A stretch of DNA of 64,000 bases from Streptomyces halstedii (GTDB lineage: Bacteria; Actinomycetota; Actinomycetes; Streptomycetales; Streptomycetaceae). The notes under the pieces were generated by a model, which was not told where the DNA came from, did no database searches, and saw only the letters and a program-made list of their open reading frames with translations. Position 1 is the first letter of the stretch; each line of letters opens with the position of its first letter. The stretch is taken from positions 62,001 to 126,000 of the forward strand of contig JOAZ01000009.1 of the NCBI GenBank assembly GCA_000720535.1. The letters run 5' to 3'. Positions 1 to 64,000 of this stretch are shown here, piece after piece. The translations under genes and the position numbers were made by a program.

Positions 1-982
1 AGACGGCGTTGTCCGGGACCTCCTGCCACTGGTCGCGGAACGGCTCGGTGACCGGCAGGTCCGGGTTCCAGACCGGCTTGGGGGTGGCGGAGCGGTGCTG
101 CACACGGCAGTTGCGCAGACCGGCGACGGCGGAGCCGTGGGTGCCGTCCACCTGGAACTCCACCAGCTCGTCGCGGTTGACGCGGACCGCCCAGGAGGAG
201 TTGATCTGGGCGACGGCCCCGCCCGCCAGCTGGAAGGTGCCGTAGGCGGCGTCGTCGGCGGTGGCCGCGTAGGGCTTGCCCTGCTCGTCCCAGCGCTGCG
301 GGATGTGCGTCCGGACGGTTGCGGAGACGCTGGTGACCTGGCCGAACAGCTCGTGCAGGACGTACTCCCAGTGCGGGAACATGTCCACGACGATGCCGCC
401 GCCGTCCTCCGCGCGGTAGTTCCAGGACGGCCGCTGGGCCTCCTGCCAGTCGCCCTCGAAGACCCAGTAGCCGAACTCGCCGCGTACGGACAGGATCTCG
501 CCGAAGAAGCCGCCGTCGATGAGGCGCTTCAGCTTGAGCAGTCCCGGCAGGAAGATCTTGTCCTGCACGACGCCGTGCTTGATCCCGGCGTCGCGGGCCA
601 GCCGGGCCAGTTCGAGGGCGCCCTCGACATCGGTGGCGGTGGGCTTCTCGGTGTAGATGTGCTTGCCGGCCGCGACGGCCTTCTTGATCGCCTCGACGCG
701 GGCCGAGGTGACCTGGGCGTCGAAGTAGATGTCGATGGTCTCGTCGGCGAGGACCGCGTCCAGGTCGGTGGACCACTCGGTCAGGCCGTGCCGCTCGGCG
801 AGCGCCTCCAGGGCGTGGGCGCGGCGGCCGACGAGCACGGGCTCGGGCCACAGCACGTCGCCGTCGCCGAGGTCGAGACCGCCCTGCTCCCGGATCGCGA
901 GGATCGAGCGCACCAGGTGCTGCCGGTATCCCATGCGTCCCGTGACGCCGTTCATGGCGATGCGCACTGTCCTGCGTGTCAC
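1..982 (-). CDS. Gfo/Idh/MocA family oxidoreductase, C-terminus cut by window edge
   Basis: Reading the minus strand gives a continuous frame of about 327 codons to base 1 with no stop, so the C-terminus lies outside the window. The N-terminus carries a Rossmann-type segment (VRIAMNGVTGRMGY), and further in there is the family EKP motif (HIYTEKPTA), typical of NAD(P)-dependent Gfo/Idh/MocA sugar or inositol oxidoreductases. I chose the GTG at 982 because GGAGGG lies 7 bases upstream of it. The in-frame ATG at 997 overlaps that ribosome-binding site. The gene is divergent from a LacI-type repressor with a LacI-like operator between them, so a sugar-responsive catabolic role is likely. The substrate cannot be told. 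Confidence 0.88.
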   Translation of the reverse strand, partial: MTRRTVRIAMNGVTGRMGYRQHLVRSILAIREQGGLDLGDGDVLWPEPVLVGRRAHALEALAERHGLTEWSTDLDAVLADETIDIYFDAQVTSARVEAIKKAVAAGKHIYTEKPTATDVEGALELARLARDAGIKHGVVQDKIFLPGLLKLKRLIDGGFFGEILSVRGEFGYWVFEGDWQEAQRPSWNYRAEDGGGIVVDMFPHWEYVLHELFGQVTSVSATVRTHIPQRWDEQGKPYAATADDAAYGTFQLAGGAVAQINSSWAVRVNRDELVEFQVDGTHGSAVAGLRNCRVQHRSATPKPVWNPDLPVTEPFRDQWQEVPDNAV

Positions 983-1004
983 GAAAGGTCCCTCCATACA
1001 GCCG

Positions 1005-1020
1005 TAGCAAGCGCTTTCTA
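1005..1020. promoter_or_regulatory. LacI-family operator in divergent intergenic region
   Basis: The 16-mer TAGCAAGCGCTTTCTA is an inverted repeat centred on AAGC/GCTT with 7 of 8 arm positions paired. That is the classical shape of a LacI/GalR-family operator with a central CG. It lies 23 bases upstream of the oxidoreductase GTG and 74 bases upstream of the lacI-like ATG, so it could repress the oxidoreductase and autoregulate the repressor. The assignment is by pattern and position only. Confidence 0.7.
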
Positions 1021-1093
1021 TGAGGGATGACGCTAGCCTGCCGACAGCGGCCCGGACAAGAGGGGCCGCTCCACAACTCCTCGGAGGAGAGCG

Positions 1094-2158
1094 ATGACAG
1101 TCACGCTGGCGGACGTGGCGGCCCGCGCCCGGGTCTCCCCGGCCACCGTGTCCCGCGTGCTGAACGGCAACTACCCGGTGGCCACGTCCACCCGGGACCG
1201 GGTGCTGCGCGCGGTGGACGAACTGGACTACGTGCTCAACGGCCCCGCCAGTTCGCTCGCCGCGGCCACGTCCGACCTGGTGGGGATCCTGGTCAACGAC
1301 ATCGCCGACCCCTTCTTCGGGATCATGGCGGGCGCCGCGCAGAGCGAGATCGGCGGGCCGGGGGACGGATCGGGCCGGGCGGGCGGCGAGAAGCTGGCCG
1401 TGGTGTGCAACACCGGCGGCTCGCCCGAACGCGAGCTGACCTATCTCACCCTGCTCCAGCGGCAGCGCGCGGCGGCCGTGGTCGTCACCGGTGGAGCGCT
1501 GGAGGATCCGGACCACCAGGCCGCCATGGCCGCGAAGTTGGCCAAGCTCGCGGACGCGGGCACCCGGATCGTCTTCTGCGGGCGCCCCCCGCTGCCGGAC
1601 TCGGACGCCGTCGCGGCCTCGCTGGCCTTCGACAACCGGGGCGGTGCCCGACGGCTCACCGAACACCTGCTGGAACTCGGCCACCGGCGGATCGGTTACG
1701 TCGCCGGCCCGCTGGAACGCACCACGACCCGGCACCGGCTGGAGGGCCACCGCGAGGCGATGCGCGCGGCGGGCCTCTCCGGCGACGAGGAAAGCCTGAC
1801 GGTGCACGGCCCGTACGACCGGAGCTCCGGCTACGACGCCACGTGTGAACTCCTGTCCCGCGAAGGGACGGTGACGGCCGTCCTCGCCGCGAACGACACG
1901 GTGGCGCTGGGTGCCTGCGCGGCGGTCCGGGACCACGGGCTCCGCATACCGGAGGACGTCTCGGTGGCGGGCTTCGACGACCTGCCGTTCTCGGTGGACG
2001 CGGTACCGGCGCTGACGACGGTACGACTGCCGCTGGCCGAGGCGGGCGCGCGCGCGGGCCGCCTGGCGATGGGCAAGGAGAAGCCGCCGGCCGGGGGCAT
2101 CACGACGATCGAGGCGGAGCTGATGGTACGGGGCTCGACGGCGGCCCCGCGGGGCTGA
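1094..2158 (+). CDS. LacI-family transcriptional regulator
   Basis: 354 aa. The N-terminus is a canonical LacI helix-turn-helix (TLADVAARARVSPATVSRVL) followed by the hinge region and a periplasmic-binding-like effector domain. The C-terminal half has the family pattern VSVAGFDDLPFS followed by LTTVRLPL. GGAGGAGAGCG lies directly before the ATG, giving a strong start. A short Gly-rich insertion (around GGPGDGSGRAGGEK, residues about 88-101) breaks the first effector lobe and is not typical. The gene is divergent from the oxidoreductase, which is the probable target. The effector is probably a sugar or sugar derivative but cannot be read from sequence. Confidence 0.92.
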   Translation: MTVTLADVAARARVSPATVSRVLNGNYPVATSTRDRVLRAVDELDYVLNGPASSLAAATSDLVGILVNDIADPFFGIMAGAAQSEIGGPGDGSGRAGGEKLAVVCNTGGSPERELTYLTLLQRQRAAAVVVTGGALEDPDHQAAMAAKLAKLADAGTRIVFCGRPPLPDSDAVAASLAFDNRGGARRLTEHLLELGHRRIGYVAGPLERTTTRHRLEGHREAMRAAGLSGDEESLTVHGPYDRSSGYDATCELLSREGTVTAVLAANDTVALGACAAVRDHGLRIPEDVSVAGFDDLPFSVDAVPALTTVRLPLAEAGARAGRLAMGKEKPPAGGITTIEAELMVRGSTAAPRG

Positions 2159-2306
2159 GGGTGCCTTGCTGAACGGCGCGCCCCGCGTCCGAGCGCACGA
2201 CGGCCGGACGCTGAGGTCCGCACGTCCGATACGACGCGGGTCCGGATCCCGCGACCGGTAATCGGCGGGGGCCACCTTCCCACCCGTACGGCCCCCGCGC
2301 ACCGTC

Positions 2307-2364
2307 CCCCGAAAGATGGGGGCCACTCCCCCATGTGCCGGGCCCGCCCGCCCCGCAGGATGGG
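2307..2364 (+). promoter_or_regulatory. 58-bp upstream element, copy 1 (before LanM)
   Basis: Aligned without gaps, this block matches 9271-9328 (upstream of the SARP gene) at 43 of 58 positions by my count, including an identical ATGTGCC at 2333 and AGGAT near the 3' end. CAGGAT at 2356-2361 resembles a Streptomyces -10 box. The block ends 46 bases before the chosen LanM start. It probably contains a promoter plus an activator site shared with the SARP gene. The upstream part also holds a GGGGG/CCCCC hairpin-like repeat. Confidence 0.5.
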
Positions 2365-2410
2365 TCGCGGGAAGGCCGCTCGGTCTTCCACGGCCGGGGA
2401 GGTGGACGCG

Positions 2411-5400
2411 GTGGCGGAGAAGAACACGGTCCGCGGGACGGAACCGCTCACGGCCCCGGCGCCGCGTGTGGCGGCGGCCCGCACGGCCCCCGGGCACCCG
2501 CACGACATCGCGCCGGAGCCGCACGAGCCGTACGGTCCCGCCCGAGCGCCGCGCGACGCCGCCCCGGCAACGCGCAGTCCCCTCCCGGAACCGCACGACG
2601 CCGCACCCGCACAACGCGGCGGCCCCGGCCCGGTCCCACACAGCGTGGCCCCGGAACCGCGCGACCCCGCACCGCACAGCGGCCCTGTCGCCGAGCCGGG
2701 CGACACCGCCCCCGGGTCCGGCACCCACGACCGGACGCCCGGGGGCGCCCCGCTCCTCGGCGCCCGTGGGCACGGTGAGCCGTGGTGGTTGCCCGGTGTC
2801 GTGGGGCAGCCGGCCGGCGGGGAGCCCGACTGGGCCGTGTTCGTGCGGGAGGCCGTGGCGGGCGCACCGGTCGAGGTGCGGGTTCCGGACCGGCCGTATC
2901 CGGACCTGACCGGTTTCGAGCTGGTCGTGGCGCCCTTCGTGGCGCGGGCCGCCGACCGGGTGACCGAGGCGTGCGGGGCGGGCGGCTGCCCCGCCGCCGT
3001 GCTGGAGGGGTTCCGGCAGGACACCGCCCGGCGGCTGGCGCGGCTCGCGGCCCGGACCCTCGTACTGGAACTCCACGAGGCGCGCACCGGGGGCCGGTTG
3101 GGCGGGAAGGGATCGCGGGAGCGGTTCCGGGACTTCCTGCGGCTGACGGCGTGCCGGGCCGGTCTCGCGTCGCTGGTCACCGCGTATCCCGTGCTCTCCA
3201 GGGTCCTCGCGCGCAGCGCGCTGAACGCGGCCGACGCGTTCGCGGAGATGCTCCGCAGGCTCGCGGCCGACCGGGATCTGCTGGCCTCCTCCGGGGTGCT
3301 CGGCGACCGGGGCGCGGGGGTGGCCGGCGGCTGCGGGCCCGATGCCCTGACGGGGGTCGCCGCCGGTGCCGGTGACAGTCACCGCGGGGGCCGTTCGGTG
3401 ATGCTGCTGCGGTTCGCGGACGGTGCCCGGCTGGTCTACAAGCCCCGGCCGCTCGCCGCCCACCGGCACTTCAACACGCTGGTCGCGTGGTTCAACTCCC
3501 GTGTGGGCGGCCCCGATCTGCGCTCGCCCCGGGTGCTCGACCGGGGTGCGTACGGCTGGGCCGAGTTCGTCGAGGAGGCGCCCTGCCGCTCGGCCGCCGA
3601 GACCGCGCACTTCTACCAACGGCTGGGCGCGCTGCTGGCCCTCCTGCACGTCCTGGACGGAACGGATCTGCACCACGAGAACCTGATCGCCCGGGGCCCG
3701 CACCCCGTGCTGGTCGACGTGGAGACGCTGTTCCACCCGCCGCTGGTGCCGGCCGGCTTCGCCGATCCGGCCGCCCGCGCCCTGCACGCCTCCGTCCACC
3801 GGGTGGGACTGCTCCCGCAGTTGCTGGTCGGGGACACCAGCGCGCTCGACATGTCCGCCATCGGCGGAGGCCGGGCGGCGCCCTCCCCCGTCGAGACGGC
3901 GGACTGGGCGGCGGCGGGTACCGACACGATGCGTCTGGTCCGCAGGGCGGGCCGGTTCACCGGGTCCGCCAACCGGCCCCGGCTCGACGGGGTACGGACC
4001 GACCCGTCCGCGTACACCGACGCCCTGTGCGACGGCTTCCGCGCGGCCTACACCGCCCTCAGCGACTTCCGCGACGAACTCCTGGGTCCGGACGGCCTGT
4101 TGAGGATGTTCGCGCACGACGAGGTCCGCTTCGTGCCCCGGCCGACCTCGGCGTACGCCACGCTGCTGCACGAGTCCACCCACCCCGACCTGATGCGCGA
4201 CGCCACCGAACGGCAGCGGGTGTTCGCCCTGTTGCGCACCGGCGCCCTCGGCGCGACGGCGCTGCCCGGTCTGGAGGACGAGGAGATCGCGGAGCTGTGG
4301 CGGGGTGACGTGCCGGTGTTCACCACCCGGCCGGACACCACGGACCTGTGGAGCGGCACGGGGCGCCGGGTGCCCGGATCCGGTGGCCCCCGCGGGCTGG
4401 AACGGGTCGAGGCGAAGGTGCGCGCCCTGGACACGGTGGACCGGCAGGACCAGGAGCGGATCATCCGGACCGCCATGGTCGCCACGTCCGCCGAGCCCCC
4501 GCACCGCGCCTCCGGGACCGGCCGGCCGAGGGTGGCGGCCGCCGCGCCGGAACCGGAACGGCTGCTGTCCGCCGCCCGGTCGGTCGGCGACCAGCTCGTC
4601 TCGCAGGCGTACCACGACGGGAACCGGACCAACTGGATCGGCCTGGAGCTGCTCGGCGAACGCTACTGGCGGCTGACCCCGCTGGCCGCCGACCTCGCCT
4701 GCGGCTACACCGGCCCGGCCCTCTTCCTCGCCCAACTGGCCGCGCTCACCGGGGACTCACGGTACGCCGACGCCGCCCGTGCGGCCCTGGCGCCGGTGCC
4801 GGGGCTGCTGGACGCCCTGCACCGGCGGGTGGACGACCTCGGGGTGCTCGGCTCCGGCGCGTTCGCCGGCCTGGGCGGCATCGCGTACGCCCTGACCGAG
4901 GTGGGAACGCTGCTGGACGATCCCGGGATACGAGAGTGGGCGGGCCCCGCCACCCGGCTGAGCCACGCGGCGGGCTCGGCCGAGGACGGGTGCGGGGTGC
5001 GCGGCGGGGCGGCGGGCGGGCTGGTCTCGCTGCTCGCCGTGCACCGGACCACCGGCCGGGCGGAAGCCTGGCGTGGTGCCGAACTCTGCGCCGAGCGGAT
5101 CGCGGCGGCTCCCCTGCCCATGACGGGGGGCTTCGCGGACGGGGCGGCGGGCATCGGCTGGGCGCTGTTGCGGTTCGCCGGTGCGGGCGGCGGTGCGCGT
5201 TACCGCGAGGCGGGGCTGGCGGCCCTGCGCCGCGCGGTGCTCGGTGACCACGAGGGCCAGGCCTGGTGCCGGGGCACGGCGGGCGTCGCGCTCGCCGTCG
5301 CCGACAGCCCCGACGCCCTGGCCGACCCCGAGCTGGCCGCCTGGCTGGCGGTGCGGGCCGGGGAGCTGGCCGAGGCCGCGCCGCTCGCCGACGACAGCCT

Positions 5401-5707
5401 CTGCCACGGCGAGCTGGGCGTACTGGAGCTGCTGGGCCACTCCGCCCTGCCCCACGCCCGCCCCCACTGGCTGCGCCGGACCGGCATCCTGCTGGCCGCC
5501 GCCGACCGGGCGCAGCCGCACTGCGGGACGCCCGGACACGTACCGCACCCGGGGCTGCTCACCGGCCTGTCGGGTATCGGGCACGGGCTGTTGCGGGCGG
5601 GCTTCCCCGACCGGATCGGCTCCGTGCTGCTCCTGCGCCACTCCGCCGGGATCCCCCCGGGACGGCCCGGCCCCCTCCGTACCCCCGTCGTCGACCACGG
5701 CCGATGA
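2411..5707 (+). CDS. lanM: class II lanthipeptide synthetase LanM with altered cyclase His
   Basis: 1098 aa if started at GTG 2411, which has GGGGAGG 8 bases upstream; in-frame starts at 2333 and 2402 are alternatives. Residues about 1-110 are a Pro/His/Ala-rich low-complexity extension. A LanM dehydratase domain follows with key residues present: K344 (YKPRP), D419/H421/N424 (DLHHEN) and D436/E438 (LVDVETLF). The LanC-like cyclase domain keeps the zinc ligands C953 (WCRG) and C998-H999 (CHGE). However, the family HG motif, usually GFSHGAAG, reads GFADGAAG with Asp at residue 910 (codon 5138-5140). In LanC enzymes that His is the proposed acid/base residue. The adjacent peptide gene encodes no Cys, so the enzyme may only dehydrate Ser/Thr. 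Confidence 0.92.
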   Translation: MAEKNTVRGTEPLTAPAPRVAAARTAPGHPHDIAPEPHEPYGPARAPRDAAPATRSPLPEPHDAAPAQRGGPGPVPHSVAPEPRDPAPHSGPVAEPGDTAPGSGTHDRTPGGAPLLGARGHGEPWWLPGVVGQPAGGEPDWAVFVREAVAGAPVEVRVPDRPYPDLTGFELVVAPFVARAADRVTEACGAGGCPAAVLEGFRQDTARRLARLAARTLVLELHEARTGGRLGGKGSRERFRDFLRLTACRAGLASLVTAYPVLSRVLARSALNAADAFAEMLRRLAADRDLLASSGVLGDRGAGVAGGCGPDALTGVAAGAGDSHRGGRSVMLLRFADGARLVYKPRPLAAHRHFNTLVAWFNSRVGGPDLRSPRVLDRGAYGWAEFVEEAPCRSAAETAHFYQRLGALLALLHVLDGTDLHHENLIARGPHPVLVDVETLFHPPLVPAGFADPAARALHASVHRVGLLPQLLVGDTSALDMSAIGGGRAAPSPVETADWAAAGTDTMRLVRRAGRFTGSANRPRLDGVRTDPSAYTDALCDGFRAAYTALSDFRDELLGPDGLLRMFAHDEVRFVPRPTSAYATLLHESTHPDLMRDATERQRVFALLRTGALGATALPGLEDEEIAELWRGDVPVFTTRPDTTDLWSGTGRRVPGSGGPRGLERVEAKVRALDTVDRQDQERIIRTAMVATSAEPPHRASGTGRPRVAAAAPEPERLLSAARSVGDQLVSQAYHDGNRTNWIGLELLGERYWRLTPLAADLACGYTGPALFLAQLAALTGDSRYADAARAALAPVPGLLDALHRRVDDLGVLGSGAFAGLGGIAYALTEVGTLLDDPGIREWAGPATRLSHAAGSAEDGCGVRGGAAGGLVSLLAVHRTTGRAEAWRGAELCAERIAAAPLPMTGGFADGAAGIGWALLRFAGAGGGARYREAGLAALRRAVLGDHEGQAWCRGTAGVALAVADSPDALADPELAAWLAVRAGELAEAAPLADDSLCHGELGVLELLGHSALPHARPHWLRRTGILLAAADRAQPHCGTPGHVPHPGLLTGLSGIGHGLLRAGFPDRIGSVLLLRHSAGIPPGRPGPLRTPVVDHGR

Positions 5708-5781
5708 CCCGTCACCGATGGCCTGTCAGCGATGACCCTTCCTTGATGACTCCACCCTGATCACCGACAAGTGAGGCAGAC

Positions 5782-5988
5782 ATGACGCAGATCAGCGACT
5801 CGGCCCTGTACACCGCCGCCACCACCGCGTACGAGGGTGCCTCCGAGCACCCTGCGGGCCGGATCTCGCTCGGTTCCGGCGGGGCGCTGGGGCTGCGCAG
5901 CAGACTTCTCAGCTCCTCGGACGGGGACGGCGGCTACGGCCCGGAGCTGCCGCTGACCACCTTCACCGTCCCGCTCACCGCGCTCTGA
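5782..5988 (+). CDS. putative Cys-less precursor peptide for the LanM
   Basis: 68 aa, the first gene after LanM and on the same strand, with AGTGAGG just before the ATG. The N-terminal half (MTQISDSALYTAATTAYEG) would be leader. The C-terminal half is rich in Ser/Thr/Gly, with SRLLSSSDGDGGYG followed by a Thr-rich tail ending TTFTVPLTAL. There is no cysteine anywhere, so no lanthionine can form in cis. Ser/Thr dehydration is still possible. A 14-bp piece of the tail codons (5960-5973) recurs after the stop at 6024-6037, as if the core region had partly duplicated. Precursor status is inferred from position, size and composition; I do not recognise the family. Confidence 0.6.
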   Translation: MTQISDSALYTAATTAYEGASEHPAGRISLGSGGALGLRSRLLSSSDGDGGYGPELPLTTFTVPLTAL

Positions 5989-6165
5989 CCACCTATACCG
6001 CCCCGATCACCTCGCTCCGATCCCCTTCACCGTCCCGGTCCGTCCGGCTTCTTTCACCTTTCTGTTACGGTCCGGCCCCTTTGGCCCTTCCCCTTCACCC
6101 CTTTCGCGGGACAACGCACCGGATTCCGGCGAATGCGCCTACTGCCGCGCTCTGTACGGCTCCAG

Positions 6166-6171
6166 TAGCCT
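6166..6171 (+). promoter_or_regulatory. candidate -10 box for leaderless LAL transcript
   Basis: TAGCCT fits the actinobacterial TAnnnT -10 pattern and lies 6 bases before the ATG at 6178. No Shine-Dalgarno sequence is present. The geometry predicts transcription starting at or next to the ATG, that is a leaderless mRNA. No good -35 hexamer is visible, as is common for activator-dependent promoters. Confidence 0.4.
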
Positions 6172-6177
6172 GCGGCC

Positions 6178-9093
6178 ATGCGAGCCACTTCGCCGGTCAT
6201 CGTGGGCCGGGACGACGAGATCGTCCTGCTGGGCAGCGCCCTGGACGCCGCGCGACGGCGTTCGGGGCGGGCGCTGTTCCTGCTCGGCGAGGCGGGGATC
6301 GGCAAGTCCCGGCTGGGAGGTGAATGCGCCTACCGGGCCTACGGTCTGGGCATGCCGGTGCTGCGCGGGCGGGCCGGTTCGACGGGCCTGGTCGTGCCGT
6401 TCCGCCCCCTGGTGGAGGCCCTCTCGTCCCACTTCCGGGCGGCGGGCACCCCCACCGACCCCGAACTGGCGCCCTATCACCCGGCGTTGGCCCGACTGGT
6501 TCCGGAGTGGCGCGGCAGCGCGTCCCCGGGATACACCGAGACCGTGGTCGAACTGGCCGAGGCGCTACTGCGGTTGCTCTCCGTGCTGGGCCGGGACACC
6601 GGCTGTGTGATGCTGCTGGAGGACCTGCACGACTGCGACACGGAGACCCTCGCGGTCGTGGAGTACGTCGTGGACAACCTGGCGGACCTGCCGATCCTCC
6701 TGCTGGGCACCCTGCGCCCGGAGCCGGGGACGGCCCTGGACCTCGTACGCGCGGCCGAGCAGCGCAACAGCGCGGCCGTACGGGAGTTGGGGGCGCTGGA
6801 CGGGACGCAGGTGCGCCTCCTCACCGGCGCCTGTCTTGAGGCCGCGCCCGAGCGGATACCGGCGGCGGTCCAGCGACGGCTGGCCGAACGCGCGGCGGGC
6901 AACCCGTATCTGGTGGAGGTGCTGCTCGCGGACCTGCTGGACACCGGCAGGTTACGGCGGACGGAGAGCGGCTGGGAGGCGGCGGAGCAGCCGGACGGCA
7001 CGCTCCCCTCGCGCATCCTGAGGAGCTGGTCGCGCCGGCTCGACCGGCTGGACGAACCGGTACGGGACCTGCTGCTGACGGCGGCCACCCTCGGCAGCCA
7101 GTTCTCCGTGGGGGTCCTCCAGACCGTCACCGGCCTGGAGGACCGGGCCCTGTTCACCCACCTGAGGTCCGCCGTCGAGACCGGGGTGATCGCCCCCGAC
7201 GGCGCGGCCCCCGACCGCTACACCTTCCGGCACACGCTCACCGCGGAGGCGCTGGTCTCCTCGCTCGCCCCCGCCGAGCGGGCGGCGCTCGCCCGCCGGG
7301 CGGCCACCGCCGTCGAACGCTCGGGTGAGCCCCTGGACGAGGACCGGCGGCAGCTCGTCGCGTCCCTGGAGCTGGCGGCGGGCAACCGCTCGGGCGCCGC
7401 GCTCCAGTTCGCCGAGGCGGGGCGGCGGATGCTCGCGGCGGGCTCGCACGGCTCGGCCGTGGTGCTGCTGGAACGGTCCCGTTCCCTGGCGGCGGAGGCC
7501 GACCGGGCCGCCGTCACCGAGGCCCTGGCGGTGGCCAGGGCCGAGAGCGGGGACCTGGACGGCGCGCTGGCCTTGGTGGAGACGCTCCCCCCGGTCCCCG
7601 CGCACTCGGAGGCGGCCGTCCGGCGCGGAGAGGCCCACATCAAGATCGCCTGGGTGGCGGTGATGGCGGAGCGGGCCGACGACACGGACCGGCAGATCGG
7701 CGCGGCGCGCGCACTGCTCGGTCCGTCGCCCTCCCCGGCGCGGTGTGCCTCGCTCGCGGTCGTCGACGGGCACCTCTCGCTGCTGCCCGGCCAGGAACGG
7801 CTGGATCCGGAGTCGGTCGAGCGGGCCGCCCGCGAGGCCGCCCGCACCGCCGAGGCCGAGGGACTGCCGGTGGTCGCCTGCCAGGCCTGGCAGTTGCTCG
7901 CGCTGCTCACCCGGGAGGAGGGCTTCGACGCGGCCGACGCGTGTCTGGAGCGGATGCTGTCGCTCTCCACCGAGCACGCGTTACCGCTGTGGCGGGTGGA
8001 GGCGCTGGTGCGCCTGGGTGCGAACGGTTTCATGCGGACCGGTGACGCGGCCCGGCTGCACTCCGCGCGGGCGGCCGCCGCGGAGCTGGGGTCACTGCTG
8101 CTGACGCAGACGGTCGACGGGCTGCTCGCCATGAACGCGGTGATGTGCGCCCGGTGGGAGGAGGCGGAGGAGACCGTCGAACGCTCGGTGGAGGTCAGCG
8201 CCCGGATCGGGAATCTCGCCGCCCACCGCTATCTGCTGCTGGCCGGGGCCACGATGGCCGCGCACCGGGGCCGCCGCCGGGAGCGGGACCGCTGCCTCGC
8301 CGCGTTCCGCCGGGCCGGTGGCGAGGACTCCCCGCTGGTGCCCCTGCGGCTGGGGTTCTGCCGGGCCCTCGGCGCGCTGCTGGAGGAGGACCGGGCCTCG
8401 GCCGTGACGGACCTGGACGCCGTGATGGCCTGGGAGCGCGACCACCCGAGCTACTACTACCTCAGCGGCCGCAACGGGCTGCGTCCGCTGCTGCGGGTGC
8501 TCGCGGGCGAGGCGGACCGTGCGGAGTACGAGGAGGTGGCGGCCTCGCCGGGTGCAGCGCTGGCCTGGAACCGGCAGTTCCTCGACCTGGCGGACGCGGT
8601 GCTGCTGGGCAGGGAGGGCGAACGGGCCGCCGCCGTACGGCGGATGGCCGCCTTCGACGCGCGGTCGGCGGCCTTCCCGGTCGCCCGCCACCTGGGGCTC
8701 CGGCTGGTCGCGGACGCGGCGTTCGCCGACGGGTGGGGGGAGCCGGTGTCGTGGCTGCGCACCGCCGAGGAGTACTTCTACGACGCCGGGGTGCAGCCGG
8801 TGGCGGCGGCCTGCCGGGCGGCCCTGCGGCAGGCCGGGGTGAGCGTGACCCAGCACCGGGACGGCCGGGACCGGATCCCCTCACCGCTGCGGACGCACGG
8901 GGTGACCCCCCGGGAGTACGAGGTGTTCGTCCTGCTGGCCGAGCGTCCGGGCAACCAGCAGATAGCGCGTCGGCTGTCCATCTCGCCCCGCACGGTGGAG
9001 AAGCACCTGGCGAGCCTGATCAGCAAGACGGGCCGGGCGAACCGGGCGGCCCTGTGCGAGTTCGCGGCGGAGTGCCTGGTCGACCACGCCTGA
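6178..9093 (+). CDS. LAL-type LuxR-family regulator (ATPase plus C-terminal HTH), two TTA codons
   Basis: 971 aa, the usual size for large ATP-binding LuxR regulators. The N-terminus has VGRDDEI, then a Walker A motif (GEAGIGKS, about residues 38-45) of an STAND-type ATPase. A long helical TPR-like middle follows. The C-terminus is a LuxR/GerE helix-turn-helix (TPREYEVFVLL, then ISPRTVEKHLASLISKTGR). Two leucines are encoded by TTA (6952-6954, codon 259; 7981-7983, codon 602), the rarest Streptomyces codon. Translation should therefore depend on the bldA tRNA. It lies between the LanM/peptide pair and the SARP gene and is probably a pathway activator. The transcript may be leaderless. Its stop codon lies inside a minisatellite. 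Confidence 0.93.
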   Translation: MRATSPVIVGRDDEIVLLGSALDAARRRSGRALFLLGEAGIGKSRLGGECAYRAYGLGMPVLRGRAGSTGLVVPFRPLVEALSSHFRAAGTPTDPELAPYHPALARLVPEWRGSASPGYTETVVELAEALLRLLSVLGRDTGCVMLLEDLHDCDTETLAVVEYVVDNLADLPILLLGTLRPEPGTALDLVRAAEQRNSAAVRELGALDGTQVRLLTGACLEAAPERIPAAVQRRLAERAAGNPYLVEVLLADLLDTGRLRRTESGWEAAEQPDGTLPSRILRSWSRRLDRLDEPVRDLLLTAATLGSQFSVGVLQTVTGLEDRALFTHLRSAVETGVIAPDGAAPDRYTFRHTLTAEALVSSLAPAERAALARRAATAVERSGEPLDEDRRQLVASLELAAGNRSGAALQFAEAGRRMLAAGSHGSAVVLLERSRSLAAEADRAAVTEALAVARAESGDLDGALALVETLPPVPAHSEAAVRRGEAHIKIAWVAVMAERADDTDRQIGAARALLGPSPSPARCASLAVVDGHLSLLPGQERLDPESVERAAREAARTAEAEGLPVVACQAWQLLALLTREEGFDAADACLERMLSLSTEHALPLWRVEALVRLGANGFMRTGDAARLHSARAAAAELGSLLLTQTVDGLLAMNAVMCARWEEAEETVERSVEVSARIGNLAAHRYLLLAGATMAAHRGRRRERDRCLAAFRRAGGEDSPLVPLRLGFCRALGALLEEDRASAVTDLDAVMAWERDHPSYYYLSGRNGLRPLLRVLAGEADRAEYEEVAASPGAALAWNRQFLDLADAVLLGREGERAAAVRRMAAFDARSAAFPVARHLGLRLVADAAFADGWGEPVSWLRTAEEYFYDAGVQPVAAACRAALRQAGVSVTQHRDGRDRIPSPLRTHGVTPREYEVFVLLAERPGNQQIARRLSISPRTVEKHLASLISKTGRANRAALCEFAAECLVDHA

Positions 9094-9178
9094 GGGCGCC
9101 CACGCATGTGGACCGGCACGCCTGAGGGCGATCACGCGTGTGGACCGGCACGCCTGAGGGCGGACCACGCGTGACGCC
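9085..9178 (+). repeat. 32-bp tandem repeat overlapping the LAL stop codon
   Basis: Units start at 9085, 9117 and 9149 with a 32-bp period; the third is partial. Each begins CACGCCTGAG, so each copy repeats the last codon and the TGA stop of the upstream gene. Together with 9179-9410 this fills a 317-base gap with no gene. The rest of the gap holds the 58-bp element listed separately and the SARP leader. Confidence 0.85.
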
Positions 9179-9270
9179 CTGAGGACGACCGCCCGGCGGA
9201 CCACCCACCCCGCCCATGGGGGCGCGGGGCGGCAACATGGGGGCCCCGGGCGTCGGAGGTCGGGTGCGCG

Positions 9271-9328
9271 CCCCGGAACATACGGGGCACTCACCGATGT
9301 GCCCCGCCCCCTGGCCCGGAAGGATCGG
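9271..9328 (+). promoter_or_regulatory. 58-bp upstream element, copy 2 (before SARP gene)
   Basis: This is the gapless counterpart of 2307-2364 (43 of 58 identical). Conserved blocks include CCCCG-AA-AT at the left, ACTC, ATGTGCC at 9297 and AAGGAT at 9320-9325, which may be the -10 box. It ends 82 bases before the SARP ATG. Shared position and sequence suggest that one activator controls both the SARP gene and LanM. Confidence 0.5.
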
Positions 9329-9410
9329 CGGGTGTACGGCGGCCCGTCCCCGTCCGGTCGGCCGGTGTACGGCAGCCCGCCGCCCGTCCCCCCGCCCTGG
9401 AGGCCCGCCG

Positions 9411-11282
9411 ATGACCCGCCCTCCTGCCCGACCCGCCCCCACCGGCTCGGTGTACTTCTCCCTGCTCGGCCCCCTCACCGCCGTGCTGGACGGCAGACCC
9501 CTGCCACTCGGGCCCCGCAAGCAGCGGCTGGTGCTGGCCACCCTGCTGGCCCGCCCCAACACCCCCGTACCGGTGGATGTGCTGACCGACGTGGTGTGGC
9601 CGGAGGCGCCCCCGCGGACCGCGCGCAAGAACCTCCAGGTCTACGTCAGCGCCGCCCGGACCCTCTTCGGTGCCGTGGACGGCGGTGACCGGGACCGGGT
9701 GGTGCACGGCTGCGGCGGATACCGGTTGCGGATCGAGGAGGGCGAGCTGGACACCCTCCGCTTCCGGGCGCTGGCACGGGCCGGACGGGCCGCCGGTGAG
9801 CGGGGCGACCTGCGCACCGCGGCCCGGCTGCTGCGGGAGGCGCTGGACCTCTGGGGTGAACGCCCGCCCCTGCACGACCTGCGGGACTCGGCCGTGGTGG
9901 CGGACGAGGCGGAGCGGCTGGAGGCCCGGTGCCTGACGGTCTACGAGGACTGGGCGGAGGCCGAGATCGAGACGGGCCGGGCCGCCGCCGCGGTGGACGG
10001 CCTGCGGGACCTGGTGGAGCGTCACCCGCTCCGCGAGCGGCTGCGGGCGGCCTGGATGAACTCCCTGCACCAGTCCGGCCGGCAGGCGGAGGCGCTGGAG
10101 GTGTACGACGACTACCGGCAGTTACTCGCACGGGAGTTGGGGCTTGAGCCCAGCCCGGCGCTGGCCGCACTCTACGGCCGCCTCCTCGGCCGGGGTGCCG
10201 CACCGCGCCCGGCCGGGCCCCGCCCGGCCGCACGGGACGTGTCGCTGCCCGCGGACCTCCGGGTCTTCACCGGACGCGACGACGAACTGGCCCGGCTGCT
10301 CCCGGTGGCGGGCGCCCCGGACGGCGGTGTGGTGGTCGTGACCGGCCCGGCCGGGGTGGGCAAGTCGGCGCTGGCGGTGCGGGCGGCGCACCTGCTCGCG
10401 GAGGACTTCCCCGACGGGCGGGTGCACGTCCGGGCCCGGCACCAGGACGGCACGGCACGCGTCCGGACCGACATGCTGGAGGAGTTGCTACGGCTGTGCG
10501 GCGCGGGGACCTCGGGCAGGCCCGACGCGGCGGAGGCGGAGGGCGCCTGGCAGGACTGGCTGTCCCGGCACCGGGCCCTGGTCGTGCTGGACGACGTGGC
10601 GGACGAGGCGTCGGTGCGCGGGCTGCTGCCCCGGTCGGGCCGCTCCTCGGTGCTGCTGACGGCGCGCGGGCTCCTGGCCGGGCTGGCGCCCGTGCACCGG
10701 ATCGCCCTGTCCGCGCCGGAGGAGGACGAGGCGCTGGACCTGCTCGGGAGGCTGATCGGCGCGGACCGGCTGCGGACCGACCGGGCCGCGGCGCTGCGCA
10801 TCGTACGGGCCTGCGGGGCGCTGCCGGTGGCGGTGGCGGTGAGCGGGATGCGGCTGGCGGTGCTGCGGCACCTGCCGTTGGCGGAGTACGCGGCCCGGGT
10901 CGAGGACCCGTCGGCGGCCCTGGACGAACTCGTCGCCGGGGACGTGTCCGTACGGTCGCGGATCGCGGCGGGCTGGCGGGACCTCGGTCCGGGCGACCGG
11001 GGGGCGCTGGCACGCCTCGCCGACCTGGCCCCGGACGGCGGTTTCACCCTGGAGCGGGCGATGGAGGCCCTGGGGTGCGGGGAGCGGGGGGCGATCCGTA
11101 CGGTCGAGTCACTCATCGGCACCGGTGCGGTGACCTCACCGGCCGGGGAGGTCACCGCTCACGCGGCGTTGTACGAGGTGCCGCGCCTGTTCTGTCTGTA
11201 CGCCCGCGAGCGGTCCGGGGGCGGTGCGGGCGGGCCCGGAGCAGGTGTGCCGGAGCCCGCCCTGCCGTTCAGCCGAGGGTGA
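9411..11282 (+). CDS. SARP/AfsR-type regulator with BTAD and NB-ARC domains, one TTA codon
   Basis: 623 aa from ATG 9411, which has CTGGAGG upstream; the longer in-frame extension to 9216 is low-complexity and unlikely. Domains in order are an OmpR-type winged helix (GPRKQRLVLATLL, about residues 38-50), a bacterial transcriptional activation domain (about 100-250) and an NTPase with Walker A GPAGVGKS (about residues 312-319). The C-terminus is NB-ARC-like and lacks the TPR array of full AfsR. Leu238 is encoded by TTA (10122-10124), so expression should require bldA. The gene ends 14 bases inside the convergent LanKC gene. It is probably the direct activator of one or more of the RiPP modules. 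Confidence 0.92.
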   Translation: MTRPPARPAPTGSVYFSLLGPLTAVLDGRPLPLGPRKQRLVLATLLARPNTPVPVDVLTDVVWPEAPPRTARKNLQVYVSAARTLFGAVDGGDRDRVVHGCGGYRLRIEEGELDTLRFRALARAGRAAGERGDLRTAARLLREALDLWGERPPLHDLRDSAVVADEAERLEARCLTVYEDWAEAEIETGRAAAAVDGLRDLVERHPLRERLRAAWMNSLHQSGRQAEALEVYDDYRQLLARELGLEPSPALAALYGRLLGRGAAPRPAGPRPAARDVSLPADLRVFTGRDDELARLLPVAGAPDGGVVVVTGPAGVGKSALAVRAAHLLAEDFPDGRVHVRARHQDGTARVRTDMLEELLRLCGAGTSGRPDAAEAEGAWQDWLSRHRALVVLDDVADEASVRGLLPRSGRSSVLLTARGLLAGLAPVHRIALSAPEEDEALDLLGRLIGADRLRTDRAAALRIVRACGALPVAVAVSGMRLAVLRHLPLAEYAARVEDPSAALDELVAGDVSVRSRIAAGWRDLGPGDRGALARLADLAPDGGFTLERAMEALGCGERGAIRTVESLIGTGAVTSPAGEVTAHAALYEVPRLFCLYARERSGGGAGGPGAGVPEPALPFSRG

Positions 11283-13941
11283 GCAGTTCGAGCAGCCCGG
11301 CGGGGGCGGGGCCCGTACCCTTCCCGCCCTCGTCCCCGGCCCGGTCCTCGCCCCGGGACAGGAAGTGCAGGCCGAGCAGGACGCCGGCCGCCCCCGTGGC
11401 GAGGTCGGCGGAGAAGCGGCGCAGGGTCGCGCCCGGCACCAGCAGCCGGTCCTCGTCGGCGACGAGGTGCCAGGTGAGGTTGCGTACGGAGGCCAGGACG
11501 TCGTCGTCCTTCCCGGCGCCCGTCGCCGTACCGCGAACGGCCCCGGCGCCCGTCGCCGTACCGGAGGGGACCCCGGCGCCCGTCGCCGTACCGAGCTGGC
11601 CCGCCGCGGCGACGAGTCCCGTCCGCCCGGTGAACAGGCCCGGTTCGCGGACGAATTCCGTGACGCAGCCCGTACGCACCCCCGAGAGCAGGGCGCTCGG
11701 CGCGGGCTGCCCGAACCGGGCGGCGTACGCCTGGGCCACCAGGGCGACGCCCGCGCTGCCCTGGTCCAGGTAGAGCAGATGGCGCCGGCCGTCCTTGACC
11801 TGGACGGAGCCGCCGGGCATGGCGACGAGGTGCCCGGTCTCCCGGTCCAGCGCCTCGCGTGCCGCCTCCCGCAGCCACTCCTCGCCGGTCAGCGCGTACA
11901 GCTCCATGTGGAGCAGGGCGGCCCCGCTCAGCCCGCGCAGCAGTCCCGCCGACTCCGGGAGGCGCGTCCCCGGTACCGCCTCTCCCCGTACCAGCTGGTC
12001 CAGGTCCCACGCGGTGCGCAGGGCGGTGTCGAGCAGCGCCTGGTCGGGGGACGGGCCCGTGGCGCGGGCCATGCGCAGGGCCGCGAGCGCGATCCCGGCG
12101 CGCCCGGTGAGCAGGTCCGCCGAACCGGCCGCCGGTGCGGGCGACATGGCCCGGTCCCACAGCTCCCGCCCCTGCTCGCCGCGGCCGAGGAGGGTGAGGA
12201 CGAGGGCCGTGCCCGGCAGCCCGTCGTAGAGTCCGCCCGCCGCGGCGGGGTCCCGGCGGAGCGCGGCCGAGGCGAGCCAGTCGGTCCACTCCCCGGGGAC
12301 GGGGGCGCCCACCCGGTGCAGCGCGTACAGGACGCCCGCCGCGCCGTGCGCGATGCCGGTGCCCCCGGTGGCGAAGAGGCCCGGGTCGCCGGGGAAGAGC
12401 CGGTCCGCCCGCTCCGGGGTCGCCCCGGAGCGGATACCGGCCAGCAGGCGGGTGCGGATCTCCGCCCAGTCCGGGACGGGTCCGTCGAACAGGGCGGCCA
12501 CCTCCGCCTCGCGTTCCCGTGAGGCCGTCGCGTCCCGGAGCAGCCGGGGCCGGGCCGGTCCGGCGTCGGACGGGAGGCCGTAGCGGCGCCGGGCCCAGCT
12601 CTCCAGGGTGAGGGCCTTCGCCCTCTCGTGTCCGGCCATCTCCGTGATCGGCATCAGCATGGTGAGCCAGGTCGCCCAGAGCGCGTAGGCGTCCGCCTCC
12701 GCCCCGGGCGTGCCGGGGGGCGCCTGGAGCCCGAGGGCCCCGGCCAGCGGGGTGCGCTCGTCGTCCAGCGCGGTGGCGTACTCGAAGTCGATGAGGGCGA
12801 CGCGGCCGTCGGGCCGGAGGATGATGTTGGAGGGGTGCAGGTCGCCGAAGCGGAGACCGCGCGCGTGGATCGCCTCCAGCGCCCGGGTCAGTTCACCCAG
12901 CACCGAGTCCACCCACTGGGTGTACGGGGCGAGTCGGTCCGCCGTGTCCGCCCCGCGCACGAGGGCGAACCGGGCGACGATCTCCTCCAGCAGGGTGCTG
13001 CCCTCGATGTGCTCCTCGATGAGGAAGTGGTGCTCCCAGACGGTCCGTACCCCGTACACCTCGGGTACGCAGTCCAGTCCGGCCAGTGCCGTCAGCGCCC
13101 GGTGCTCGCGGTGCAGCCGGGTCACGGCGTCGTCGCCCGCGCCGTCGAGGCCGCAGTGCGGACGCGCCTCCCGGAGCACCACCTGACGGCCGGTCTCCCG
13201 GTGCCTGGCCCGGTAGATCCCGCCCGCGTTGGAGAACTGGAGCGCCTCGGTGACCGTGTAGGGGAAGCCGTCGTCGCGGGCGGCGGCCCGCGCGGCGAGG
13301 TGCGGCCGCAGGGCCGCGGGGACGTCGAGCCACTCGGGCATCCGGAAGACCACACCGCGTTCGTCCGGCACCAGCGTCCCGGAGGGGTCGCGCAGGGCGA
13401 GGACCCGGCGGCCTTCGGCGTCGGTGCACCAGAGGGGGACGTAGGCGCCGTACCGGGTGTACACCGGGGCGTCACCGATGCGCAGGTCGCTGAGGACGTA
13501 GGGGCCGCTGCGCCCCGCCAGCTCCCGGGACAGCGCGTCGGCCAGGGTCAGGAACACGGCCTCGTCGGGCGGGTAGACGGCGATGAACTTGCCCGCGCCG
13601 CTGCGGTTCATGTACTTGTCCGCCATGAGCAGCAACGCCCGTTCGCTGCGCAGGAACTTGAACGGCACCCCGTGGCGGAGGCAGAGCCGGGCGGTGTCCC
13701 GCAGGGTGGCCTCGGCCTCCTCGGGCACGGTGGACACATGGATCTTCCAGCCCTGCTCGGCAGGTCGGGCGTCCTCGGGCACCAGCGAGGTCCACAGGCC
13801 CACGGCTTCGCGCCGCCAGCCGGCCGGGGGCGGTTCGCTGTCGAGCCGGTACCGGGTCTCCTGGTCCGGCAGCCGGTCCGGGACGTCGAAGTACCTGCGG
13901 TCGGCGAGGCAGTAGAGCTGGGTCTCCTGGGGGCCTGGCAC
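11269..13941 (-). CDS. lanKC: class III lanthionine synthetase LanKC
   Basis: 890 aa from GTG 13941, with AAAGGAGAG upstream; the in-frame GTG at 13968 lies before that ribosome-binding site. It has the three-part LabKC/RamC architecture. The N-terminal lyase domain (about 1-220) contains GVPFKFLRSE and GAGKFIAVYP. The central Ser/Thr-kinase-like domain (about 230-500) contains GLRFGDLHPSNI and ALIDFEYA. The C-terminal LanC-like domain (about 530-890) lacks the zinc-binding Cys-Cys-His set, as usual for class III. Near the C-terminus a linker repeats GTATGAG three times. With the downstream MFS exporter and 51-aa precursor it forms a complete minimal class III cluster. The 3' end overlaps the SARP gene tail to tail. 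Confidence 0.93.
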   Translation of the reverse strand: MPGPQETQLYCLADRRYFDVPDRLPDQETRYRLDSEPPPAGWRREAVGLWTSLVPEDARPAEQGWKIHVSTVPEEAEATLRDTARLCLRHGVPFKFLRSERALLLMADKYMNRSGAGKFIAVYPPDEAVFLTLADALSRELAGRSGPYVLSDLRIGDAPVYTRYGAYVPLWCTDAEGRRVLALRDPSGTLVPDERGVVFRMPEWLDVPAALRPHLAARAAARDDGFPYTVTEALQFSNAGGIYRARHRETGRQVVLREARPHCGLDGAGDDAVTRLHREHRALTALAGLDCVPEVYGVRTVWEHHFLIEEHIEGSTLLEEIVARFALVRGADTADRLAPYTQWVDSVLGELTRALEAIHARGLRFGDLHPSNIILRPDGRVALIDFEYATALDDERTPLAGALGLQAPPGTPGAEADAYALWATWLTMLMPITEMAGHERAKALTLESWARRRYGLPSDAGPARPRLLRDATASREREAEVAALFDGPVPDWAEIRTRLLAGIRSGATPERADRLFPGDPGLFATGGTGIAHGAAGVLYALHRVGAPVPGEWTDWLASAALRRDPAAAGGLYDGLPGTALVLTLLGRGEQGRELWDRAMSPAPAAGSADLLTGRAGIALAALRMARATGPSPDQALLDTALRTAWDLDQLVRGEAVPGTRLPESAGLLRGLSGAALLHMELYALTGEEWLREAAREALDRETGHLVAMPGGSVQVKDGRRHLLYLDQGSAGVALVAQAYAARFGQPAPSALLSGVRTGCVTEFVREPGLFTGRTGLVAAAGQLGTATGAGVPSGTATGAGAVRGTATGAGKDDDVLASVRNLTWHLVADEDRLLVPGATLRRFSADLATGAAGVLLGLHFLSRGEDRAGDEGGKGTGPAPAGLLELLTLG
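11512..11593. repeat. 30-bp in-frame tandem repeat inside LanKC
   Basis: Three copies of a GC-rich unit (CCCGGCGCCCGTCGCCGTAC core) recur at 11512, 11542 and 11572. The 30-bp period adds ten codons per copy (GTATGAG plus a variable triplet) within the LanKC C-terminal domain, so copy number can change without breaking the frame. Confidence 0.8.
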
Positions 13942-14031
13942 GCTCGGCTCTCCTTTCGCGAAGCCCACCGGGGGCGCGGGGCCCGCCGAGGGCGCGGGCG
14001 GTGGGTGCGGGGCGGGTGTTCCGCGCGCGGA

Positions 14032-15393
14032 TCAGTCCCCGGGCACGGCACGGTGCGCGCCGGCCGGTGCGTGACCGGGGTCGGGCGCCGGTACGTGACC
14101 GGGGGCGGGCGCCGGTGCGGTACGGGGGCCGGACTCCGGTCCGGGACCGGGGTCCGGGGACGGCGGGTCCGCGGGTTCCGGCGTCCGGTGCGGGGTGATC
14201 CGCTGCCGTGTCGAGGGCGCCAGGGTGACCACGAGGGCGGACACGGCCAGCACACAACCGGTCAGGGTGAACGCCCAGCGGGCGCCGAAGGCGGTCAGCA
14301 GCGCGCCACCGGCCAGCGGTCCGAACGGCTGGACGATGGAGGACAGGAAGCTCGCCGCGCTCTGCACCCGCCCCACCCGCTCCTCGGGGGTCACGATCAG
14401 CAGGGTCGAGAGGAACCCGATGCTGGCGATCGTCGCCAGGCACATGCAGAGCGCGCAGAGGGCCCCGGCCACCAGCGGATCGGTGAACCACGCCATCCCC
14501 CCGGCGGCCGTCACACAGGTCCAGCAGGTGGCGAGGATCAGGAGCCGGGAGTGCCGGTCGGGGTTGATCCGCGGCGCGATCAGCGCCCCGGCCAGTGCCC
14601 CGGCCGAGACGCAGGTGATGACGAAGCCGCCGCCCACACCGGAACGGCCTCCCTCGGAGAACACGGACAGCGCGGTGAAGGTGAGCGCCCCGAACGCGAA
14701 GTTCATGCCCAGGCCGAAGACGAGGAGCACCGTCCGCAGATAGGGGATGCCCCAGAGGAAGGACAGGCCCGCCGTCAGCTCGCGTCTGCTGAACACCGGA
14801 CCCGCCGTGGTCCTGGCCCGGGAGCGGGTGCGTACGAGGGCCACGCAGACCGTGGACAGCAGCAGGCCGACCGCCTCGGACGCGAAGGGCAGGGCCGGGT
14901 GGACACCGAACAGCGCGCCCCCGACGAGCGGTCCGACCAGCCGGACCGTCTGGGTGCGCGCCTGGAGCCGCGCGGTGGCGGTGCCCATCTGCTCGGGCGG
15001 GACGACCGCGCGCATCAGGCCGAAGACGGCCGGGGCGTAGATGCTGCTGAGCACCGCGCCGGAGGCGGCGACCAGCAGGACGAGTGCCATGGGGGCCCGC
15101 CCGAACCAGACGGCCGTGGCGAGGGCGGTGACGACGGTCAGGGAGCCGATGTCGCACAGCCGCATCAGCCGCCGGCGTTCGACGCGGTCGGCCATGACAC
15201 CGCCGGGCAGCATCGTGATCAGCACGGCTCCCACGGCGACCGTCCCGACGGAGCCGGCCTGCACCGCGGAGCCGGTCTCCCTGAGCACGAGCAGGGGCAG
15301 GGCGAGGGCGCTCATCTGCGCCCCCAGGACGGCGAAGAGGCCGCTCATCCAGAGCAGCCGGAAATCCCGGTTGTCGCGCAGCGGCGTGGTCAT
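14032..15393 (-). CDS. MFS exporter of the class III lanthipeptide cluster
   Basis: 453 aa from ATG 15393, with GGGAG upstream. The start MTTPLRDNRDFRLLWMSG matches the usual N-terminus of MFS_3-type (macrolide/EntS-like) exporters. About 12 hydrophobic segments are visible, with the loop signature GGVMADRVERRRLM between TM2 and TM3. The last 45 residues are a Pro/Ala/Gly-rich tail with short repeats, probably disordered. It lies between LanKC and the precursor on the same strand, so export of the modified peptide is likely. No ABC exporter of the LanT type is nearby. The terminator at 15607-15646 between precursor and exporter suggests reduced read-through. Confidence 0.85.
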   Translation of the reverse strand: MTTPLRDNRDFRLLWMSGLFAVLGAQMSALALPLLVLRETGSAVQAGSVGTVAVGAVLITMLPGGVMADRVERRRLMRLCDIGSLTVVTALATAVWFGRAPMALVLLVAASGAVLSSIYAPAVFGLMRAVVPPEQMGTATARLQARTQTVRLVGPLVGGALFGVHPALPFASEAVGLLLSTVCVALVRTRSRARTTAGPVFSRRELTAGLSFLWGIPYLRTVLLVFGLGMNFAFGALTFTALSVFSEGGRSGVGGGFVITCVSAGALAGALIAPRINPDRHSRLLILATCWTCVTAAGGMAWFTDPLVAGALCALCMCLATIASIGFLSTLLIVTPEERVGRVQSAASFLSSIVQPFGPLAGGALLTAFGARWAFTLTGCVLAVSALVVTLAPSTRQRITPHRTPEPADPPSPDPGPGPESGPRTAPAPAPGHVPAPDPGHAPAGAHRAVPGD

Positions 15394-15606
15394 CGGAGGC
15401 TCCCGGTGGTCGTCGGGGTGGTGACGAGAGGTGCGGGCGGCCGCGTGGGGCGGGGTCGCGCGGACGCGGTGTGCCGCGCCCGGATCCGTGACCCGCCGTA
15501 CGGCGCCCGCCGCCCGCGACGCGCGGGCCGGGGCCCGGCACGGGCCGCAAGCGGCGGCGGGGCGGTCTCCGTCATGACGGAGCCGCCCCACTCACCGGCC
15601 GGCCGG

Positions 15607-15646
15607 GCGCCACGGCGGAGGCGTCTGCCTCGGTCCGCCGTGGCGC
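15607..15646 (-). terminator. strong hairpin between precursor gene and exporter
   Basis: A perfect 13-bp stem, GCGCCACGGCGGA pairing with TCCGCCGTGGCGC, has a 14-base loop and lies 19 bases after the precursor stop on the minus strand. No U-tract follows, as usual in Streptomyces. It would stabilise the small mRNA and limit read-through into the MFS and LanKC genes. Confidence 0.75.
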
Positions 15647-15664
15647 GCGACCCGGTTCATCCGG

Positions 15665-15820
15665 TCACTTGGCGTTCTCGACCACGCTGACCAGGCTGAC
15701 GCAGTTGCCCGGGGCGATGACCTCGTGCACGGAGGTCTCCTGGAGGTCCAGCACGGAGTGCGCCTCGACCTCGGGGGTCTCGTTGGTGTCGTCGGCCGCG
15801 GGCTTGGTGTTCTCGGACAT
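15665..15820 (-). CDS. lanA: class III lanthipeptide precursor with VLDLQ leader motif
   Basis: 51 aa, ATG 15820, with GGAG 9 bases upstream. The leader is acidic and Thr-rich and contains VLDLQ at residues 23-27, the conserved recognition motif of class III leaders. The C-terminal core carries one Cys (residue 40) preceded by TS (29-30) and followed by two Ser (42, 45), with the tail SVVENAK. One Cys allows only one (methyl)lanthionine or a labionin-like closure. The spacing from S30 to C40 is wider than the usual S-x2-S-x(2-5)-C pattern, and the residues after the Cys form a hydrophobic tail. The gene lies upstream of MFS and LanKC on the same strand and is followed by a strong hairpin. Confidence 0.85.
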   Translation of the reverse strand: MSENTKPAADDTNETPEVEAHSVLDLQETSVHEVIAPGNCVSLVSVVENAK

Positions 15821-16145
15821 GGTGGTCTCCGTCCACTCGTCACTGCGCTGGTCCCGGTACCGCCGGCGTGAACCGGGATCCGGTGCGGCGGGCCGGTTGC
15901 CTGCCGTTGCCGAGAAAACTAGGAGGGCCGGCCTGGCAGACGCTTCGGCGGCGGTATGGACCCGGTATCGGGCCAGCTCGACGGGGCTGCACGGCGGTCC
16001 GCGGCCCGCGTGACGGCTCGGTGCCGCCCCCTGTGGCCTGCGCCCATACCGTCCCTGAAGCGGCGGTGGACCGCCACCGAACCGGGGCGCCCCAGGCTGG
16101 CTACGCGCCCGACGCGCCCCGGCCCTCTGAAGGAGGCGGCCCCGC
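15821..16145. promoter_or_regulatory. divergent promoter region between lanA and radical SAM gene, with 11-bp-period direct repeat
   Basis: This 325-base gap holds no gene. It contains CGGTAT twice at 15952-15957 and 15963-15968, an exact 11-bp period. SARP activators are known to bind short direct repeats with this periodicity near -35. An A/T patch (GAGAAAACTAGG, 15912-15923) is the likeliest promoter core for the minus-strand lanA. GAAGGAGGC at 16129-16137 is the radical SAM ribosome-binding site. Confidence 0.4.
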
Positions 16146-17255
16146 ATGGAACTCGGCGAACTCGTCGGACGGCGGCCCTTCCCGGCCGCCGGTCTGCTGC
16201 TCGGACTGACCCGGCGCTGCCCCCTGAGCTGCGCCCACTGCTCCACCGGATCGGACCTGAGCGTGCGGGAGCGGCCCGAGGCCGGTCAACTGGCCCGTTT
16301 TGTGGGCTCGTTCACCCCGGACGACCGGCCCGACGTGGTGATGCTGACCGGCGGCGAACCGCTGCTGCTGCCCGCGCTCGTCGAGGAGCTGAGCCACTCG
16401 GCCCGCCGCGCCGGATCGCGTACGGCGCTGCTGAGCGGCATGTTCTTCGCCCGCTCGCCACGGATCCCGGCGCCGGTCCTGCGGGCGATCACCGCCGTCG
16501 ACCACTTCTCGGCCAGCCTGGACGTCCACCACGAGCGGGAGGTCGGCCGGGCCGACGTCTTCCGCGCCCTGCACCGGATACGGGAGGCGGGGGTGGCGGT
16601 GAGCTTCCACCTCACCGGGACCGGGCCGTCCGACCCGTACCTCGCGGACCTCACCCGGGCCGTCGAGGCGGAGTTCGGCGGCGAGGTGCCGTCGCTGGTC
16701 AACGAGGTGCGGCCGTTCGGGCGGGCCGCGTCCTGGGCCCGCCCCGCCCGTACCGGGCCCGCGCCGGACGCGGTGTCCCCGTGTTCCATGGCCGCCTGGC
16801 CCGTGGTCGCCTTCGACGGCACGGTGCTGGCCTGCTGCAACCAGGACACCGTGGACCTGCGGCCCGTCCCCGACCACCTGTACCTCGGGCACATCGCCGC
16901 CGACGACTGGGCGGCGGTACGCCGGCGCGCCCTGGAGTCGCCGGTGCTGCGCATGATCCGCACGGTCGGCCCCGTCCACCTCGCCGCCCGTTCCGGCGCC
17001 CCGCCACGGGACGGCTCGTACTGCGACGGCTGCCGGGCCCTGGGCGGCGACGCGCGGGTCGCGGCCGGGGCGCGGGCGGTGGCGTCGGGCGCGACGGGGG
17101 CGCTGCTGGACCTGGCGGCCGCGCGCCGGGGAGCCGCCGGGGGTCCGCAGGGCGTGGTGCGCCGCCATGGCTGCGCCGCGTACGCCCCGCTGGTCGTCGC
17201 GGGCCCGGCACCGGCCGACGCCGTGCGAGCCCCGGTCTCCGGCGGGTCCCGGTGA
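16146..17255 (+). CDS. radical SAM protein, RiPP-type, SPASM-like C-terminus
   Basis: 369 aa. The radical SAM cluster motif CPLSCAHC gives C25, C29 and C32 (CxxxCxxC). MLTGGEPLLLP follows, the SAM-binding GGE motif. The C-terminal part carries further cysteines (PCSM, LACCNQ, YCDGC) spaced like the auxiliary-cluster SPASM/Twitch region of peptide-modifying enzymes. A strong GAAGGAGGC ribosome-binding site precedes the ATG. The stop TGA overlaps the next start (GTGA), so it is translationally coupled to the iron enzyme and then to the small peptide gene. Probable role: carbon-centred radical modification of the peptide encoded at 17983. The chemistry cannot be told from sequence. Confidence 0.88.
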   Translation: MELGELVGRRPFPAAGLLLGLTRRCPLSCAHCSTGSDLSVRERPEAGQLARFVGSFTPDDRPDVVMLTGGEPLLLPALVEELSHSARRAGSRTALLSGMFFARSPRIPAPVLRAITAVDHFSASLDVHHEREVGRADVFRALHRIREAGVAVSFHLTGTGPSDPYLADLTRAVEAEFGGEVPSLVNEVRPFGRAASWARPARTGPAPDAVSPCSMAAWPVVAFDGTVLACCNQDTVDLRPVPDHLYLGHIAADDWAAVRRRALESPVLRMIRTVGPVHLAARSGAPPRDGSYCDGCRALGGDARVAAGARAVASGATGALLDLAAARRGAAGGPQGVVRRHGCAAYAPLVVAGPAPADAVRAPVSGGSR

Positions 17256-17986
17256 GCGCCGCCCGGCCGAGCACCTCAGCGCGGCTGCGGGTCACCCTGC
17301 GGCTGCTGGACGGCGAGCTGCTGGACGCGATGGAGCACCTGTGGCGCCCGGAGGACCTGGTGCCCCGCTACCGCGACTACCTGTGCGCCATGCACGCGGT
17401 GGTGCGCGCCTCGGTCCCCCTGATGGAACGGGCCCGGGAGCACGCCGCGCGGCTGGCGTCCCACGGCGACCCGGTGGCCGGCCCGCTGGCCGCCTACCTG
17501 ACCGAGCACATCCAGGAGGAACAGGACCACGACAGCTGGCTGCTGGAGGATCTGCGGGCCGCCGGTGCCACGCCCGAGGACGCGCTGCGCCCGATGCCCG
17601 CGCCGGTCGTCGCCGCGCTCGCCGGTTCCCAGTACTACTGGATCGAGCACCACCACCCCGTGGCCCTGCTCGGCTACATCGCGGTGCTGGAGGGGTACGC
17701 GCCCGCCGCGACCCTGACCGCCCGTATCGCCAGGACCACCGGACTGCCGGACGCCGCCCTGCGGACCGTACGGGAGCACGCGGCGCTGGACACGGGCCAC
17801 CTGGACGACCTGCACGCGCTGCTGGACCGGCTGCCGCTGACCCGAGGTCAGGAGGCGGAGGTGACGGTCAGCGCCATGCACTCCCTCGACGCGCTCACCC
17901 GGCTGTTCGTCCGGCTCGGGCGCTCCGGGACGGTGCCACCGCCCCGGGGAGCCGGACACCCCTCACCGATGGGAGTCACCCCATGA
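17252..17986 (+). CDS. heme-oxygenase-like diiron/iron redox enzyme (HDO-like)
   Basis: 244 aa from GTG 17252, overlapping the radical SAM stop by four bases; it ends ATGA with the next gene. It is all-helical by appearance. Candidate metal ligands have the spacing of heme-oxygenase-like diiron oxidases: an EHIQEEQDH segment (E, ExxH), WIEHHHP (E/H), and LDTGHLDDLH (D, H). Related enzymes such as SznF and UndA carry out oxidations in natural-product pathways. Coupling to a radical SAM enzyme and a small peptide suggests a second oxidative modification of the same peptide, or a partner role. A non-catalytic iron-binding protein cannot be excluded. Confidence 0.75.
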   Translation: MSAARPSTSARLRVTLRLLDGELLDAMEHLWRPEDLVPRYRDYLCAMHAVVRASVPLMERAREHAARLASHGDPVAGPLAAYLTEHIQEEQDHDSWLLEDLRAAGATPEDALRPMPAPVVAALAGSQYYWIEHHHPVALLGYIAVLEGYAPAATLTARIARTTGLPDAALRTVREHAALDTGHLDDLHALLDRLPLTRGQEAEVTVSAMHSLDALTRLFVRLGRSGTVPPPRGAGHPSPMGVTP

Positions 17987-18204
17987 CCCGACCACCCGAG
18001 AACGACGGCGGACAGCCCGTGCTGCCGGACGCGTTGTACGAGGCCGGACTGCCGGTGGACCTGCTCAGCGACGAGCAGCGTCTCGTGCTCAGTCAGCTGA
18101 CGCCGGAGGAACTGGGCGTCCTGCTCGACATCAAGAGCCGGCTCGACGCGGTGGAACCCGAGGTCCAGGCGCACGGCGAGATCGCCGGCGGCGCGTTGTT
18201 CTAG
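17983..18204 (+). CDS. small peptide, candidate precursor of the radical SAM module (aroma-sacti-like)
   Basis: 73 aa, ATG overlapping the previous stop (ATGA). The body (ALYEAGLPVDLLSDEQRLVLSQ, residues about 17-38, then LTPEELGVLLDIKSRLDAVEP) looks like a small helical leader domain. The tail EVQAHGEIAGGALF is short, Gly-rich and ends in Phe. From memory this resembles what public annotation calls the aroma-sacti cluster domain, but I cannot confirm it here. The peptide has no Cys, so a sactipeptide thioether within it is impossible despite that name. A strong hairpin follows at once, and a protease gene lies downstream. Precursor status is inferred. Confidence 0.7.
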   Translation: MTRPPENDGGQPVLPDALYEAGLPVDLLSDEQRLVLSQLTPEELGVLLDIKSRLDAVEPEVQAHGEIAGGALF

Positions 18205-18234
18205 ACCGGCTCCGCGTTCCGGACGGCCCCGCCC

Positions 18235-18260
18235 CGGCGCCCCGGTCCACCGGGGCGCCG
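18235..18260 (+). terminator. 12-bp perfect hairpin after the small peptide gene
   Basis: CGGCGCCCCGGT pairs with ACCGGGGCGCCG with only CC between the arms, a very stable stem 30 bases after the peptide stop and 37 bases before the cyclase ATG. It would act as a terminator or attenuator, so that peptide and upstream enzymes are made in excess of cyclase, protease and GAF protein. Confidence 0.75.
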
Positions 18261-18297
18261 ACGGCGCGGCCCGGCCCTCTGGAGAGAAGGAACCGTC

Positions 18298-21200
18298 ATG
18301 ACCTGCCCCTCGTGCCGTCAGGACCTCCCGCCCAAGGCCCGGTTCTGCTCGTCCTGCGGGACGCCGTGCGCCGCCCCCGCCGCGCCCGGCGACGACGAAC
18401 GCAAGCCGGTGACGGTGCTCTTCTGCGATCTCGTCGGCTCCACGGCGCTGTCCGGCGTCCTGGACCCGGAGACCCTGCGCACGGTGACCCTGCGGTACTT
18501 CGAGGCGATGAGCGAGCGGATCGTGGCGCAGGGCGGCACCCCGGAGAAGTTCATCGGGGACGCCGTGATGGCGGTGTTCGGTGTGCCGGTGGTCCGGGAG
18601 GACGACGCCCGGCGGGCGCTGGCCGCGGCCCTCGGGATGCGGGAGGCGCTGGACCGGCTCAACGAGGAGCTGCACGCCACGCTCGGCATCCGGCTCGCCA
18701 CCCGGGTCGGCGTCAACACCGGTCAGGTGGTGGCGGGTGGCGACGCGACGGCCCGTCAGGCCCTGGTGTCGGGCGAGACCGTCAACATCGCCGCCCGCCT
18801 GGAGCAGAACGCCGCTGCCGGAGAGATCCTGATCGGTCCGGACACCCTGCGCGCCGCCGGTCCCACGGTGTCCGCCGAGCCCACCGGGCCGCTCCGGCTG
18901 AAGGGCAAGCGGGCCAGTGTGGAGGCCTACCGGCTGCTCGCCCTGGGCACCGACGACCCGGCCCAACTCCGGCGTTTCGACGTCCCGTTCGTGGGGCGCG
19001 GTGCCGAGCGTGACGCCCTGGACGCGGCGCTCGCGGCGACCGTGCGCGACGGCCGGGCGGGCCTGCTGCGGGTCACCGGCGAGGCGGGCGTCGGCAAGAC
19101 CCGGCTGGTACGGGAGTGGCTCGCGCGGGGCGCCGCCTCGGGCGCCCTCGCCTACGGGGCGGGCCGGTGCCGCAGCCACGGGGAACAGGGCACGCTCACG
19201 CCGCTCGCGGACGCCCTGCGGGCCCTGCCGGCACTCACGGGCGAACCGCCGGAGGCCGCCGGGGCCGCCGCCGACGAGGACGCGAGGGCCCTGCTCTCGG
19301 CCGGACTGCTCCGGGACGGCACCCCGAACGCGCCCTTCGACGACATGTGCGCCGCGCTGTCCACGGTGCTGGAACGGGCCGCGCGGCTGCGGCCGGTGGT
19401 GCTGGTGCTCGACGACGCGCACGCGGCGGCGCCCCTGCTGACCCGCACGCTGGAACGGCTGACGGCCGGGTCGGGCCCCCCGGGTGTGCTGCTGGTCCAG
19501 GTGGGCCGCCCGGACGGGACGGCCGACACCACGGGCGCCCTCCCGGTCACCGGACTGCCCCGGGACGAGGCCGCCCGGCTGGCCGCCCTGCTGGCCCGGC
19601 TCGACGGCCGGGACGGTCCGGTGGACGAACGCCTCCTCGCCCGCGCCGAGGGCAATCCGCTCTACCTGGAGCAACTGCTGGTGGACGGGCGGGCGGACGG
19701 GGCCGGTGGCACCGGAGCGGACGCCGGTCTGCCGCCCACGCTCCAGGCCCTGCTGGGCGCCCGGATCGGCGCGCTGGCCAGGGCCGAGCGGACCGTGGTG
19801 GACCTCGCCGCCGTCATCGGCCGGGAGTTCACCGCGGCGGAGCTGGTCCTGCTGGAGGTCTCCGCGCGCCTGGCGGAGCGGCGCCCGTCCACGGTGGTGG
19901 CCGCCCCGCCCCAGGAACGCGCCCGGCAACTGGCGCGCGCCGAGGAGGTGTTGGCGGCGCTGAGCAGACGGCGACTGGTGGAACCGGCGCCCCGGCCGGG
20001 CCCGGAGACCTCGGCGTACCGGTTCAGCAGCGGCCTGGTGCACGAGGTGACGTACGGTTCGCTGTCCAAGCGGGCCAAGGCCGACCGCCACGCGTGGGCG
20101 GCCGAGCTGCCCAGTGTGCTGCGCGCCGGGGACGGGGCGGTCGGCGGCCACCTGGAGCGCGCCTACCGCTACCGCGCCGAGCTGGGGCTGCTCGACGACG
20201 CGACCCGGCGGTTGCGTGGCCGCGCCGCCGCCGCGCTGGGCCGGGCCGGGGCGCAGGCCGCCGCCCGGTCCGACCTGCCCTGGGCGCACAGCCTGCTGGA
20301 GCGGGCGGCCGGCCTCGACCCCGACGACGCGGGCGCGGTCCGCAGGCTCGGTGAGGTGCGGGTGGCCCTCGGGGACACCGAGGCGGGGGCGGAGCTGCTG
20401 CGCCGGGTGCGGGACCTGGAGTCCGCCCCGCTGGAGTCCGCGCACGCCCGGCTGGCCCTGGTGGTGCTGGACCCCGGCGGCCCGGGGCCCGGACTGACCG
20501 CGACGGCGCGGGCGGTGCTGCCGGTCTTCGAGGAGGCCGGGGACTCGGTGGGCCGGGCCCGCGCGCATCTGCGGCTGGCCCAGCGGCTCCAGCAGGCAGG
20601 CCGGCACGAGGAGGCGGAGCGCGACCAGGCGCGGGCCCTGGAGCAGGCGGAGCTGGCCGGGGCCGAGCCGGAGCGCGCCGGGGCGCTCGGCGCCATCGGC
20701 ATCTCCCTGTGGCGCGGTCCGGTACCGGCGCCCGAGGCCGTACGGCGCTGCCGCGCCCTGCTGGCGGCGCACGGGGTGGGCCGCCCGACCGTCCGGCTCA
20801 CCCTGAACTGCCCGCTGGCGGTGCTCTACGCCCTCCAGGACCGGCCCGCCGACGCGTACGGCTGCCTGGCGGAGGCGGAGGAGCTGGCCCGGAAGCTGGG
20901 GTTCGCGGAGGCGGAGGTGTTCCTGCCGGTGTTCCGGGCCGCGGTGGAGTCGCTGGTCGGCCACGGATCCGCCGCCCTGGAGCTGCTCGTCCGCGCCGAC
21001 GAGGCGGCCCGGCACACCGGCGCGGCCGGGATGCGGACGGCTGTCGCGCTGGACGCCGCCCGGATCGAGCTGGACTCGGGACGCACCCGCCGGGCCGCCG
21101 CCCGGCTGGCGGCCATCGGGGAGGAGGCGGACCTGAGCCACGCCGACGCGGTCGATCTCCGGGGGATGCGGGGCCGGCTGTCGGCCGCCGAGGGGCGCCC

Positions 21201-21465
21201 GTTCGAGGCCGTGGTCCACGCGGACCGGGCGGTGGCGGCCTCGCTGCTCACCGACTCCCCGCTGGTCCAGGCGACGGCCGAGCTGGACCGGGCCCGCACC
21301 CTGTCCACGCTGGGGCGGTGGGCGGACGCACGGGCCTCGGCGCGCACCGCGCGGGAGCACTACGCGAGCAAAGGACATCTGCCGGGGGTGCGGGCGGCCT
21401 CCGGCTGTGTGCCGGACGGGCCCGCCCCGGACGGGACCGCGCTCATCACGAGGGAGAGGAGCTGA
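18298..21465 (+). CDS. class III adenylate/guanylate cyclase fused to zinc ribbon and STAND-type ATPase
   Basis: 1055 aa. Residues 1-24 form a zinc-ribbon-like CxxC pair (C3, C6, C17, C20). The cyclase homology domain (about 36-210) keeps both metal aspartates, D44 (CDLVGST) and D88 (KFIGDAVMAVFG), and the VNIAAR segment with Asn and Arg, so it looks active. An AAA/STAND ATPase follows with Walker A GEAGVGKT (261-268), then a long helical repeat region. This architecture is known in actinobacteria, but no DNA-binding domain is attached. It is the only signalling enzyme in this RiPP-like set; a GAF protein two genes on could sense its product. GGAGAGAAGG precedes the ATG. Confidence 0.88.
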   Translation: MTCPSCRQDLPPKARFCSSCGTPCAAPAAPGDDERKPVTVLFCDLVGSTALSGVLDPETLRTVTLRYFEAMSERIVAQGGTPEKFIGDAVMAVFGVPVVREDDARRALAAALGMREALDRLNEELHATLGIRLATRVGVNTGQVVAGGDATARQALVSGETVNIAARLEQNAAAGEILIGPDTLRAAGPTVSAEPTGPLRLKGKRASVEAYRLLALGTDDPAQLRRFDVPFVGRGAERDALDAALAATVRDGRAGLLRVTGEAGVGKTRLVREWLARGAASGALAYGAGRCRSHGEQGTLTPLADALRALPALTGEPPEAAGAAADEDARALLSAGLLRDGTPNAPFDDMCAALSTVLERAARLRPVVLVLDDAHAAAPLLTRTLERLTAGSGPPGVLLVQVGRPDGTADTTGALPVTGLPRDEAARLAALLARLDGRDGPVDERLLARAEGNPLYLEQLLVDGRADGAGGTGADAGLPPTLQALLGARIGALARAERTVVDLAAVIGREFTAAELVLLEVSARLAERRPSTVVAAPPQERARQLARAEEVLAALSRRRLVEPAPRPGPETSAYRFSSGLVHEVTYGSLSKRAKADRHAWAAELPSVLRAGDGAVGGHLERAYRYRAELGLLDDATRRLRGRAAAALGRAGAQAAARSDLPWAHSLLERAAGLDPDDAGAVRRLGEVRVALGDTEAGAELLRRVRDLESAPLESAHARLALVVLDPGGPGPGLTATARAVLPVFEEAGDSVGRARAHLRLAQRLQQAGRHEEAERDQARALEQAELAGAEPERAGALGAIGISLWRGPVPAPEAVRRCRALLAAHGVGRPTVRLTLNCPLAVLYALQDRPADAYGCLAEAEELARKLGFAEAEVFLPVFRAAVESLVGHGSAALELLVRADEAARHTGAAGMRTAVALDAARIELDSGRTRRAAARLAAIGEEADLSHADAVDLRGMRGRLSAAEGRPFEAVVHADRAVAASLLTDSPLVQATAELDRARTLSTLGRWADARASARTAREHYASKGHLPGVRAASGCVPDGPAPDGTALITRERS

Positions 21466-21468
21466 CCG

Positions 21469-22353
21469 ATGGGAGCCACCGGAACAGGCACGAGGCCGGG
21501 GCAGGAGCTGACCTGGAGCCTGCGCGGGCGCGGCCCCGAGGACGTACCGGTCCCCGCCGACCCGGGCCCGCCGGGGGGCCGTCCCGAAGGGAAGGCGACC
21601 GGGCGGGGGGTGCGGGTGTGCGTGGTGGACTCGGGCGTGGAGCGCGACCATCCGCTGGTCGGCCCGGTGGACGCCTCCTGGGTGGTGGTCAAGGACGGGG
21701 AGAGCGGCGCGATCACCGTCGAGCCGACCACGACCGGCGACACCTGCGGGCACGGCACGGCGTGCGCGGGCATCATCCGCCGTACCGCCCCCGACTGCGA
21801 GATCCACAGCGTCCGGGTCCTCGGTGAGCGTTTCTCCGGTACGGGAGACGTCCTGATGGCCGGGCTGCGGTGGGCGGTGGAGCAGCGCTTCGACGTGGTG
21901 AACCTGAGCCTGTCCACCACCAGGACCCGGTTCGCCCCGGAGCTGCACGGCCTGGCCGACCGCGCCTACTTCGCCCGTACGGTGATCGTGGCGTCGGCCC
22001 ACAACACCCCGGTGGAGAGCTTCCCCTGGAGGTTCGCCTCGGTGATCTCCGTCGGCAGCCACCAGGAGGACGACCCGGCGCTCCACCTGTACAACCCGGA
22101 GCCCCCGGTGGAGTTCTTCGGGCCGGGGCAGAACGTGACGGTGCCCTGGCTGGGCGGCCGGACGATCCGGACGACCGGCAACAGCTTCGCCACACCGTAC
22201 GTCGCGGGGCTCTGCGCCCAGATCCTCTCCGCGCACCCCCGCATGACGGCCTTTCAGCTCAAGAACGCGCTCTATCTGTCCGCGGCCAACGTGCACGCCG
22301 GTCCGCGTCCTTCCACAGCGGCAGGAGATATCCGTGACGACTCCGAGAACTGA
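21469..22353 (+). CDS. cytoplasmic subtilisin-like (S8) serine protease, probable leader peptidase
   Basis: 294 aa. The catalytic triad is complete: D54 (VVDSG), H95 (CGHGTACAG) and S239 (GNSFATPYVAG), with an oxyanion-type Asn in ASAHN. There is no signal peptide, propeptide or membrane anchor. The first 45 residues are Gly/Pro-rich, so the enzyme acts in the cytoplasm. It starts 3 bases after the cyclase stop, and its 3' end overlaps the GAF gene by 20 bases. Small soluble S8 proteases in RiPP operons commonly remove leader peptides, and the neighbouring 73-aa peptide is the natural candidate substrate. It is not a type VII mycosin, which would have a signal peptide and C-terminal membrane helix. 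Confidence 0.88.
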   Translation: MGATGTGTRPGQELTWSLRGRGPEDVPVPADPGPPGGRPEGKATGRGVRVCVVDSGVERDHPLVGPVDASWVVVKDGESGAITVEPTTTGDTCGHGTACAGIIRRTAPDCEIHSVRVLGERFSGTGDVLMAGLRWAVEQRFDVVNLSLSTTRTRFAPELHGLADRAYFARTVIVASAHNTPVESFPWRFASVISVGSHQEDDPALHLYNPEPPVEFFGPGQNVTVPWLGGRTIRTTGNSFATPYVAGLCAQILSAHPRMTAFQLKNALYLSAANVHAGPRPSTAAGDIRDDSEN

Positions 22354-22939
22354 CACCACGCTCACCTCCTCCCCCTTCCCCGCGCCGGGCGAGGCGGCCC
22401 GGCGCGAACTGCTCCAGTCGGTCGTCGACGTGGCGCGCGCGATCTTCGGGGCCGCGGCCAGCTCGGTCTTCCTGCTCGACGAGGAGGCGGACGAACTGGT
22501 CTTCCAGGCGGTCTCCGGCGAGGGCGAGGAGTTCCTGGTGGGCCGCCGGTTCCCCGCCGGCCGGGGCATCGCGGGCTGGGTGGCGACCTCGGGCGAGCCG
22601 ATGGTGGTGGACGACCTGAGCAGCGACGCGTCCTTCGACCGGTCCCTGGCGGAGTCCACGGCGTACGTACCCGACGCGATCATGGCGGCCCCGCTGATCA
22701 GCGACTCCCGGGTGCTGGGGGTGCTGGAGGTGCTGGATCCGTCCCCGCAGGCCCGCTCGGGCGTCCGGGAGCTGGACCTGCTGGCGATGTTCGCCCGGCA
22801 GGCGGCCGCCGCGCTGCGGGTGCTCGCCCCCGAGCCGGTCGCGGCGGCCTCCGTGGCGCGGACGCTGGACGGTGCCCGGCGCGAGGACGCGCTGCAACTG
22901 CTCGGCAGCCTGGAACGGCTTCTGCGGGGCACGGGCTGA
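22334..22939 (+). CDS. GAF domain protein
   Basis: 201 aa from GTG 22334, with AGGAG upstream, overlapping the protease by 20 bases. A single GAF domain spans about residues 30-175. Its recognisable core is SSVFLLDEEADELVFQAVSG, then GRGIAGWVATSGEP and IMAAPLISDSRVLGVLEVLD. No kinase, phosphatase, EAL/GGDEF or DNA-binding part is attached, so it must act through a partner. GAF domains bind small ligands including cyclic nucleotides, which makes the nearby class III cyclase a plausible source of its ligand. That link is inference only. Confidence 0.85.
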   Translation: MTTPRTDTTLTSSPFPAPGEAARRELLQSVVDVARAIFGAAASSVFLLDEEADELVFQAVSGEGEEFLVGRRFPAGRGIAGWVATSGEPMVVDDLSSDASFDRSLAESTAYVPDAIMAAPLISDSRVLGVLEVLDPSPQARSGVRELDLLAMFARQAAAALRVLAPEPVAAASVARTLDGARREDALQLLGSLERLLRGTG

Positions 22940-23014
22940 GGGGAGGACACGTACGCCGGGCCCCTCGGGAGTGACGTCCCGGGCGCCGGCCCGCGCAGGA
23001 CGGAAGGACACACC

Positions 23015-23803
23015 GTGAAGCTGGCTTTCTCGACCCTCGGAGTGCCGGGGATGTCCGTGACCGAGGTGGTGCGGCTCGCCGCCGGGACCGGCTACCAGGG
23101 GGTGGAGCTGCGCGCCCACCCGGAGGAGCCGGTGCACCCCGGCCTCACCCCGGCCGAACGGGCGGCCGTGGCCGAGGAGTTCGAGCGGGGCGGGGTGGCG
23201 GTCCTGGCGGTCGCCGGGTACGCCAGGGTCGCGGCCGAGGGCGACGACGAACCGGTGGCGGCCGAGCTGGCCGGGCTGGTGGAGCTGGCCCGCGACCTGG
23301 GCGCGCCGTACGTCCGGGTGTTCCCGGGCGGCGGCGGCCAGGACCCGGCCGAGGCCGACGCGACCGCCGCCCGGCGCCTGGGCGCGGCCGCTCCGCACGC
23401 CGCCGACCTGGGCGTACGCATCCTGCTGGAGACCCATGACTCGCACCGCGCCGGGGCCGACGTGGCGCGGGTGGCGGGCACGGTGGGGCACGGGTCGGTC
23501 GGCGCCGTCTGGGACGTGATGCACACCTGGCTGGCCGGCGAGGAGGCACCGGACGCCCACGCGGTGCTCGCCCCGCACCTGGGCTATGTGCAGGTCAAGG
23601 ACATCGCCTCCGCCGAGGACACCACCCCGCTGCCGCTGGGGGCCGGGGTGCTGCCGCTGCGGACCTGTCTGGACGCGCTGGACCCGGGCGCCTGGGTCTG
23701 CTGGGAGTACGAGAAGCGCTGGTACCCGGACGCGGCGGAACTCCCGGGACTGCTGGCCGGGGGACGGGACTACCTGCTGCGGCTGGGCGCGCCGAAGCAG
23801 TAG
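23015..23803 (+). CDS. TIM-barrel sugar phosphate isomerase/epimerase family protein
   Basis: 262 aa from GTG 23015, with GGAAGGA upstream. It is an AP_endonuc_2/xylose-isomerase-like TIM barrel. Typical strands with metal-binding acids include YQGVELR, ILLETHDSHRAG, GAVWDVMHTWLAG, YVQVKDIAS and VCWEYEKRW. Members isomerise or epimerise sugars, inositols or related polyols. It follows the GAF gene on the same strand after 75 bases, so it may be the last gene of the module or a separate metabolic gene. The oxidoreductase at the window start is a typical functional partner for this family but is 22 kb away. Confidence 0.8.
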   Translation: MKLAFSTLGVPGMSVTEVVRLAAGTGYQGVELRAHPEEPVHPGLTPAERAAVAEEFERGGVAVLAVAGYARVAAEGDDEPVAAELAGLVELARDLGAPYVRVFPGGGGQDPAEADATAARRLGAAAPHAADLGVRILLETHDSHRAGADVARVAGTVGHGSVGAVWDVMHTWLAGEEAPDAHAVLAPHLGYVQVKDIASAEDTTPLPLGAGVLPLRTCLDALDPGAWVCWEYEKRWYPDAAELPGLLAGGRDYLLRLGAPKQ

Positions 23804-23889
23804 GGCGCCCGGGGCGGGAGACCTCCGGAGCGGCGGGCCGTCCCAGCAGGGGCCGTCCGGGCGGTCCCGGAGGCGGACGGCCGGAGGGG

Positions 23890-24789
23890 TCAGACCCGCG
23901 TCTTCTGGGGCACCGGCGGGGGCATGACGGCGGGGCGCGGCCGGGACAGGGAGGTCAGGGCCACCCCGCCGACCAGCAGCGCGGCCGACAGGCACCGCAG
24001 CGGGCTCACCGACTCGCCGAGGAGGAGCGCGGCCGACGACATCCCGAAGACCGGGACGAGCAGGGTGAAGGGGGCCACCGAGGAGGCCGGGTGGTGGCGG
24101 AGCAGGAAGCCCCAGGCCCCGAAGCCGAAGACGGTGGAGATCCAGGCGACGTAGACGAGGGTCCCGGCGCCGCTCAGGTCGAACGCGGCCAGCGCCTCGA
24201 CGTCCCGGTCCCAGCCCTCGAAGAGCAGGGACAGGACGAGCAGGGGCAGGACGGGGACGGTCGAGACCCACACCATGAAGTTGAGGGAGTCCGGCGGGGC
24301 GGCCTTGCGGGTGAGGACGTTGGACACACCCCAGCAGGCCGCCGCCGCGATCACCAGGACGAAGGCGAGCACGGGCCCGTCCGCCCCCTCGTCCACGGCG
24401 GCCACCCCGATGCCGGTGAGGGCCACGGCCATGCCCACCACTCGTACCCCGCCGGGCCGTTCACCGAGCGCCAGGGCCGCGAACAGGGCGGTGAAGACGG
24501 CCTGGACCTGGAGGACGAGGGAGGACAGCCCGGCGCTCATCCCCCGGTCCATGCCGATGAAGAGCAGCCCGAACTTGGCGACCCCGAGGGCGGTCCCGAC
24601 GCCCACGATCCACTTCCACGCGACCGTGGGCCGCCCGACGAGGAACACGGCGGGCAGGGCGGCGACGAGGAAGCGCAGCGCGGAGAAGAGCAGCGGCGGG
24701 AAGTGGGCGAGGCCGACCTCGATGACGACGAAGTTGAGGCCCCAGACGGCGGCGACGAGCGCGGCCAGGCCGATGTGGAGGGGACGCAT
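23890..24789 (-). CDS. EamA/DMT-family transporter
   Basis: 299 aa from ATG 24789 (MRPLHIGLAALVAAVWGLNFV, the usual EamA N-terminus); a GTG at 24822 is possible. About ten membrane segments form two EamA repeats, the second around AAAACWGVSNVLTRKAAPP. Such DMT proteins export amino acids or related metabolites; the substrate is unknown. It is divergent from a LysR gene, the common arrangement for LysR-controlled exporters. The intervening A/T-rich patch (about 24830-24862) probably holds both promoters and the LysR site. Confidence 0.85.
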   Translation of the reverse strand: MRPLHIGLAALVAAVWGLNFVVIEVGLAHFPPLLFSALRFLVAALPAVFLVGRPTVAWKWIVGVGTALGVAKFGLLFIGMDRGMSAGLSSLVLQVQAVFTALFAALALGERPGGVRVVGMAVALTGIGVAAVDEGADGPVLAFVLVIAAAACWGVSNVLTRKAAPPDSLNFMVWVSTVPVLPLLVLSLLFEGWDRDVEALAAFDLSGAGTLVYVAWISTVFGFGAWGFLLRHHPASSVAPFTLLVPVFGMSSAALLLGESVSPLRCLSAALLVGGVALTSLSRPRPAVMPPPVPQKTRV

Positions 24790-24940
24790 GTACCGAGGAT
24801 CGGGGGCGGGACCGTGTAGCACCAGCGCGGATTCCTACATGGTTGGATTAAGCACAGCTCATGTGTCCCCGCCCCGCCCGCGCGACCGCGCGGCCGCGCG
24901 CGGCCGTCACCCGTCCCCGTCCCCCTGCGGGAGGTCCCCG

Positions 24941-25849
24941 ATGCTCGATCTCGCCCGGCTGCGCGCCCTGCACGCCGTCTCGGTCCACGGTTCGGTGGCG
25001 GGCGCGGCCACCGCCCTCGGGTACACCGCGTCGGCGGTCTCCCAGCAGATCACCAAGCTGGAGCGGGAGACCCGGACGACCCTGCTGGAACGCCGTGGTC
25101 GCGGGGTGGCGCTCACCGAGGAGGCGGTGCATCTGGCCGCCACCGCCCAGCGGTTGCTGGCGATCGTGGAACAGGCGGAGACCACACTGGAGGAGCGCCG
25201 GGGACGGCCCACCGGGCGGCTGTCGGTCGGCGCGTTCGCCTCGGCGGCACGCGGGCTGCTGCCGGGCGTGCTGGCCGCCCTCGCCCGGGAGCACCCCGCG
25301 CTGGACGCCCGGCTGACGGAGGTCGATCCGCACCTCTCGGTGGACCTGGTGGCCAAGGGCGTGATCGACCTCGCCGTGGCGCACGACTGGGACATCGCGC
25401 CGCTGCCCGCGCCGGAGGGGGTGGCCCAGGCGGTGATCGGCCAGGACCGCTGCGACCTGCTGGTACCGGAAGGGCACCGCCTGGTCGGCCGGACCGCGGT
25501 GCGGCGGGAGGAATTGGCGAAGGAACGCTGGGTGTGCCAGCCGCCGGGCACGGTCTGCCACGACTGGCTGATACGGACGCTGCGGGCGGCGGGCTACGAG
25601 CCGGACATCCGGCACCAGGCGGAGGAGAACCACACCCAACTCGCCCTGGTCGCCGCCGGACTCGGCGTGGCGATGATCCCCCGGCTGGGCCGGGGCCCGC
25701 TGCCGCCGGGCGTGGTGGCGGTACGGCTGGACCCCGTACCGGTACGCCGGCTGTACGCCCTGTGGCGCGCCCAGGCGGCCCGCCGCCCGGCGATCACGGC
25801 AACGGTGGCGGCCCTCCAGGCCGGCGGCGCGGAGGCGGGACTGACCTGA
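24941..25849 (+). CDS. LysR-family transcriptional regulator
   Basis: 302 aa from ATG 24941, with GGGAGG upstream; the upstream in-frame extension is non-coding in character. The N-terminal winged helix reads LRALHAVSVHGSVAGAATAL followed by SAVSQQITKLERE. The rest is the LysR substrate-binding domain. It probably controls the divergent EamA exporter. The stop codon lies inside the first copy of a 33-bp minisatellite that continues downstream; the last codons (GGACTGACC then TGA) resemble the repeat unit itself. Confidence 0.9.
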   Translation: MLDLARLRALHAVSVHGSVAGAATALGYTASAVSQQITKLERETRTTLLERRGRGVALTEEAVHLAATAQRLLAIVEQAETTLEERRGRPTGRLSVGAFASAARGLLPGVLAALAREHPALDARLTEVDPHLSVDLVAKGVIDLAVAHDWDIAPLPAPEGVAQAVIGQDRCDLLVPEGHRLVGRTAVRREELAKERWVCQPPGTVCHDWLIRTLRAAGYEPDIRHQAEENHTQLALVAAGLGVAMIPRLGRGPLPPGVVAVRLDPVPVRRLYALWRAQAARRPAITATVAALQAGGAEAGLT

Positions 25850-26001
25850 CACGCCGACAGCACGCATGCGTGACCGATCTGACGCACCGGCAGCGCGCAG
25901 GCGGGACCGACCTGACGCACCAGCAGCACGCAAGCGAGACCGAACTGACGCACCGGCAGCACGGAGGCAGGGCCGACCTGACGCACCGACAACCGACAAC
26001 C
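25846..26001 (+). repeat. 33-bp minisatellite starting at the LysR stop codon
   Basis: Units start at 25846, 25879, 25912 and 25945 (33-bp period), plus a partial copy from 25978. The consensus begins CTGACGCACCGGCAGC and ends GGCGGGACCGAC, with a few substitutions per copy. It repeats the 3' end of the LysR gene including the TGA. The rest of this 351-base gap (26002-26200) has no gene. Its 3' part (26130-26180) is A/T-rich for this genome and probably carries the promoter of the glycosidase gene. Confidence 0.9.
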
Positions 26002-26200
26002 GGGCGCGGGGCACCGGCCCCGACCGGACGCCGGGGCCCGTCCCGCGCGCCCCGGACCTGACCGCCGCCCCCATGTCCGGGCATGTCCGGCCGTCCCTCC
26101 GCGTGTCCCTCCCGTTCTCGGGCCGCCCCCTTGACTGGTAGTTACTTTCCCTATATCCGTACCTTCTTGGAAGTTTCTTTCAGCACCGGAAGGGGCTCAC

Positions 26201-28027
26201 GTGCACCACCGCACCTCCAGACGCACCCTCCTCGCCGCCACCGCGGCCACCGCCGCCGCCGCGGCGACCGGCGTGGTCGCCGTCCCCGGCACCGCGCAGG
26301 CGTCCGGCACCTCCACGGACAGCCGCCTCAAGCGGCTCATCGCCCGGATGAGCCTTGAGGAGAAGGTCGGCCAGCTCTTCGTGATGCGGGTGTACGGGCA
26401 CTCCGCCACCGCGCCGGACCAGGCGGACATCGACGCCAACCTCGACGAGATCGGTGTGCGCACCGCCGCCGAGCTGATCGCCAGGTACCACGTGGGCGGC
26501 ATCATCTACTTCACCTGGGCGCACAACACCCGCGACCCGCACCAGATCGCCGACCTCTCCAACGGCATCCAGCGCGCCGCGCTCGCCCAGCCCACCCCGC
26601 TGCCGCTGCTCATCTCCACGGACCAGGAGCACGGCATCGTCTGCCGGGTGGGCGAGCCCGCCACGCTGATGCCGGGCGCGATGGCTCTCGGCGCGGGCGG
26701 TTCACGCTCCGACGCGCGCACGGCGGCCCGGATCGCGGGCGCCGAGCTGGCCGCCCTGGGGATCAACCAGAACTACGCCCCCGACGCCGACGTCAACGTC
26801 AACCCGGCCAACCCCGTCATCGGCGTACGCTCCTTCGGCTCCGACCCGCAGTCCGTCGCGGGGCTGGTCGCCGCGCAGGTGAAGGGCTACCAGAGCGCCC
26901 AGGTCGCCTCGACGGCCAAGCACTTCCCCGGGCACGGCGACACCAGCACCGACAGCCACACGGGCCTGCCCTCCATCCAGCACACCCGTGAGCAGTGGGC
27001 CGAGCTGGACGCCCCGCCGTTCCGGGCGGCCGTCGCCGCCGGTATCGACTCGATCATGACCGCGCACATCGTGGTCCCGGCGCTGGACCCCTCGGAGGAC
27101 CCCGCCACCCTCTCCCGCCCCATCCTCACCGGCATCCTCCGCGAGGAGCTGGGGTACGACGGGGTCGTGGTCACCGACTCCCTCGGCATGGAGGGCGTCC
27201 GCACCAAGTACGGCGACGAGCGCGTCCCCGTCCTCGCCCTCCAGGCCGGTGTGGACCAGCTGCTCAACCCGCCGGACCTCTCCGTCGCCTGGAACGCCGT
27301 CCTGGCGGCCGTCAAGAGCGGCGAGATCAGTGAGGCCCGCATCGAGGAATCGATTCTGCGGATCCTGCGGCTGAAGTCGAAGCTGGGCCTCTTCCGCGAT
27401 CCCTACGTCACCCGCCGGGGCGTCGACCGCACGGTGGGCGTCAAGGAGCACCTGGCCACCGCCGACCGCATCGCCGAGCGCACCACCACGCTGCTCGCCC
27501 ACACCGGCCGGTTGCTGCCGCTCTCACGCCGTACCCACCGGAACGTGCTGGTGGTCGGCGCCGACCCCGCCTCGCCCTCCGGCACGACGGGCCCGCCCAC
27601 CACCACCCTGGCCGCCGCCTTCGAGGAACTGGGGTTCCGGGCCACCGCCCTGCCCACGGGTACGGCACCCTCCCCGGCCACGATCGACCAGGCGGTGACC
27701 GCCGCCGCGGGCAAGGACGCCGTGGTGGTGGGGACGTACGGCGTCACCGCCACGAGTTCCCAGCGCACCCTGGTGGCCGCGCTGGCGGCGACGGGTGTCC
27801 CGGTGATCTGCCTGGCCATCCGCAACCCGTACGACATCGCCCATCTGACCGGCACCGGTTACGCGGCGAGCCTGGCCACGTACTCCTGGACCGACGTCGA
27901 ACTGCGGGCCGCCGTAAGGGTGATCGCGGGCCGGGCGCGGCCGAAGGGCCGGCTGCCGGTCCCGGTGCGGCGCGCGGACGCCCCGGAACAGACGCTGTAC
28001 CCGGTCGGCTTCGGCCTGTCGTACTGA
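26201..28027 (+). CDS. Tat-exported glycoside hydrolase family 3 (beta-N-acetylhexosaminidase type)
   Basis: 608 aa. The N-terminus is a Tat signal (SRRTLLAATAATAAAAATG, cleavage likely after GTAQA, about residue 31). The catalytic barrel carries KHFPGHGDTSTDSH, the hallmark of GH3 enzymes acting on N-acetylhexosaminides (NagZ group) with its catalytic Asp/His dyad. VVTDSLGMEGV contains the nucleophile Asp. A C-terminal Rossmann-like GH3_C domain follows. It is probably secreted and acts on peptidoglycan or chitin fragments. A strong hairpin 18 bases after the stop terminates it as a single transcript. Confidence 0.9.
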   Translation: MHHRTSRRTLLAATAATAAAAATGVVAVPGTAQASGTSTDSRLKRLIARMSLEEKVGQLFVMRVYGHSATAPDQADIDANLDEIGVRTAAELIARYHVGGIIYFTWAHNTRDPHQIADLSNGIQRAALAQPTPLPLLISTDQEHGIVCRVGEPATLMPGAMALGAGGSRSDARTAARIAGAELAALGINQNYAPDADVNVNPANPVIGVRSFGSDPQSVAGLVAAQVKGYQSAQVASTAKHFPGHGDTSTDSHTGLPSIQHTREQWAELDAPPFRAAVAAGIDSIMTAHIVVPALDPSEDPATLSRPILTGILREELGYDGVVVTDSLGMEGVRTKYGDERVPVLALQAGVDQLLNPPDLSVAWNAVLAAVKSGEISEARIEESILRILRLKSKLGLFRDPYVTRRGVDRTVGVKEHLATADRIAERTTTLLAHTGRLLPLSRRTHRNVLVVGADPASPSGTTGPPTTTLAAAFEELGFRATALPTGTAPSPATIDQAVTAAAGKDAVVVGTYGVTATSSQRTLVAALAATGVPVICLAIRNPYDIAHLTGTGYAASLATYSWTDVELRAAVRVIAGRARPKGRLPVPVRRADAPEQTLYPVGFGLSY

Positions 28028-28045
28028 CCCGGGGCCCGTCACCAC

Positions 28046-28076
28046 CGCCCCGCCGGAAGCCGGTTCCGGCGGGGCG
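28046..28076 (+). terminator. terminator after the GH3 gene
   Basis: CGCCCCGCCGGAA pairs perfectly with TTCCGGCGGGGCG (13 bp, 5-base loop GCCGG). It begins 18 bases after the stop codon. Confidence 0.85.
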
Positions 28077-28243
28077 CGGTGCCGTTCCCGTACCTCCGCC
28101 GGAGGAGCCACCGGGCCGTCACAGTCCCCCTCGGCCCCGCGCGTTCACCCCATGGAGGGCAAAGTCACGCCACGCCTGGCGCGCGCCCGCCCCGCCGGGC
28201 CAGGCTGGCGGACGTCATCACGGGACGTATCGGGGGGACATCC

Positions 28244-28897
28244 ATGTACGAGCGCCGACGCGCCCCGGGACCGGTGCGCGTCCTGCTGCCCGCCCTGGGG
28301 CTGCTGGTCCTGACGGCCTGTCACCCGTCGTCCGGGGCACCCGCCGGACTCGCCGGGCAGCAGCCCTCACCCGGGGGCTACGGCGACGTCTTCCTGGGAC
28401 CCGCGGACTGCAGCTCGCGCGGCGAGCCGGTGCGGGAGGTCTCCTGCCGCAGCGAGAAGGCGGCGGCCCGGGTGCTGGCCCGGTACTCCGGCGTGCCGTC
28501 CAACGGTCCGGCCTGCCCGCCCGCCACCGACTTCGTCCTGCACATCGCGGAGGACGGCGGCCCGGCCGAGGCGGGCGGCCCGCCCGAGGACGACCGCGAC
28601 GGCCCCGCCCAGGAGCCCGGCACACTCCGGGGCTACGCCTGCATGCGCAATCTGGAGCCCCCGCACCCGGGTGATCCGGGGCAGGGCGGCGGCCCGCTCA
28701 CCGTCGTCGGGGACTGCGTCTACGCCTCCCGCGAAGGAGAGGTCAAGGAGACCGCCTGCGACGGATCGGGCACGCACGCACCGGAGTTCGAGGTGGAGTC
28801 GGCCGTCGCCTCCCGCGACCGGTGTCCCGGCACGACCGATCTGTACGTCCAACTGGGCGGGGACAGCCCGGTGGGCTGTGCGCACCGGGTGCGGTGA
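28244..28897 (+). CDS. hypothetical lipoprotein
   Basis: 217 aa from ATG 28244, preceded by CGGGGGGAC. The N-terminus is a lipoprotein signal: basic region, hydrophobic core LLPALGLLVL, lipobox LTAC with Cys near residue 27. The mature part has a Cys-rich, acidic sequence with two similar halves. Each has a CxS or C-VYASREGEV-type segment followed by ACPPATDFVLHI or RCPGTTDLYVQLG, suggesting an internal duplication of a small disulfide-bonded domain. Function unknown. The end of the coding sequence is one arm of a terminator hairpin with the stop codon in its loop. Confidence 0.75.
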   Translation: MYERRRAPGPVRVLLPALGLLVLTACHPSSGAPAGLAGQQPSPGGYGDVFLGPADCSSRGEPVREVSCRSEKAAARVLARYSGVPSNGPACPPATDFVLHIAEDGGPAEAGGPPEDDRDGPAQEPGTLRGYACMRNLEPPHPGDPGQGGGPLTVVGDCVYASREGEVKETACDGSGTHAPEFEVESAVASRDRCPGTTDLYVQLGGDSPVGCAHRVR

Positions 28898-28919
28898 GAT
28901 GCCGGCACCCGGTGCGCAC
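28878..28919. terminator. bidirectional hairpin with the stop codon in its loop
   Basis: GTGCGCACCGGGTGC (28878-28892) pairs perfectly with GCACCCGGTGCGCAC (28905-28919). The 12-base loop contains the TGA (28895-28897) of the lipoprotein gene. It sits between convergent genes and could terminate both. Confidence 0.8.
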
Positions 28920-28961
28920 GGACGGAAACCCTGGCGGGGCACCCCTGAGGGGCGGGTCCCC

Positions 28962-30440
28962 TTACGGGCGCAGGGTGCCCCGGTTCCGCTCGATCTCCGC
29001 GTCCCGCTTGTCCAGACGCGCGTCGAACTTCGCCAGCGGCTTCGCCTGGGCCGGGTCCGCCTGGACGGCGGCCGGGGCGACGCCCGCCCAGCGCAGGATG
29101 GCCGCGGTGGCCTTCGCCTTCTCGGCGTCGACCAGACCGGAGACCTTCGAGCCGTGGTTGCCGCCGGGCACGGTGTAGACGTAGCTGTCCCGGGCGCCCC
29201 GGCCGAGGTGGAAGGGCTCGGCACCCCACGGGTCGTTCTCGCCGTAGACGTACATCATCTGCCGCGCGTTGTTCTTCACCCAGCGGTCCACGTCCCGCAT
29301 CGCGGAGGCCTGGAACTTCATCGGGATGGAGCGCGGTACGAAGGTGCGCGGCGGCTGGTAGCCGTAACGGCTCAGGTTGCCGAGCCAGGGCTGCTTGATG
29401 TCCGGCGAACCGAGCTGCGTGCCCGCCTGGTAGTAGTACGGCGTGTACTGCTCCAGGTCCTGGTCGCTGTAGGCGGAGAAACCGGAGATGCCGTCGACGG
29501 AGTCCCAGATCTGCTGGTCCGTGGCCCCGCGCGCGTCGGCCGGGATGGCCTCGCAGTCGGCGAGCATGCTGTACTGCCAGAACGCCCAGATGTAGTCCAT
29601 GACGACGGCTTCGTACGCCTTGTCGAGGGTGCCGACGGTGGTGAAGGTGAGGCCGTTGCTTGCGGCGTAGGCCTCGAACTTCTTCTCCAGCGGCTTCCTG
29701 CGGATCAGCGCCTCGCGCTGCACACCGTTCAGCCGGGCGCGGCACTCCTTGGTGCCGACCTTGGCGAAGAACCGGTCGTAGGCCGAATCCTCGTTGTTCA
29801 CCACGTCGTTGGGCGCCACATAGGCGACGACGCCGTCCATGTCCTTCGGGTAGAAGCGCTCGAAGTAGGTGGCGGTCATGCCGCCCTTGGAACCGCCGGT
29901 GGCCAGCCACTTCTTCGAGTAGATCTTCTTCAGCGCCGTGTAGACACGGTGCTGGTCACTGGCGGCCTGCCAGATGTCGAGCTTCGACCAGTCGGCGGGC
30001 TGCGGACGGGACGGGGTGAAGAAACGGTACTCCAGGGAGACCTGGTTGCCGTCGACGATCTGCGTCGGCTCACTGCGGCTCGGGTTGGTCGAGACGTTGT
30101 AGCCGCTGGTGTAGAAGACCGTGGGACGGCTGGTGTCCTTGTGCAGCAGGGTGATGCGCTGCTGGAACGTTCCCCTGGACGGCTTCTTGTGGTCGATCGG
30201 CTGGGTGTACTCAAGGACGAAGTAGCGGTAGCCGGTGTACGGCTTCTCCTCGATCAGACTCATGCCCGGGATGGCCAGGATGCGGTCCTTGATGTCCTTG
30301 GCGCTGGTCTCACCACTGCTCACGCCGCTCCGCGTCGCGGCCGGTTCCGCGGCGGTGGCCGCACCGGCCGAGGCTCCCGTCGCACTCACCGTGCCGATGA
30401 GCACCGCGAGCGAGAGAACCCCTCTGAGCGTCTTGCGCAT
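28962..30440 (-). CDS. secreted serine peptidase, S37/S28-like (PS-10 tripeptidyl aminopeptidase type)
   Basis: 492 aa with a Sec signal peptide (MRKTLRGVLSLAVLIGTV, cleavage near ATAAEP). The mature protein matches the Streptomyces prolyl tripeptidyl aminopeptidase family: YFVLEYTQPIDHKKPSRGTF near the N-terminus, nucleophile elbow GGSKGG with the catalytic Ser, and YGENDPWGAEPF and PGGNHGSK near the C-terminus carrying the likely Asp and His. It probably trims proline-containing peptides outside the cell. It is transcribed alone, tail to tail with the lipoprotein gene across a shared hairpin. Confidence 0.88.
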   Translation of the reverse strand: MRKTLRGVLSLAVLIGTVSATGASAGAATAAEPAATRSGVSSGETSAKDIKDRILAIPGMSLIEEKPYTGYRYFVLEYTQPIDHKKPSRGTFQQRITLLHKDTSRPTVFYTSGYNVSTNPSRSEPTQIVDGNQVSLEYRFFTPSRPQPADWSKLDIWQAASDQHRVYTALKKIYSKKWLATGGSKGGMTATYFERFYPKDMDGVVAYVAPNDVVNNEDSAYDRFFAKVGTKECRARLNGVQREALIRRKPLEKKFEAYAASNGLTFTTVGTLDKAYEAVVMDYIWAFWQYSMLADCEAIPADARGATDQQIWDSVDGISGFSAYSDQDLEQYTPYYYQAGTQLGSPDIKQPWLGNLSRYGYQPPRTFVPRSIPMKFQASAMRDVDRWVKNNARQMMYVYGENDPWGAEPFHLGRGARDSYVYTVPGGNHGSKVSGLVDAEKAKATAAILRWAGVAPAAVQADPAQAKPLAKFDARLDKRDAEIERNRGTLRP

Positions 30441-30517
30441 GCACCCTCCCCTTGTTTCACGACAGACGCCGTGAACCTAGCGGGGACGACGCCTGCCACG
30501 CCAGACCCCGGGGCGTG

Positions 30518-31066
30518 TCAGCACCCGATCCACCCGGTGGACCCCGCCGACCCGCCGACCGAACCGGAGGCCCGGACGCAGCGGTTGAGGGCGTGCACCC
30601 GCACCGGTCCGGCCCGGGTGGTGAACTTCCCCTGGTCGACGACCGCCCGGCCCCCACGGGGTTGCAGCGACACCTTCATCTCGCGGCGCGCGCCCGGCTT
30701 CTTGGCCACGGTCACCGCGCAGGCGTAGGCCCTGCTCTTGTAGACGCGCAGCGAACCGGTGGAGAAGGTCACCGTCTTGACCAGCCGTCCGGGGCAGAGC
30801 GCCGCGGCGGTCGCCTCCCCGGCGCCGAGGACCAGTCCGGCCGCCGCGAGCACCGGCAGGACGAGCAGCACCGCCGCCAGTCGTCTGCCGGTGGCTGCGC
30901 GCCGCCCGACCGGCCGCCCGTTCGAGCCCGGAGGGGCCTTCGGCGGCCCCGCCGCGCCACGCGCCTCGTCCGTCCGGTCCGTCCGGTCCACGCGGTCCAC
31001 CCGGTCCACCTCGCCCACGTCGCCCACCCCGTCCATGCCGCCCGCCCCGTTCACGCCGTCGAACAC
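30518..31066 (-). CDS. small secreted or anchored protein of unknown function
   Basis: 182 aa from GTG 31066; ATG 31036 is an equally good start. A 50-residue charged, low-complexity N-terminal region contains VDRVDRVDRTDRTDE, encoded by a 9-bp repeat. A basic stretch and a hydrophobic segment follow (LAAVLLVLPVLAAAGLVLGAG, about residues 65-85), ending in an AxA-like site. The exported part is basic with four cysteines (LCPG, YACAV, NRCV, and the C-terminal residue), which could form two disulfides. I do not recognise the family. It lies alone between the peptidase and ABC genes on the same strand. Confidence 0.65.
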   Translation of the reverse strand: MFDGVNGAGGMDGVGDVGEVDRVDRVDRTDRTDEARGAAGPPKAPPGSNGRPVGRRAATGRRLAAVLLVLPVLAAAGLVLGAGEATAAALCPGRLVKTVTFSTGSLRVYKSRAYACAVTVAKKPGARREMKVSLQPRGGRAVVDQGKFTTRAGPVRVHALNRCVRASGSVGGSAGSTGWIGC

Positions 31067-31255
31067 ATGGAGCCTTGGCCGACACCTGTGCGTATCCCTC
31101 TACGACGCGTCCGGCGGACCGGAAGGTTGCGGACAGGGCGGACGGGACGGACGAGACCGCCGGGACGCCGGGGCGGGGCAGGCGACAGCCGGCCCGGGGC
31201 GCCGGTGGAGCGGGGCGGGACACACCCGGCAGGAACGCCGGGGAGGAACGCCGGG

Positions 31256-34200
31256 TCAGACGTTCGCCGGGGCGCCCTCCCCCAGGTCCTCCCCTATGAA
31301 GGTGCGCCAGAGCCGGGCGTACCGGCCGCCCAGGGCGAGCAGTTCCTCGTGCGTACCGTCCTCGGCGACCCTGCCCCGGTCCATCACCACGACCCGGTCG
31401 GCGCGGGCCGCGGTGGTCAGCCGGTGGGCGACCACGAGGGTGGTGCGCCGGCCGGCCAGCCGGTCGGTGGCCTGGTTGACCTGGGCCTCGGCGGCGAGGT
31501 CGAGGGAGGCCGTCGCCTCGTCGAGGAGCAGGACGTCCGGATCGACCAGTTCGGCGCGGGCCAGCGCGATCATCTGGCGCTGGCCGGCCGAGAGGTTGCG
31601 GCCGCGCTCGGCGACCTCGTGCAGATAGCCGCCGTCCAGCGTGGCGATCATGTCGTGCGCGCCGACCGCCCTGGCCGCCGCCTCCACCTGGGCGTCGGTG
31701 GCCGCGGGGCGCCCGTAGGCGATGGCGTCGCGGACGGTCCCGGCGAAGAGGTAGGACTCCTGCGGTACGACACCGAGCCGGTGCCGGTACGCGGTCCTGT
31801 CCAGCGCCCGCAGATCGACGCCGTCCGCCGTGACCCGCCCGTCGGTCGGGTCGTAGAACCGGGCGACGAGCTTGACCAGCGTGGACTTTCCCGCGCCCGT
31901 CTCCCCCACGAACGCGACGGTCTGCCCCGCCGGGATACGCAGGTCGATGCCGCTCAGCGCCTCCTCCTCCCCCTCGCCGTCGGCCGCCCTGTACACGAAC
32001 GACACGTTCTCGAACGCGATGTCCCCGCGCAGCGACGGCACCTCGCGGGGCGCCTCGTGGTCGGCGGTGGAGGTGGGCTCGCGCAGCAGTTCCTGGATCC
32101 GGCCGAGCGAGACCGCGGCCTGCTGGTAGCCGTCGAAGACCTGGGAGAGCTGCTGCACCGGGGCAAAGAACAGGTCGATGTAGAGGAGGTAGGCGACCAG
32201 CGCGCCCGTCGTCAGCGTGCCGTTGTCGACCCGGCCCGCGCCGACGATCAGCACGGCGGCGGCCGCGACCGAGGCCAGCAGCTGGACGAACGGGAAGTAG
32301 ACGGAGATCAGCCACTGGCCGCGCACCCGGGCCTGGCGGTAGTGGTCGCTGCGGTCCGCGAACCGCTCGGCGCCGTCCCGCTCGCGCCGGAACGCCTGCA
32401 CGATCCGCAGCCCGGAGACGGACTCCTGGAGATCGGCGTTGACGACGCCGATGCGCTCGCGGGCCAGCTCGTAGGCCTGGACGCTCTTACGGCGGAAGAA
32501 GACGGTGCCGATGATCAGCACGGGCAGGGTCGCGAAGACGACCAGGGCGAGCTGGACGTCCAGGGCCAGCAGCACGACCATGATCCCGAGGAAGGTGACG
32601 ACCGAGACGAAGGCCGTGACCAGCCCGGTCTGGAGGAACGTGGACAGCGCGTCCACGTCCGTGGTCATCCGGGTCATGATCCGGCCGGTCAGCTCGCGCT
32701 CGTAGTAGTCGAGGCCGAGCCGCTGGAGCTGCGCGAAGATCTTGAGGCGCAGGGAGTACAGGACGCGTTCGCCCGTACGGCCCGTCATGCGCGTCTCACC
32801 GATCTGCGCCGCCCACTGGACGAGGACGGCCAGCAGCCCGATCCCCGCCGCCGCCCAGACGGCGCCGAGCGCCATCCGGGTCACCCCGTCGTCGATGCCG
32901 TGCCGGATCAGCACGGGCAGGAGCAGGCCCATGCCCGCGTCGACCGCGACCAGCCCCAGGCTGATCAGCAGCGGCAGCCCGAATCCGCGCAGCAGCCTGC
33001 GCAGCCCGTAGGACTCCTCGGGGCGCACCGCGGCCGCCTCGTCGACGGCGGGGAGGTCGGTGGCGGGTGGCAGGGCGTCCACCTGCGCCAGCAGTTCGGG
33101 GGTGGCGGGCATGCCGGCCGCCGCGGTGTCGCGCGGTTCCTCCTTGCGGATCCACAGCTCGGGGGTGATGCCGCGTTCGGCGTCGAACTCCGCGGCCAGC
33201 TCCTCCTGGAGCGCGCGGTCGTCCTCCACGGCTCCGGGCACGTCGAGCTGATGGCCCGGTGAGGTGCCGCCCAGCTCGTCCGGGTCGGTCAGCAGCCGCC
33301 GGTAGAGCGCGGAGCGCGCCTCCAGCTCGGCGTGCGTACCGATGTCGGCGAGCCGCCCCCGGTCGAGTACGGCGATACGGTCCGCGAGGCCGAGGGTGGA
33401 GCGGCGGTGCGCGATCAGCAGCGTGGTGCGTCCGGCCATGACCTCGGCCAGGGCCTCGTGGATCTCGTGTTCCACCCGGGCGTCGACGGCGGAGGTGGCG
33501 TCGTCGAGCAGGAGGAGCCGGGGGTCGGTGAGGAGGGCGCGGGCCAGGGCGACCCGCTGGCGCTGGCCGCCGGAGAGCGTCAGCCCGTGTTCGCCGACCT
33601 TGGTGTCGTAGCCGTCGGGCAGCTGGGAGATGAAGCCGTGGGCCTGGGCGGCGCGCGCCGCCTGTTCGATCTGTTCCCGGGTGGCTCCGGGGTGGCCGTA
33701 GGCGATGTTCTCGCCCACCGAGTCGGAGAAGAGGAAGCTGTCCTCGGGGACGAGCCCGACGGCGGCCCGCAGGGAGTCCTGGGTCAGCTCGCGCACGTCG
33801 TGGCCGCCGACCAGGACGGCGCCGTGCGTCACGTCGTAGAAGCGGGGCAGCAGGAGCGAGACGGTCGACTTGCCGCTGCCGGACGCGCCGACGAGGGCGA
33901 CGGTCTCGCCGGGTTCGATGGTGAGGGAGAAGCCGTCGAGCACGGGGCGCTCCTCGGCGTACCCGAAGCGCACGTCGTCGAACTCGACGCTCGCCGGGGC
34001 GTCGGCCGGGAGCTCCTTGGTGCCGTCCGCCATGGACGGCTCGGTGTCGATGAGCTCCAGGACGCGTTCCACGCCCGCCCGCGCCTGCTGGCCGACGGTG
34101 AGGACCATGGCGAGCATCCGGACCGGGCCGACGAGCTGGGCGAGGTAGGTGGAGAACGCGACGAACGTGCCGAGGGTGATCTCGCCCCGGGTGGCCAGCC

Positions 34201-35086
34201 AGCCGCCGAGGGCGAGCATCGCCACCTGGCCGAGCGAGGGGACGGCCTGGAGGGCGGGGGTGTAGCGGGAGTTCAGCCGGATGGTGCGGAGCCGGCCCGC
34301 GAAGAGCTTGCGGCTGACCTCGCGGAGCTTGCCGGTCTCCTGCTCCTCCTGCCCGAACCCCTTGACGACCCGGACCCCGGTCACCGCGCCGTCCACGACC
34401 CCGGCGACGGAGGCCGCCTGGCTCTGGGCGTACCAGGTGGCGGGGAAGAGGCGGGTGCGGGAGCGGCGGGCGATGAACCACAGGGCGGGGGCGACGGCGA
34501 GGGCGACGAGGGTCAGGGGCAGCGACAGCCACGCCATGATCACCAGGGAGATGAGGAAGAGCAGGACGTTCCCGATGGTCATCGGGAGCATGAAGAGGAG
34601 CCCCTGGATGAGCTGGAGGTCGCTGGTGGCCCGCCCGACGACCTGCCCGGTGGACAGCTCGTCCTGCCGCTTCCCGTCGAGCCGGGTGAGGGTGGTGTAC
34701 ATCTCGGTCCGCAGGTCGTGCTGGACGTCGAGGGCGAGCCGGCCGCCGTAGTAGCGGCGGATGTAGGTGGCGGCGTAGACGAGGACGGCGGCGGCGATCA
34801 GGAGGCCGGTCCAGACGGCGAGGGAGCGGGTGTGGTCGGTGACCACGTCGTCGATGATCACCTTGGTGATCAGCGGGACGAGGGCCATCACCCCCATGCC
34901 CGCGAGCGAGGAGCCGAGGGAGAGGACGACGTTGCGCCGGTAGCGCCACGCGTACCCGGTCAGCCGCCGGGCCCACCCCTGCGGCCGGGCCTGTGGCCCC
35001 GCGCCCCGCTTTCCGTGTTCTTCCGTCGCCTTCTTCTGCTCTTCCGTCGCTTCCTGCGTGCCCTTGACGTCGTCGGCGCCCGCCAC
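31256..35086 (-). CDS. fused heterodimer-type ABC exporter (TMD-NBD-TMD-NBD)
   Basis: 1276 aa from GTG 35086 (GGGAGG 5 bases upstream); GTG 35137 is less likely. Two type IV exporter halves are fused. The first NBD has Walker A GASGSGKST, signature LSGGQ and Walker B LLLLDDATSAVD, with Asp in place of the catalytic Glu. The second NBD has Walker A GETGAGKST, signature LSAGQ and canonical LLLDEATASLD. This is the asymmetric pattern of heterodimeric multidrug exporters with one degenerate ATP site, here on one polypeptide. Probable drug or lipid exporter; no neighbouring biosynthetic gene fixes the substrate. Confidence 0.93.
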   Translation of the reverse strand: MAGADDVKGTQEATEEQKKATEEHGKRGAGPQARPQGWARRLTGYAWRYRRNVVLSLGSSLAGMGVMALVPLITKVIIDDVVTDHTRSLAVWTGLLIAAAVLVYAATYIRRYYGGRLALDVQHDLRTEMYTTLTRLDGKRQDELSTGQVVGRATSDLQLIQGLLFMLPMTIGNVLLFLISLVIMAWLSLPLTLVALAVAPALWFIARRSRTRLFPATWYAQSQAASVAGVVDGAVTGVRVVKGFGQEEQETGKLREVSRKLFAGRLRTIRLNSRYTPALQAVPSLGQVAMLALGGWLATRGEITLGTFVAFSTYLAQLVGPVRMLAMVLTVGQQARAGVERVLELIDTEPSMADGTKELPADAPASVEFDDVRFGYAEERPVLDGFSLTIEPGETVALVGASGSGKSTVSLLLPRFYDVTHGAVLVGGHDVRELTQDSLRAAVGLVPEDSFLFSDSVGENIAYGHPGATREQIEQAARAAQAHGFISQLPDGYDTKVGEHGLTLSGGQRQRVALARALLTDPRLLLLDDATSAVDARVEHEIHEALAEVMAGRTTLLIAHRRSTLGLADRIAVLDRGRLADIGTHAELEARSALYRRLLTDPDELGGTSPGHQLDVPGAVEDDRALQEELAAEFDAERGITPELWIRKEEPRDTAAAGMPATPELLAQVDALPPATDLPAVDEAAAVRPEESYGLRRLLRGFGLPLLISLGLVAVDAGMGLLLPVLIRHGIDDGVTRMALGAVWAAAGIGLLAVLVQWAAQIGETRMTGRTGERVLYSLRLKIFAQLQRLGLDYYERELTGRIMTRMTTDVDALSTFLQTGLVTAFVSVVTFLGIMVVLLALDVQLALVVFATLPVLIIGTVFFRRKSVQAYELARERIGVVNADLQESVSGLRIVQAFRRERDGAERFADRSDHYRQARVRGQWLISVYFPFVQLLASVAAAAVLIVGAGRVDNGTLTTGALVAYLLYIDLFFAPVQQLSQVFDGYQQAAVSLGRIQELLREPTSTADHEAPREVPSLRGDIAFENVSFVYRAADGEGEEEALSGIDLRIPAGQTVAFVGETGAGKSTLVKLVARFYDPTDGRVTADGVDLRALDRTAYRHRLGVVPQESYLFAGTVRDAIAYGRPAATDAQVEAAARAVGAHDMIATLDGGYLHEVAERGRNLSAGQRQMIALARAELVDPDVLLLDEATASLDLAAEAQVNQATDRLAGRRTTLVVAHRLTTAARADRVVVMDRGRVAEDGTHEELLALGGRYARLWRTFIGEDLGEGAPANV

Positions 35087-35280
35087 CCGTGCCTCCCGTT
35101 CAGCCGGCCGGCCCCCTGGCCCGCCGCATGTCCCCAACGCGGCGGGCGGAGGATTTCATCCCGCCGCAACAATCCTGGGCCGAAGGTCGGAGGCGGAGGG
35201 GGTGGGTGGTCGTAGGACTCAGGTCAATGAATCAGACAAGGCCACTCGCATGGGTGGTCGACCGGCCCAGCGCGTCGCCA

Positions 35281-35310
35281 TACACTGGAGCATCTATACC
35301 TTCCTGTATA
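35281..35310 (+). promoter_or_regulatory. toxin-antitoxin promoter with TATAC/GTATA palindrome
   Basis: TATAC (35295-35299) and GTATA (35306-35310) form an inverted repeat with a 6-base spacer. It overlaps a TACCTT -10-like box (35297-35302) and the toxin ATG. No ribosome-binding site precedes that ATG, so the mRNA may be leaderless. An alternative promoter is TCGACC (35258) with 17 bases to TACACT (35281-35286). Either way the palindrome sits where an antitoxin would block transcription. Confidence 0.5.
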
Positions 35311-35699
35311 TGGAGAGCTCTTACGTCATCGAGATCGAGCCCGAGGTGCGGTTGTGGCTGATGAATCTGCGCTACCACGACTACCTCGTCGTCGAGTACG
35401 TCACGGACGTGCTCCATGAACGGCCGACCACTCTCAGCGAGCCGTACTCGCGCCACCTCGGCGACGGTGTCAGGGAATTGCGTTTCGTACTGGGCGACAA
35501 TCGGGAGGCCACACGGCTCTCCTACTGGCTCGCGCCGGACCGGCGGATCGTTCTGCTCACCGTCTTCCGTAAGACGAGGCAGCGGGAGACCGCGGAAGTG
35601 GCTCGGGCGAAGAGGGCCAAAGCGGTCTGTGAGGCCTCTCCCGGACCCGCGCTCGATGTGTACGCCCGCGAAGTGGAAGCAGCGAAGGAGGAGCGGTAA
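35310..35699 (+). CDS. HigB/Gp49-like (RelE superfamily) toxin
   Basis: 129 aa from ATG 35310. The sequence fits the phage-derived Gp49-like/HigB toxin family: a compact body with YSRHLGDGVRELRFV and RIVLLTVFRKTRQRE, where the basic strand and FRKT segment are the usual RNase site of RelE-fold mRNA interferases. The stop TAA overlaps the antitoxin ATG (TAATG), the typical coupled order of toxin first. Expected role: ribosome-dependent mRNA cleavage when the antitoxin is lost. The region between ABC gene and toxin (172 bases) has the operator-like palindrome. Confidence 0.85.
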   Translation: MESSYVIEIEPEVRLWLMNLRYHDYLVVEYVTDVLHERPTTLSEPYSRHLGDGVRELRFVLGDNREATRLSYWLAPDRRIVLLTVFRKTRQRETAEVARAKRAKAVCEASPGPALDVYAREVEAAKEER

Positions 35700-36085
35700 T
35701 GGTCAGCCACGCGCACTGGAAGCTCGCCCGTGACAAGAAGGTCGCTCAGGGGATCGCGGACGATGCGGCGGCGGAGAAGCTGCGTGAGGAGATCGCCCTC
35801 CGTTTCGACCTGGGCCAGGCGGTCCACGACCGGCGGACCGCGTGCGGCCTGTCGCAGACGGAACTGGCTCGGCGGGCCAGGATGACTCAGCCCCAGGTGT
35901 CCAAGATGGAACTCGGCGGCACCATGCCCACGATGGCTCTGCTGGTCCGGTTGGCCAAGGCCATGGACTCCTCCTTCCGCCTGGAGCCGGACGGGGAGGG
36001 CGTCCGGGTGGCGTTCACGGCGCGGGCGGCGGAGCCCGAGAAGGAGTCCGGCGGCGCGGGCGTGGCGCGGGCGGCCCACGGCTGA
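35699..36085 (+). CDS. XRE-family HigA-like antitoxin
   Basis: 128 aa, ATG overlapping the toxin stop. After an N-terminal helix (DDAAAEKLREEIALRFDLGQ) it has an XRE helix-turn-helix (LSQTELARRARMTQPQVSKME). The C-terminal tail is flexible and Ala/Gly-rich. It should neutralise the upstream toxin and repress the operon through the palindrome at 35295-35310. Confidence 0.87.
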   Translation: MVSHAHWKLARDKKVAQGIADDAAAEKLREEIALRFDLGQAVHDRRTACGLSQTELARRARMTQPQVSKMELGGTMPTMALLVRLAKAMDSSFRLEPDGEGVRVAFTARAAEPEKESGGAGVARAAHG

Positions 36086-36178
36086 GCCGCTTCCCGCCGG
36101 AAGGTCCGGTCCACTTGCCGTCGGACGGCCAAGGGAGCCGCAAGCGCCGCCCGCGCCGGGGTGCGCCCGCGTGGCCGG

Positions 36179-37816
36179 CTACCGCGCCCGGAGGACGATC
36201 ACCGAGGGGCCGGGGGCGCGTAGTGCCGTCGTCAGGTCGGTGGCGAGCGACGCGGGTGTGGACCGGAGCGCCGGTACGCCGAGGGACTCCGCGAGGGCGA
36301 CGAGATCGGGGCGGAGGGCGTCCGGGCCGCCGTCCTGGACCCCGGAGGCACCCGGGCCGTCGCCGTCCACGAGCAGCCAGGTGACCGGCAGGCCGTACCG
36401 CCGCGCGGTGGTCAGCTCCGCGGCCGTGTGCGGGGCGTCGTCCTCGCCGGTGACCGCGAGCACCGGTGTGGTCGGGTCGGCGAAGGCCGCGCCGGTCGCG
36501 GACGGGAGGGCGTAGCCGGAACCGCCCGCGCCCTGGGCCGAGTGCATGGTGTTGGGGCGGCGGGTGTCGAAGGCGGACCAGGCCAGGGTGGTGAGGGGCG
36601 TGAGGTCCCAGAAGCTCGGCGCGGTGTCGGGCAGCGCGGCGCGGACGGCGGCAAGGACCCGCGCGTCCGGGCCGGGCCCCTGAGCGGCGGCGGCCGGGTC
36701 GGGCGCGGTCTCCAGGGTCGTACGGACGCGGTCGGCGGCGGTCGCGTCCTCGCGGGGTTCCACGGCGTCCAGCAGGGCGTCGAGGGCTTCGCGGGCGTCG
36801 GAGTGGATGCCGAGCGCGGGGTGGTTGGCCTCCAGCTTCCCGGCGTCGGCCTCGATCTGGACGACACGGCCGCGCGGGGCGAAGGTGTGGCCGCCGGAGG
36901 AGAGCGCGCCGAGGCCGGAGCCGACGACCAGCAGGACGTCCGCGGCCTCCAGCAGTTCGGTGACGCGCGGGTCGCCGGGCCAGGACCGCAGCGACAGCGG
37001 GTGCTTCCAGGGGAAGGCGCCCTTGCCGCCGTAGGTGGTGGCGACCGGGGCGGCGATCCGCTCCGCGAGCGCGCGCAGCTTGCCGGTCGCGTCCGCCCGT
37101 ACGACCCCGCCGCCCGCGATGATCGCGGGGCGTGCGGCGCGTGCCAGCAGGTCGGCGGCGACGAGGGTGAGTTCGGGGCGCGGGTACAGCTCCCGGGGTG
37201 TGGCGTCGAGCGCGCTGACCGGGGGCAGGACGGTCTCCGCGCGCAGGACGTCCTCGGGGATCTCCACCCAGACCGGCCCGTGCGGGGCGGTCAGCGCGGA
37301 CTCCCAGGCGGCGGCGATCGCGGACGGGATCTGGGAGGCGGTGCGCACGGGGTGCACGGACTTCACGACCTCGCGGAACGACGCCTGCTGGTCGCGGAGT
37401 TCGCGCGGATGGCCGTGGCGCCGGCCGCCGAGTCCGGCGGCCGGGACCTGTGCGCAGACCGCCAGTACGGGGGCGGACGCGGCCGCCGCCTCCTGGAGCG
37501 CGGGCAGCGCGGCCAGGGCGCCGGGACCGGCGGTGAGCAGCAGCACGGCCACCTCGCCGGTGATCCGGCCGTAGGCGTCGGCGGCGAAGGCGGCGTTGTT
37601 CTCGGCGCCGAGTTCCACGTACGCGAGCGCGGAGCGCCGCAACGCGCCGGACAGGCCGGGCGCGGGCCGGCCGGACACCCCGAAGACGGTGGCGGCGCCG
37701 AGGCCCTGGAGGGTCTCGGTCACCAGGTCGCCACCGACGCGGCCGGGCGGCGGGTTCAGCGCCGCCTCGGCCTGCGCGGCGTTGAGGCCGGGCCGGTCGT
37801 CGTGGTCGTGGCTCAC
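36179..37816 (-). CDS. thiamine pyrophosphate-dependent enzyme, acetolactate-synthase-like
   Basis: 545 aa from GTG 37816, overlapping the agmatinase stop (GTGA). Three domains of the TPP enzyme family are visible. The N-terminal PYR domain has [21 protein letters not shown] with its catalytic Glu. A central domain contains [13 protein letters not shown]. The C-terminal PP domain has [18 protein letters not shown]. The usual GDG...N TPP/Mg motif is weak: TGEDD stands where GDG is expected, so either the ligand set is altered or the reaction is unusual. It is coupled to an agmatinase-like hydrolase; the joint pathway is not clear to me. Confidence 0.83.
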
Positions 37817-38781
37817 CGGGTACGGCCTTCCGCGATCTGCCGGGCCATGATCGTCGTCAGCTCGTACGCCGTGTGGGAGGCGGCGACGGAGGTGATCTCG
37901 GCGTGGTCGTACGCCGGGGCCACTTCGACCAGGTCGGCGGAGACCAGGTGGCAGGAGGCGAGCCCGCGCAGGATCTCCAGGAGCTCGCGCGAGGTGAGCC
38001 CGCCCGCCTCGGGGGTGCCCGTGCCGGGGGCGTGCGCCGGGTCCAGTACGTCGATGTCGATGGAGATGTAGAGCGGCCGGTCCCCGATGCGCTGCCGCAG
38101 CTGGTCGGCGATCTCGTCCACACCGCGCCGCATGACGTCGGCGGAGGTCACGATGCCGAAGCCCATCTTGGCGTCGTCGGTGAGGTCCTTCTTGCCGTAC
38201 AGCGGGCCGCGGGTGCCGACGTGGGAGAGCGCCTCGGTGTCGAGGATGCCCTCCTCGACGGCCCGGCGGAACGGGGTGCCGTGGGTGTACTCGGCGCCGA
38301 AGTAGGTGTCCCAGGTGTCCAGGTGGGCGTCGAAGTGGAGCAGGGCGACGGGACCGTGCTTCTTGGCGACGGACCGCAGGAGCGGCAGCGCGATGGTGTG
38401 GTCGCCGCCGAGCGTCATCAGCCGTGCGCCCGTCGCGAGGAGGTCGTCGGCGGAGGCCTCGACGGTCTCGACGGCCTCGTTGATGTCGAACGGGTTCACC
38501 GCGATGTCCCCGGCGTCCGCGACCTGGGCGAGGGCGAAGGGGGAGGCGTCCTGCGCGGGGTTGTAGGGGCGCAGGAGACGGGAGGCCTCCCGGACGGCGT
38601 TGCCGCCGAAGCGGGCGCCGGGACGGTAGGAGACCCCGCTGTCGAAGGGCACGCCGACGACGGCGACATCGGCGGAACCGACCTCGTCGAGGCGGGGCAG
38701 CCGGGCGAACGTCGCGGGTCCGGCGTACCGCGGGACGCGGGAGGAGTCGACGGGGCCGCGCGGCGAGTCGGTGCTGCTCAT
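37813..38781 (-). CDS. speB: agmatinase/ureohydrolase (SpeB family)
   Basis: 322 aa from ATG 38781, with AAAGG upstream. The ureohydrolase manganese motifs are complete: [18 protein letters not shown] and [19 protein letters not shown]. The family hydrolyses agmatine to putrescine and urea; guanidino-acid or guanidine hydrolases are close relatives, so the substrate is not certain. The next gene on the strand, a TPP enzyme, starts inside its stop codon, so the two are cotranscribed. Confidence 0.88.
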
Positions 38782-39136
38782 GAGGTCGGTGCCTTTCGTT
38801 CGGGCGGTACGCGCCTTGTGGGCGGTCGGCGGGCAGTCGGCGGTCGTGCGGTGCGGCACGGTCCCTGTACGCGGTGCGGCACGGGTCTCGTGCGGTGACC
38901 GGAGGCGAGCGGCGGGTGGGCCGGCGCTGCTGAAGTGTACGTTTCCGCCCCTTCCGGGTGCGGGCGGGCCGGTGGGGCGGGGCCCTACGGCCACGGGGGA
39001 GCCGGGTCCGTACGCCGGGGCGGGCCGTGGCAGGGACAGGCCGCGAGACCGCTCCGTGTGGGCCACCGGTCCGGCCCGGCCCGGATCCGTACGCCGGGGG
39101 CCGCGCCTGACCCGCCCCGTGCGGCCGCACCGCCCC
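38782..39136. other. 355-base gap without a gene
   Basis: No convincing gene is present. It contains short direct repeats: GTGCGGCACGG twice around 38849-38891, and a TCCGTACGCCGGGG block at about 39007 and 39087. The left end should carry the agmatinase promoter (minus strand). The right end is downstream of the MocR gene. Confidence 0.6.
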
Positions 39137-40462
39137 TCAGCCTCCGTAGACCGGCTCCGACCCCGACTCCCCCAGCGTGGCCGCGAAGTCGCGCGCGAGC
39201 TCCTCTGCCTCGGCGGGGGTGAGGGCGGCGGTGGTGACGCGTACCCCCGGCGGGGAGGCGGAACGGAAACGGGCGCCGGCCGCCGTCCACCAGCCCCGGG
39301 TGCGCAGCCCGTTGACCACGGCGGACTCGTCGCGGACCGGGACCCACACATTGAGGCCGCTCTCCCCGTGGGAGGGGATACCGTGCCGGTCCAGCGCCTC
39401 GCGCAGGGCGTCGCGGCGGGTGGTGTACGTCTCCGCGGCCCCGGCCACCAGCGCGCGCACCTCCGGATCGGTGAGCAGGTCCGCGACGGTCCTCTGGAGG
39501 ATGTGGCTGACCCATCCGGAAGTCAGCAGCATCCGTCCGTCGTGGCGCGCGAGGGTCGCGGGGTCGCAGGCGAGGGCGGCCCAGCGCAGATCGATCCCCA
39601 GGTGCTTCGAGACGGTGCGCACCTGCGCCCAGCGGGGCAGGCCGCCGGAGGCCAGGGTGGCGGCGTCCGCCCCCGCGATGTCCGCGTTGTGGTCGTCCTC
39701 CACCACCAGGACGTCCGGGTAGTCGCCCAGCACGGCCAGCAGCGCGTCCCTGCGGGCGGGCGTGAAACGGGCGCCGAGCGGGCTCTGGCCGCGCGGGCTG
39801 CACACCAGGGCGCGGGCCCCCGCCCGCAGCGCCCTCCGCAACGGCTCGGGCCGCATGCCCTCGTCGTCCACGGCCACCGGCAGCATGCGCAGCCCCAGGG
39901 CCGGGACCAGGTCGAGCAGATGGTGGAAACCCGGGTCCTCGACGGCCACGGCGTCGCCGGGGCGCAGCTCGGTGGAGAGCAGCCGGCCGACGCAGTCCAG
40001 GGCCCCGTGGGCGAACGTCACCGAGCCGGTGGGCACCCCGTCGCGGGCGAACCAGTCGCGGGCGGCCTCTTCGAGCGCGGGGAGCCGGGGCGCGGCGCGG
40101 TGCGAACCGGGGACGGGCTCCACCCGGCCCGGCGGGCGCAGCACCGGCAGGCAGGCGGGGTCGGGGTGTCCGCCCGCCAGGTCCCGCAGCCCCGTGGGCA
40201 CCCTGGGCGGCCGCCGGGAGGTGACGGAGGGCGCGGCCGCCACCACGGTGCCGCCGCGCCCCAGGGTCGTCACCACCCCGCGCCCGCGCAGCTCCTTGTA
40301 GGCCGCCGCGACCGTACCGGCGCTCACACCGAGGTGTTCCGCGAGCCGGCGCACGGGAGGCAGCGAAGCGCCCGGCCGGAGTGTGCCGTCGGCGACACGG
40401 CTTTCGACGGAAGCGGAAATCTCTCTGGCCGTCCCACCGGAGAGCGCATATTGTTCTGCCAC
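39137..40462 (-). CDS. MocR-type regulator (GntR HTH fused to aminotransferase)
   Basis: 441 aa from GTG 40462. The N-terminal GntR winged helix ([25 protein letters not shown], about residues 34-58) is joined by a linker to a fold-type I PLP aminotransferase domain. Landmarks are [12 protein letters not shown] (cofactor Asp) and [14 protein letters not shown] (Schiff-base Lys). MocR proteins sense PLP-bound amino compounds. It is divergent from an MFS transporter, and a perfect palindrome lies 10 bases upstream of its start, so it probably controls both genes. Confidence 0.9.
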
Positions 40463-40471
40463 AGACGCAAG

Positions 40472-40487
40472 TTTGTACCGATACAAA
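40472..40487. promoter_or_regulatory. perfect palindromic operator between MocR and MFS genes
   Basis: TTTGTA-CCGA-TACAAA is a perfect inverted repeat in an A/T-rich patch. It is 10 bases from the MocR GTG and 20 bases from the MFS ATG, the best candidate MocR binding site. Confidence 0.7.
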
Positions 40488-40507
40488 AACTGTGTCAAGG
40501 GGGACCG

Positions 40508-42004
40508 ATGAAGCCGGTGAAGAAGCGGGCCGAGACGGAGAAAGCCGGGGCGGGGGAAGCCGAGACGGAGAAAGCCGGGGCGGGGGAAGCCGAGACGGAG
40601 AAAGCCGGGGCGGGGGAAGCCGGGGTGAGGGAAACCGGGGTGAGGGAAACCGGGGTGAGCGGGGCCGGCCGGGTCCCGTTCACCCGGCGGCTCGTCGTAC
40701 CGGGCGGCCGTGACGGCAGACGGATGCTGGTCATCGCCGTCATCGACAAGATCGGTACGGGCCTGTGGGCCGGGGCGTCGACGCTCTACTTCATCTACGT
40801 CGCGCACCTGTCGGTCGGTCAGATCGGCACCCTGCTGGGCGTGTCCGGGGTCCTGGGCATCGCGGGCCCGCCCCTCGCCGGACGGCTGGCCGACCGCTTC
40901 CCGGTGACCCGCGTCCTCGTCGTCGCCCAACTGGTGCGGGGCGCGGCCCTGGCGGCGCTGCTGACCACGCACGAGTTCCTGCCGCTGGTGCTGTTCTCGG
41001 CACTGGGGGCGCTGCCGGACCGGGCGTCGAGCGTCCTGACCAAACTGTTCGCCGCACGGGTCGCGGGCCCGCAACGCGTGCGGTACCAGGCCATCCAGCG
41101 CACGGCGGTCAACATCGGCTGGGCCGTGGGCGGGGCGGGGGCCGCCGCCGTCCTGACCGTGGGCACCGCGACCGCCTACGAGACCCTTCTGCTCGCCAAC
41201 GTCGGCTCGTACGCGGTGATCGCGGTCCTGACGCTGCGGTGCGCCGAACCGGCCGCGCCCGGCCGCGTGGTGGCGGAGCAGGGCGCCCGTATCGCACAGA
41301 CGGGGAAGGGGCCGACGCCGTGGCGTGACCGCCGCTATCTCGCCTTCACGACGACGGAGGTCTGGCTCTTCCTGGACGACAGCGTGCTCCAGGTCGGGTT
41401 CCCGCTGTGGATCGTGCACGCCACCGACGCCCCGGTCGGGCTGGTTCCGCTGATCCTCGTGCTCAACAGCGTGCTGGTGATCGTGCTCCAGGTGCCGTTG
41501 TCCCGCTACGGCGAGACCCCGGCCGCCGCCCGCCGCCTGCTTCTTCCCATCGGCGTCGCGTTCCTGGCGGGCGGCGCGGCGCTCGCGGCCTCGGCCGGCG
41601 GTGGTCCGTGGTTCGCCACCGGGGCGATCCTGGTCGCGGCCGTGGCGTTCACCCTGGCGGAGATCCTGCACTCCCTGTCCTCCTGGGAACTCTCCGTCGC
41701 CCTCGCCCCCGGCGACGCCCAGGGCGCCTATCTCGGGGTGCACGGCCTGGCCCAGTCGGCGCAGCGCAGCCTCGGCCCGATCGTGGTCGGCGCCGCCGTG
41801 GGCGTGGGCGCCCTCGCCTGGCCGGTGCTGGGCGCCACCCTGGTGGCGACCTGCCTGATCCAGCACCGCCTGGTCCGGCCCCAGGACCCGGAACCGGCGC
41901 CCTTGGCGAAGGATCTCGCCCGGACGGAACAGCGGCAGAACGTCACCGAGAACGCGGCGAACAACGCGGAAACGCACACCCCCAGCCCCCACGGCCTTTC
42001 CTGA
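40508..42004 (+). CDS. MFS transporter with repetitive N-terminal extension
   Basis: 498 aa from ATG 40508, preceded by AAGGGGGACC. The first 60 residues are a hydrophilic tail made of three AETEKAGAGE decapeptides followed by GVRET repeats. Then come about 12 membrane segments of an MFS_1-type transporter, starting at RMLVIAVIDKIGTGLWAGAS, with GPPLAGRLADRFPVTR in the TM2-TM3 loop. It is divergent from the MocR regulator across a shared palindrome, so its substrate may be an amino compound. The C-terminus is again hydrophilic. Confidence 0.87.
   Translation: MKPVKKRAETEKAGAGEAETEKAGAGEAETEKAGAGEAGVRETGVRETGVSGAGRVPFTRRLVVPGGRDGRRMLVIAVIDKIGTGLWAGASTLYFIYVAHLSVGQIGTLLGVSGVLGIAGPPLAGRLADRFPVTRVLVVAQLVRGAALAALLTTHEFLPLVLFSALGALPDRASSVLTKLFAARVAGPQRVRYQAIQRTAVNIGWAVGGAGAAAVLTVGTATAYETLLLANVGSYAVIAVLTLRCAEPAAPGRVVAEQGARIAQTGKGPTPWRDRRYLAFTTTEVWLFLDDSVLQVGFPLWIVHATDAPVGLVPLILVLNSVLVIVLQVPLSRYGETPAAARRLLLPIGVAFLAGGAALAASAGGGPWFATGAILVAAVAFTLAEILHSLSSWELSVALAPGDAQGAYLGVHGLAQSAQRSLGPIVVGAAVGVGALAWPVLGATLVATCLIQHRLVRPQDPEPAPLAKDLARTEQRQNVTENAANNAETHTPSPHGLS
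40529..40618 (+). repeat. 30-bp in-frame tandem repeat in MFS N-terminus
   Basis: Three nearly identical 30-bp units, each beginning GCCGAGACGGAGAAAGCC, encode AETEKAGAGE. A 15-bp repeat (GTGAGGGAAACCGGG) follows twice from about 40625. Confidence 0.9.
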
Positions 42005-42137
42005 GCGGAACCGACGCCGTTCCGTCCGAACCCCACCCGAACGGCCTGGAAAACGGCCGGGACGGTACGCCCCGGCATGTCCGTCCGGGCGCCCATGGCC
42101 TATGTTGCAGAGGCAAAGCAAGGGGGGCGGGGGCGGA

Positions 42138-42404
42138 ATGGCACGTGACTACGACAGCCAACTGCTGGAGTCGGTGGGCGTACGCCGTCGACGCATGCGC
42201 GACGCGCTGCTGTTCGGGGCCCAGCGGGCCCGCCGCACGGCGGACGAACGGCTCGGCAAGGCCTTCGCGGGAGTCGCCGTCGCCGCCGTACTGTGCGCGG
42301 GATGCGTGGGATGGTCCTTCCTCCAGCACACGTTGGACAAGCAGCAGGCCGAACAGGAAAAACAGCAGCGCCGGACCCAGCAGTACGAACAGCCGACGAA
42401 TTGA
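42138..42404 (+). CDS. small membrane protein at the head of the type VII locus
   Basis: 88 aa from ATG 42138, with GGGGGCGGGGGCGG upstream. It has a basic N-terminal half (VRRRRMRDALLFGAQRARR), one membrane helix (AFAGVAVAAVLCAGCVGWSF, about residues 42-61) and a Gln/Glu/Lys-rich tail. The layout of basic cytoplasmic segment plus one helix recalls the N-terminus of EccB without its large periplasmic domain. That is only a resemblance in layout. It lies 173 bases before eccD on the same strand. Confidence 0.7.
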   Translation: MARDYDSQLLESVGVRRRRMRDALLFGAQRARRTADERLGKAFAGVAVAAVLCAGCVGWSFLQHTLDKQQAEQEKQQRRTQQYEQPTN

Positions 42405-42576
42405 CCGGTAGCGCGGAAATGACCGTATCCGAGGGCGCGTTCAACAGGCGGCTGCCAACCGCGCGGCCACCGGGCTTTCCTGCTTCCCGTAATGCTCACA
42501 GGGCCCGCCGGTCAGACCCAGCAACGCCCCCTCGAAACCCCAGAGTTCCCTACGTCGCGATGGTAGGTTCCCGTAA

Positions 42577-43932
42577 GTGGCGAGCACAGCAATGACTTCC
42601 CGGACGGAACTGAGCCGGGTGACCCTGGTCGGCGAGCGTCGCCGGGCCGACATCGTCCTGCCCTCCGACACACCGATCGGTCACCTGCTGCCGGACATCC
42701 TGCGGTTGCTCGACGACCGGGTCGCCACACGTCCGCTCACCCGGCAACTGCTGACGTCCGACGGTTCCGCCCTGCCGCACGACAGCACCCTGGCGTCGTC
42801 CGGCATATCCGACGGCGCCGTACTCCGGCTGGTCAGGAGCCACTCCGCGCCGCCCGCACCCGTCGTCCACGACGTCACGGACCAGGTGGCCGACGACCTC
42901 GACCTTCGGACCTGGCGCTGGCGCCCTGCGGCACGCCGCGCCTGCGCGGGCCTCGCGACCGTCGCCTTCGCGGTCTCGGCCGCGCTGCTCGCCCGCCGCG
43001 AGTTCGCGCCCGGCTCCCTGGCCGGGGCCCTCGCCGCCGTGACACTGGTCCTGTTCGCCGCGGGCGCTCTCGTAGCGAAGGCCGGGCAGGGCAACCGCGG
43101 CCTGGCGACCGCCCTGCTGTCCGTCTCCGGCGGACTGAGCGTCCTGACCGCGTGGACCGCCGCCGACGCGTACGACTGGCCGTGGACGGTGCGGCTGGCC
43201 GCGGTCGCGGGTGCGCTGGTCCTGACACTGGTCCTGCTCGGACACTTCTCGGCGCTCGGGCGCGGCGGGCTGATCGGTGCCGGAGCCGGCGCGGCGGTCA
43301 CCGTCGTGTGGGAGGCCGTCGCCGCCGTACAGGACGACCCCGCCCGGCTCGGTGCCGTCATGGCGGTCTTCTCCGTCGTCCTGCTCGGCCTGCTGCCCCG
43401 GCTGGCGCTGATGGCGTCGGGGCTCACAGCGCTGGACGACCGCCGGTCCGGCGGTCTGTCCGTCAGCCGTCACGAGGTGGGCAACGCGCTGGCGGCCACG
43501 CACCGAGGTCTGGCCCTGGCGACGCTGGTCACCGCCCTCTCGGCGGCCGGCGCCGGCTGGCTGCTCGCCTCGGCCGGCCGGCCCACGGTCTGGACCGTGC
43601 TGCTGGCCTCGGTCCTGACGGTGGTGCTGCTCTCCCGCGCACGGGCCTTCCCCCTGGTGGCCGAGGTCACCGCGCTCTTCGCCGCGGCCGGGCTCCTCCT
43701 CGTACGCCTCATGATGCTGTGGATGGACCACGCCGGGGGCGCCGGGGCGATCGCCGTGCTGTGCGTGGCCGCGGTGCTCCCCCTGCTGGCCCTGGCGGTG
43801 GAGCCGCCCGAGCACGTGCGTGTGCGGCTGCGGCGCACGGCCGACCTGGTCGAATCCCTCGGCATGGTGGCGCTTTTCCCGCTCGCCGTCGGAGCGTTCG
43901 GCGTGTTCGGACAGTTGCTCGACAAGTTCTGA
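42577..43932 (+). CDS. eccD: type VII secretion membrane protein EccD
   Basis: 451 aa from GTG 42577 (ATG 42592 possible). The N-terminal 85 residues form a ubiquitin-like YukD domain (RVTLVGERRRADIVLPSDTP, then LPHDSTLASSGISDGAVLRL). About eleven hydrophobic segments follow. This is the EccD architecture, which forms the membrane barrel of the ESX/T7SS core. It is followed by a MinD-like ATPase and EccC, and on the same strand as the Esx proteins. Confidence 0.9.
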   Translation: MASTAMTSRTELSRVTLVGERRRADIVLPSDTPIGHLLPDILRLLDDRVATRPLTRQLLTSDGSALPHDSTLASSGISDGAVLRLVRSHSAPPAPVVHDVTDQVADDLDLRTWRWRPAARRACAGLATVAFAVSAALLARREFAPGSLAGALAAVTLVLFAAGALVAKAGQGNRGLATALLSVSGGLSVLTAWTAADAYDWPWTVRLAAVAGALVLTLVLLGHFSALGRGGLIGAGAGAAVTVVWEAVAAVQDDPARLGAVMAVFSVVLLGLLPRLALMASGLTALDDRRSGGLSVSRHEVGNALAATHRGLALATLVTALSAAGAGWLLASAGRPTVWTVLLASVLTVVLLSRARAFPLVAEVTALFAAAGLLLVRLMMLWMDHAGGAGAIAVLCVAAVLPLLALAVEPPEHVRVRLRRTADLVESLGMVALFPLAVGAFGVFGQLLDKF

Positions 43933-43983
43933 GTCAACGCGCGGCCGGCCTGGCCACGGGCGCGGCGGAGGAGAAGGGCAGAC

Positions 43984-45096
43984 ATGCCGAACGCGGACAA
44001 CTGGCAGGGCGACGTGCTGCGGGACCTGAGGGGCCCGGACCGGCCCGCCGAGCCGTCACCCGGCGCTCCCCCGAGCGCCGTCGCGCCCGGCCCCGGCGCC
44101 CCGGTGGCCGCCGACCGGCCCGGGCCGGTCGAGCAGACGCCCGCACACCGCGCCCCCGCCGCGCCCCCACGGACCGCCCCCGGCTCCCGGGCCGTGGTGG
44201 ACGAGGAGCTCGCCGCCGCCGTCCGCAAGGCACGACACGGCGAACACCTCGCCGCCCGTACCGTGCGCGCCATAAGGCGAACCGTTTCCTCATCGGCGGC
44301 ACGCGAGGTCGCCGAACTCACCGGCACCGCCGAGCTGCTCCAGCAGCCGGTCACGACCGGCAGACAGATAGCCGTCACCTCCATCCGCGGCGGAGCCGGG
44401 AAGTCGACGGTCGCCGCCCTGCTGGGCACGGCGTACGCGCACTACCGGCAGGACCCGGTCCTCCTCGTCGAAGCCGATCCGGCGCTCGGTTCACTGCCGA
44501 TCCGGCTCGGCGCCCGGAGCCTCCGCTGGACCACCGGTGACATGGCCGGCATCGTCGAGCCGCAGATGTCCCTCCTCGACATCACCGGTTATCTCGTCCA
44601 GCTCCCGGAGAACGCCTGGCTGCTCCCCGGCAGCCAGGGCCAGATCGGCGCGATGCTGGACGTCCAGGCGTACGAGCGGGTGATGGTCTCCCTGCGCCGC
44701 TACTTCGGCGTGACGGTCGTCGACTGCGAGACGCTGCCCGCCGAGGTCGCCCGGGTCGCCCTCACCGCCTCCCAGGCCCGGGTGCTGGCCACCCCGGCCA
44801 CGCTGGACGGCCTCACCAGCACCTACAACGTGCTCCAGTGGATGCGGGGACTGCCCCGGTACGTCATCGAGGGCACGGTCGTGGTGCTCACCGAACAGGT
44901 GCCGCGGCCCGGCGTCGACCTGGTCCGGGCGGCGCGGAAGCTCACCTCGACGGGGGCCGCGGTACACGTCCTCCCCCACGACGCGCACCTGGCCGCCGGC
45001 GGCACGATCCGTACCGAGCTGCTCGCCCACCCGACCCGGCGGGCCGCCACCCGCCTCGCCGCGGACGTCTTCCAGCTCTCCCAGAAGCGCCGCTGA
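43984..45096 (+). CDS. MinD/ParA-like ATPase of the type VII locus
   Basis: 370 aa, with GGAGGAGAAGG before the ATG. A Pro/Ala-rich N-terminal 65 residues is followed by a deviant Walker A SIRGGAGKST (K140) and a MinD-like fold. VTVVDCETLPAEVARVALTAS resembles the Walker B/switch II strand. Proteins of this type (EspI-like in mycobacteria) accompany ESX loci and are thought to regulate or position secretion. It sits between EccD and EccC. Confidence 0.88.
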   Translation: MPNADNWQGDVLRDLRGPDRPAEPSPGAPPSAVAPGPGAPVAADRPGPVEQTPAHRAPAAPPRTAPGSRAVVDEELAAAVRKARHGEHLAARTVRAIRRTVSSSAAREVAELTGTAELLQQPVTTGRQIAVTSIRGGAGKSTVAALLGTAYAHYRQDPVLLVEADPALGSLPIRLGARSLRWTTGDMAGIVEPQMSLLDITGYLVQLPENAWLLPGSQGQIGAMLDVQAYERVMVSLRRYFGVTVVDCETLPAEVARVALTASQARVLATPATLDGLTSTYNVLQWMRGLPRYVIEGTVVVLTEQVPRPGVDLVRAARKLTSTGAAVHVLPHDAHLAAGGTIRTELLAHPTRRAATRLAADVFQLSQKRR

Positions 45097-45163
45097 CCCC
45101 GTACCGGGCCCCTCCGTGAGCGCCGGACGACGACATCTCACAGACGACGAGTGACGGACGACG

Positions 45164-48100
45164 ATGAGCACCCGACTGGTACACCGCCCGGCCAGGACGA
45201 CCAGGCCTCCGGCCGCCCCCGGACCACGCACCATCGAGGCACCGCCCAACCTGCCCGAGGGCAAGGCGGGCAGCATCGCCATGTCGCTGCTGCCCGTGGC
45301 AGGGGTCATGTCCTCCGTCGTCATGATGACGGTCGTGCGCAACAGCCAGTTCGCGGGGCTCGGCGCGATCATCCTCGTCGTCACCGTCCTCGGCTCCGTC
45401 GCCCTCCTCTTCTCCCAGCGCGGCAAGGCCCAGCGCACCCGGCGCACCCAGCGGGAGGCCTACCTCGCCTATATCGAGGACCTGCGCGAGGAGTTGTCCG
45501 CCGAGGAGCGCACCCGGCGGGAGCGCGCCGACCTCCTCAACCCGCCCCCGCACGCCCTGTACGACATCGTGCGCGACCCCGCCCGGCTGTGGGAGCGCCG
45601 CCGGGCCGACCCCGACTTCCTGCGGGTGCGGATCGGCACCGGCGAGATGCCCGTACGCGATCTGCGGATCGCCGACCAGGGCTCGTCGGTGCTCACACCG
45701 CCCGACCTCTTCATGCTCAACGAGGCGTCGGCGCTGATGAACCGCTTCCGGACCGGCACCGAACTCCCTCTCACCGTCCCGCTCGACCGGGTGGGCGACA
45801 TCAGCGTCGTCGGGCCGCGCGAGGACTGCCTCCGGGTCGCCCGCGCGCTGCTCGTCCAGACGGCGGCCACGCACGCCCCCGACGACGTGGCGCTGGCACT
45901 CGCCGTGCCCGGCGACCGGATCGCCGACTGGGAGTGGGCCAAGTGGCTGCCCCACCTCCTGGACACGGAGCAGCTCGACGGACCGGTCGCCGCCCGCCGT
46001 ATCGCCCCGTCCGCCCCGCAGCTCGCCCGGCAGCTCGGCCCGGAGCTGCGCCGCCGCGCTTCCTACGCGGCCGAGGTACGCCGGGGCCTGGCCGGCCGGG
46101 ACGCCCTCACCATGACGTCGCGGCTCGTCGTCGTCGCGGACGGCCACGGCGAGGACGCGGTCGAACTGCCGCGTCCGGACGAGGCGGTCGGGCTGCGCGA
46201 GATGGGCGTCACCGTCCTGCACCTCCTGGCGGAGCGGGTCCAGGAACCGGGGCAGGTGGGCGTCCGGATCACCGTCGACGGCGGCCAGGTGGTGATCGAG
46301 GACCTGCGCGAGGAGGAACCGGTCGGCGCCCACGGCGACGTGGACGAGGTGGGCGCCCCGTTCGCCGAGGGCCTGGCCCGGATGCTCGCACCCTCGCGCC
46401 TGTCGGCCGAATCGCTGGTGGACGCCCCGCTGTCCGGGCCCGTCGACTTCGCCGGCCTGCTCGGCATCGACGACGTGGCCCGCCTGGACCTGTCCCGCCT
46501 GTGGGCACCGCGACCCGAACGCGCCTTCCTGCGGGTGCCGATCGGCGTCAACGACGCGCGCGAACCGGTGCTGCTGGACCTCAAGGAGTCCTCGGAGCTG
46601 GGCATGGGACCGCACGGTCTCTGTGTCGGCGCCACCGGTTCGGGCAAGTCGGAACTTCTGCGGTCCCTCGTCCTCGCCCTCGTGACCACCCACCCGCCCG
46701 AGGACCTCGCCCTGGTCCTCGTCGACTACAAGGGCGGGGCCACCTTCGCCCCCTTCGCGAAGCTGCCGCACGTCGCCGGCGTCATCACCAACCTGGAGAA
46801 CCAGGCGGGCCTCGTGGAGCGCGTGCACGCCTCACTCGCCGGGGAGGTCAAGCGCCGCCAGCAGACCCTCAAGGACGCGGGCAACATAGCCGACATCGGG
46901 GACTACGCCGCGCTGCGCGCCACCGGACGGCCGGACCTGGACCCGCTCCCGCACCTCTTCGTCGTCATCGACGAGTTCGGTGAACTCCTCACCGCCAAGC
47001 CGGACTTCATCGACCTGTTCCTGTCCATCGGCCGCATCGGGCGCTCCATCGGCGTCCATCTCCTGCTCTCCAGCCAGCGCATCGAGGGCGGCAAGCTCAA
47101 GGGTCTGGACACCTACCTCTCCTACCGGCTCGGCCTGCGCACCTTCTCCGCCGACGAGTCCCGTACCGTGCTGGACACGGCCGACGCCTTCCACCTGCCG
47201 CCGCTCCCCGGCTTCGGCTATCTCAAGGTGGACACCAGCCACTACGAGCGTTTCAAGGCCAGTTACGTCTCCGGCGCCTACCGCGGCCCCGCCGAACGCA
47301 CCGACGAGGACGACACCGGCCCCCTGGCGCTGGCGTACGAGGCCTACAACACCCTCGGGGACCCCGAGACGCCCGGTGCGCCCGAACCGGCGTCCCGGCG
47401 CCGCGAGACGGGCCCGACCGAGATGGGCGTCGTCGTCGGCCAGCTGGAGGAGGCCGCAGCGGCACCGGTCCGCGGCATCTGGCTGCCGCCCCTGCCCGAC
47501 GCGATCTCCCTGGACCGGGCCGCCGGCCCCCTGGACGCGGGGCCGCGCGGCATGCAGCTCTCCCGTCGGCGCGGCACCCTGCGGATTCCGCTCGGCCTGC
47601 TCGACGACCCGGCCCGGCAGTGGCAGGGGCAGTGGTACCTGGACCTCACCGTGGCGGGCGGCCACGTCGCCCTGATCGGCGGTCCGCAGTCCGGCAAGAC
47701 GACCCTGCTGCGCACCCTGGTCCTGTCCCTCGCGCTCACCCACACCCCGCAGGAGGTCGGCGTCTACGGCCTCGACCTGGTCGGCGGCGGCCTCCAGGCC
47801 CTGGGCGGCCTGCCGCACGTCGGCGGCATCGCCGGACGTGCCGACCGCGAGCGCGCCGCCCGGACGGTCGAGGTGGTCCGGAGCATGCTCGCCACACGCG
47901 AGGACCTCTTCCGCGAACACGGCATCGACTCGGTCGAGCAGTTGCGCACCCTGCACCGGGCGGGCCGGCTGCCGCAGCTGGCGTCCGCCGAGATCGTGCT
48001 CGTGATCGACGGCTTCGGGGCGCTGCGCGACGACTTCGACGACCTGGACGAGGCGGTCGGGGACGTCCTCAAACGCGGTGGCGGTTACGGCATCCACGTC

Positions 48101-49141
48101 GTCGCCGGGATGCTGCGCTGGAACGACGTGCGCATCGCGGTCCAGTCGGCCTTCGGCACCCGGATGGAACTGCGTCTGAACGACCCCGGCGAGTCGAGCA
48201 TCGAGCGCAAGCTCGCCCAGACCCTGTCACCCGAGGAGCCCGGCCGGGTCCTGACCGACGGCAAGCTCTTCGCCCAGGCCGCGCTGCCGCGTACGGACGG
48301 CCTGTCCGACACCACGGACCTCGGCGCGGTGCTGGAGCGCTCGGCCCGCTCGATCCGCGCCGCGTGGAGCGGGGAGGTCGCCCAGCCCGTACGGGTCCTG
48401 CCGCACGTGGTGGAGCCCCACCTGCTCCCGGGGCCGGCCGCCGAGCCCCGCCGTGTGCCGATCGGCCTGGACCAGACCGCGCTCGCCCCCGCCCTGCTGG
48501 ACCTCTTCCACCACGATCAGCACCTGCTGGTCATGGGCGACAGCGAGTGCGGGAAGACGAACCTCCTCAAGACGGTCGCCCACGGCCTCATCGACCGCTA
48601 CGGGGAGGACGAACTGGTCTTCGCCGTCATGGACCCGCGACGGAGCCTGCGCGGCGCGATCCCGGAGGAGTACAACGGCGGGTACGCCTACAACAGCAAG
48701 CTGTGCGGGGCGCTCGCCGCCGGTATCGCCACCGAGCTGGAGAGGCGGCTGCCCGACGAGGGCGCCCGCCTGGAGGACCTGGAGCCCGGCAGCTGGGGCG
48801 GCGGCCCCCGGATCGTGGTGCTCGTCGACGACTACGACGTGCTGACCACGGCGGGCCAGTCGCCGCTCGCGCCCTTCCTGCCGTACATCCCCGCCGCGGT
48901 CGACATCGGCCTCCACTTCGTCCTGACGCGCAGGGTCGCGGGCGCCTCGCGCGGCATGTACGAGCAACTGGTGCAGGGGCTGCGTGAGTCGGGGGCCTCG
49001 GCCGTCCTCATGGCGGGCGACCGCGGCGAGGGCCAGCTGTTCCCCGGTGTGTACGCGAGCCGGCAGCCCGCGGGCCGGGGCGTGTTCATCCGCAGAGGAC
49101 AGCCGAACCGCCTGATCCAGACCGTGTACGCGCCCGCGTAG
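45164..49141 (+). CDS. eccC: type VII secretion ATPase EccC (EccCa-EccCb fused)
   Basis: 1325 aa. Two N-terminal membrane helices (about residues 38-90) are followed by three FtsK/SpoIIIE-type ATPase domains with P-loops at residues 489-496 (GATGSGKS), 839 on (GGPQSGKTT) and 1125 on (GDSECGKTN). The first domain has the Walker B-like LFVVIDEFGELL. EccC is the motor and substrate receptor of T7SS. The fused form is usual in Streptomyces. The natural clients are the Esx-like proteins and the toxin encoded just downstream. Confidence 0.95.
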   Translation: MSTRLVHRPARTTRPPAAPGPRTIEAPPNLPEGKAGSIAMSLLPVAGVMSSVVMMTVVRNSQFAGLGAIILVVTVLGSVALLFSQRGKAQRTRRTQREAYLAYIEDLREELSAEERTRRERADLLNPPPHALYDIVRDPARLWERRRADPDFLRVRIGTGEMPVRDLRIADQGSSVLTPPDLFMLNEASALMNRFRTGTELPLTVPLDRVGDISVVGPREDCLRVARALLVQTAATHAPDDVALALAVPGDRIADWEWAKWLPHLLDTEQLDGPVAARRIAPSAPQLARQLGPELRRRASYAAEVRRGLAGRDALTMTSRLVVVADGHGEDAVELPRPDEAVGLREMGVTVLHLLAERVQEPGQVGVRITVDGGQVVIEDLREEEPVGAHGDVDEVGAPFAEGLARMLAPSRLSAESLVDAPLSGPVDFAGLLGIDDVARLDLSRLWAPRPERAFLRVPIGVNDAREPVLLDLKESSELGMGPHGLCVGATGSGKSELLRSLVLALVTTHPPEDLALVLVDYKGGATFAPFAKLPHVAGVITNLENQAGLVERVHASLAGEVKRRQQTLKDAGNIADIGDYAALRATGRPDLDPLPHLFVVIDEFGELLTAKPDFIDLFLSIGRIGRSIGVHLLLSSQRIEGGKLKGLDTYLSYRLGLRTFSADESRTVLDTADAFHLPPLPGFGYLKVDTSHYERFKASYVSGAYRGPAERTDEDDTGPLALAYEAYNTLGDPETPGAPEPASRRRETGPTEMGVVVGQLEEAAAAPVRGIWLPPLPDAISLDRAAGPLDAGPRGMQLSRRRGTLRIPLGLLDDPARQWQGQWYLDLTVAGGHVALIGGPQSGKTTLLRTLVLSLALTHTPQEVGVYGLDLVGGGLQALGGLPHVGGIAGRADRERAARTVEVVRSMLATREDLFREHGIDSVEQLRTLHRAGRLPQLASAEIVLVIDGFGALRDDFDDLDEAVGDVLKRGGGYGIHVVAGMLRWNDVRIAVQSAFGTRMELRLNDPGESSIERKLAQTLSPEEPGRVLTDGKLFAQAALPRTDGLSDTTDLGAVLERSARSIRAAWSGEVAQPVRVLPHVVEPHLLPGPAAEPRRVPIGLDQTALAPALLDLFHHDQHLLVMGDSECGKTNLLKTVAHGLIDRYGEDELVFAVMDPRRSLRGAIPEEYNGGYAYNSKLCGALAAGIATELERRLPDEGARLEDLEPGSWGGGPRIVVLVDDYDVLTTAGQSPLAPFLPYIPAAVDIGLHFVLTRRVAGASRGMYEQLVQGLRESGASAVLMAGDRGEGQLFPGVYASRQPAGRGVFIRRGQPNRLIQTVYAPA

Positions 49142-49177
49142 CAGCTCACCTCCTGACCCAGAAGGAACCGACGCCGC

Positions 49178-50596
49178 ATGACCAAGGACGTCATCGCCCT
49201 CACCACCCGTATGCCCGACCCCTGGACCGTGCTGGTGGGGCTGCTCTCCGGGGGGCCCGACAAGCTGGTGGACACCCATGCCGACGGCGCCGTCGTCCAG
49301 CTCTGCGACGCGGAGGGCCGCCCCCTGGTCTCCGTCGAGGCGCCGTTGCTCGTCCAGGTCGCCGGGGAGGCGGAACGCCTGCTCGGCGCCACGGCACCGC
49401 CGGTTCCCTTCTGGTGGACGGAGGCCCGCGCCACCACGGGCGTCGCGGAGGCGGAACGGCTCGCGGGCACCTTCGCCGCCCGGCTCGCCCACCTGGCCGG
49501 CGGCTCGGCCTGGCCACCGGAGGCCGCCCGTTCACTGGCCGTGGTGCCCACCGACGGGGTGGGCGTCGCCCCCGTCCCGGCGGCCGCGGTGCCCGCCGTC
49601 GACGTACTCACCGAGAAGGTCGCCGTCGTCATCCAGGACCGCCCGGTGGTCGCCCTGACCGCGTGGCTCGCCGACGCCTTCCGGGCCGCCGCCGAGTCGG
49701 GCCTGGGGCTCCAGGTCGTCACCCCGCCCGGGACGACGCTCTCCCCCGCGGCACGCCACATCCTGAGCACCTGGCCGTCCCGCTGGATCGTCCAGGACGA
49801 GCGGGACGGCTACTACGACGGACTGTCCGGGGCCGTACTCCGCTGGCAGGAAGGCATGTTCGCCCCCGTTCCGGGGTCCGGCGCCATCCCCGAGGACCTG
49901 CGGGCCCTGGTCGCCGCCACCTACCAGGAGACGGCGGACACGGCCGAACGCCAACTGGCGCTGACGTTCCGCTCGGTCCACCCCGCCGACGACCGCCTGG
50001 TGCTCGGGGGCGGCCTGGAGTCCGTGTGGACCGAGCTCACCGGCGCGCCCCCGGCGGGCTGGGGGACGGCGGAACCCGCCAACCTCCCCTGGTCACCGCA
50101 GCGCCTGACCGACCTCGCGTTCGAGCGGGCGCCCGAACCGACGTGGACCGTCGTCGTCGGCACGCCGGACCGGCCCGGCATCGCCACGGTGCGCGTCACC
50201 CGGACGACGGCGGGTGTGGAGGAGGAGGTGACGCTGGCGTTCGGGTACGGGCCGGACGAGGAGATACCGCTGGACGCGCTGCCCCGGGCCGCCGAGGTGC
50301 TCGCCACCCGCCACCGGCTCCAGTCGATGCTCGTCCAGCTCCGCAAGGCCCGCCGCGACCTCGCGGTGCCGCCCCGCTTCGAGGGCCCCGGCGTCCCGCT
50401 GGCCTTCGTACTCGGCGCGGAGGAGGTCCGGCAGATCCCCGGGGACCGTGCCCGGAACACCCCGCTGTCCGCCCGCCCGGTCCACCTGGGCCCGCGCGCC
50501 CGTCCCGCGCTGTACTACCCGCTGCCGGGCGATCCGTCGGACCTCGCGGGCTGGTCCGACTTCGAGCGGCTGGTACGCCATCTCAAAGGCACCTGA
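49178..50596 (+). CDS. DUF6177-like protein of the type VII locus
   Basis: 472 aa, with AGAAGGAAC upstream. No signal peptide or membrane helix. From memory it resembles the DUF6177 proteins found next to EccC in Streptomyces T7SS loci. Recognisable stretches include TEKVAVVIQDRPVVALTAWL and the C-terminal LGPRARPALYYPLPGDPSDLAGWSDFERL. Its role is not known. Position between EccC and the Esx genes suggests a cytoplasmic accessory or chaperone. Confidence 0.75.
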   Translation: MTKDVIALTTRMPDPWTVLVGLLSGGPDKLVDTHADGAVVQLCDAEGRPLVSVEAPLLVQVAGEAERLLGATAPPVPFWWTEARATTGVAEAERLAGTFAARLAHLAGGSAWPPEAARSLAVVPTDGVGVAPVPAAAVPAVDVLTEKVAVVIQDRPVVALTAWLADAFRAAAESGLGLQVVTPPGTTLSPAARHILSTWPSRWIVQDERDGYYDGLSGAVLRWQEGMFAPVPGSGAIPEDLRALVAATYQETADTAERQLALTFRSVHPADDRLVLGGGLESVWTELTGAPPAGWGTAEPANLPWSPQRLTDLAFERAPEPTWTVVVGTPDRPGIATVRVTRTTAGVEEEVTLAFGYGPDEEIPLDALPRAAEVLATRHRLQSMLVQLRKARRDLAVPPRFEGPGVPLAFVLGAEEVRQIPGDRARNTPLSARPVHLGPRARPALYYPLPGDPSDLAGWSDFERLVRHLKGT

Positions 50597-50714
50597 GGGG
50601 ATATGGCGTTCCGTCATGGAACAGCCACAGTGACCGGATAGCCGATTGCACCGGCCATGTCCGGTTGATAGACATGAATATTCGTACGGTTGTTCAGACT
50701 GCTGGGGGAATCAG
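50597..50714 (+). promoter_or_regulatory. intergenic region before the Esx genes with two inverted repeats
   Basis: This 118-base gap is A/T-richer than its surroundings. It contains GTTCC-GTCAT-GGAAC (50608-50622) and ACCGG-CCATGT-CCGGT (50650-50665), then TTGATA (50665-50670) and an A/T run. GGGGGAA before the ATG is the ribosome-binding site. A separate promoter for the abundant Esx proteins is likely here, but I cannot fix its -10 box. Confidence 0.4.
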
Positions 50715-51050
50715 ATGAAGTTCGACATGGGGGCATCGGCTCTGACGAACCTGATGTCGCGTTCGCAGGAGTCGAGTACGGACCTCGGCGACCTGATCCG
50801 TCAGCTCATCGCGGCCGCGCAGCCGCTGGAGGGCAAGTTCAACGGTGCGGGCCGGGTGGCGTTCGACTCGTTCAAGGAGCGTTCGGACGAGATCACGGCG
50901 GCGCTGAACGGTTCGCTGGCCGCGCTGCTCGGGGGCCAGTCCGGGATGGACGCGGCGTTCGGCACGGGCGACCAGGAGCAGGGCGACAACGCGACGTCCC
51001 TGATGGCGTCGGCGAACTTCGACGCGGCCCGCTTCTCGGGCCGCGGCTGA
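50715..51050 (+). CDS. Esx/WXG100-like secreted protein 1
   Basis: 111 aa from ATG 50715. It is an all-helical hairpin candidate. The turn normally marked WxG reads FNG (GKFNGAGRVAFDSF, about residues 41-54), so the Trp is replaced by Phe. The C-terminal part is Gly/Asn-rich and flexible. With the next gene it forms the usual adjacent pair of Esx partners, expected to heterodimerise and be exported by EccC. Confidence 0.85.
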   Translation: MKFDMGASALTNLMSRSQESSTDLGDLIRQLIAAAQPLEGKFNGAGRVAFDSFKERSDEITAALNGSLAALLGGQSGMDAAFGTGDQEQGDNATSLMASANFDAARFSGRG

Positions 51051-51103
51051 CCGTCCCGCTCGCGACGACCTATTCCGATCTCATCTCACGGGGAGAAGTG
51101 ACC

Positions 51104-51415
51104 ATGGCTGGGGACAGTGACCGTCGTTCGTACGACACCGGCGCGTCGACCGAGGCGCAGGGCAACATCCAGGCGGTGATCGGCCGTCTGGAGCAGGTGA
51201 TCCGGGCGCGGGACGCCCAGGTGAAGGCGGCCATGGCGGACTTCGCCGCCGACGGCGTGGCCGACGAGTACCACGGCAAGGAACTGCGCTGGAACACCAC
51301 CTCGCAGGAGGTCCGCAACATCATCCAGCTGCTGAAGACGACGCTGGAGAAGAACGACGACACGGCGCACCAGACGCTCGCACGCGCCAAGGCGGCGGTC
51401 GACAACATCGGCTGA
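51104..51415 (+). CDS. Esx/WXG100-like secreted protein 2
   Basis: 103 aa from ATG 51104, with GGGGAGAAG upstream. Helix one covers EAQGNIQAVIGRLEQVIRAR. The loop region is GVADEYHGKELRW, with no standard WxG. Helix two covers EVRNIIQLLKTTLEKN. It is the second member of the Esx pair, 53 bases after the first. A 5-bp stem hairpin just after the stop is weak. Confidence 0.85.
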   Translation: MAGDSDRRSYDTGASTEAQGNIQAVIGRLEQVIRARDAQVKAAMADFAADGVADEYHGKELRWNTTSQEVRNIIQLLKTTLEKNDDTAHQTLARAKAAVDNIG

Positions 51416-51519
51416 GCCGCTGCCGCCCGCGGCGGGAGGAGCGTTCCTGCCGTGCGGGTGGCACGTGGTGGTGGTCGTACGGCAGCGGATCGGTATACGG
51501 GGCGGGGGAACGGGACGTC

Positions 51520-51948
51520 ATGTCGGCGTGGGACATCAAGCCGCAGGGGGTACAGGGCCAGTTGCAGGTCACCGGCACACACGCCGGTGACCTGGAGAAG
51601 GCGCTGACGGCTCTGGTCACGACGATGTCGGAGGCGGCGACGGCCGCGGGGACGGCAGTGCCGGGCACGGAGGCCGCGGCACCGCTGCAAGGCCCGGTGC
51701 CGGTGGGGGCGGCGCCGTTGTCGCAACCCGCGGTGGGGCCGGTGGCCTCGGCGCTGAGCCAGTACCTCTCCGTACGGCAGAGCGATCTGAAGTCGATGGC
51801 GGAACGCATCCAGGCGGCCGTCCTGGGGGCGGCGAAGGCCACCAACGAGTACATGGCGGGCGACCTGGACGCCGCGAAGCACGCACAGGACGCGGCGAAG
51901 GCCGTACGCCTGGACCTGTTGAAGGACGCGCCGGGGGGCCGCAAGTGA
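51520..51948 (+). CDS. DUF6507-like small protein of the type VII locus
   Basis: 142 aa from ATG 51520. It is predicted helical throughout, with an N-terminal segment (MSAWDIKPQGVQGQLQVTG) and a long helix ending KHAQDAAKAVRLDLLK. It resembles the DUF6507 proteins that accompany Streptomyces T7SS effectors. Its stop overlaps the toxin start (GTGA). A targeting partner or chaperone for the toxin N-terminus is likely, as small helical proteins coded before LXG-type toxins often serve this role. Confidence 0.78.
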   Translation: MSAWDIKPQGVQGQLQVTGTHAGDLEKALTALVTTMSEAATAAGTAVPGTEAAAPLQGPVPVGAAPLSQPAVGPVASALSQYLSVRQSDLKSMAERIQAAVLGAAKATNEYMAGDLDAAKHAQDAAKAVRLDLLKDAPGGRK

Positions 51949-54536
51949 GCGACGACAAGCCGATAGCCCTTGAGGGCATCCCGGTCTTCACCGGGAATCT
52001 GGCGACGCTCGACGTGAAGGTCACCGAGCTGTCCTCGGCCGCGGAGACCATCGCGACGACCACCGGGGACGTCCACAGCAGCTTCGGCGGCCTTCAGGCC
52101 TTCTACCAGGCCCCCGAGGCGGAGCAGCTCTTCGCCACGACGAAGCCGGTCGTGGACACCGGCCAGACGCTGAAGTCCGATCTCACGGCCATTTCGCGGG
52201 CGTTGAGCACATACTCGGACGAGGTGTATCCGCTGGTCGAGAAGTTGAAGGAGATCAAGCGGGACGCCGGGGCGTTCCTCGTCAAGATCAACGCCGACGA
52301 CAAGTGGCGCGAGGACGGCGACCTGATCGACGAGAACAACCACCGCCGCGACCAGATCGCCGACACCCTGGCCGCGTTCCAGGACGCGGAGATCGCCTGC
52401 TACAACAAGATCGTCGCTCTGGTCTGCGGCGTGCCGCTGAAGAAGAGCGACGGCTCCGACAGCGCGCACCAGTACGGCTTCGACGCCGAGACCTACAAGC
52501 ACGCCGAAGGCCTCCCCTGGGGCGACCCGCTCGTCGAGTCGATCCCGGGGTGGCAGGTGTGGGAGCACGCCTGGGAGTTCACCAAGGGCTTCTTCGTCGA
52601 CGGGGTGTGGGGCACGATCAAGGGCCTGGGCACCCTGGTCGGTTACGACGGCTTCGACGCGGCCGGCCAGGCGTGGAAGGGCCTGGCCCAGCTCGCCACC
52701 GGCGTGGTGATCAGCGTCGTCCCCGTCGCCGGGGAGATGTTCTGGAGCGCCGACGACAAGGACATGCCCGGCTGGCTGCGTGACTCGCGCACCGCGGTCA
52801 AGGAGACCGGCAAGGCGCTGCTGGCGTGGGACCAGTGGGGCGAGAACCCGTCCCGCGCGGCGGGCGCCGTCACCTTCAACGTCGTGACCACCGTCTTCAC
52901 CGGCGGCACCGGCGCCGCGGCCTCCGGCGCCGGCAAGGGCGCGCTCGCCGCCAAGGCCCTGACGGCGGCGGGCAAGGTGGGCCGGTTCGTCGACCCGATG
53001 ACGTACGTCTTCAAGGGCGCGGGCGTCGGCCTGTCGAAGATCGGCGACGTCATGGCCGGCCTCAAGAACCTGGGCAAGGTCGAAATCCCGCCCCTCCCCG
53101 ACAACGTCCTGACCCTCCCCGCCGGCTGGACCCGCCTCACAGACGGCACCCTCGACGTCCCGGCCGGCGCCACCCTCCCCGACGGCGCGGTCAGACTCCC
53201 CGACGGCACCGTCAGACTCCCGGAGGGCACGATCGCCCTCCCCGAAGGAACCGTGAAGAACCCCTTCGACGAAGGCGCCGCCTACGCCGACCTCAAGGGC
53301 AACCTCTACGACGAACACGGCAACGTCGTCCAGAAGGCAGCGGATGCCCCCAGGGAAGCGGGCAGGACGACCGACACGGACACCCCGGACCACACCCGCG
53401 CGGAAACCCCGGCCAGGCAGCCGGTGCTGGCCGGAGCGGGGGCGCGGGCGGGCGACGGCCCGGGCGACGTCGGACGGGCCGGGGACAAGGTGCCGGGAGG
53501 CGGGATACCCGGCGGCGCCCCCGGCGGCGTGGCCCACAACATGCCGAGCAACAGCCTGGATCCCCACGGGGCTGCTGGCCGCCCGGGCGACGGTACGCCG
53601 GGAGGCGGTACCGGTCCTGGGCCGCACGGAAGCAAGGCTGACGGGGATCTACCCGAGAGCAAACCCCACCCACACCCCGGTGAGCCCGATACCAGGCGTA
53701 GTAGTGCAGAGCCAGAAACGCGTCACCACCCAGAAGGCATGGAACACAATGGCGGCGAAGCTGGATTTGACAGCAACGTCACTGATGGGCCTGGAGCTCC
53801 CCATGGCGCCCATGCTGACGGAGCCGACGGCCAAACAGTCCCGCCTGACCCCTTCGGTGCCGGCCGACGTGACCCGATGGCCCGTGGGGGCGCGACGGAA
53901 GAGCAGCTCCGTGCAGCGATAAAAGAGATTCCTGGCAAACAGCGCCCGAAGCCGAATGTTCTCGAAAGGGTACTCGATCGACTCGCATCGGAACCCGATG
54001 GTCACCGAATTGCCGAAATTATTGGTTCAGGCCACTTCAGCAAGAGTGACGGTTTCGGCCAGGTCGTATCTTCCCTCGGGGCGAACAAGACTGCCATGTT
54101 CCGGCCCGGCGCCGACCAGCTCATATTCGCTGATGACCTTGTACGGAGCGGCGTCCCGGCACACTCCATCGATTTTGAGCACAAAGTTCCCGTCGGCTCC
54201 GATTTGGACATCCGAATCAAAACCGACTCGGGAGAGATTTATGGATACCAGCTGAAACATCTCAACGACCCTCTTGACCCCGTCAGTGAAATCACAAGGG
54301 GCAAGTACCTCCTCCAACTGGCGAAGGCCGAGGCGGACTACCGCGTGTTCCTCGTCGATGGAGGTCGCGGAACATGCGCCAGCTGGGTAGCCGACGGCTA
54401 CTATAATGCTCTCATGGATGTGCATCACGGGCGCAACGGCGCCAAGGGGGAAGGAATTACCTTCGTGATCCGCCTCGAAGACGGGACGCTCGTAGTCCCC
54501 CCCGGTAGCAAGTTCGACCCCAAGGACGCCCTGTGA
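51945..54536 (+). CDS. type VII polymorphic toxin with PD-(D/E)xK-like nuclease tip
   Basis: 863 aa from GTG 51945. Residues about 1-130 are helical with Esx-like spacing and would be the T7SS targeting part. The middle (about 190-390) includes hydrophobic helices. A linker of LPDG/LPEG repeats (about 385-425) and a Pro/Gly/His-rich region (about 470-650) lead to a C-terminal toxin domain (about 655-863). There SDLDIRIKTDSGEIYGYQLK places D755 and Q769-x-K771 as a D...QxK nuclease signature, with an upstream Glu in FEHKV. QxK instead of ExK is known in Mrr-like nucleases. GC falls sharply from about 53650, so the tip was probably swapped in by recombination. Coupled to an immunity gene. Confidence 0.82.
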   Translation: MSDDKPIALEGIPVFTGNLATLDVKVTELSSAAETIATTTGDVHSSFGGLQAFYQAPEAEQLFATTKPVVDTGQTLKSDLTAISRALSTYSDEVYPLVEKLKEIKRDAGAFLVKINADDKWREDGDLIDENNHRRDQIADTLAAFQDAEIACYNKIVALVCGVPLKKSDGSDSAHQYGFDAETYKHAEGLPWGDPLVESIPGWQVWEHAWEFTKGFFVDGVWGTIKGLGTLVGYDGFDAAGQAWKGLAQLATGVVISVVPVAGEMFWSADDKDMPGWLRDSRTAVKETGKALLAWDQWGENPSRAAGAVTFNVVTTVFTGGTGAAASGAGKGALAAKALTAAGKVGRFVDPMTYVFKGAGVGLSKIGDVMAGLKNLGKVEIPPLPDNVLTLPAGWTRLTDGTLDVPAGATLPDGAVRLPDGTVRLPEGTIALPEGTVKNPFDEGAAYADLKGNLYDEHGNVVQKAADAPREAGRTTDTDTPDHTRAETPARQPVLAGAGARAGDGPGDVGRAGDKVPGGGIPGGAPGGVAHNMPSNSLDPHGAAGRPGDGTPGGGTGPGPHGSKADGDLPESKPHPHPGEPDTRRSSAEPETRHHPEGMEHNGGEAGFDSNVTDGPGAPHGAHADGADGQTVPPDPFGAGRRDPMARGGATEEQLRAAIKEIPGKQRPKPNVLERVLDRLASEPDGHRIAEIIGSGHFSKSDGFGQVVSSLGANKTAMFRPGADQLIFADDLVRSGVPAHSIDFEHKVPVGSDLDIRIKTDSGEIYGYQLKHLNDPLDPVSEITRGKYLLQLAKAEADYRVFLVDGGRGTCASWVADGYYNALMDVHHGRNGAKGEGITFVIRLEDGTLVVPPGSKFDPKDAL

Positions 54537-55558
54537 TCACCTCCGAAGACCCTGTCGGCGACTGGACTTGGGAAATCACGCAAAACAAGATGACCGAAAG
54601 TCCGCCGCTCCGCGCGGTGGAGACCGCTGCCGCCGTGTGGAGCATCTTGCTCCGGCATGAGCTGGCTGCACCCACAGCAAAAGGCTCCCTCTCTGTTCGT
54701 TCGATGCCGAACACGGCGCCTCCCCTCGTCGAAGTCAACGGATTTACTTTGGAGTTCGCGACTCTGAAATCGGAAACAATACTCTCACAGGCCGTGGCGG
54801 AGGCAGAGCGAGCTCTACCTCAGGATCACGCCCTCGTCAGCTTCCGACTACAGTGCCCCGGGTTCTGGTCTGCATCAGGGACAAAATTTCGTGCCGAGAA
54901 GATGTTCATTGTCCAGGTCGACGCCTGGGCGAGGGACTTTGCCCTCGTGACGCTGGAAACGTATTCCGATGCATGGCTGACCGTAGACACAAGGGATCGG
55001 GAACAGCTTGAAACGCATGCCGAGAATTCTCCGCGCCTCGCTGCGGCGCTGAAGGCCATCTCGGTCCTGCTCGGCAGCACACCCACACCCGGCGACTCGA
55101 ACCGGTACGCGGCACCGACAGAGACAGGATTTGAGGACGTAAGAGACGAAGGCCCTGCATACGATGATTCCTGGGGAACCTTCGAAATCCCAGCTCGGTC
55201 GCGGAGACTTCGGTCGAGCCTCCCGCCCTCTGAAGAGGAGTACTCGGAGACCACCGATCACCCAGTCCGGTACTTCACGGTCCAACACGAGGGCCTAGTG
55301 CTGGGCTACCTGTGGGCTTCGGCCGATGACGAAGCCGCAGGCTACGAACCTCGGACAGCCGCCGGGGACTCGGCGTTCGAAGCCGGCAGGGAGTGGCTAC
55401 TGCGACTGCGAGAGGCTCATTCACAAGGGCTCACCGCACTCGTCGCTCTGAGCTGGCTCGCCCATCTTCCACGAACGGGACTGAGCGAAATCGTCGGCAC
55501 GGTACCCACTCCAGCTTCTTCGTTGGATGCACTGGAAGATATGTCAGGTCGAATGTAG
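54533..55558 (+). CDS. putative immunity protein for the upstream toxin
   Basis: 341 aa from GTG 54533, overlapping the toxin stop (GTGA). No signal peptide or membrane helix, so it is cytoplasmic. The sequence seems to have two parts: a mixed alpha/beta half (1-190) and an acidic linker plus a second small domain (about 235-341) starting HPVRYFTVQHEGLVLGYLWAS. I do not recognise the family. Coupling to the toxin, equally low GC and the lack of any other gene before RidA make immunity the best guess. It is larger than most immunity proteins, so two fused units are possible. Confidence 0.72.
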   Translation: MITSEDPVGDWTWEITQNKMTESPPLRAVETAAAVWSILLRHELAAPTAKGSLSVRSMPNTAPPLVEVNGFTLEFATLKSETILSQAVAEAERALPQDHALVSFRLQCPGFWSASGTKFRAEKMFIVQVDAWARDFALVTLETYSDAWLTVDTRDREQLETHAENSPRLAAALKAISVLLGSTPTPGDSNRYAAPTETGFEDVRDEGPAYDDSWGTFEIPARSRRLRSSLPPSEEEYSETTDHPVRYFTVQHEGLVLGYLWASADDEAAGYEPRTAAGDSAFEAGREWLLRLREAHSQGLTALVALSWLAHLPRTGLSEIVGTVPTPASSLDALEDMSGRM

Positions 55559-55861
55559 GAGAAAGCCACCGGCCACCGTCGCCACTTCGAAGCGGCAGTT
55601 GATGGCAGAGGCGCGGAATGAGATCTGTGGGCCAGGGCACCAAAAACGAACACCAACACACGTTTAAACTTCCCGCTGCGAGGATCGCCTCCGGTCCTGC
55701 GGGACTGTCGGAACGCGGTTGCAATCCCGATGTCGCTGTTCAAGTCACCCGTCTCACCGAGCTGTCCGCCTATGGCGGACGCGGAAAATACCGGGAGACG
55801 GTGGCGGCAAGCTGCTACGAATGAGGCTTCCCCACCCGCCCGCAACGACTGGATGTACGCC
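55559..55861. other. 303-base gap after the toxin-immunity module
   Basis: No convincing gene. Base composition is mixed and lower in GC than normal at the left, rising toward RidA. A 68-codon frame at 55618-55824 has no ribosome-binding site and no recognisable content. The gap looks like the scar region where toxin cassettes are exchanged. It should also hold the RidA promoter. Confidence 0.5.
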
Positions 55862-56272
55862 ATGCCCCGCGCCGTCACCCTCATCCGTTCCACCGCCCTG
55901 TCCGATGTGGCCGAGTACGCCTACGCCGCGACCGCGCCCGCCGACGCGCGGCTGATCTTTCTCGCCGGGTCGTGCCCGCTGAACGAGGACGGCTCGACCG
56001 CGGCGGTCGGTGACTACGCGGGTCAGGCCGCGAAGGCCCTGGAGAACATGCGGACCGCCCTCGCCGCCGCGGGTGCCGGACTGGAGGACGTCATCAGCAC
56101 CCGGGTACTCGTCGCCTCCACCCGGCAGGAGGATCTGGTGACCGCCTGGCAGGTCGTCCGGGACACGTTCGGAGACCACGACGTGCCCAGCACACTGCTG
56201 GGCGTCACCGTCCTCGGGTACCACGACCAGCTCGTGGAGATTGAAGGCGTCGCAGCCGTTCTCGACTCCTGA
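55862..56272 (+). CDS. RidA-family (YjgF/YER057c/UK114) protein
   Basis: 136 aa from ATG 55862; ATG 55853 is an alternative and neither has a good ribosome-binding site. RidA fold features include IFLAGSCPLN, GDYAGQAAKALENMRTALAAAG, ISTRVLVAS and a C-terminal VEIEGVAAVL. The catalytic Arg of RidA subgroups corresponds to R in STRVLV. Members hydrolyse reactive enamines/imines formed by PLP enzymes. It appears to be transcribed alone. Confidence 0.88.
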   Translation: MPRAVTLIRSTALSDVAEYAYAATAPADARLIFLAGSCPLNEDGSTAAVGDYAGQAAKALENMRTALAAAGAGLEDVISTRVLVASTRQEDLVTAWQVVRDTFGDHDVPSTLLGVTVLGYHDQLVEIEGVAAVLDS

Positions 56273-56288
56273 TCTCCCGGGCGCCCGC

Positions 56289-56600
56289 TCAGCTCTGCGC
56301 ACCGAGCCCGAGCGCGACCAGGCGTTCTCCCCGGCTCTCCGCGATGCGGTGTACGTCCCGAAGCGACTCGGCCATGCGTGCCGCCACATAGCGCAGCTGG
56401 ACCGGGGTGACATGCGGATCGTCCAGCATGTCCGCGACGTGGCCGAGAAGTTCGTCGGCCATTCCCAGTTGAACGCTCTCCATATTGTTCGCCAGCCGGG
56501 AGACATAGCCGGTGCCGTCACCGAGCAGGTAGCAGGGGTTGCCGTCCGGGCTCGCCCACGGGAGCAGGCGTCGGGCCTCGGCTGGTGTCTCGTGTCGCAC
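56289..56600 (-). CDS. small hypothetical protein divergent from XRE regulator
   Basis: 103 aa from GTG 56600. It is helical, with no signal peptide. It begins MRHETPAEARRLLPWASPDG and has QLGMADELLGHVADML. Such proteins occur next to XRE/DUF5753 regulators in Streptomyces, but I do not recognise a named family. It is divergent from the XRE gene across 134 bases containing an inverted repeat. Confidence 0.65.
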   Translation of the reverse strand: MRHETPAEARRLLPWASPDGNPCYLLGDGTGYVSRLANNMESVQLGMADELLGHVADMLDDPHVTPVQLRYVAARMAESLRDVHRIAESRGERLVALGLGAQS

Positions 56601-56702
56601 GTCGTCAACTCCGGTGGTGAGGGTGTCAGCTGCATCTCTCGCTGTGTAGCGATCTGCACACAGAGTGAGAGGAACCTGACTACGCTCGCCAGAGGGTCGC
56701 TG

Positions 56703-56721
56703 GTGACACGTGATCCGTCAC
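56703..56721. promoter_or_regulatory. inverted repeat upstream of XRE regulator
   Basis: GTGAC-N9-GTCAC lies 13 bases upstream of the XRE ATG in the divergent region. It is a candidate autoregulatory operator. Confidence 0.4.
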
Positions 56722-56734
56722 ACGGGAGTTGACA

Positions 56735-57532
56735 ATGAGTAATACCTATGGCGATTGGTTGCGGGCGCAGCGCGAGACGGCGGGACTGACACAACAGCAG
56801 TTGGCGGACATGGCGATCATGACCCGATCCCATATCTCCCACATCGAGGGCGGACGGCGTGTGCCGTCCCGGGAGGACGCGCGCAGGCTGGACCGGGCCC
56901 TCGGCACCGGGGACGTGTTGAGCAGCTTTCTGCCGAGGCAGGACGACGTTGCGGTCGCCGACTACTTCGGCGCGGCCCAGCACCTCGAACAGCAAGCCGT
57001 CGTCATCCGCGAATTCGCCCTGTCCTTCGTGCCGGGGATCCTTCAAACGGAGCGGTACGCACGGGCTGTGCTCGGCATGGGGTACCCGCCATTGAGCGAA
57101 GCCGAGTGTGACAGGGCCGTTGTCGCACGGCTCGACCGGGCCCGGATCCTCGATGACCCGAAGTCGCCGGTGGTGTGGGCACTGCTGGACGAGTCGTTGC
57201 TGTGGCGCCCCATCGGGGGTCCGGAGATCATGGCGGAGCAACTGCGCCACATCACCGCACTAGTCGAGAGCGGTCGCATTCGCGCGCACATCATTCCGTT
57301 CTCGCTCGGATATCACCCCTTACTGGAGAACATGCTGACGCTGATGTGGTTTGAGGATCAGCCGCCTGTCGCATACAGCGAAGGTCTGCGCATGGGGAGG
57401 CTGCACGACTCCCCGGCCGTGGTCGAGGCTCTCCAAGGCCGCTACGCTCTTGCCTTGAGCGACGCGTTGCCACTGAGGGAGTCGCTGGCACTGCTGAAAG
57501 CGACAGCGAAGGGCTTCGAAGAGCATGACTGA
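56735..57532 (+). CDS. XRE-family regulator with DUF5753 domain, one TTA codon
   Basis: 265 aa from ATG 56735. The N-terminal XRE helix-turn-helix reads LRAQRETAGLTQQQLADMAI then RSHISHIEGGRRVPS. The DUF5753 domain follows, with the family stretch FVPGILQTERYARAVL. It is a WhiJ-like regulator and is paired with DUF397 proteins, its usual small antagonists. Leu196 is a TTA codon (57320-57322), so translation should depend on bldA. The stop overlaps the DUF397 start by 8 bases. Confidence 0.9.
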   Translation: MSNTYGDWLRAQRETAGLTQQQLADMAIMTRSHISHIEGGRRVPSREDARRLDRALGTGDVLSSFLPRQDDVAVADYFGAAQHLEQQAVVIREFALSFVPGILQTERYARAVLGMGYPPLSEAECDRAVVARLDRARILDDPKSPVVWALLDESLLWRPIGGPEIMAEQLRHITALVESGRIRAHIIPFSLGYHPLLENMLTLMWFEDQPPVAYSEGLRMGRLHDSPAVVEALQGRYALALSDALPLRESLALLKATAKGFEEHD

Positions 57533-57746
57533 TCGCACCGTTCTCCACGGTCCTTCACTCAACGGCTGGCGCAAGTCCTCCTACAGCAACAGCGAGTCCG
57601 GCAGCTGCGTCGAGGTCATCGACCACCACCCGACCGCCGTCCCCGTCCGCGACTCCAAGGTGCCTTCCGGGCCGATCCTCCTGGTCCCCACCGCCAGTTG
57701 GACATCCTTCGTTTCCGCCCTCAAGGCGGACCTGCTCAGTCCCTGA
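57525..57746 (+). CDS. DUF397 protein, copy 1
   Basis: 73 aa, ATG inside the end of the XRE gene. It carries the full DUF397 pattern: GWRKSSYSNSESGSCVEV, then VPVRDSKVPSGPILLVP and a C-terminal SFVSALK. DUF397 proteins act with WhiJ-like XRE/DUF5753 regulators in development or antibiotic control. It is very similar to copy 2 at 57874, and both are followed by the same downstream sequence, so the unit was duplicated. Confidence 0.92.
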   Translation: MTDRTVLHGPSLNGWRKSSYSNSESGSCVEVIDHHPTAVPVRDSKVPSGPILLVPTASWTSFVSALKADLLSP

Positions 57747-57782
57747 GCGACGCGGCGAAGGCCGGATGTCGTCGGTGTCGTC

Positions 57783-57822
57783 TCACCACTTCCCAGGGGC
57801 GATGAGTTGTTCCACGTCCGCC
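57783..57822 (-). pseudogene. 3' remnant of a DUF5713 gene
   Basis: On the minus strand these bases encode ADVEQLIAPGKW and a stop, matching the last residues ADVEQLIAPREW of the intact DUF5713 gene at 58129. The rest of the gene is missing. It lies after DUF397 copy 1 exactly where the intact gene lies after copy 2, the trace of a tandem duplication followed by deletion. Confidence 0.85.
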
Positions 57823-57873
57823 CCTCGGCGTCATTGACTCTGCTGAGGACGACTGCAAAGGAATACGGACATC

Positions 57874-58092
57874 GTGACTGAACCCACCTCGGACGTGTCC
57901 GCAGGCGCCGGCTGGCGCAAGTCCTCGTACAGCGGGAATGAAGGCGGAAGCTGTCTCGAAGTCCTGGACGGCCACCCCACCGCCGTCCCCGTCCGCGACT
58001 CCAAGGTGCCTTCCGGGCCGGTCCTGCTCGTCCCCGCCGCCAGTTGGACGCCCTTCGTCTCCGCTCTCAAGGCGGACCGGCTCGCCCTCTGA
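57874..58092 (+). CDS. DUF397 protein, copy 2
   Basis: 72 aa from GTG 57874. It has GWRKSSYSGNEGGSCLEVLD and VPVRDSKVPSGPVLLVPAASW, a close paralogue of the protein at 57525; the 3' halves are almost identical at the DNA level. It lacks its own XRE partner, so the regulator at 56735 may work with both copies. Confidence 0.92.
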   Translation: MTEPTSDVSAGAGWRKSSYSGNEGGSCLEVLDGHPTAVPVRDSKVPSGPVLLVPAASWTPFVSALKADRLAL

Positions 58093-58128
58093 GCGACGGG
58101 ACAGCGCGGCGACGGGCGGGGCGTCGTC

Positions 58129-58470
58129 TCACCACTCCCTGGGGGCGATGAGCTGCTCCACGTCCGCCTCCGCGAAGCCGTATGCCGTGGCGACGAGCCA
58201 GAAGTCCTCGGCTATCTCCTCCCGGGCGGCCGTCTCGATCTCGCTCCCCGCTGCCTCGAACTCGGCCTCCAGCGCGTTGAACTCCTCCGTCGCCGCGTGC
58301 GTCAGCACGTACAGCGCCGCGAGGTCGGCCGGCTGCCGCGCCTCGATGGTCTCGCAGAGGTGGACCAGGACGGCCTTGCCCCGGTCCACCACATGGTCGG
58401 GGAAGTACGCGTCGTCGTAGAGGCCCTGGAGGAAGGCGTGCCGCCTCATCCGCTCGTTCGTGATGGCCAT
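58129..58470 (-). CDS. DUF5713 family protein
   Basis: 113 aa from ATG 58470. The sequence matches DUF5713 as I remember it: RRHAFLQGLYDDAYFPDHVV, then THAATEEFNALEAEFEAAGSEIETAARE and the end EQLIAPREW. It is an acidic, all-helical cytoplasmic protein of unknown role. It is convergent with DUF397 copy 2 (36 bases between stops). A 3' fragment of a second copy lies at 57783-57822. Confidence 0.82.
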   Translation of the reverse strand: MAITNERMRRHAFLQGLYDDAYFPDHVVDRGKAVLVHLCETIEARQPADLAALYVLTHAATEEFNALEAEFEAAGSEIETAAREEIAEDFWLVATAYGFAEADVEQLIAPREW

Positions 58471-58782
58471 GGTGCTCCCCCGTCGTCCCGCTCGGTGATC
58501 CGTCGTCCCGATCCTGCACCACGCCACTGACAACGCCCTGCCTCCGCCGGGGCACAGGGGCACAGGGGGCGCGTACCACCGCCCCCACAAGCCTCGGGCG
58601 CCCCCTGTTCGGGCGCTTTCCGCGCAGGTCAGGGCCGGGTCACGCTGGTGTCGTTCACGGGGACACCCCGTTCATGGACCCCCCGTGCACGGAGACGCCC
58701 GTGCACGGAGACGCCCCGTTCACGGAGCCACCCGTCCACGGGGACACCCCCCGAATCGCCCCACAGAGGAAGGGCCCCACCC
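58471..58782 (+). repeat. 312-base gap with a degenerate 16-bp tandem repeat
   Basis: From 58653 to 58750 six units of 15-17 bases follow one another, each of the form GTGCACGGAGACGCCC with variations. There is no spacer structure, so it is not a CRISPR array. No gene is seen in the rest. The right end carries AGAGGAAGG, the ribosome-binding site of the next gene. Confidence 0.8.
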
Positions 58783-59151
58783 TTGAACCGCTTCACCGCA
58801 CTCGCCGCCGCCACCCTCGCCGCCGCCTTCGGTCTCGTCGGCCCCGCCGAGGCCGCTCCGGCGGCGCCGGCTCCCGCGTACAGCTGCTCCTCCGGGTACT
58901 TCTGTATCTACAGCGACTGGAACGGCGGCGGCACGCGTTGTCAGTGGTCCCAGAGCCAGTTGGCGAACACGGCCGACAACTGTTCGTTCATCCAGCGGGG
59001 TCAGAACGTCCGCTCCGTGTGGAACTCGACCGGCCACCGCGTGCAGTACTACACGGGGACCAACTACACGTCGCGCGTCGGCTCGACGCCCTCCGGCAAC
59101 GGCGGCAACCTCCAGGGCAACTACCAGATCCGCTCGTTCAAGCCCCAGTAG
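58783..59151 (+). CDS. secreted peptidase inhibitor family I36-like protein
   Basis: 122 aa from TTG 58783, chosen because GAGGAAGG lies 8 bases upstream and a signal peptide begins exactly there (LNRFTALAAATLAAAFGLVG, cleavage near AEAAPAAP). The mature domain has the crystallin-like I36 pattern YSCSSGYFCIYSDWNGGGTRC, then NCSFIQRGQNVRSVWN and a Tyr-rich segment VQYYTGTNY. Family members include the Streptomyces metalloproteinase inhibitor SMPI. Four cysteines could make two disulfides. A strong terminator follows. Confidence 0.85.
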   Translation: MNRFTALAAATLAAAFGLVGPAEAAPAAPAPAYSCSSGYFCIYSDWNGGGTRCQWSQSQLANTADNCSFIQRGQNVRSVWNSTGHRVQYYTGTNYTSRVGSTPSGNGGNLQGNYQIRSFKPQ

Positions 59152-59173
59152 GGAGCCCGGCGGCATCGCGCGA

Positions 59174-59201
59174 GCCCCTCCCGCCGTCTGCCGGGAGGGG
59201 C
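59174..59201 (+). terminator. terminator after the I36-like gene
   Basis: GCCCCTCCCG pairs perfectly with CGGGAGGGGC (10 bp, 8-base loop), 22 bases after the stop. Confidence 0.82.
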
Positions 59202-59269
59202 CGCGCCTCTGTCCGATGTCCGCCTCCGCGCGGGACGCACCGACGCGAGGGCACCGGCCGCGCCTCGTC

Positions 59270-59728
59270 TCACCGCACGCGGGAGGTGCTCTGACGCGAG
59301 CGGTCCTCGTCGTCGTTGTCGTCGTCGCCCGGGATGTGGACGTCGAAGACGTTGATGTTGATCTCCACGACCTTCAGTCCGGTCATGGACTGCACCGCGT
59401 CCGTCACGTTGCTCCGGATCCGGTCGGCCAGTTCGTGGATCGGCACGCCGTACTCGACCGCGACGTCGACATCGACCGCCGTCTCCTTCTCGCCCACTTC
59501 CACCTTGACGACGCGGCCCGCGCCGGAGGACCCGGGCATACGGCCGGTGACGGCGCCCACGGCCTTCGAGGCCCCTCGGCCCACCGAGTACACGCCGTCG
59601 GTCTCGCGGACGGCGATTCCCGCGATGGTGGCCACCACACCGTCGGCGATGGTGGTCGTGCCGCGCGCGGCCTTCTCCGATGTGCTGCCTGTCGTGGAGT
59701 TCCCGCCCAGGGATTCGGCATCAGCCAT
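59270..59728 (-). CDS. Asp23/Gls24 family envelope stress response protein
   Basis: 152 aa from ATG 59728. The Asp23/Gls24 domain spans about residues 20-135, with TTIADGVVATIAGIAVRETDGVYSVG, then VDVAVEYGVPIHELADRIRSNV and VEININVFDV. The tail is acidic (DDDNDDED). In actinobacteria these small proteins occur in membrane-associated stress clusters, often with AmaP-like partners; none is adjacent here. Confidence 0.9.
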   Translation of the reverse strand: MADAESLGGNSTTGSTSEKAARGTTTIADGVVATIAGIAVRETDGVYSVGRGASKAVGAVTGRMPGSSGAGRVVKVEVGEKETAVDVDVAVEYGVPIHELADRIRSNVTDAVQSMTGLKVVEININVFDVHIPGDDDNDDEDRSRQSTSRVR

Positions 59729-60084
59729 GATTCGCCTCACAGAGAGTTGTCACGACGAGGCGGCTCGCACCCTCGTCAGCTCCTCGTTCCACTGTGCGGC
59801 CGTCCGCCCCGGCCCGCCATTGGAGTCAGCGCGAGCCCCACGGTGACCCCGTTCAGCCCCGTGGTCCGGACGGAGCCGGGCCGTCGAGCGGGGCGGGCCG
59901 GGAGCGGGGTGCGCGGCATCACCCTGGACAGTCGGCATGACCGCCGGGTAACTTTCGACCAGGGCTGAGCAAGCGCTTAGGTGTACGGCCGAAACCACCC
60001 GGGCCGAGACCACCCAGGCCGCATCCGCGCCCCGAGCCGAGACCCGCCGAAGCCCGATCCGACGCCGACACCAGGAGGCACCCC
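59729..60084. promoter_or_regulatory. divergent region with a CTGAGC/GCTTAG operator before the acyl-CoA dehydrogenase
   Basis: This 356-base gap has no gene. At 59965-59980, CTGAGCAAGCGCTTAG is an inverted repeat (5 of 6 arm positions, 4-base spacer), 104 bases before the acyl-CoA dehydrogenase start. Sites of this kind precede actinobacterial acyl-CoA catabolism genes controlled by TetR-type regulators; the regulator is not in the window. Confidence 0.5.
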
Positions 60085-61242
60085 GTGCGCCGTACGGTTT
60101 ACAACGAGGACCACGAGGCGTTCCGGGAGACCCTGCGGGCCTTCATCGAGGCCGAGGTCGTCCCCGTCTACGACGAGTGGTGCGCGGCCGGCCAGGTGCC
60201 CCGCGAGTTCTACGGCAAGCTCGCGGAGCTGGGGCTCTTCGGCATCGAGGTGCCGGAGGAGTACGGCGGCGCGGGCGAGGAGTCCTTCAAGTACCAAGCG
60301 GTCATCTACGAGGAGACCTCCCGCGCGGGTGTGTCCTTCGGCGGCTCCGGCGTGCACGTCCTGCTCTGCCTGCCGTACCTCAAGGCGTACGCCACCGAGG
60401 ACCAGAAGAAGCGCTGGCTCCCGGACTTCGTCAACGGCACCACCATGTACGCGATAGCCATGACCGAGCCCGGCACCGGTTCGGACCTGGCCGGGATGAG
60501 GACGACCGCCAAGCTCTCCGAGGACGGCACGCACTACGTCCTCAACGGCGCCAAGACGTTCATCACCGGCGGTGTGCACGCCGACCGCGTCATCGTCTGC
60601 GCCCGCACGGACGCCCCCCGGCCGGACGACCGCCGGCACGGCATATCGCTGCTGGTCGTGGACACCAAGGCCGAGGGCTACTCGGTCGGCCGCAAGCTCG
60701 ACAAGCTGGGCCTCAAGGTCTCCGACACCGCCGAACTCGCCTTCACGGACGTCAAGGTGCCCGTCGAGAACCTGCTGGGCGAGGAGAACAAGGGCTTCTC
60801 CTACCTCGGCCAGAACCTCCCGCAGGAGCGCCTCGGCATCGCGGTCGGCTCGTACGGGCAGGCCGCCGCCGCCGTGCGCTTCGCCCAGCAGTACACCCAG
60901 GACCGCACGGTCTTCGGCCAGAGCGTCGCCTCGTTCCAGAACACCAAGTTCGAACTCGCCGCCTGCAAGGCCGAGGTCGACGCGGCCGAGGCCGTCTGCG
61001 ACCGCGCGATCGAGGCCCTGGACGCCGGGGAGCTGACGCCCGCCGAGGCCGCCTCCGCGAAGCTGTTCTGCACCGAGGTCGCGCACCGCGTGATCGACCG
61101 CTGCCTCCAGCTCCACGGCGGTTACGGCTACATGAACGAGTACCCGATAGCCCGCCTGTACGCGGACAACCGGGTCAACCGCATCTACGGTGGTACCAGC
61201 GAGGTCATGAAGTCGATCATCGCCAAGTCCATGGGCCTCTAG
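60085..61242 (+). CDS. acyl-CoA dehydrogenase
   Basis: 385 aa from GTG 60085, with CAGGAGG upstream. FAD-binding and fold motifs are intact: YAIAMTEPGTGSDLAGMRTTA, YVLNGAKTFITGG and LQLHGGYGYMNEYPIARLY. At the C-terminal site where short-chain enzymes have Glu (IYEGT) it has IYGGTSEVMK. Glu248 in LPQERLGIA occupies the alternative catalytic position of isovaleryl- and long-chain-type enzymes. It is followed after 18 bases by a TesB-like thioesterase, so the two probably form an operon for acyl-CoA degradation. Confidence 0.93.
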   Translation: MRRTVYNEDHEAFRETLRAFIEAEVVPVYDEWCAAGQVPREFYGKLAELGLFGIEVPEEYGGAGEESFKYQAVIYEETSRAGVSFGGSGVHVLLCLPYLKAYATEDQKKRWLPDFVNGTTMYAIAMTEPGTGSDLAGMRTTAKLSEDGTHYVLNGAKTFITGGVHADRVIVCARTDAPRPDDRRHGISLLVVDTKAEGYSVGRKLDKLGLKVSDTAELAFTDVKVPVENLLGEENKGFSYLGQNLPQERLGIAVGSYGQAAAAVRFAQQYTQDRTVFGQSVASFQNTKFELAACKAEVDAAEAVCDRAIEALDAGELTPAEAASAKLFCTEVAHRVIDRCLQLHGGYGYMNEYPIARLYADNRVNRIYGGTSEVMKSIIAKSMGL

Positions 61243-61260
61243 AAGGACTGCGCCTCTTCC

Positions 61261-62136
61261 ATGAGCGAAGCACTCGACTCCCTGCTCGACCTCCTCGACC
61301 TGGAGCGGATCGAGCAGGACATCTTCCGCGGCCGCAGCCGCAGCGCCGTCGTGCCCCGGGTCTTCGGCGGTCAGGTCGCGGCGCAGGCGCTCGTCGCCGC
61401 GGGCCGCACGGTGCCCGCGGACCGGCCCGCGCACTCGCTGCACGCGTACTTCCTGCGGCTCGGGGACCCGGGCGCGCCGATCGTGTACAGCGTGGACCGG
61501 ATCCGCGACGGGCGGTCCTTCACCACCCGCCGGGTCGTCGCCGTCCAGCACGGGAAGCCGATCTTCCACCTCTCGGCGTCCTTCCAGGTGCACGAGGAGG
61601 GCATGGACCACCAGGCGGAGATGCCGTCCGCCCCGGACCCCGACACGCTGCCGACGGCCGCAGAGATGCTCCCCCGGTACGCGGACCGCTTCACGGACCC
61701 GCTCATGGTGGACCGGCTGCTGGAGGCGCGGGAGGCGGTGGATCTGCGGTACGTGGACGCCCCGCCGTTCGCCACCGCCGGTGAGCCGCGTGAACCGCGC
61801 TCCCAGGTGTGGTTCCGGACGGTCGGCAAGCTGGCCGACGACCCGCTGCTGCACGTCTGCCTGGCGACGTACGTGTCCGACATGACGTTGCTGGACTCGG
61901 TGCTGCTCGCCCACGGGCGCGGCGGCTGGGCGCTCGGTGACGTGGTGGGCGCCAGCCTGGACCACGCCATGTGGTTCCACCGCCCCTTCCGGGCCGACGA
62001 ATGGCTGCTGTACGACCAGCAGTCGCCCTCGGCGTCGGGGGGACGCGGGCTGGGGCAGGCCAGGATCTACACGGCGGACGGGCAGTTGGCCATCACGGTG
62101 ATCCAGGAGGGTGTGGTCCGAATCCCGAGGAGCTGA
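61261..62136 (+). CDS. tesB: acyl-CoA thioesterase II (TesB-like)
   Basis: 291 aa, ATG 18 bases after the dehydrogenase stop. It has the double-hotdog TesB layout: FRGRSRSAVVPRVFGGQVAAQAL and HSLHAYFLRLGDPGAPIVYSVD in the first half, then ASLDHAMWFHRPFRADEWLLYD and GRGLGQARIYTADGQL in the second. The catalytic Asp is probably the one in the SLDHAMWFH segment. It hydrolyses acyl-CoA thioesters, consistent with the coupled acyl-CoA dehydrogenase. Confidence 0.93.
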   Translation: MSEALDSLLDLLDLERIEQDIFRGRSRSAVVPRVFGGQVAAQALVAAGRTVPADRPAHSLHAYFLRLGDPGAPIVYSVDRIRDGRSFTTRRVVAVQHGKPIFHLSASFQVHEEGMDHQAEMPSAPDPDTLPTAAEMLPRYADRFTDPLMVDRLLEAREAVDLRYVDAPPFATAGEPREPRSQVWFRTVGKLADDPLLHVCLATYVSDMTLLDSVLLAHGRGGWALGDVVGASLDHAMWFHRPFRADEWLLYDQQSPSASGGRGLGQARIYTADGQLAITVIQEGVVRIPRS

Positions 62137-62285
62137 ACGGCTGAGGCCGGGCCTCCTCGCGCCCGGAGCGGCCCGCGCGCCCCCGTGCGCCCGCGCACCC
62201 CTTCTGGCTTGCCACTGCCGCGTTCGCGCCCTCGGGCACGGGTAAGTACCTCGGCGCCCACCCCACCGCCCCGAGGAGCCCCGTC

Positions 62286-63506
62286 ATGTCCCGGCAGTCC
62301 TCCCCGATCGTGCTCGACCCCGCGGCAGGCGACGCCGACGCGGAACACCGGCTGTTACGCGCCCAGGGGCCCGCCGCCCGTATCGACATCCTCGGCGTGC
62401 CCGCCTGGTCCGTGACGGATCCGTTCCTGCTCAAGGAGTTGCTCACCAGCCCCGACGTGTCCAAGGACGGGCGACGGCACTGGCCGGGCTTCGGCGCGGC
62501 CCTGGAGAGCTGGCCGCTGGCGCTCTGGGTCGCCGCCACCAACATGTTCACCGCCTACGGGGGCGACCACCGCCGGCTGCGCCGCATCATCGCGCCCGCG
62601 TTCAGCGCCCGGCGGATCACCGCGTTAGGGCCGGCGGTCGAGGAGATCGCGACCCGGCTCGCCGACGACCTGGAGACCACCCCGGCGGGGGCGGTCACCG
62701 ATCTGCGGGAGCGGTACGCCGTGCCCCTGCCCATCGCCGTCATCGGCCGTCTGATGGGGGTGCCGGAGGACCAGCGGGTCGAGTTCCGCACACTGGTCGA
62801 CGGCGTGTTCGACACCCTGCTCTCCCCCCAGGAGGCCGCCTCCAACACCCACGCGCTGTACGCGATGCTGGAGGAGCTCATCGCCGCCAAGCGGGCCGGG
62901 CCCGGTGACGACCTGGCCTCGGCACTGGTCACGATGCGCGACGAGGACGGCGGATCGGCCCTGGCCGAGGAGGAGTTGCGCGACACGCTCCTCCTGATGA
63001 TCAACGCCGGGTACGAGACCACCGTCAACCTGATCGACCAGGCCGTCACCACCCTGCTGACCCGGCCGGAACAGCTCCTCCACGTCAGGGCGGGACGGGC
63101 CGAGTGGGCCGACGTGGTGGAGGAGACACTGCGTCACGAACCGCCCGTCAAGCATCTGCCGCTGCGCTTCGCCGTCCGCGACATCCCGCTGCCGGACGGG
63201 CAGACGATACGCGAGGGCGAGGCGATCCTCGCGTCGTACGCCGCCGCCAACCGCCACCCGGACTGGCACGGCTCCCCGGACGATTTCGACGTCACCCGCC
63301 TCACCAAGGACCATCTCGCCTTCGGCCACGGCATCCACTTCTGCCTCGGCGCCGCACTGGCCAGGCTGGAGGGCGAGATCGCGCTCCGCGTCCTGCTCGA
63401 CCGCTTCCCGGACGCAGAACTTGCCTCCGAGGAAGGGGGGTTGCGGCCGCTGCCGTCGCTGATCAGCAACGGTCACCGCGCGCTTCCGGTCCGCCTGCGA
63501 CCGTAG
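62286..63506 (+). CDS. cytochrome P450, two TTA codons
   Basis: 406 aa from ATG 62286, with CGAGGAGC upstream. All P450 landmarks are present: I-helix AGYETT, ExxR in EETLRHEP, and heme loop FGHGIHFCLGAALARLE with axial Cys353. Typical CYP105/107-like class I bacterial P450; it would need a separate ferredoxin, and none is adjacent. Leu24 (62355-62357) and Leu114 (62625-62627) are TTA codons, so synthesis should be bldA-dependent. That fits a secondary-metabolism role rather than housekeeping. No cluster partner is visible within the window to its right. Confidence 0.93.
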   Translation: MSRQSSPIVLDPAAGDADAEHRLLRAQGPAARIDILGVPAWSVTDPFLLKELLTSPDVSKDGRRHWPGFGAALESWPLALWVAATNMFTAYGGDHRRLRRIIAPAFSARRITALGPAVEEIATRLADDLETTPAGAVTDLRERYAVPLPIAVIGRLMGVPEDQRVEFRTLVDGVFDTLLSPQEAASNTHALYAMLEELIAAKRAGPGDDLASALVTMRDEDGGSALAEEELRDTLLLMINAGYETTVNLIDQAVTTLLTRPEQLLHVRAGRAEWADVVEETLRHEPPVKHLPLRFAVRDIPLPDGQTIREGEAILASYAAANRHPDWHGSPDDFDVTRLTKDHLAFGHGIHFCLGAALARLEGEIALRVLLDRFPDAELASEEGGLRPLPSLISNGHRALPVRLRP

Positions 63507-63534
63507 CGGCCCGAAGCCGGCGCCTCCCGCAGCC

Positions 63535-64000
63535 TCAGCCGAGGCCGGCGAAGAACTCGCGTACGTCCTCGACCAGCAGTCCCGGCTGCTCCAGGGAGAG
63601 GAAGTTGCCGCCGCGCTCGAACTCGGTCCAGCGCACCACGTGGTGGTCCCGCTCCGCGAACCGGCGGACGGCGACGTCGGACGGCAGCGCGACCGCCACC
63701 GCGGTGGGCACGGTGCCGCGCTCCTTGGGTGCCCAGGCGCCCGGGTCGTGGGCCATCTCGTAGTACAGGTGGGCCGACGAGCCCGCCGTCCCGGTGAACC
63801 AGTACACGCTGACGTTCGTCAGCAGGGTGTCGCGGTCCACCGCGTCCTCGGGCAGTTCCTTCTCCGGGTCCGTCCATTCCTTGAACTTCTCGACGATCCA
63901 GGCGAGTTGACCCACCGGTGAGTCGTGCAGGCCGAAGGCCAGGGTGTCGGGGCGGGTTGACTGGATGACGTTGAAGCCCATCTTGTCGTCGCGGAACGTC
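63535..64000 (-). CDS. alpha/beta hydrolase, epoxide-hydrolase-like, N-terminus outside window
   Basis: The frame is open to the right window edge, so only the C-terminal part (about 155 residues) is present. It has GLHDSPVGQLAWIVEKFKEW and the C-terminal HHVVRWTEFERGGNFLSLEQP, which carries the strand with the catalytic His region (RGGNF, where most family members have GGHF). This is the pattern of epoxide hydrolase N-terminal-domain family proteins from actinobacteria. The His to Asn change is worth checking against the full-length gene. It is convergent with the P450 gene. Confidence 0.8.
   Translation of the reverse strand, partial: TFRDDKMGFNVIQSTRPDTLAFGLHDSPVGQLAWIVEKFKEWTDPEKELPEDAVDRDTLLTNVSVYWFTGTAGSSAHLYYEMAHDPGAWAPKERGTVPTAVAVALPSDVAVRRFAERDHHVVRWTEFERGGNFLSLEQPGLLVEDVREFFAGLG

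Follow-up and report, generated by a model that had tools for sequence, protein, structure and literature searches.

What does a LanM-type class II synthetase make when its cyclase domain has lost the catalytic His and the small peptide encoded beside it contains no Cys? A preliminary description of the DNA analysed here (a stretch of 64,000 nucleotides from Streptomyces halstedii, hereafter the window) had proposed an enzyme that dehydrates without forming a thioether, giving an unusual class of RiPP.

The window LanM and its neighbours

The genes considered are listed in Table 1. The GTG at 2411, at which the LanM gene had been taken to start, is a possible internal start in the same frame, and the residue then numbered D910 is D936 when counted from the upstream ATG. 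The protein scored 691 bits against the NCBIfam LanM model TIGR03897 (cut-off 304), and in Pfam its DUF4135 and LANC_like domains reached 415.6 and 76.7 bits, respectively. No second DUF4135 gene is present in the genome. Alignment to CylM showed that all nine residues for phosphorylation and elimination are present (CylM D252, H254, K274, D347, H349, N352, D364, R506, and T512; reference residues from PMC4550811). The cyclase motifs read GGFADGAAG, AWCRGTAG, and SLCHGELG: the C/C/H zinc triad is kept, Asp (codon 5138-5140, GAC) replaces the acid His, and Arg (codon 5270-5272) directly follows the first zinc Cys (codon 5267-5269). The preliminary description was thus correct as to the Asp, the three zinc ligands, and the intact dehydratase residues.

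Table 1. Genes around the window LanM.
Feature	Position	Strand	Remarks
LanM-type class II synthetase	2333..5707	+	DUF4135 and LanC-like domains
Cys-free 68-aa precursor	5782..5988	+	ATG at 5782, stop codon ends at 5988; P57-x-T59-T60 near C-terminus; leader EHPAGRISLGSGGALGLRSRLL
Large LuxR-family regulator	6178..9093	+	AAA_16 and GerE (Pfam)
SARP/BTAD regulator	9216..11282	+	In most family loci
Class III LanKC (RamC_N)	11269..13968	-	Adjoining cassette; closer Streptomyces lineages
MFS transporter, putative exporter	14032..15591	-	
51-aa peptide, one Cys	15665..15820	-	VLDLQ leader segment; core C-x-S-x-x-S

The predicted structure of the LanM was mediocre (mean pLDDT 63.9, eight sequences), with LicM2 and CylM as top fold matches. 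In a profile search of solved structures, the SHG of LicM2 fell in the acid column; CylM was aligned via another HG, which put its His835 into an insertion, so that the assignment of this column rests on LicM2 and the LanM alignment. The window LanM resembles LicM2 and CylM in sequence, fold, and the nine dehydratase residues, but differs from them in the replacement of the acid His and the enolate-side residue and in a precursor that, across the family, mostly lacks Cys.

Loss of the cyclase acid in the LanM family

At the acid position, the 35 distinct family members from Streptomyces, counting that of the window, carried Asp (23), Glu (8), Thr (3), or Asn (1), and none carried His, which rules out a sequencing error at 5138-5140. 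The count leaves aside L021 and L024, which end before the site, and the identical copies L094-L096; the gapped gene of L025 entered through one fragment. As controls we used non-family actinobacterial LanMs from a DUF4135 search of 246 genomes of the class (22 new loci, minus L121, which belongs to the family, and four without a readable site). The acid His was present in 16 of these 17 and replaced by Asn in the remaining one. Replacement of this His damaged NisC, SpaC, LctM, ProcM, and LanCL1/2 (PMC9934072).

The enolate-side residue, directly after the zinc Cys, has changed as well. In 34 family members (the off-frame second fragment of L025 was dropped) it was Arg (10), Glu (10), Asp (10), Gly (3), or Thr (1). 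Glu, Asp, Gly, or Thr accounted for 24 of the 34 family members vs. none of the 17 controls, one of which has Arg. In LanCL1, Asp at this site caused a loss similarly large to the roughly 200-fold loss seen with Lys (PMC9934072). The zinc ligands were intact in all 34 Streptomyces family members counted, including the window, and 56 of the 59 rows had the complete set of nine dehydratase residues; the three exceptions are fragments of L025.

Two more distant arrangements are informative. The LanM of L117 has lost the acid (replaced by Glu) and all three zinc ligands and keeps every dehydratase residue. Conversely, in Actinoalloteichus (L026 and L031) a LanM with both His and a complete zinc site adjoins a peptide that lacks Cys. 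The two losses, which the preliminary description took to point the same way, are therefore not strictly coupled. In a tree of the dehydratase, L092 (Thr at the acid position) splits first, then L117 together with Actinoalloteichus, then the rest; this order needs three losses of the acid, or one loss and one regain, in a part of the tree flagged for long branches.

Decay of the cyclase domain was considered and found unsupported, as the domain is constrained no less than the dehydratase. Median dN/dS was 0.338 for the cyclase domain and 0.395 for the dehydratase (simple counting method, non-independent pairs), and the median ratio of cyclase to dehydratase divergence was 0.90 in the family (528 pairs), compared with 0.81 for 21 pairs from Corallococcus and 1.00 for 21 pairs of mixed canonical LanMs. 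Hence, the domain does something, perhaps only structural. A dead domain would have no use for kept zinc ligands or a constrained sequence, and both are a counter-point to a purely dehydrating enzyme.

The precursor peptide and the class III cassette

The Cys-less small peptide of the preliminary description was confirmed, and a Shine-Dalgarno-like stretch (GTGAGGCAG) lies upstream of its ATG. A chance small ORF was ruled out by the presence of a similar peptide downstream of the LanM in 33 of 33 loci compared. These peptides were picked by ATG start, a length of 56-79 aa, and the P-x-T-T pattern, which makes the invariance of P-x-T-T partly a matter of construction; family peptides were also listed without using the pattern. 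Outside the 33 are (i) L025, with a Cys-free peptide; (ii) L082, with a peptide and no LanM; (iii) the copies L094-L096; and (iv) L020, L021, and L024, which end before the peptide. No Cys was found in 28 of the peptides, and five contain a single Cys at differing positions. In three of the latter it lies near or in the core (upstream of Thr-Thr in L084, as the last residue in L085 and L087), so that a ring is possible there. The pairing of a His to Asp change with Cys-less precursors, for which a survey of homologues had been suggested, was thus found in part: His never occurs and most precursors lack Cys, but the replacing residue varies and a few precursors have one Cys.

The peptide of L026 is 22% identical to that of the window, and the frame of the L031 peptide runs past the expected stop, with the expected last residues in another frame and its end uncertain. 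The L026 and L117 peptides may be kin to the family peptide, as judged by position and motif rather than by a significance test. As a counter-point to dehydration of a Thr-Thr core, the L117 peptide has one Cys and a C-terminal part without Thr-Thr. Of the 295 Streptomyces genomes sampled, 29 encode a peptide of the family kind, among them the genome of the window. A class-wide search with the peptide alignment covered 394 genomes and gave matches (E <= 0.001) in 7, of which three were clear, all in the genus of the window, and four weak (E 1.7e-4 to 7.3e-4); as 15 candidates were scored per genome, absence elsewhere is weak evidence. Plasmids searched for the peptide gave no match.

A second peptide gene, missed in the preliminary description, lies upstream of the MFS and LanKC genes, some 10 kb from the LanM. 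Of the 22 distinct loci that have the MFS/LanKC cassette, 21 encode its CxSxxS peptide; it was found in no family locus lacking the cassette, nor in L084-L092 or L117. It is likely the substrate of the LanKC, and the idea that the LanKC acts on the Cys-free peptide is set back by this peptide in the LanKC's own cassette. The LanM and its peptide persist without a LanKC match in the fetched DNA of L084, L085, L087-L092, and L117; L086 has one upstream (34.8%). In Actinoalloteichus and G563, too, the LuxR-family regulator adjoins the peptide, and the SARP/BTAD regulator had no match in L084, L092, or L117.

Clusters with LanM, LanKC, and Cys-less LanM precursors were noted in PMC7268733 (citing Zhang 2015). 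PMC11251773 describes peptide 'subfamily C' clusters (II/III, D-CCH/L-Unk, reverse-labionin-like C.S..S), which share with the window the genus Streptomyces, a LanM with a LanKC, the CxSxxS peptide, and an extra Cys-free peptide. The window cluster is very likely of this type, matched by description and not by accession. The LanM cyclase is classed there as CCH. The accessible text of these two papers does not mention the missing acid His, the LanKC-less relatives, the zinc-less relative, or the P-x-T-T core. Nothing further on Cys-less LanM or LanM with LanKC appeared in that of PMC9889658 and PMC12328550, and a lost cyclase acid was not found described in the accessible literature on either subject. 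Of the claim to an unusual RiPP class, the cluster type and the Cys-free peptide were therefore already in print, and the lost catalytic acid seems to have gone unremarked.

The predicted product and the role of the cyclase domain

Based on these comparisons of sequence, the LanM probably dehydrates the Thr-Thr core without forming a thioether, and the predicted product is a linear Dhb peptide. We infer that the neighbouring peptide is the substrate. The LanM would recognise the conserved leader of this mostly Cys-free peptide, and phosphorylate and then eliminate the Thr-Thr pair of the C-terminal core (P-x-T-T-x-T), usually along with a third Thr/Ser. It would go no further than dehydration, as most of these peptides offer no Cys for addition and the enolate-protonating acid is missing. 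Leader removal would release a short linear Dhb-containing peptide. The LanC-fold domain would be retained for structural support or to handle the substrate, with its remaining zinc site possibly in such a role. The original proposal gains from the loss of the acid alongside a mostly Cys-free precursor at every locus compared and from the lost zinc site of L117; its emphasis on Asp did not hold, as several residues occur at that position, nor does a constrained cyclase domain favour it. Genome mining would discard linear Dhb peptides because it demands Cys in the core, a rule stated in PMC7268733.

Dehydration alone is known from CcaM (LanMbC), a DUF4135 enzyme whose cyclase-fold domain is required for dehydration (PMC10676384). 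Like the window LanM, CcaM retains this domain, and it yields dehydroamino acids without thioethers. Unlike the window LanM with its zinc triad, it has a zinc-less, class III-type cyclase; it also needs azoles from a YcaO, and a Pfam scan of seven genes in the window found no YcaO.

It is unlikely that the zinc site is active and that, once Dhb has formed, the LanC domain couples an external thiol to it, a reaction human LanCLs carry out with glutathione. In Streptomyces, this thiol would be mycothiol. The zinc triad, kept in all 34 members counted, and the low cyclase dN/dS are consistent with such a reaction, as is the precedent of LanCL1/2, which share the LanC fold and the triad and act between molecules, so that a substrate Cys would be unnecessary; yet LanCLs keep both His, which are gone from the window LanM, and an acidic enolate-side residue, present in 20 of 34 members, greatly slowed LanCL1 (PMC9934072). 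Thr or Asn at the acid position (4 of 35) and the absence of any zinc site in L117 also argue against it. Similarly improbable is a repurposed LanC domain, which would have lost its acid and enolate residues once or several times, with zinc ligands and sequence under selection for a zinc-dependent step on a Dhb-Dhb core that is not intramolecular thioether formation (e.g. mycothiol conjugation), the peptide serving as a signal for the adjacent LuxR-type regulator.

Attack on Dhb by an amine, carboxylate, or hydroxyl, with Asp/Glu taking part, would explain the constrained domain and Asp or Glu in 31 of 35 members; we consider it doubtful, given the four members with Thr or Asn, and no other nucleophilic side chain is invariant in the C-terminal part of the family peptides. 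A two-peptide product, made by LanM and LanKC from the Cys-free and CxSxxS peptides and possibly joined by an intermolecular thioether, would fit the adjacency of both enzymes in the closer lineages and the two-peptide complex suggested as a possibility in PMC11251773, but is very unlikely, as the relatives listed above have the LanM without a LanKC match or a CxSxxS peptide. Least credible is cyclisation by the LanM without the His, with either the CxSxxS peptide or a Cys-containing precursor encoded elsewhere as its true substrate: a Cys peptide is present in the window, but its leader segment is of class III type, and it is placed, and across loci found, with the MFS and LanKC genes.

These relatives offer a natural series for studying what a cyclase domain does when a ring is impossible, from a full site (Actinoalloteichus) through zinc only (Streptomyces) to none (L117). 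At all three stages, the dehydratase residues are intact and the peptides resemble one family.

Cyclase site of the LanM family

By fold, the window LanM best matches LicM2 and CylM (from a predicted structure of moderate confidence). The HG motif is GGFADGAAG, with its Asp encoded by GAC at 5138-5140, and all three zinc ligands are present, both as the preliminary description had it. In the cyclase-domain profile, this acid-site column aligns with the SHG of LicM2; CylM was aligned differently in that profile. According to excerpts of PMC9934072, the acid His serves enolate protonation in LanC chemistry, and the residue right after the first zinc Cys (His277 in LanCL1, Lys876 in CylM) contacts the enolate oxygen. 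The window LanM, in contrast, has Arg at this next site, i.e. both the acid His and the enolate-side residue are replaced.

Features of the window
Feature	Position	Strand	Remarks
LanM	2333-5707	+	matched as a full-length class II synthetase in Pfam and NCBIfam
Family peptide	5782-5988	+	68 aa
LuxR gene	6178-9093	+	
SARP gene	9216-11282	+	
LanKC	11269-13968	-	class III
MFS transporter	14032-15591	-	
CxSxxS peptide	15665-15820	-	51 aa; upstream of MFS and LanKC; single Cys in C-x-S-x-x-S core; VLDLQ leader segment

Scanning genome contigs with the LanM protein as query returned 35 loci, 24 of them from close Streptomyces relatives (one titled [Kitasatospora] papulosa). The family peptide was found at E ≤ 1e-5 in 29 of 295 Streptomyces genomes, counting the window's own, and 16 longer regions were fetched after this peptide search, three of which repeat loci of the LanM scan. 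Identical copies (L094-L096) and two loci that end too early (L021 and L024) were left out of the family counts. The gapped gene L025 was counted by one of its four fragments; among the three dropped, one aligns off-frame as C/C/A. Among 35 distinct members covering the acid site, window included, the residue was D in 23, E in eight, T in three, and N in one. The next site, covered by 34 members, was R, E, or D (10 each), G (three), or T (one). Zinc ligands were C/C/H in all 34.

Controls were sought by searching 246 class genomes for DUF4135. Of the 22 new loci obtained, one (L121) belongs to the family and four have no readable site. The acid site of the remaining 17 was His in 16 and Asn in one; the next site was H (nine), N (four), S (two), A (one), or R (one), and E, D, G, or T occurred there in none of the 17. 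Since one control also has R, the Arg of the window is not diagnostic. The control with Asn (L131, genome G441), a non-family actinobacterial LanM, has Cys as third zinc ligand.

Conserved peptide, dehydratase, and proposed chemistry

Every Streptomyces family locus that has LanM and extends far enough carries an ORF of 64-68 aa between LanM and the LuxR gene. For comparison, 33 ORFs were chosen by ATG start, length (56-79 aa), and a P-x-T-T pattern; invariant were P24, G26, G34, L36, R39, and L43 of the leader as well as P57, T59, and T60, the invariance of P-x-T-T being partly by construction. The residue two after Thr-Thr was T in 30, S in two, and I in one. Cys was absent from 28 of the 33, matching the Cys-less peptide first described beside LanM; the others have a single Cys, located in the leader (L017 and L088), between leader and Thr-Thr (L084), or at the last residue (L085 and L087). 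The survey proposed in the preliminary description, for His to Asp together with a Cys-less precursor, was thus borne out in the absence of the acid His from all members and in most precursors, but not in Asp as the sole replacement. Against Pfam and NCBIfam models, the peptide gave only chance matches below threshold. Median dN/dS was 0.629 for the peptide, 0.395 for the dehydratase, and 0.338 for the cyclase domain. In one locus (L082 of genome G041, 1-6000), peptide, LuxR, and SARP genes are present, but nothing in the preceding 6 kb matches LanM, and the long frames there seem polyketide-synthase-like; this may reflect real loss, rearrangement, or misassembly.

Mutagenesis has assigned nine CylM residues to phosphorylation and elimination (PMC4550811, in part). 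Of 59 rows, 56 have all nine equivalents and the exceptions are three L025 fragments, in agreement with the intact dehydratase originally noted. Leader-guided phosphorylation and elimination at Thr-Thr would be the most economical reading of these sequences. Thioether formation is unlikely, because Cys, acid, and enolate residue are wanting. The zinc triad and LanC domain are still under selection. By analogy, CcaM, a DUF4135 enzyme that only dehydrates, may provide a precedent for a supporting role of the LanC domain: its cyclase domain is required for dehydration (PMC10676384, in part), although it is zinc-less, whereas family LanMs keep the triad. The large LuxR-type regulator nearby and a SARP in most family loci hint that the product may be regulated or act as a signal.

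Wider relatives

The LanMs of two Actinoalloteichus loci (L026 and L031) are 41-44% identical and have an intact zinc site, with neither His replaced. In L026, a 78-aa Cys-free peptide ending LPPITTVSAPGTQL is followed by a LuxR gene 46% identical to that of the window. In L117 (genome G563, of the window's genus), LanM is 42-45% identical, the acid is Glu, and the zinc ligands are replaced by T, G, and R; its 73-aa peptide ends SSVDTSVSAPIGGA, has one Cys mid-sequence and no Thr-Thr near the end, and precedes a LuxR gene, also 46% identical. With the site full in Actinoalloteichus and zinc lost in L117, cyclase chemistry appears to have been abandoned further in some relatives than in others, although the peptide is of one kind. 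The dehydratase-domain tree, which carries long-branch warnings, groups L117 with Actinoalloteichus and places L092 outside both.

Class III cassette and published clusters

In closer lineages, the strand opposite LanM encodes a small peptide together with a class III LanKC and an MFS transporter. Of the 22 distinct loci that have both LanKC and MFS, the window among them, 21 yielded this CxSxxS peptide (L011 through its copy L094); in the exception, L018, sequence stops 237 bases beyond the MFS match. It was not found in L084-L092, L117, or L026. Each of the 20 distinct sequences, chosen by N-terminus and not by motif, contains C[VI]SxxS[VL]V and a single Cys; compared with the labionin motif the order is reversed, Cys preceding SxxS. 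In its VLDLQ segment the leader resembles those of class III, and the peptide is best read as the substrate of LanKC itself.

Excerpts of PMC11251773 already list the CxSxxS peptide as reverse-labionin-like subfamily C and note an additional Cys-free peptide in such clusters; in those of PMC7268733, clusters having both LanM and LanKC, with Cys-less LanM precursors, were noted and then left out. The locus of acid-less LanM and peptide is real, conserved, and partly known. Of the unusual RiPP class first envisaged, conserved acid loss and an intact dehydratase stand, but the cluster and its Cys-free peptide were in print. In the literature searched, no description was found of LanMs that lack the cyclase acid, and in one lineage the zinc site too, while the dehydratase stays intact and the precursor conserved.

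Downstream of SARP, where other lineages carry LanKC, L089 encodes a transporter-like frame and a protein with CxxxCxxC, presumably a radical-SAM-like motif (16364-17944, reverse-complement coordinates); similar frames occur in L085 and L090. L086 has a distant LanKC match (34.8%; 89-2275, minus strand) upstream of LanM, unlike its tree neighbours. In L010 and its copy L096, two CxSxxS peptides with differing cores are in tandem (22654-22815 and 22884-23057 in L010, minus strand). Besides LanKC, the window's genome has another RamC_N gene, likewise of class III type, at G000:C3:206843-207403.
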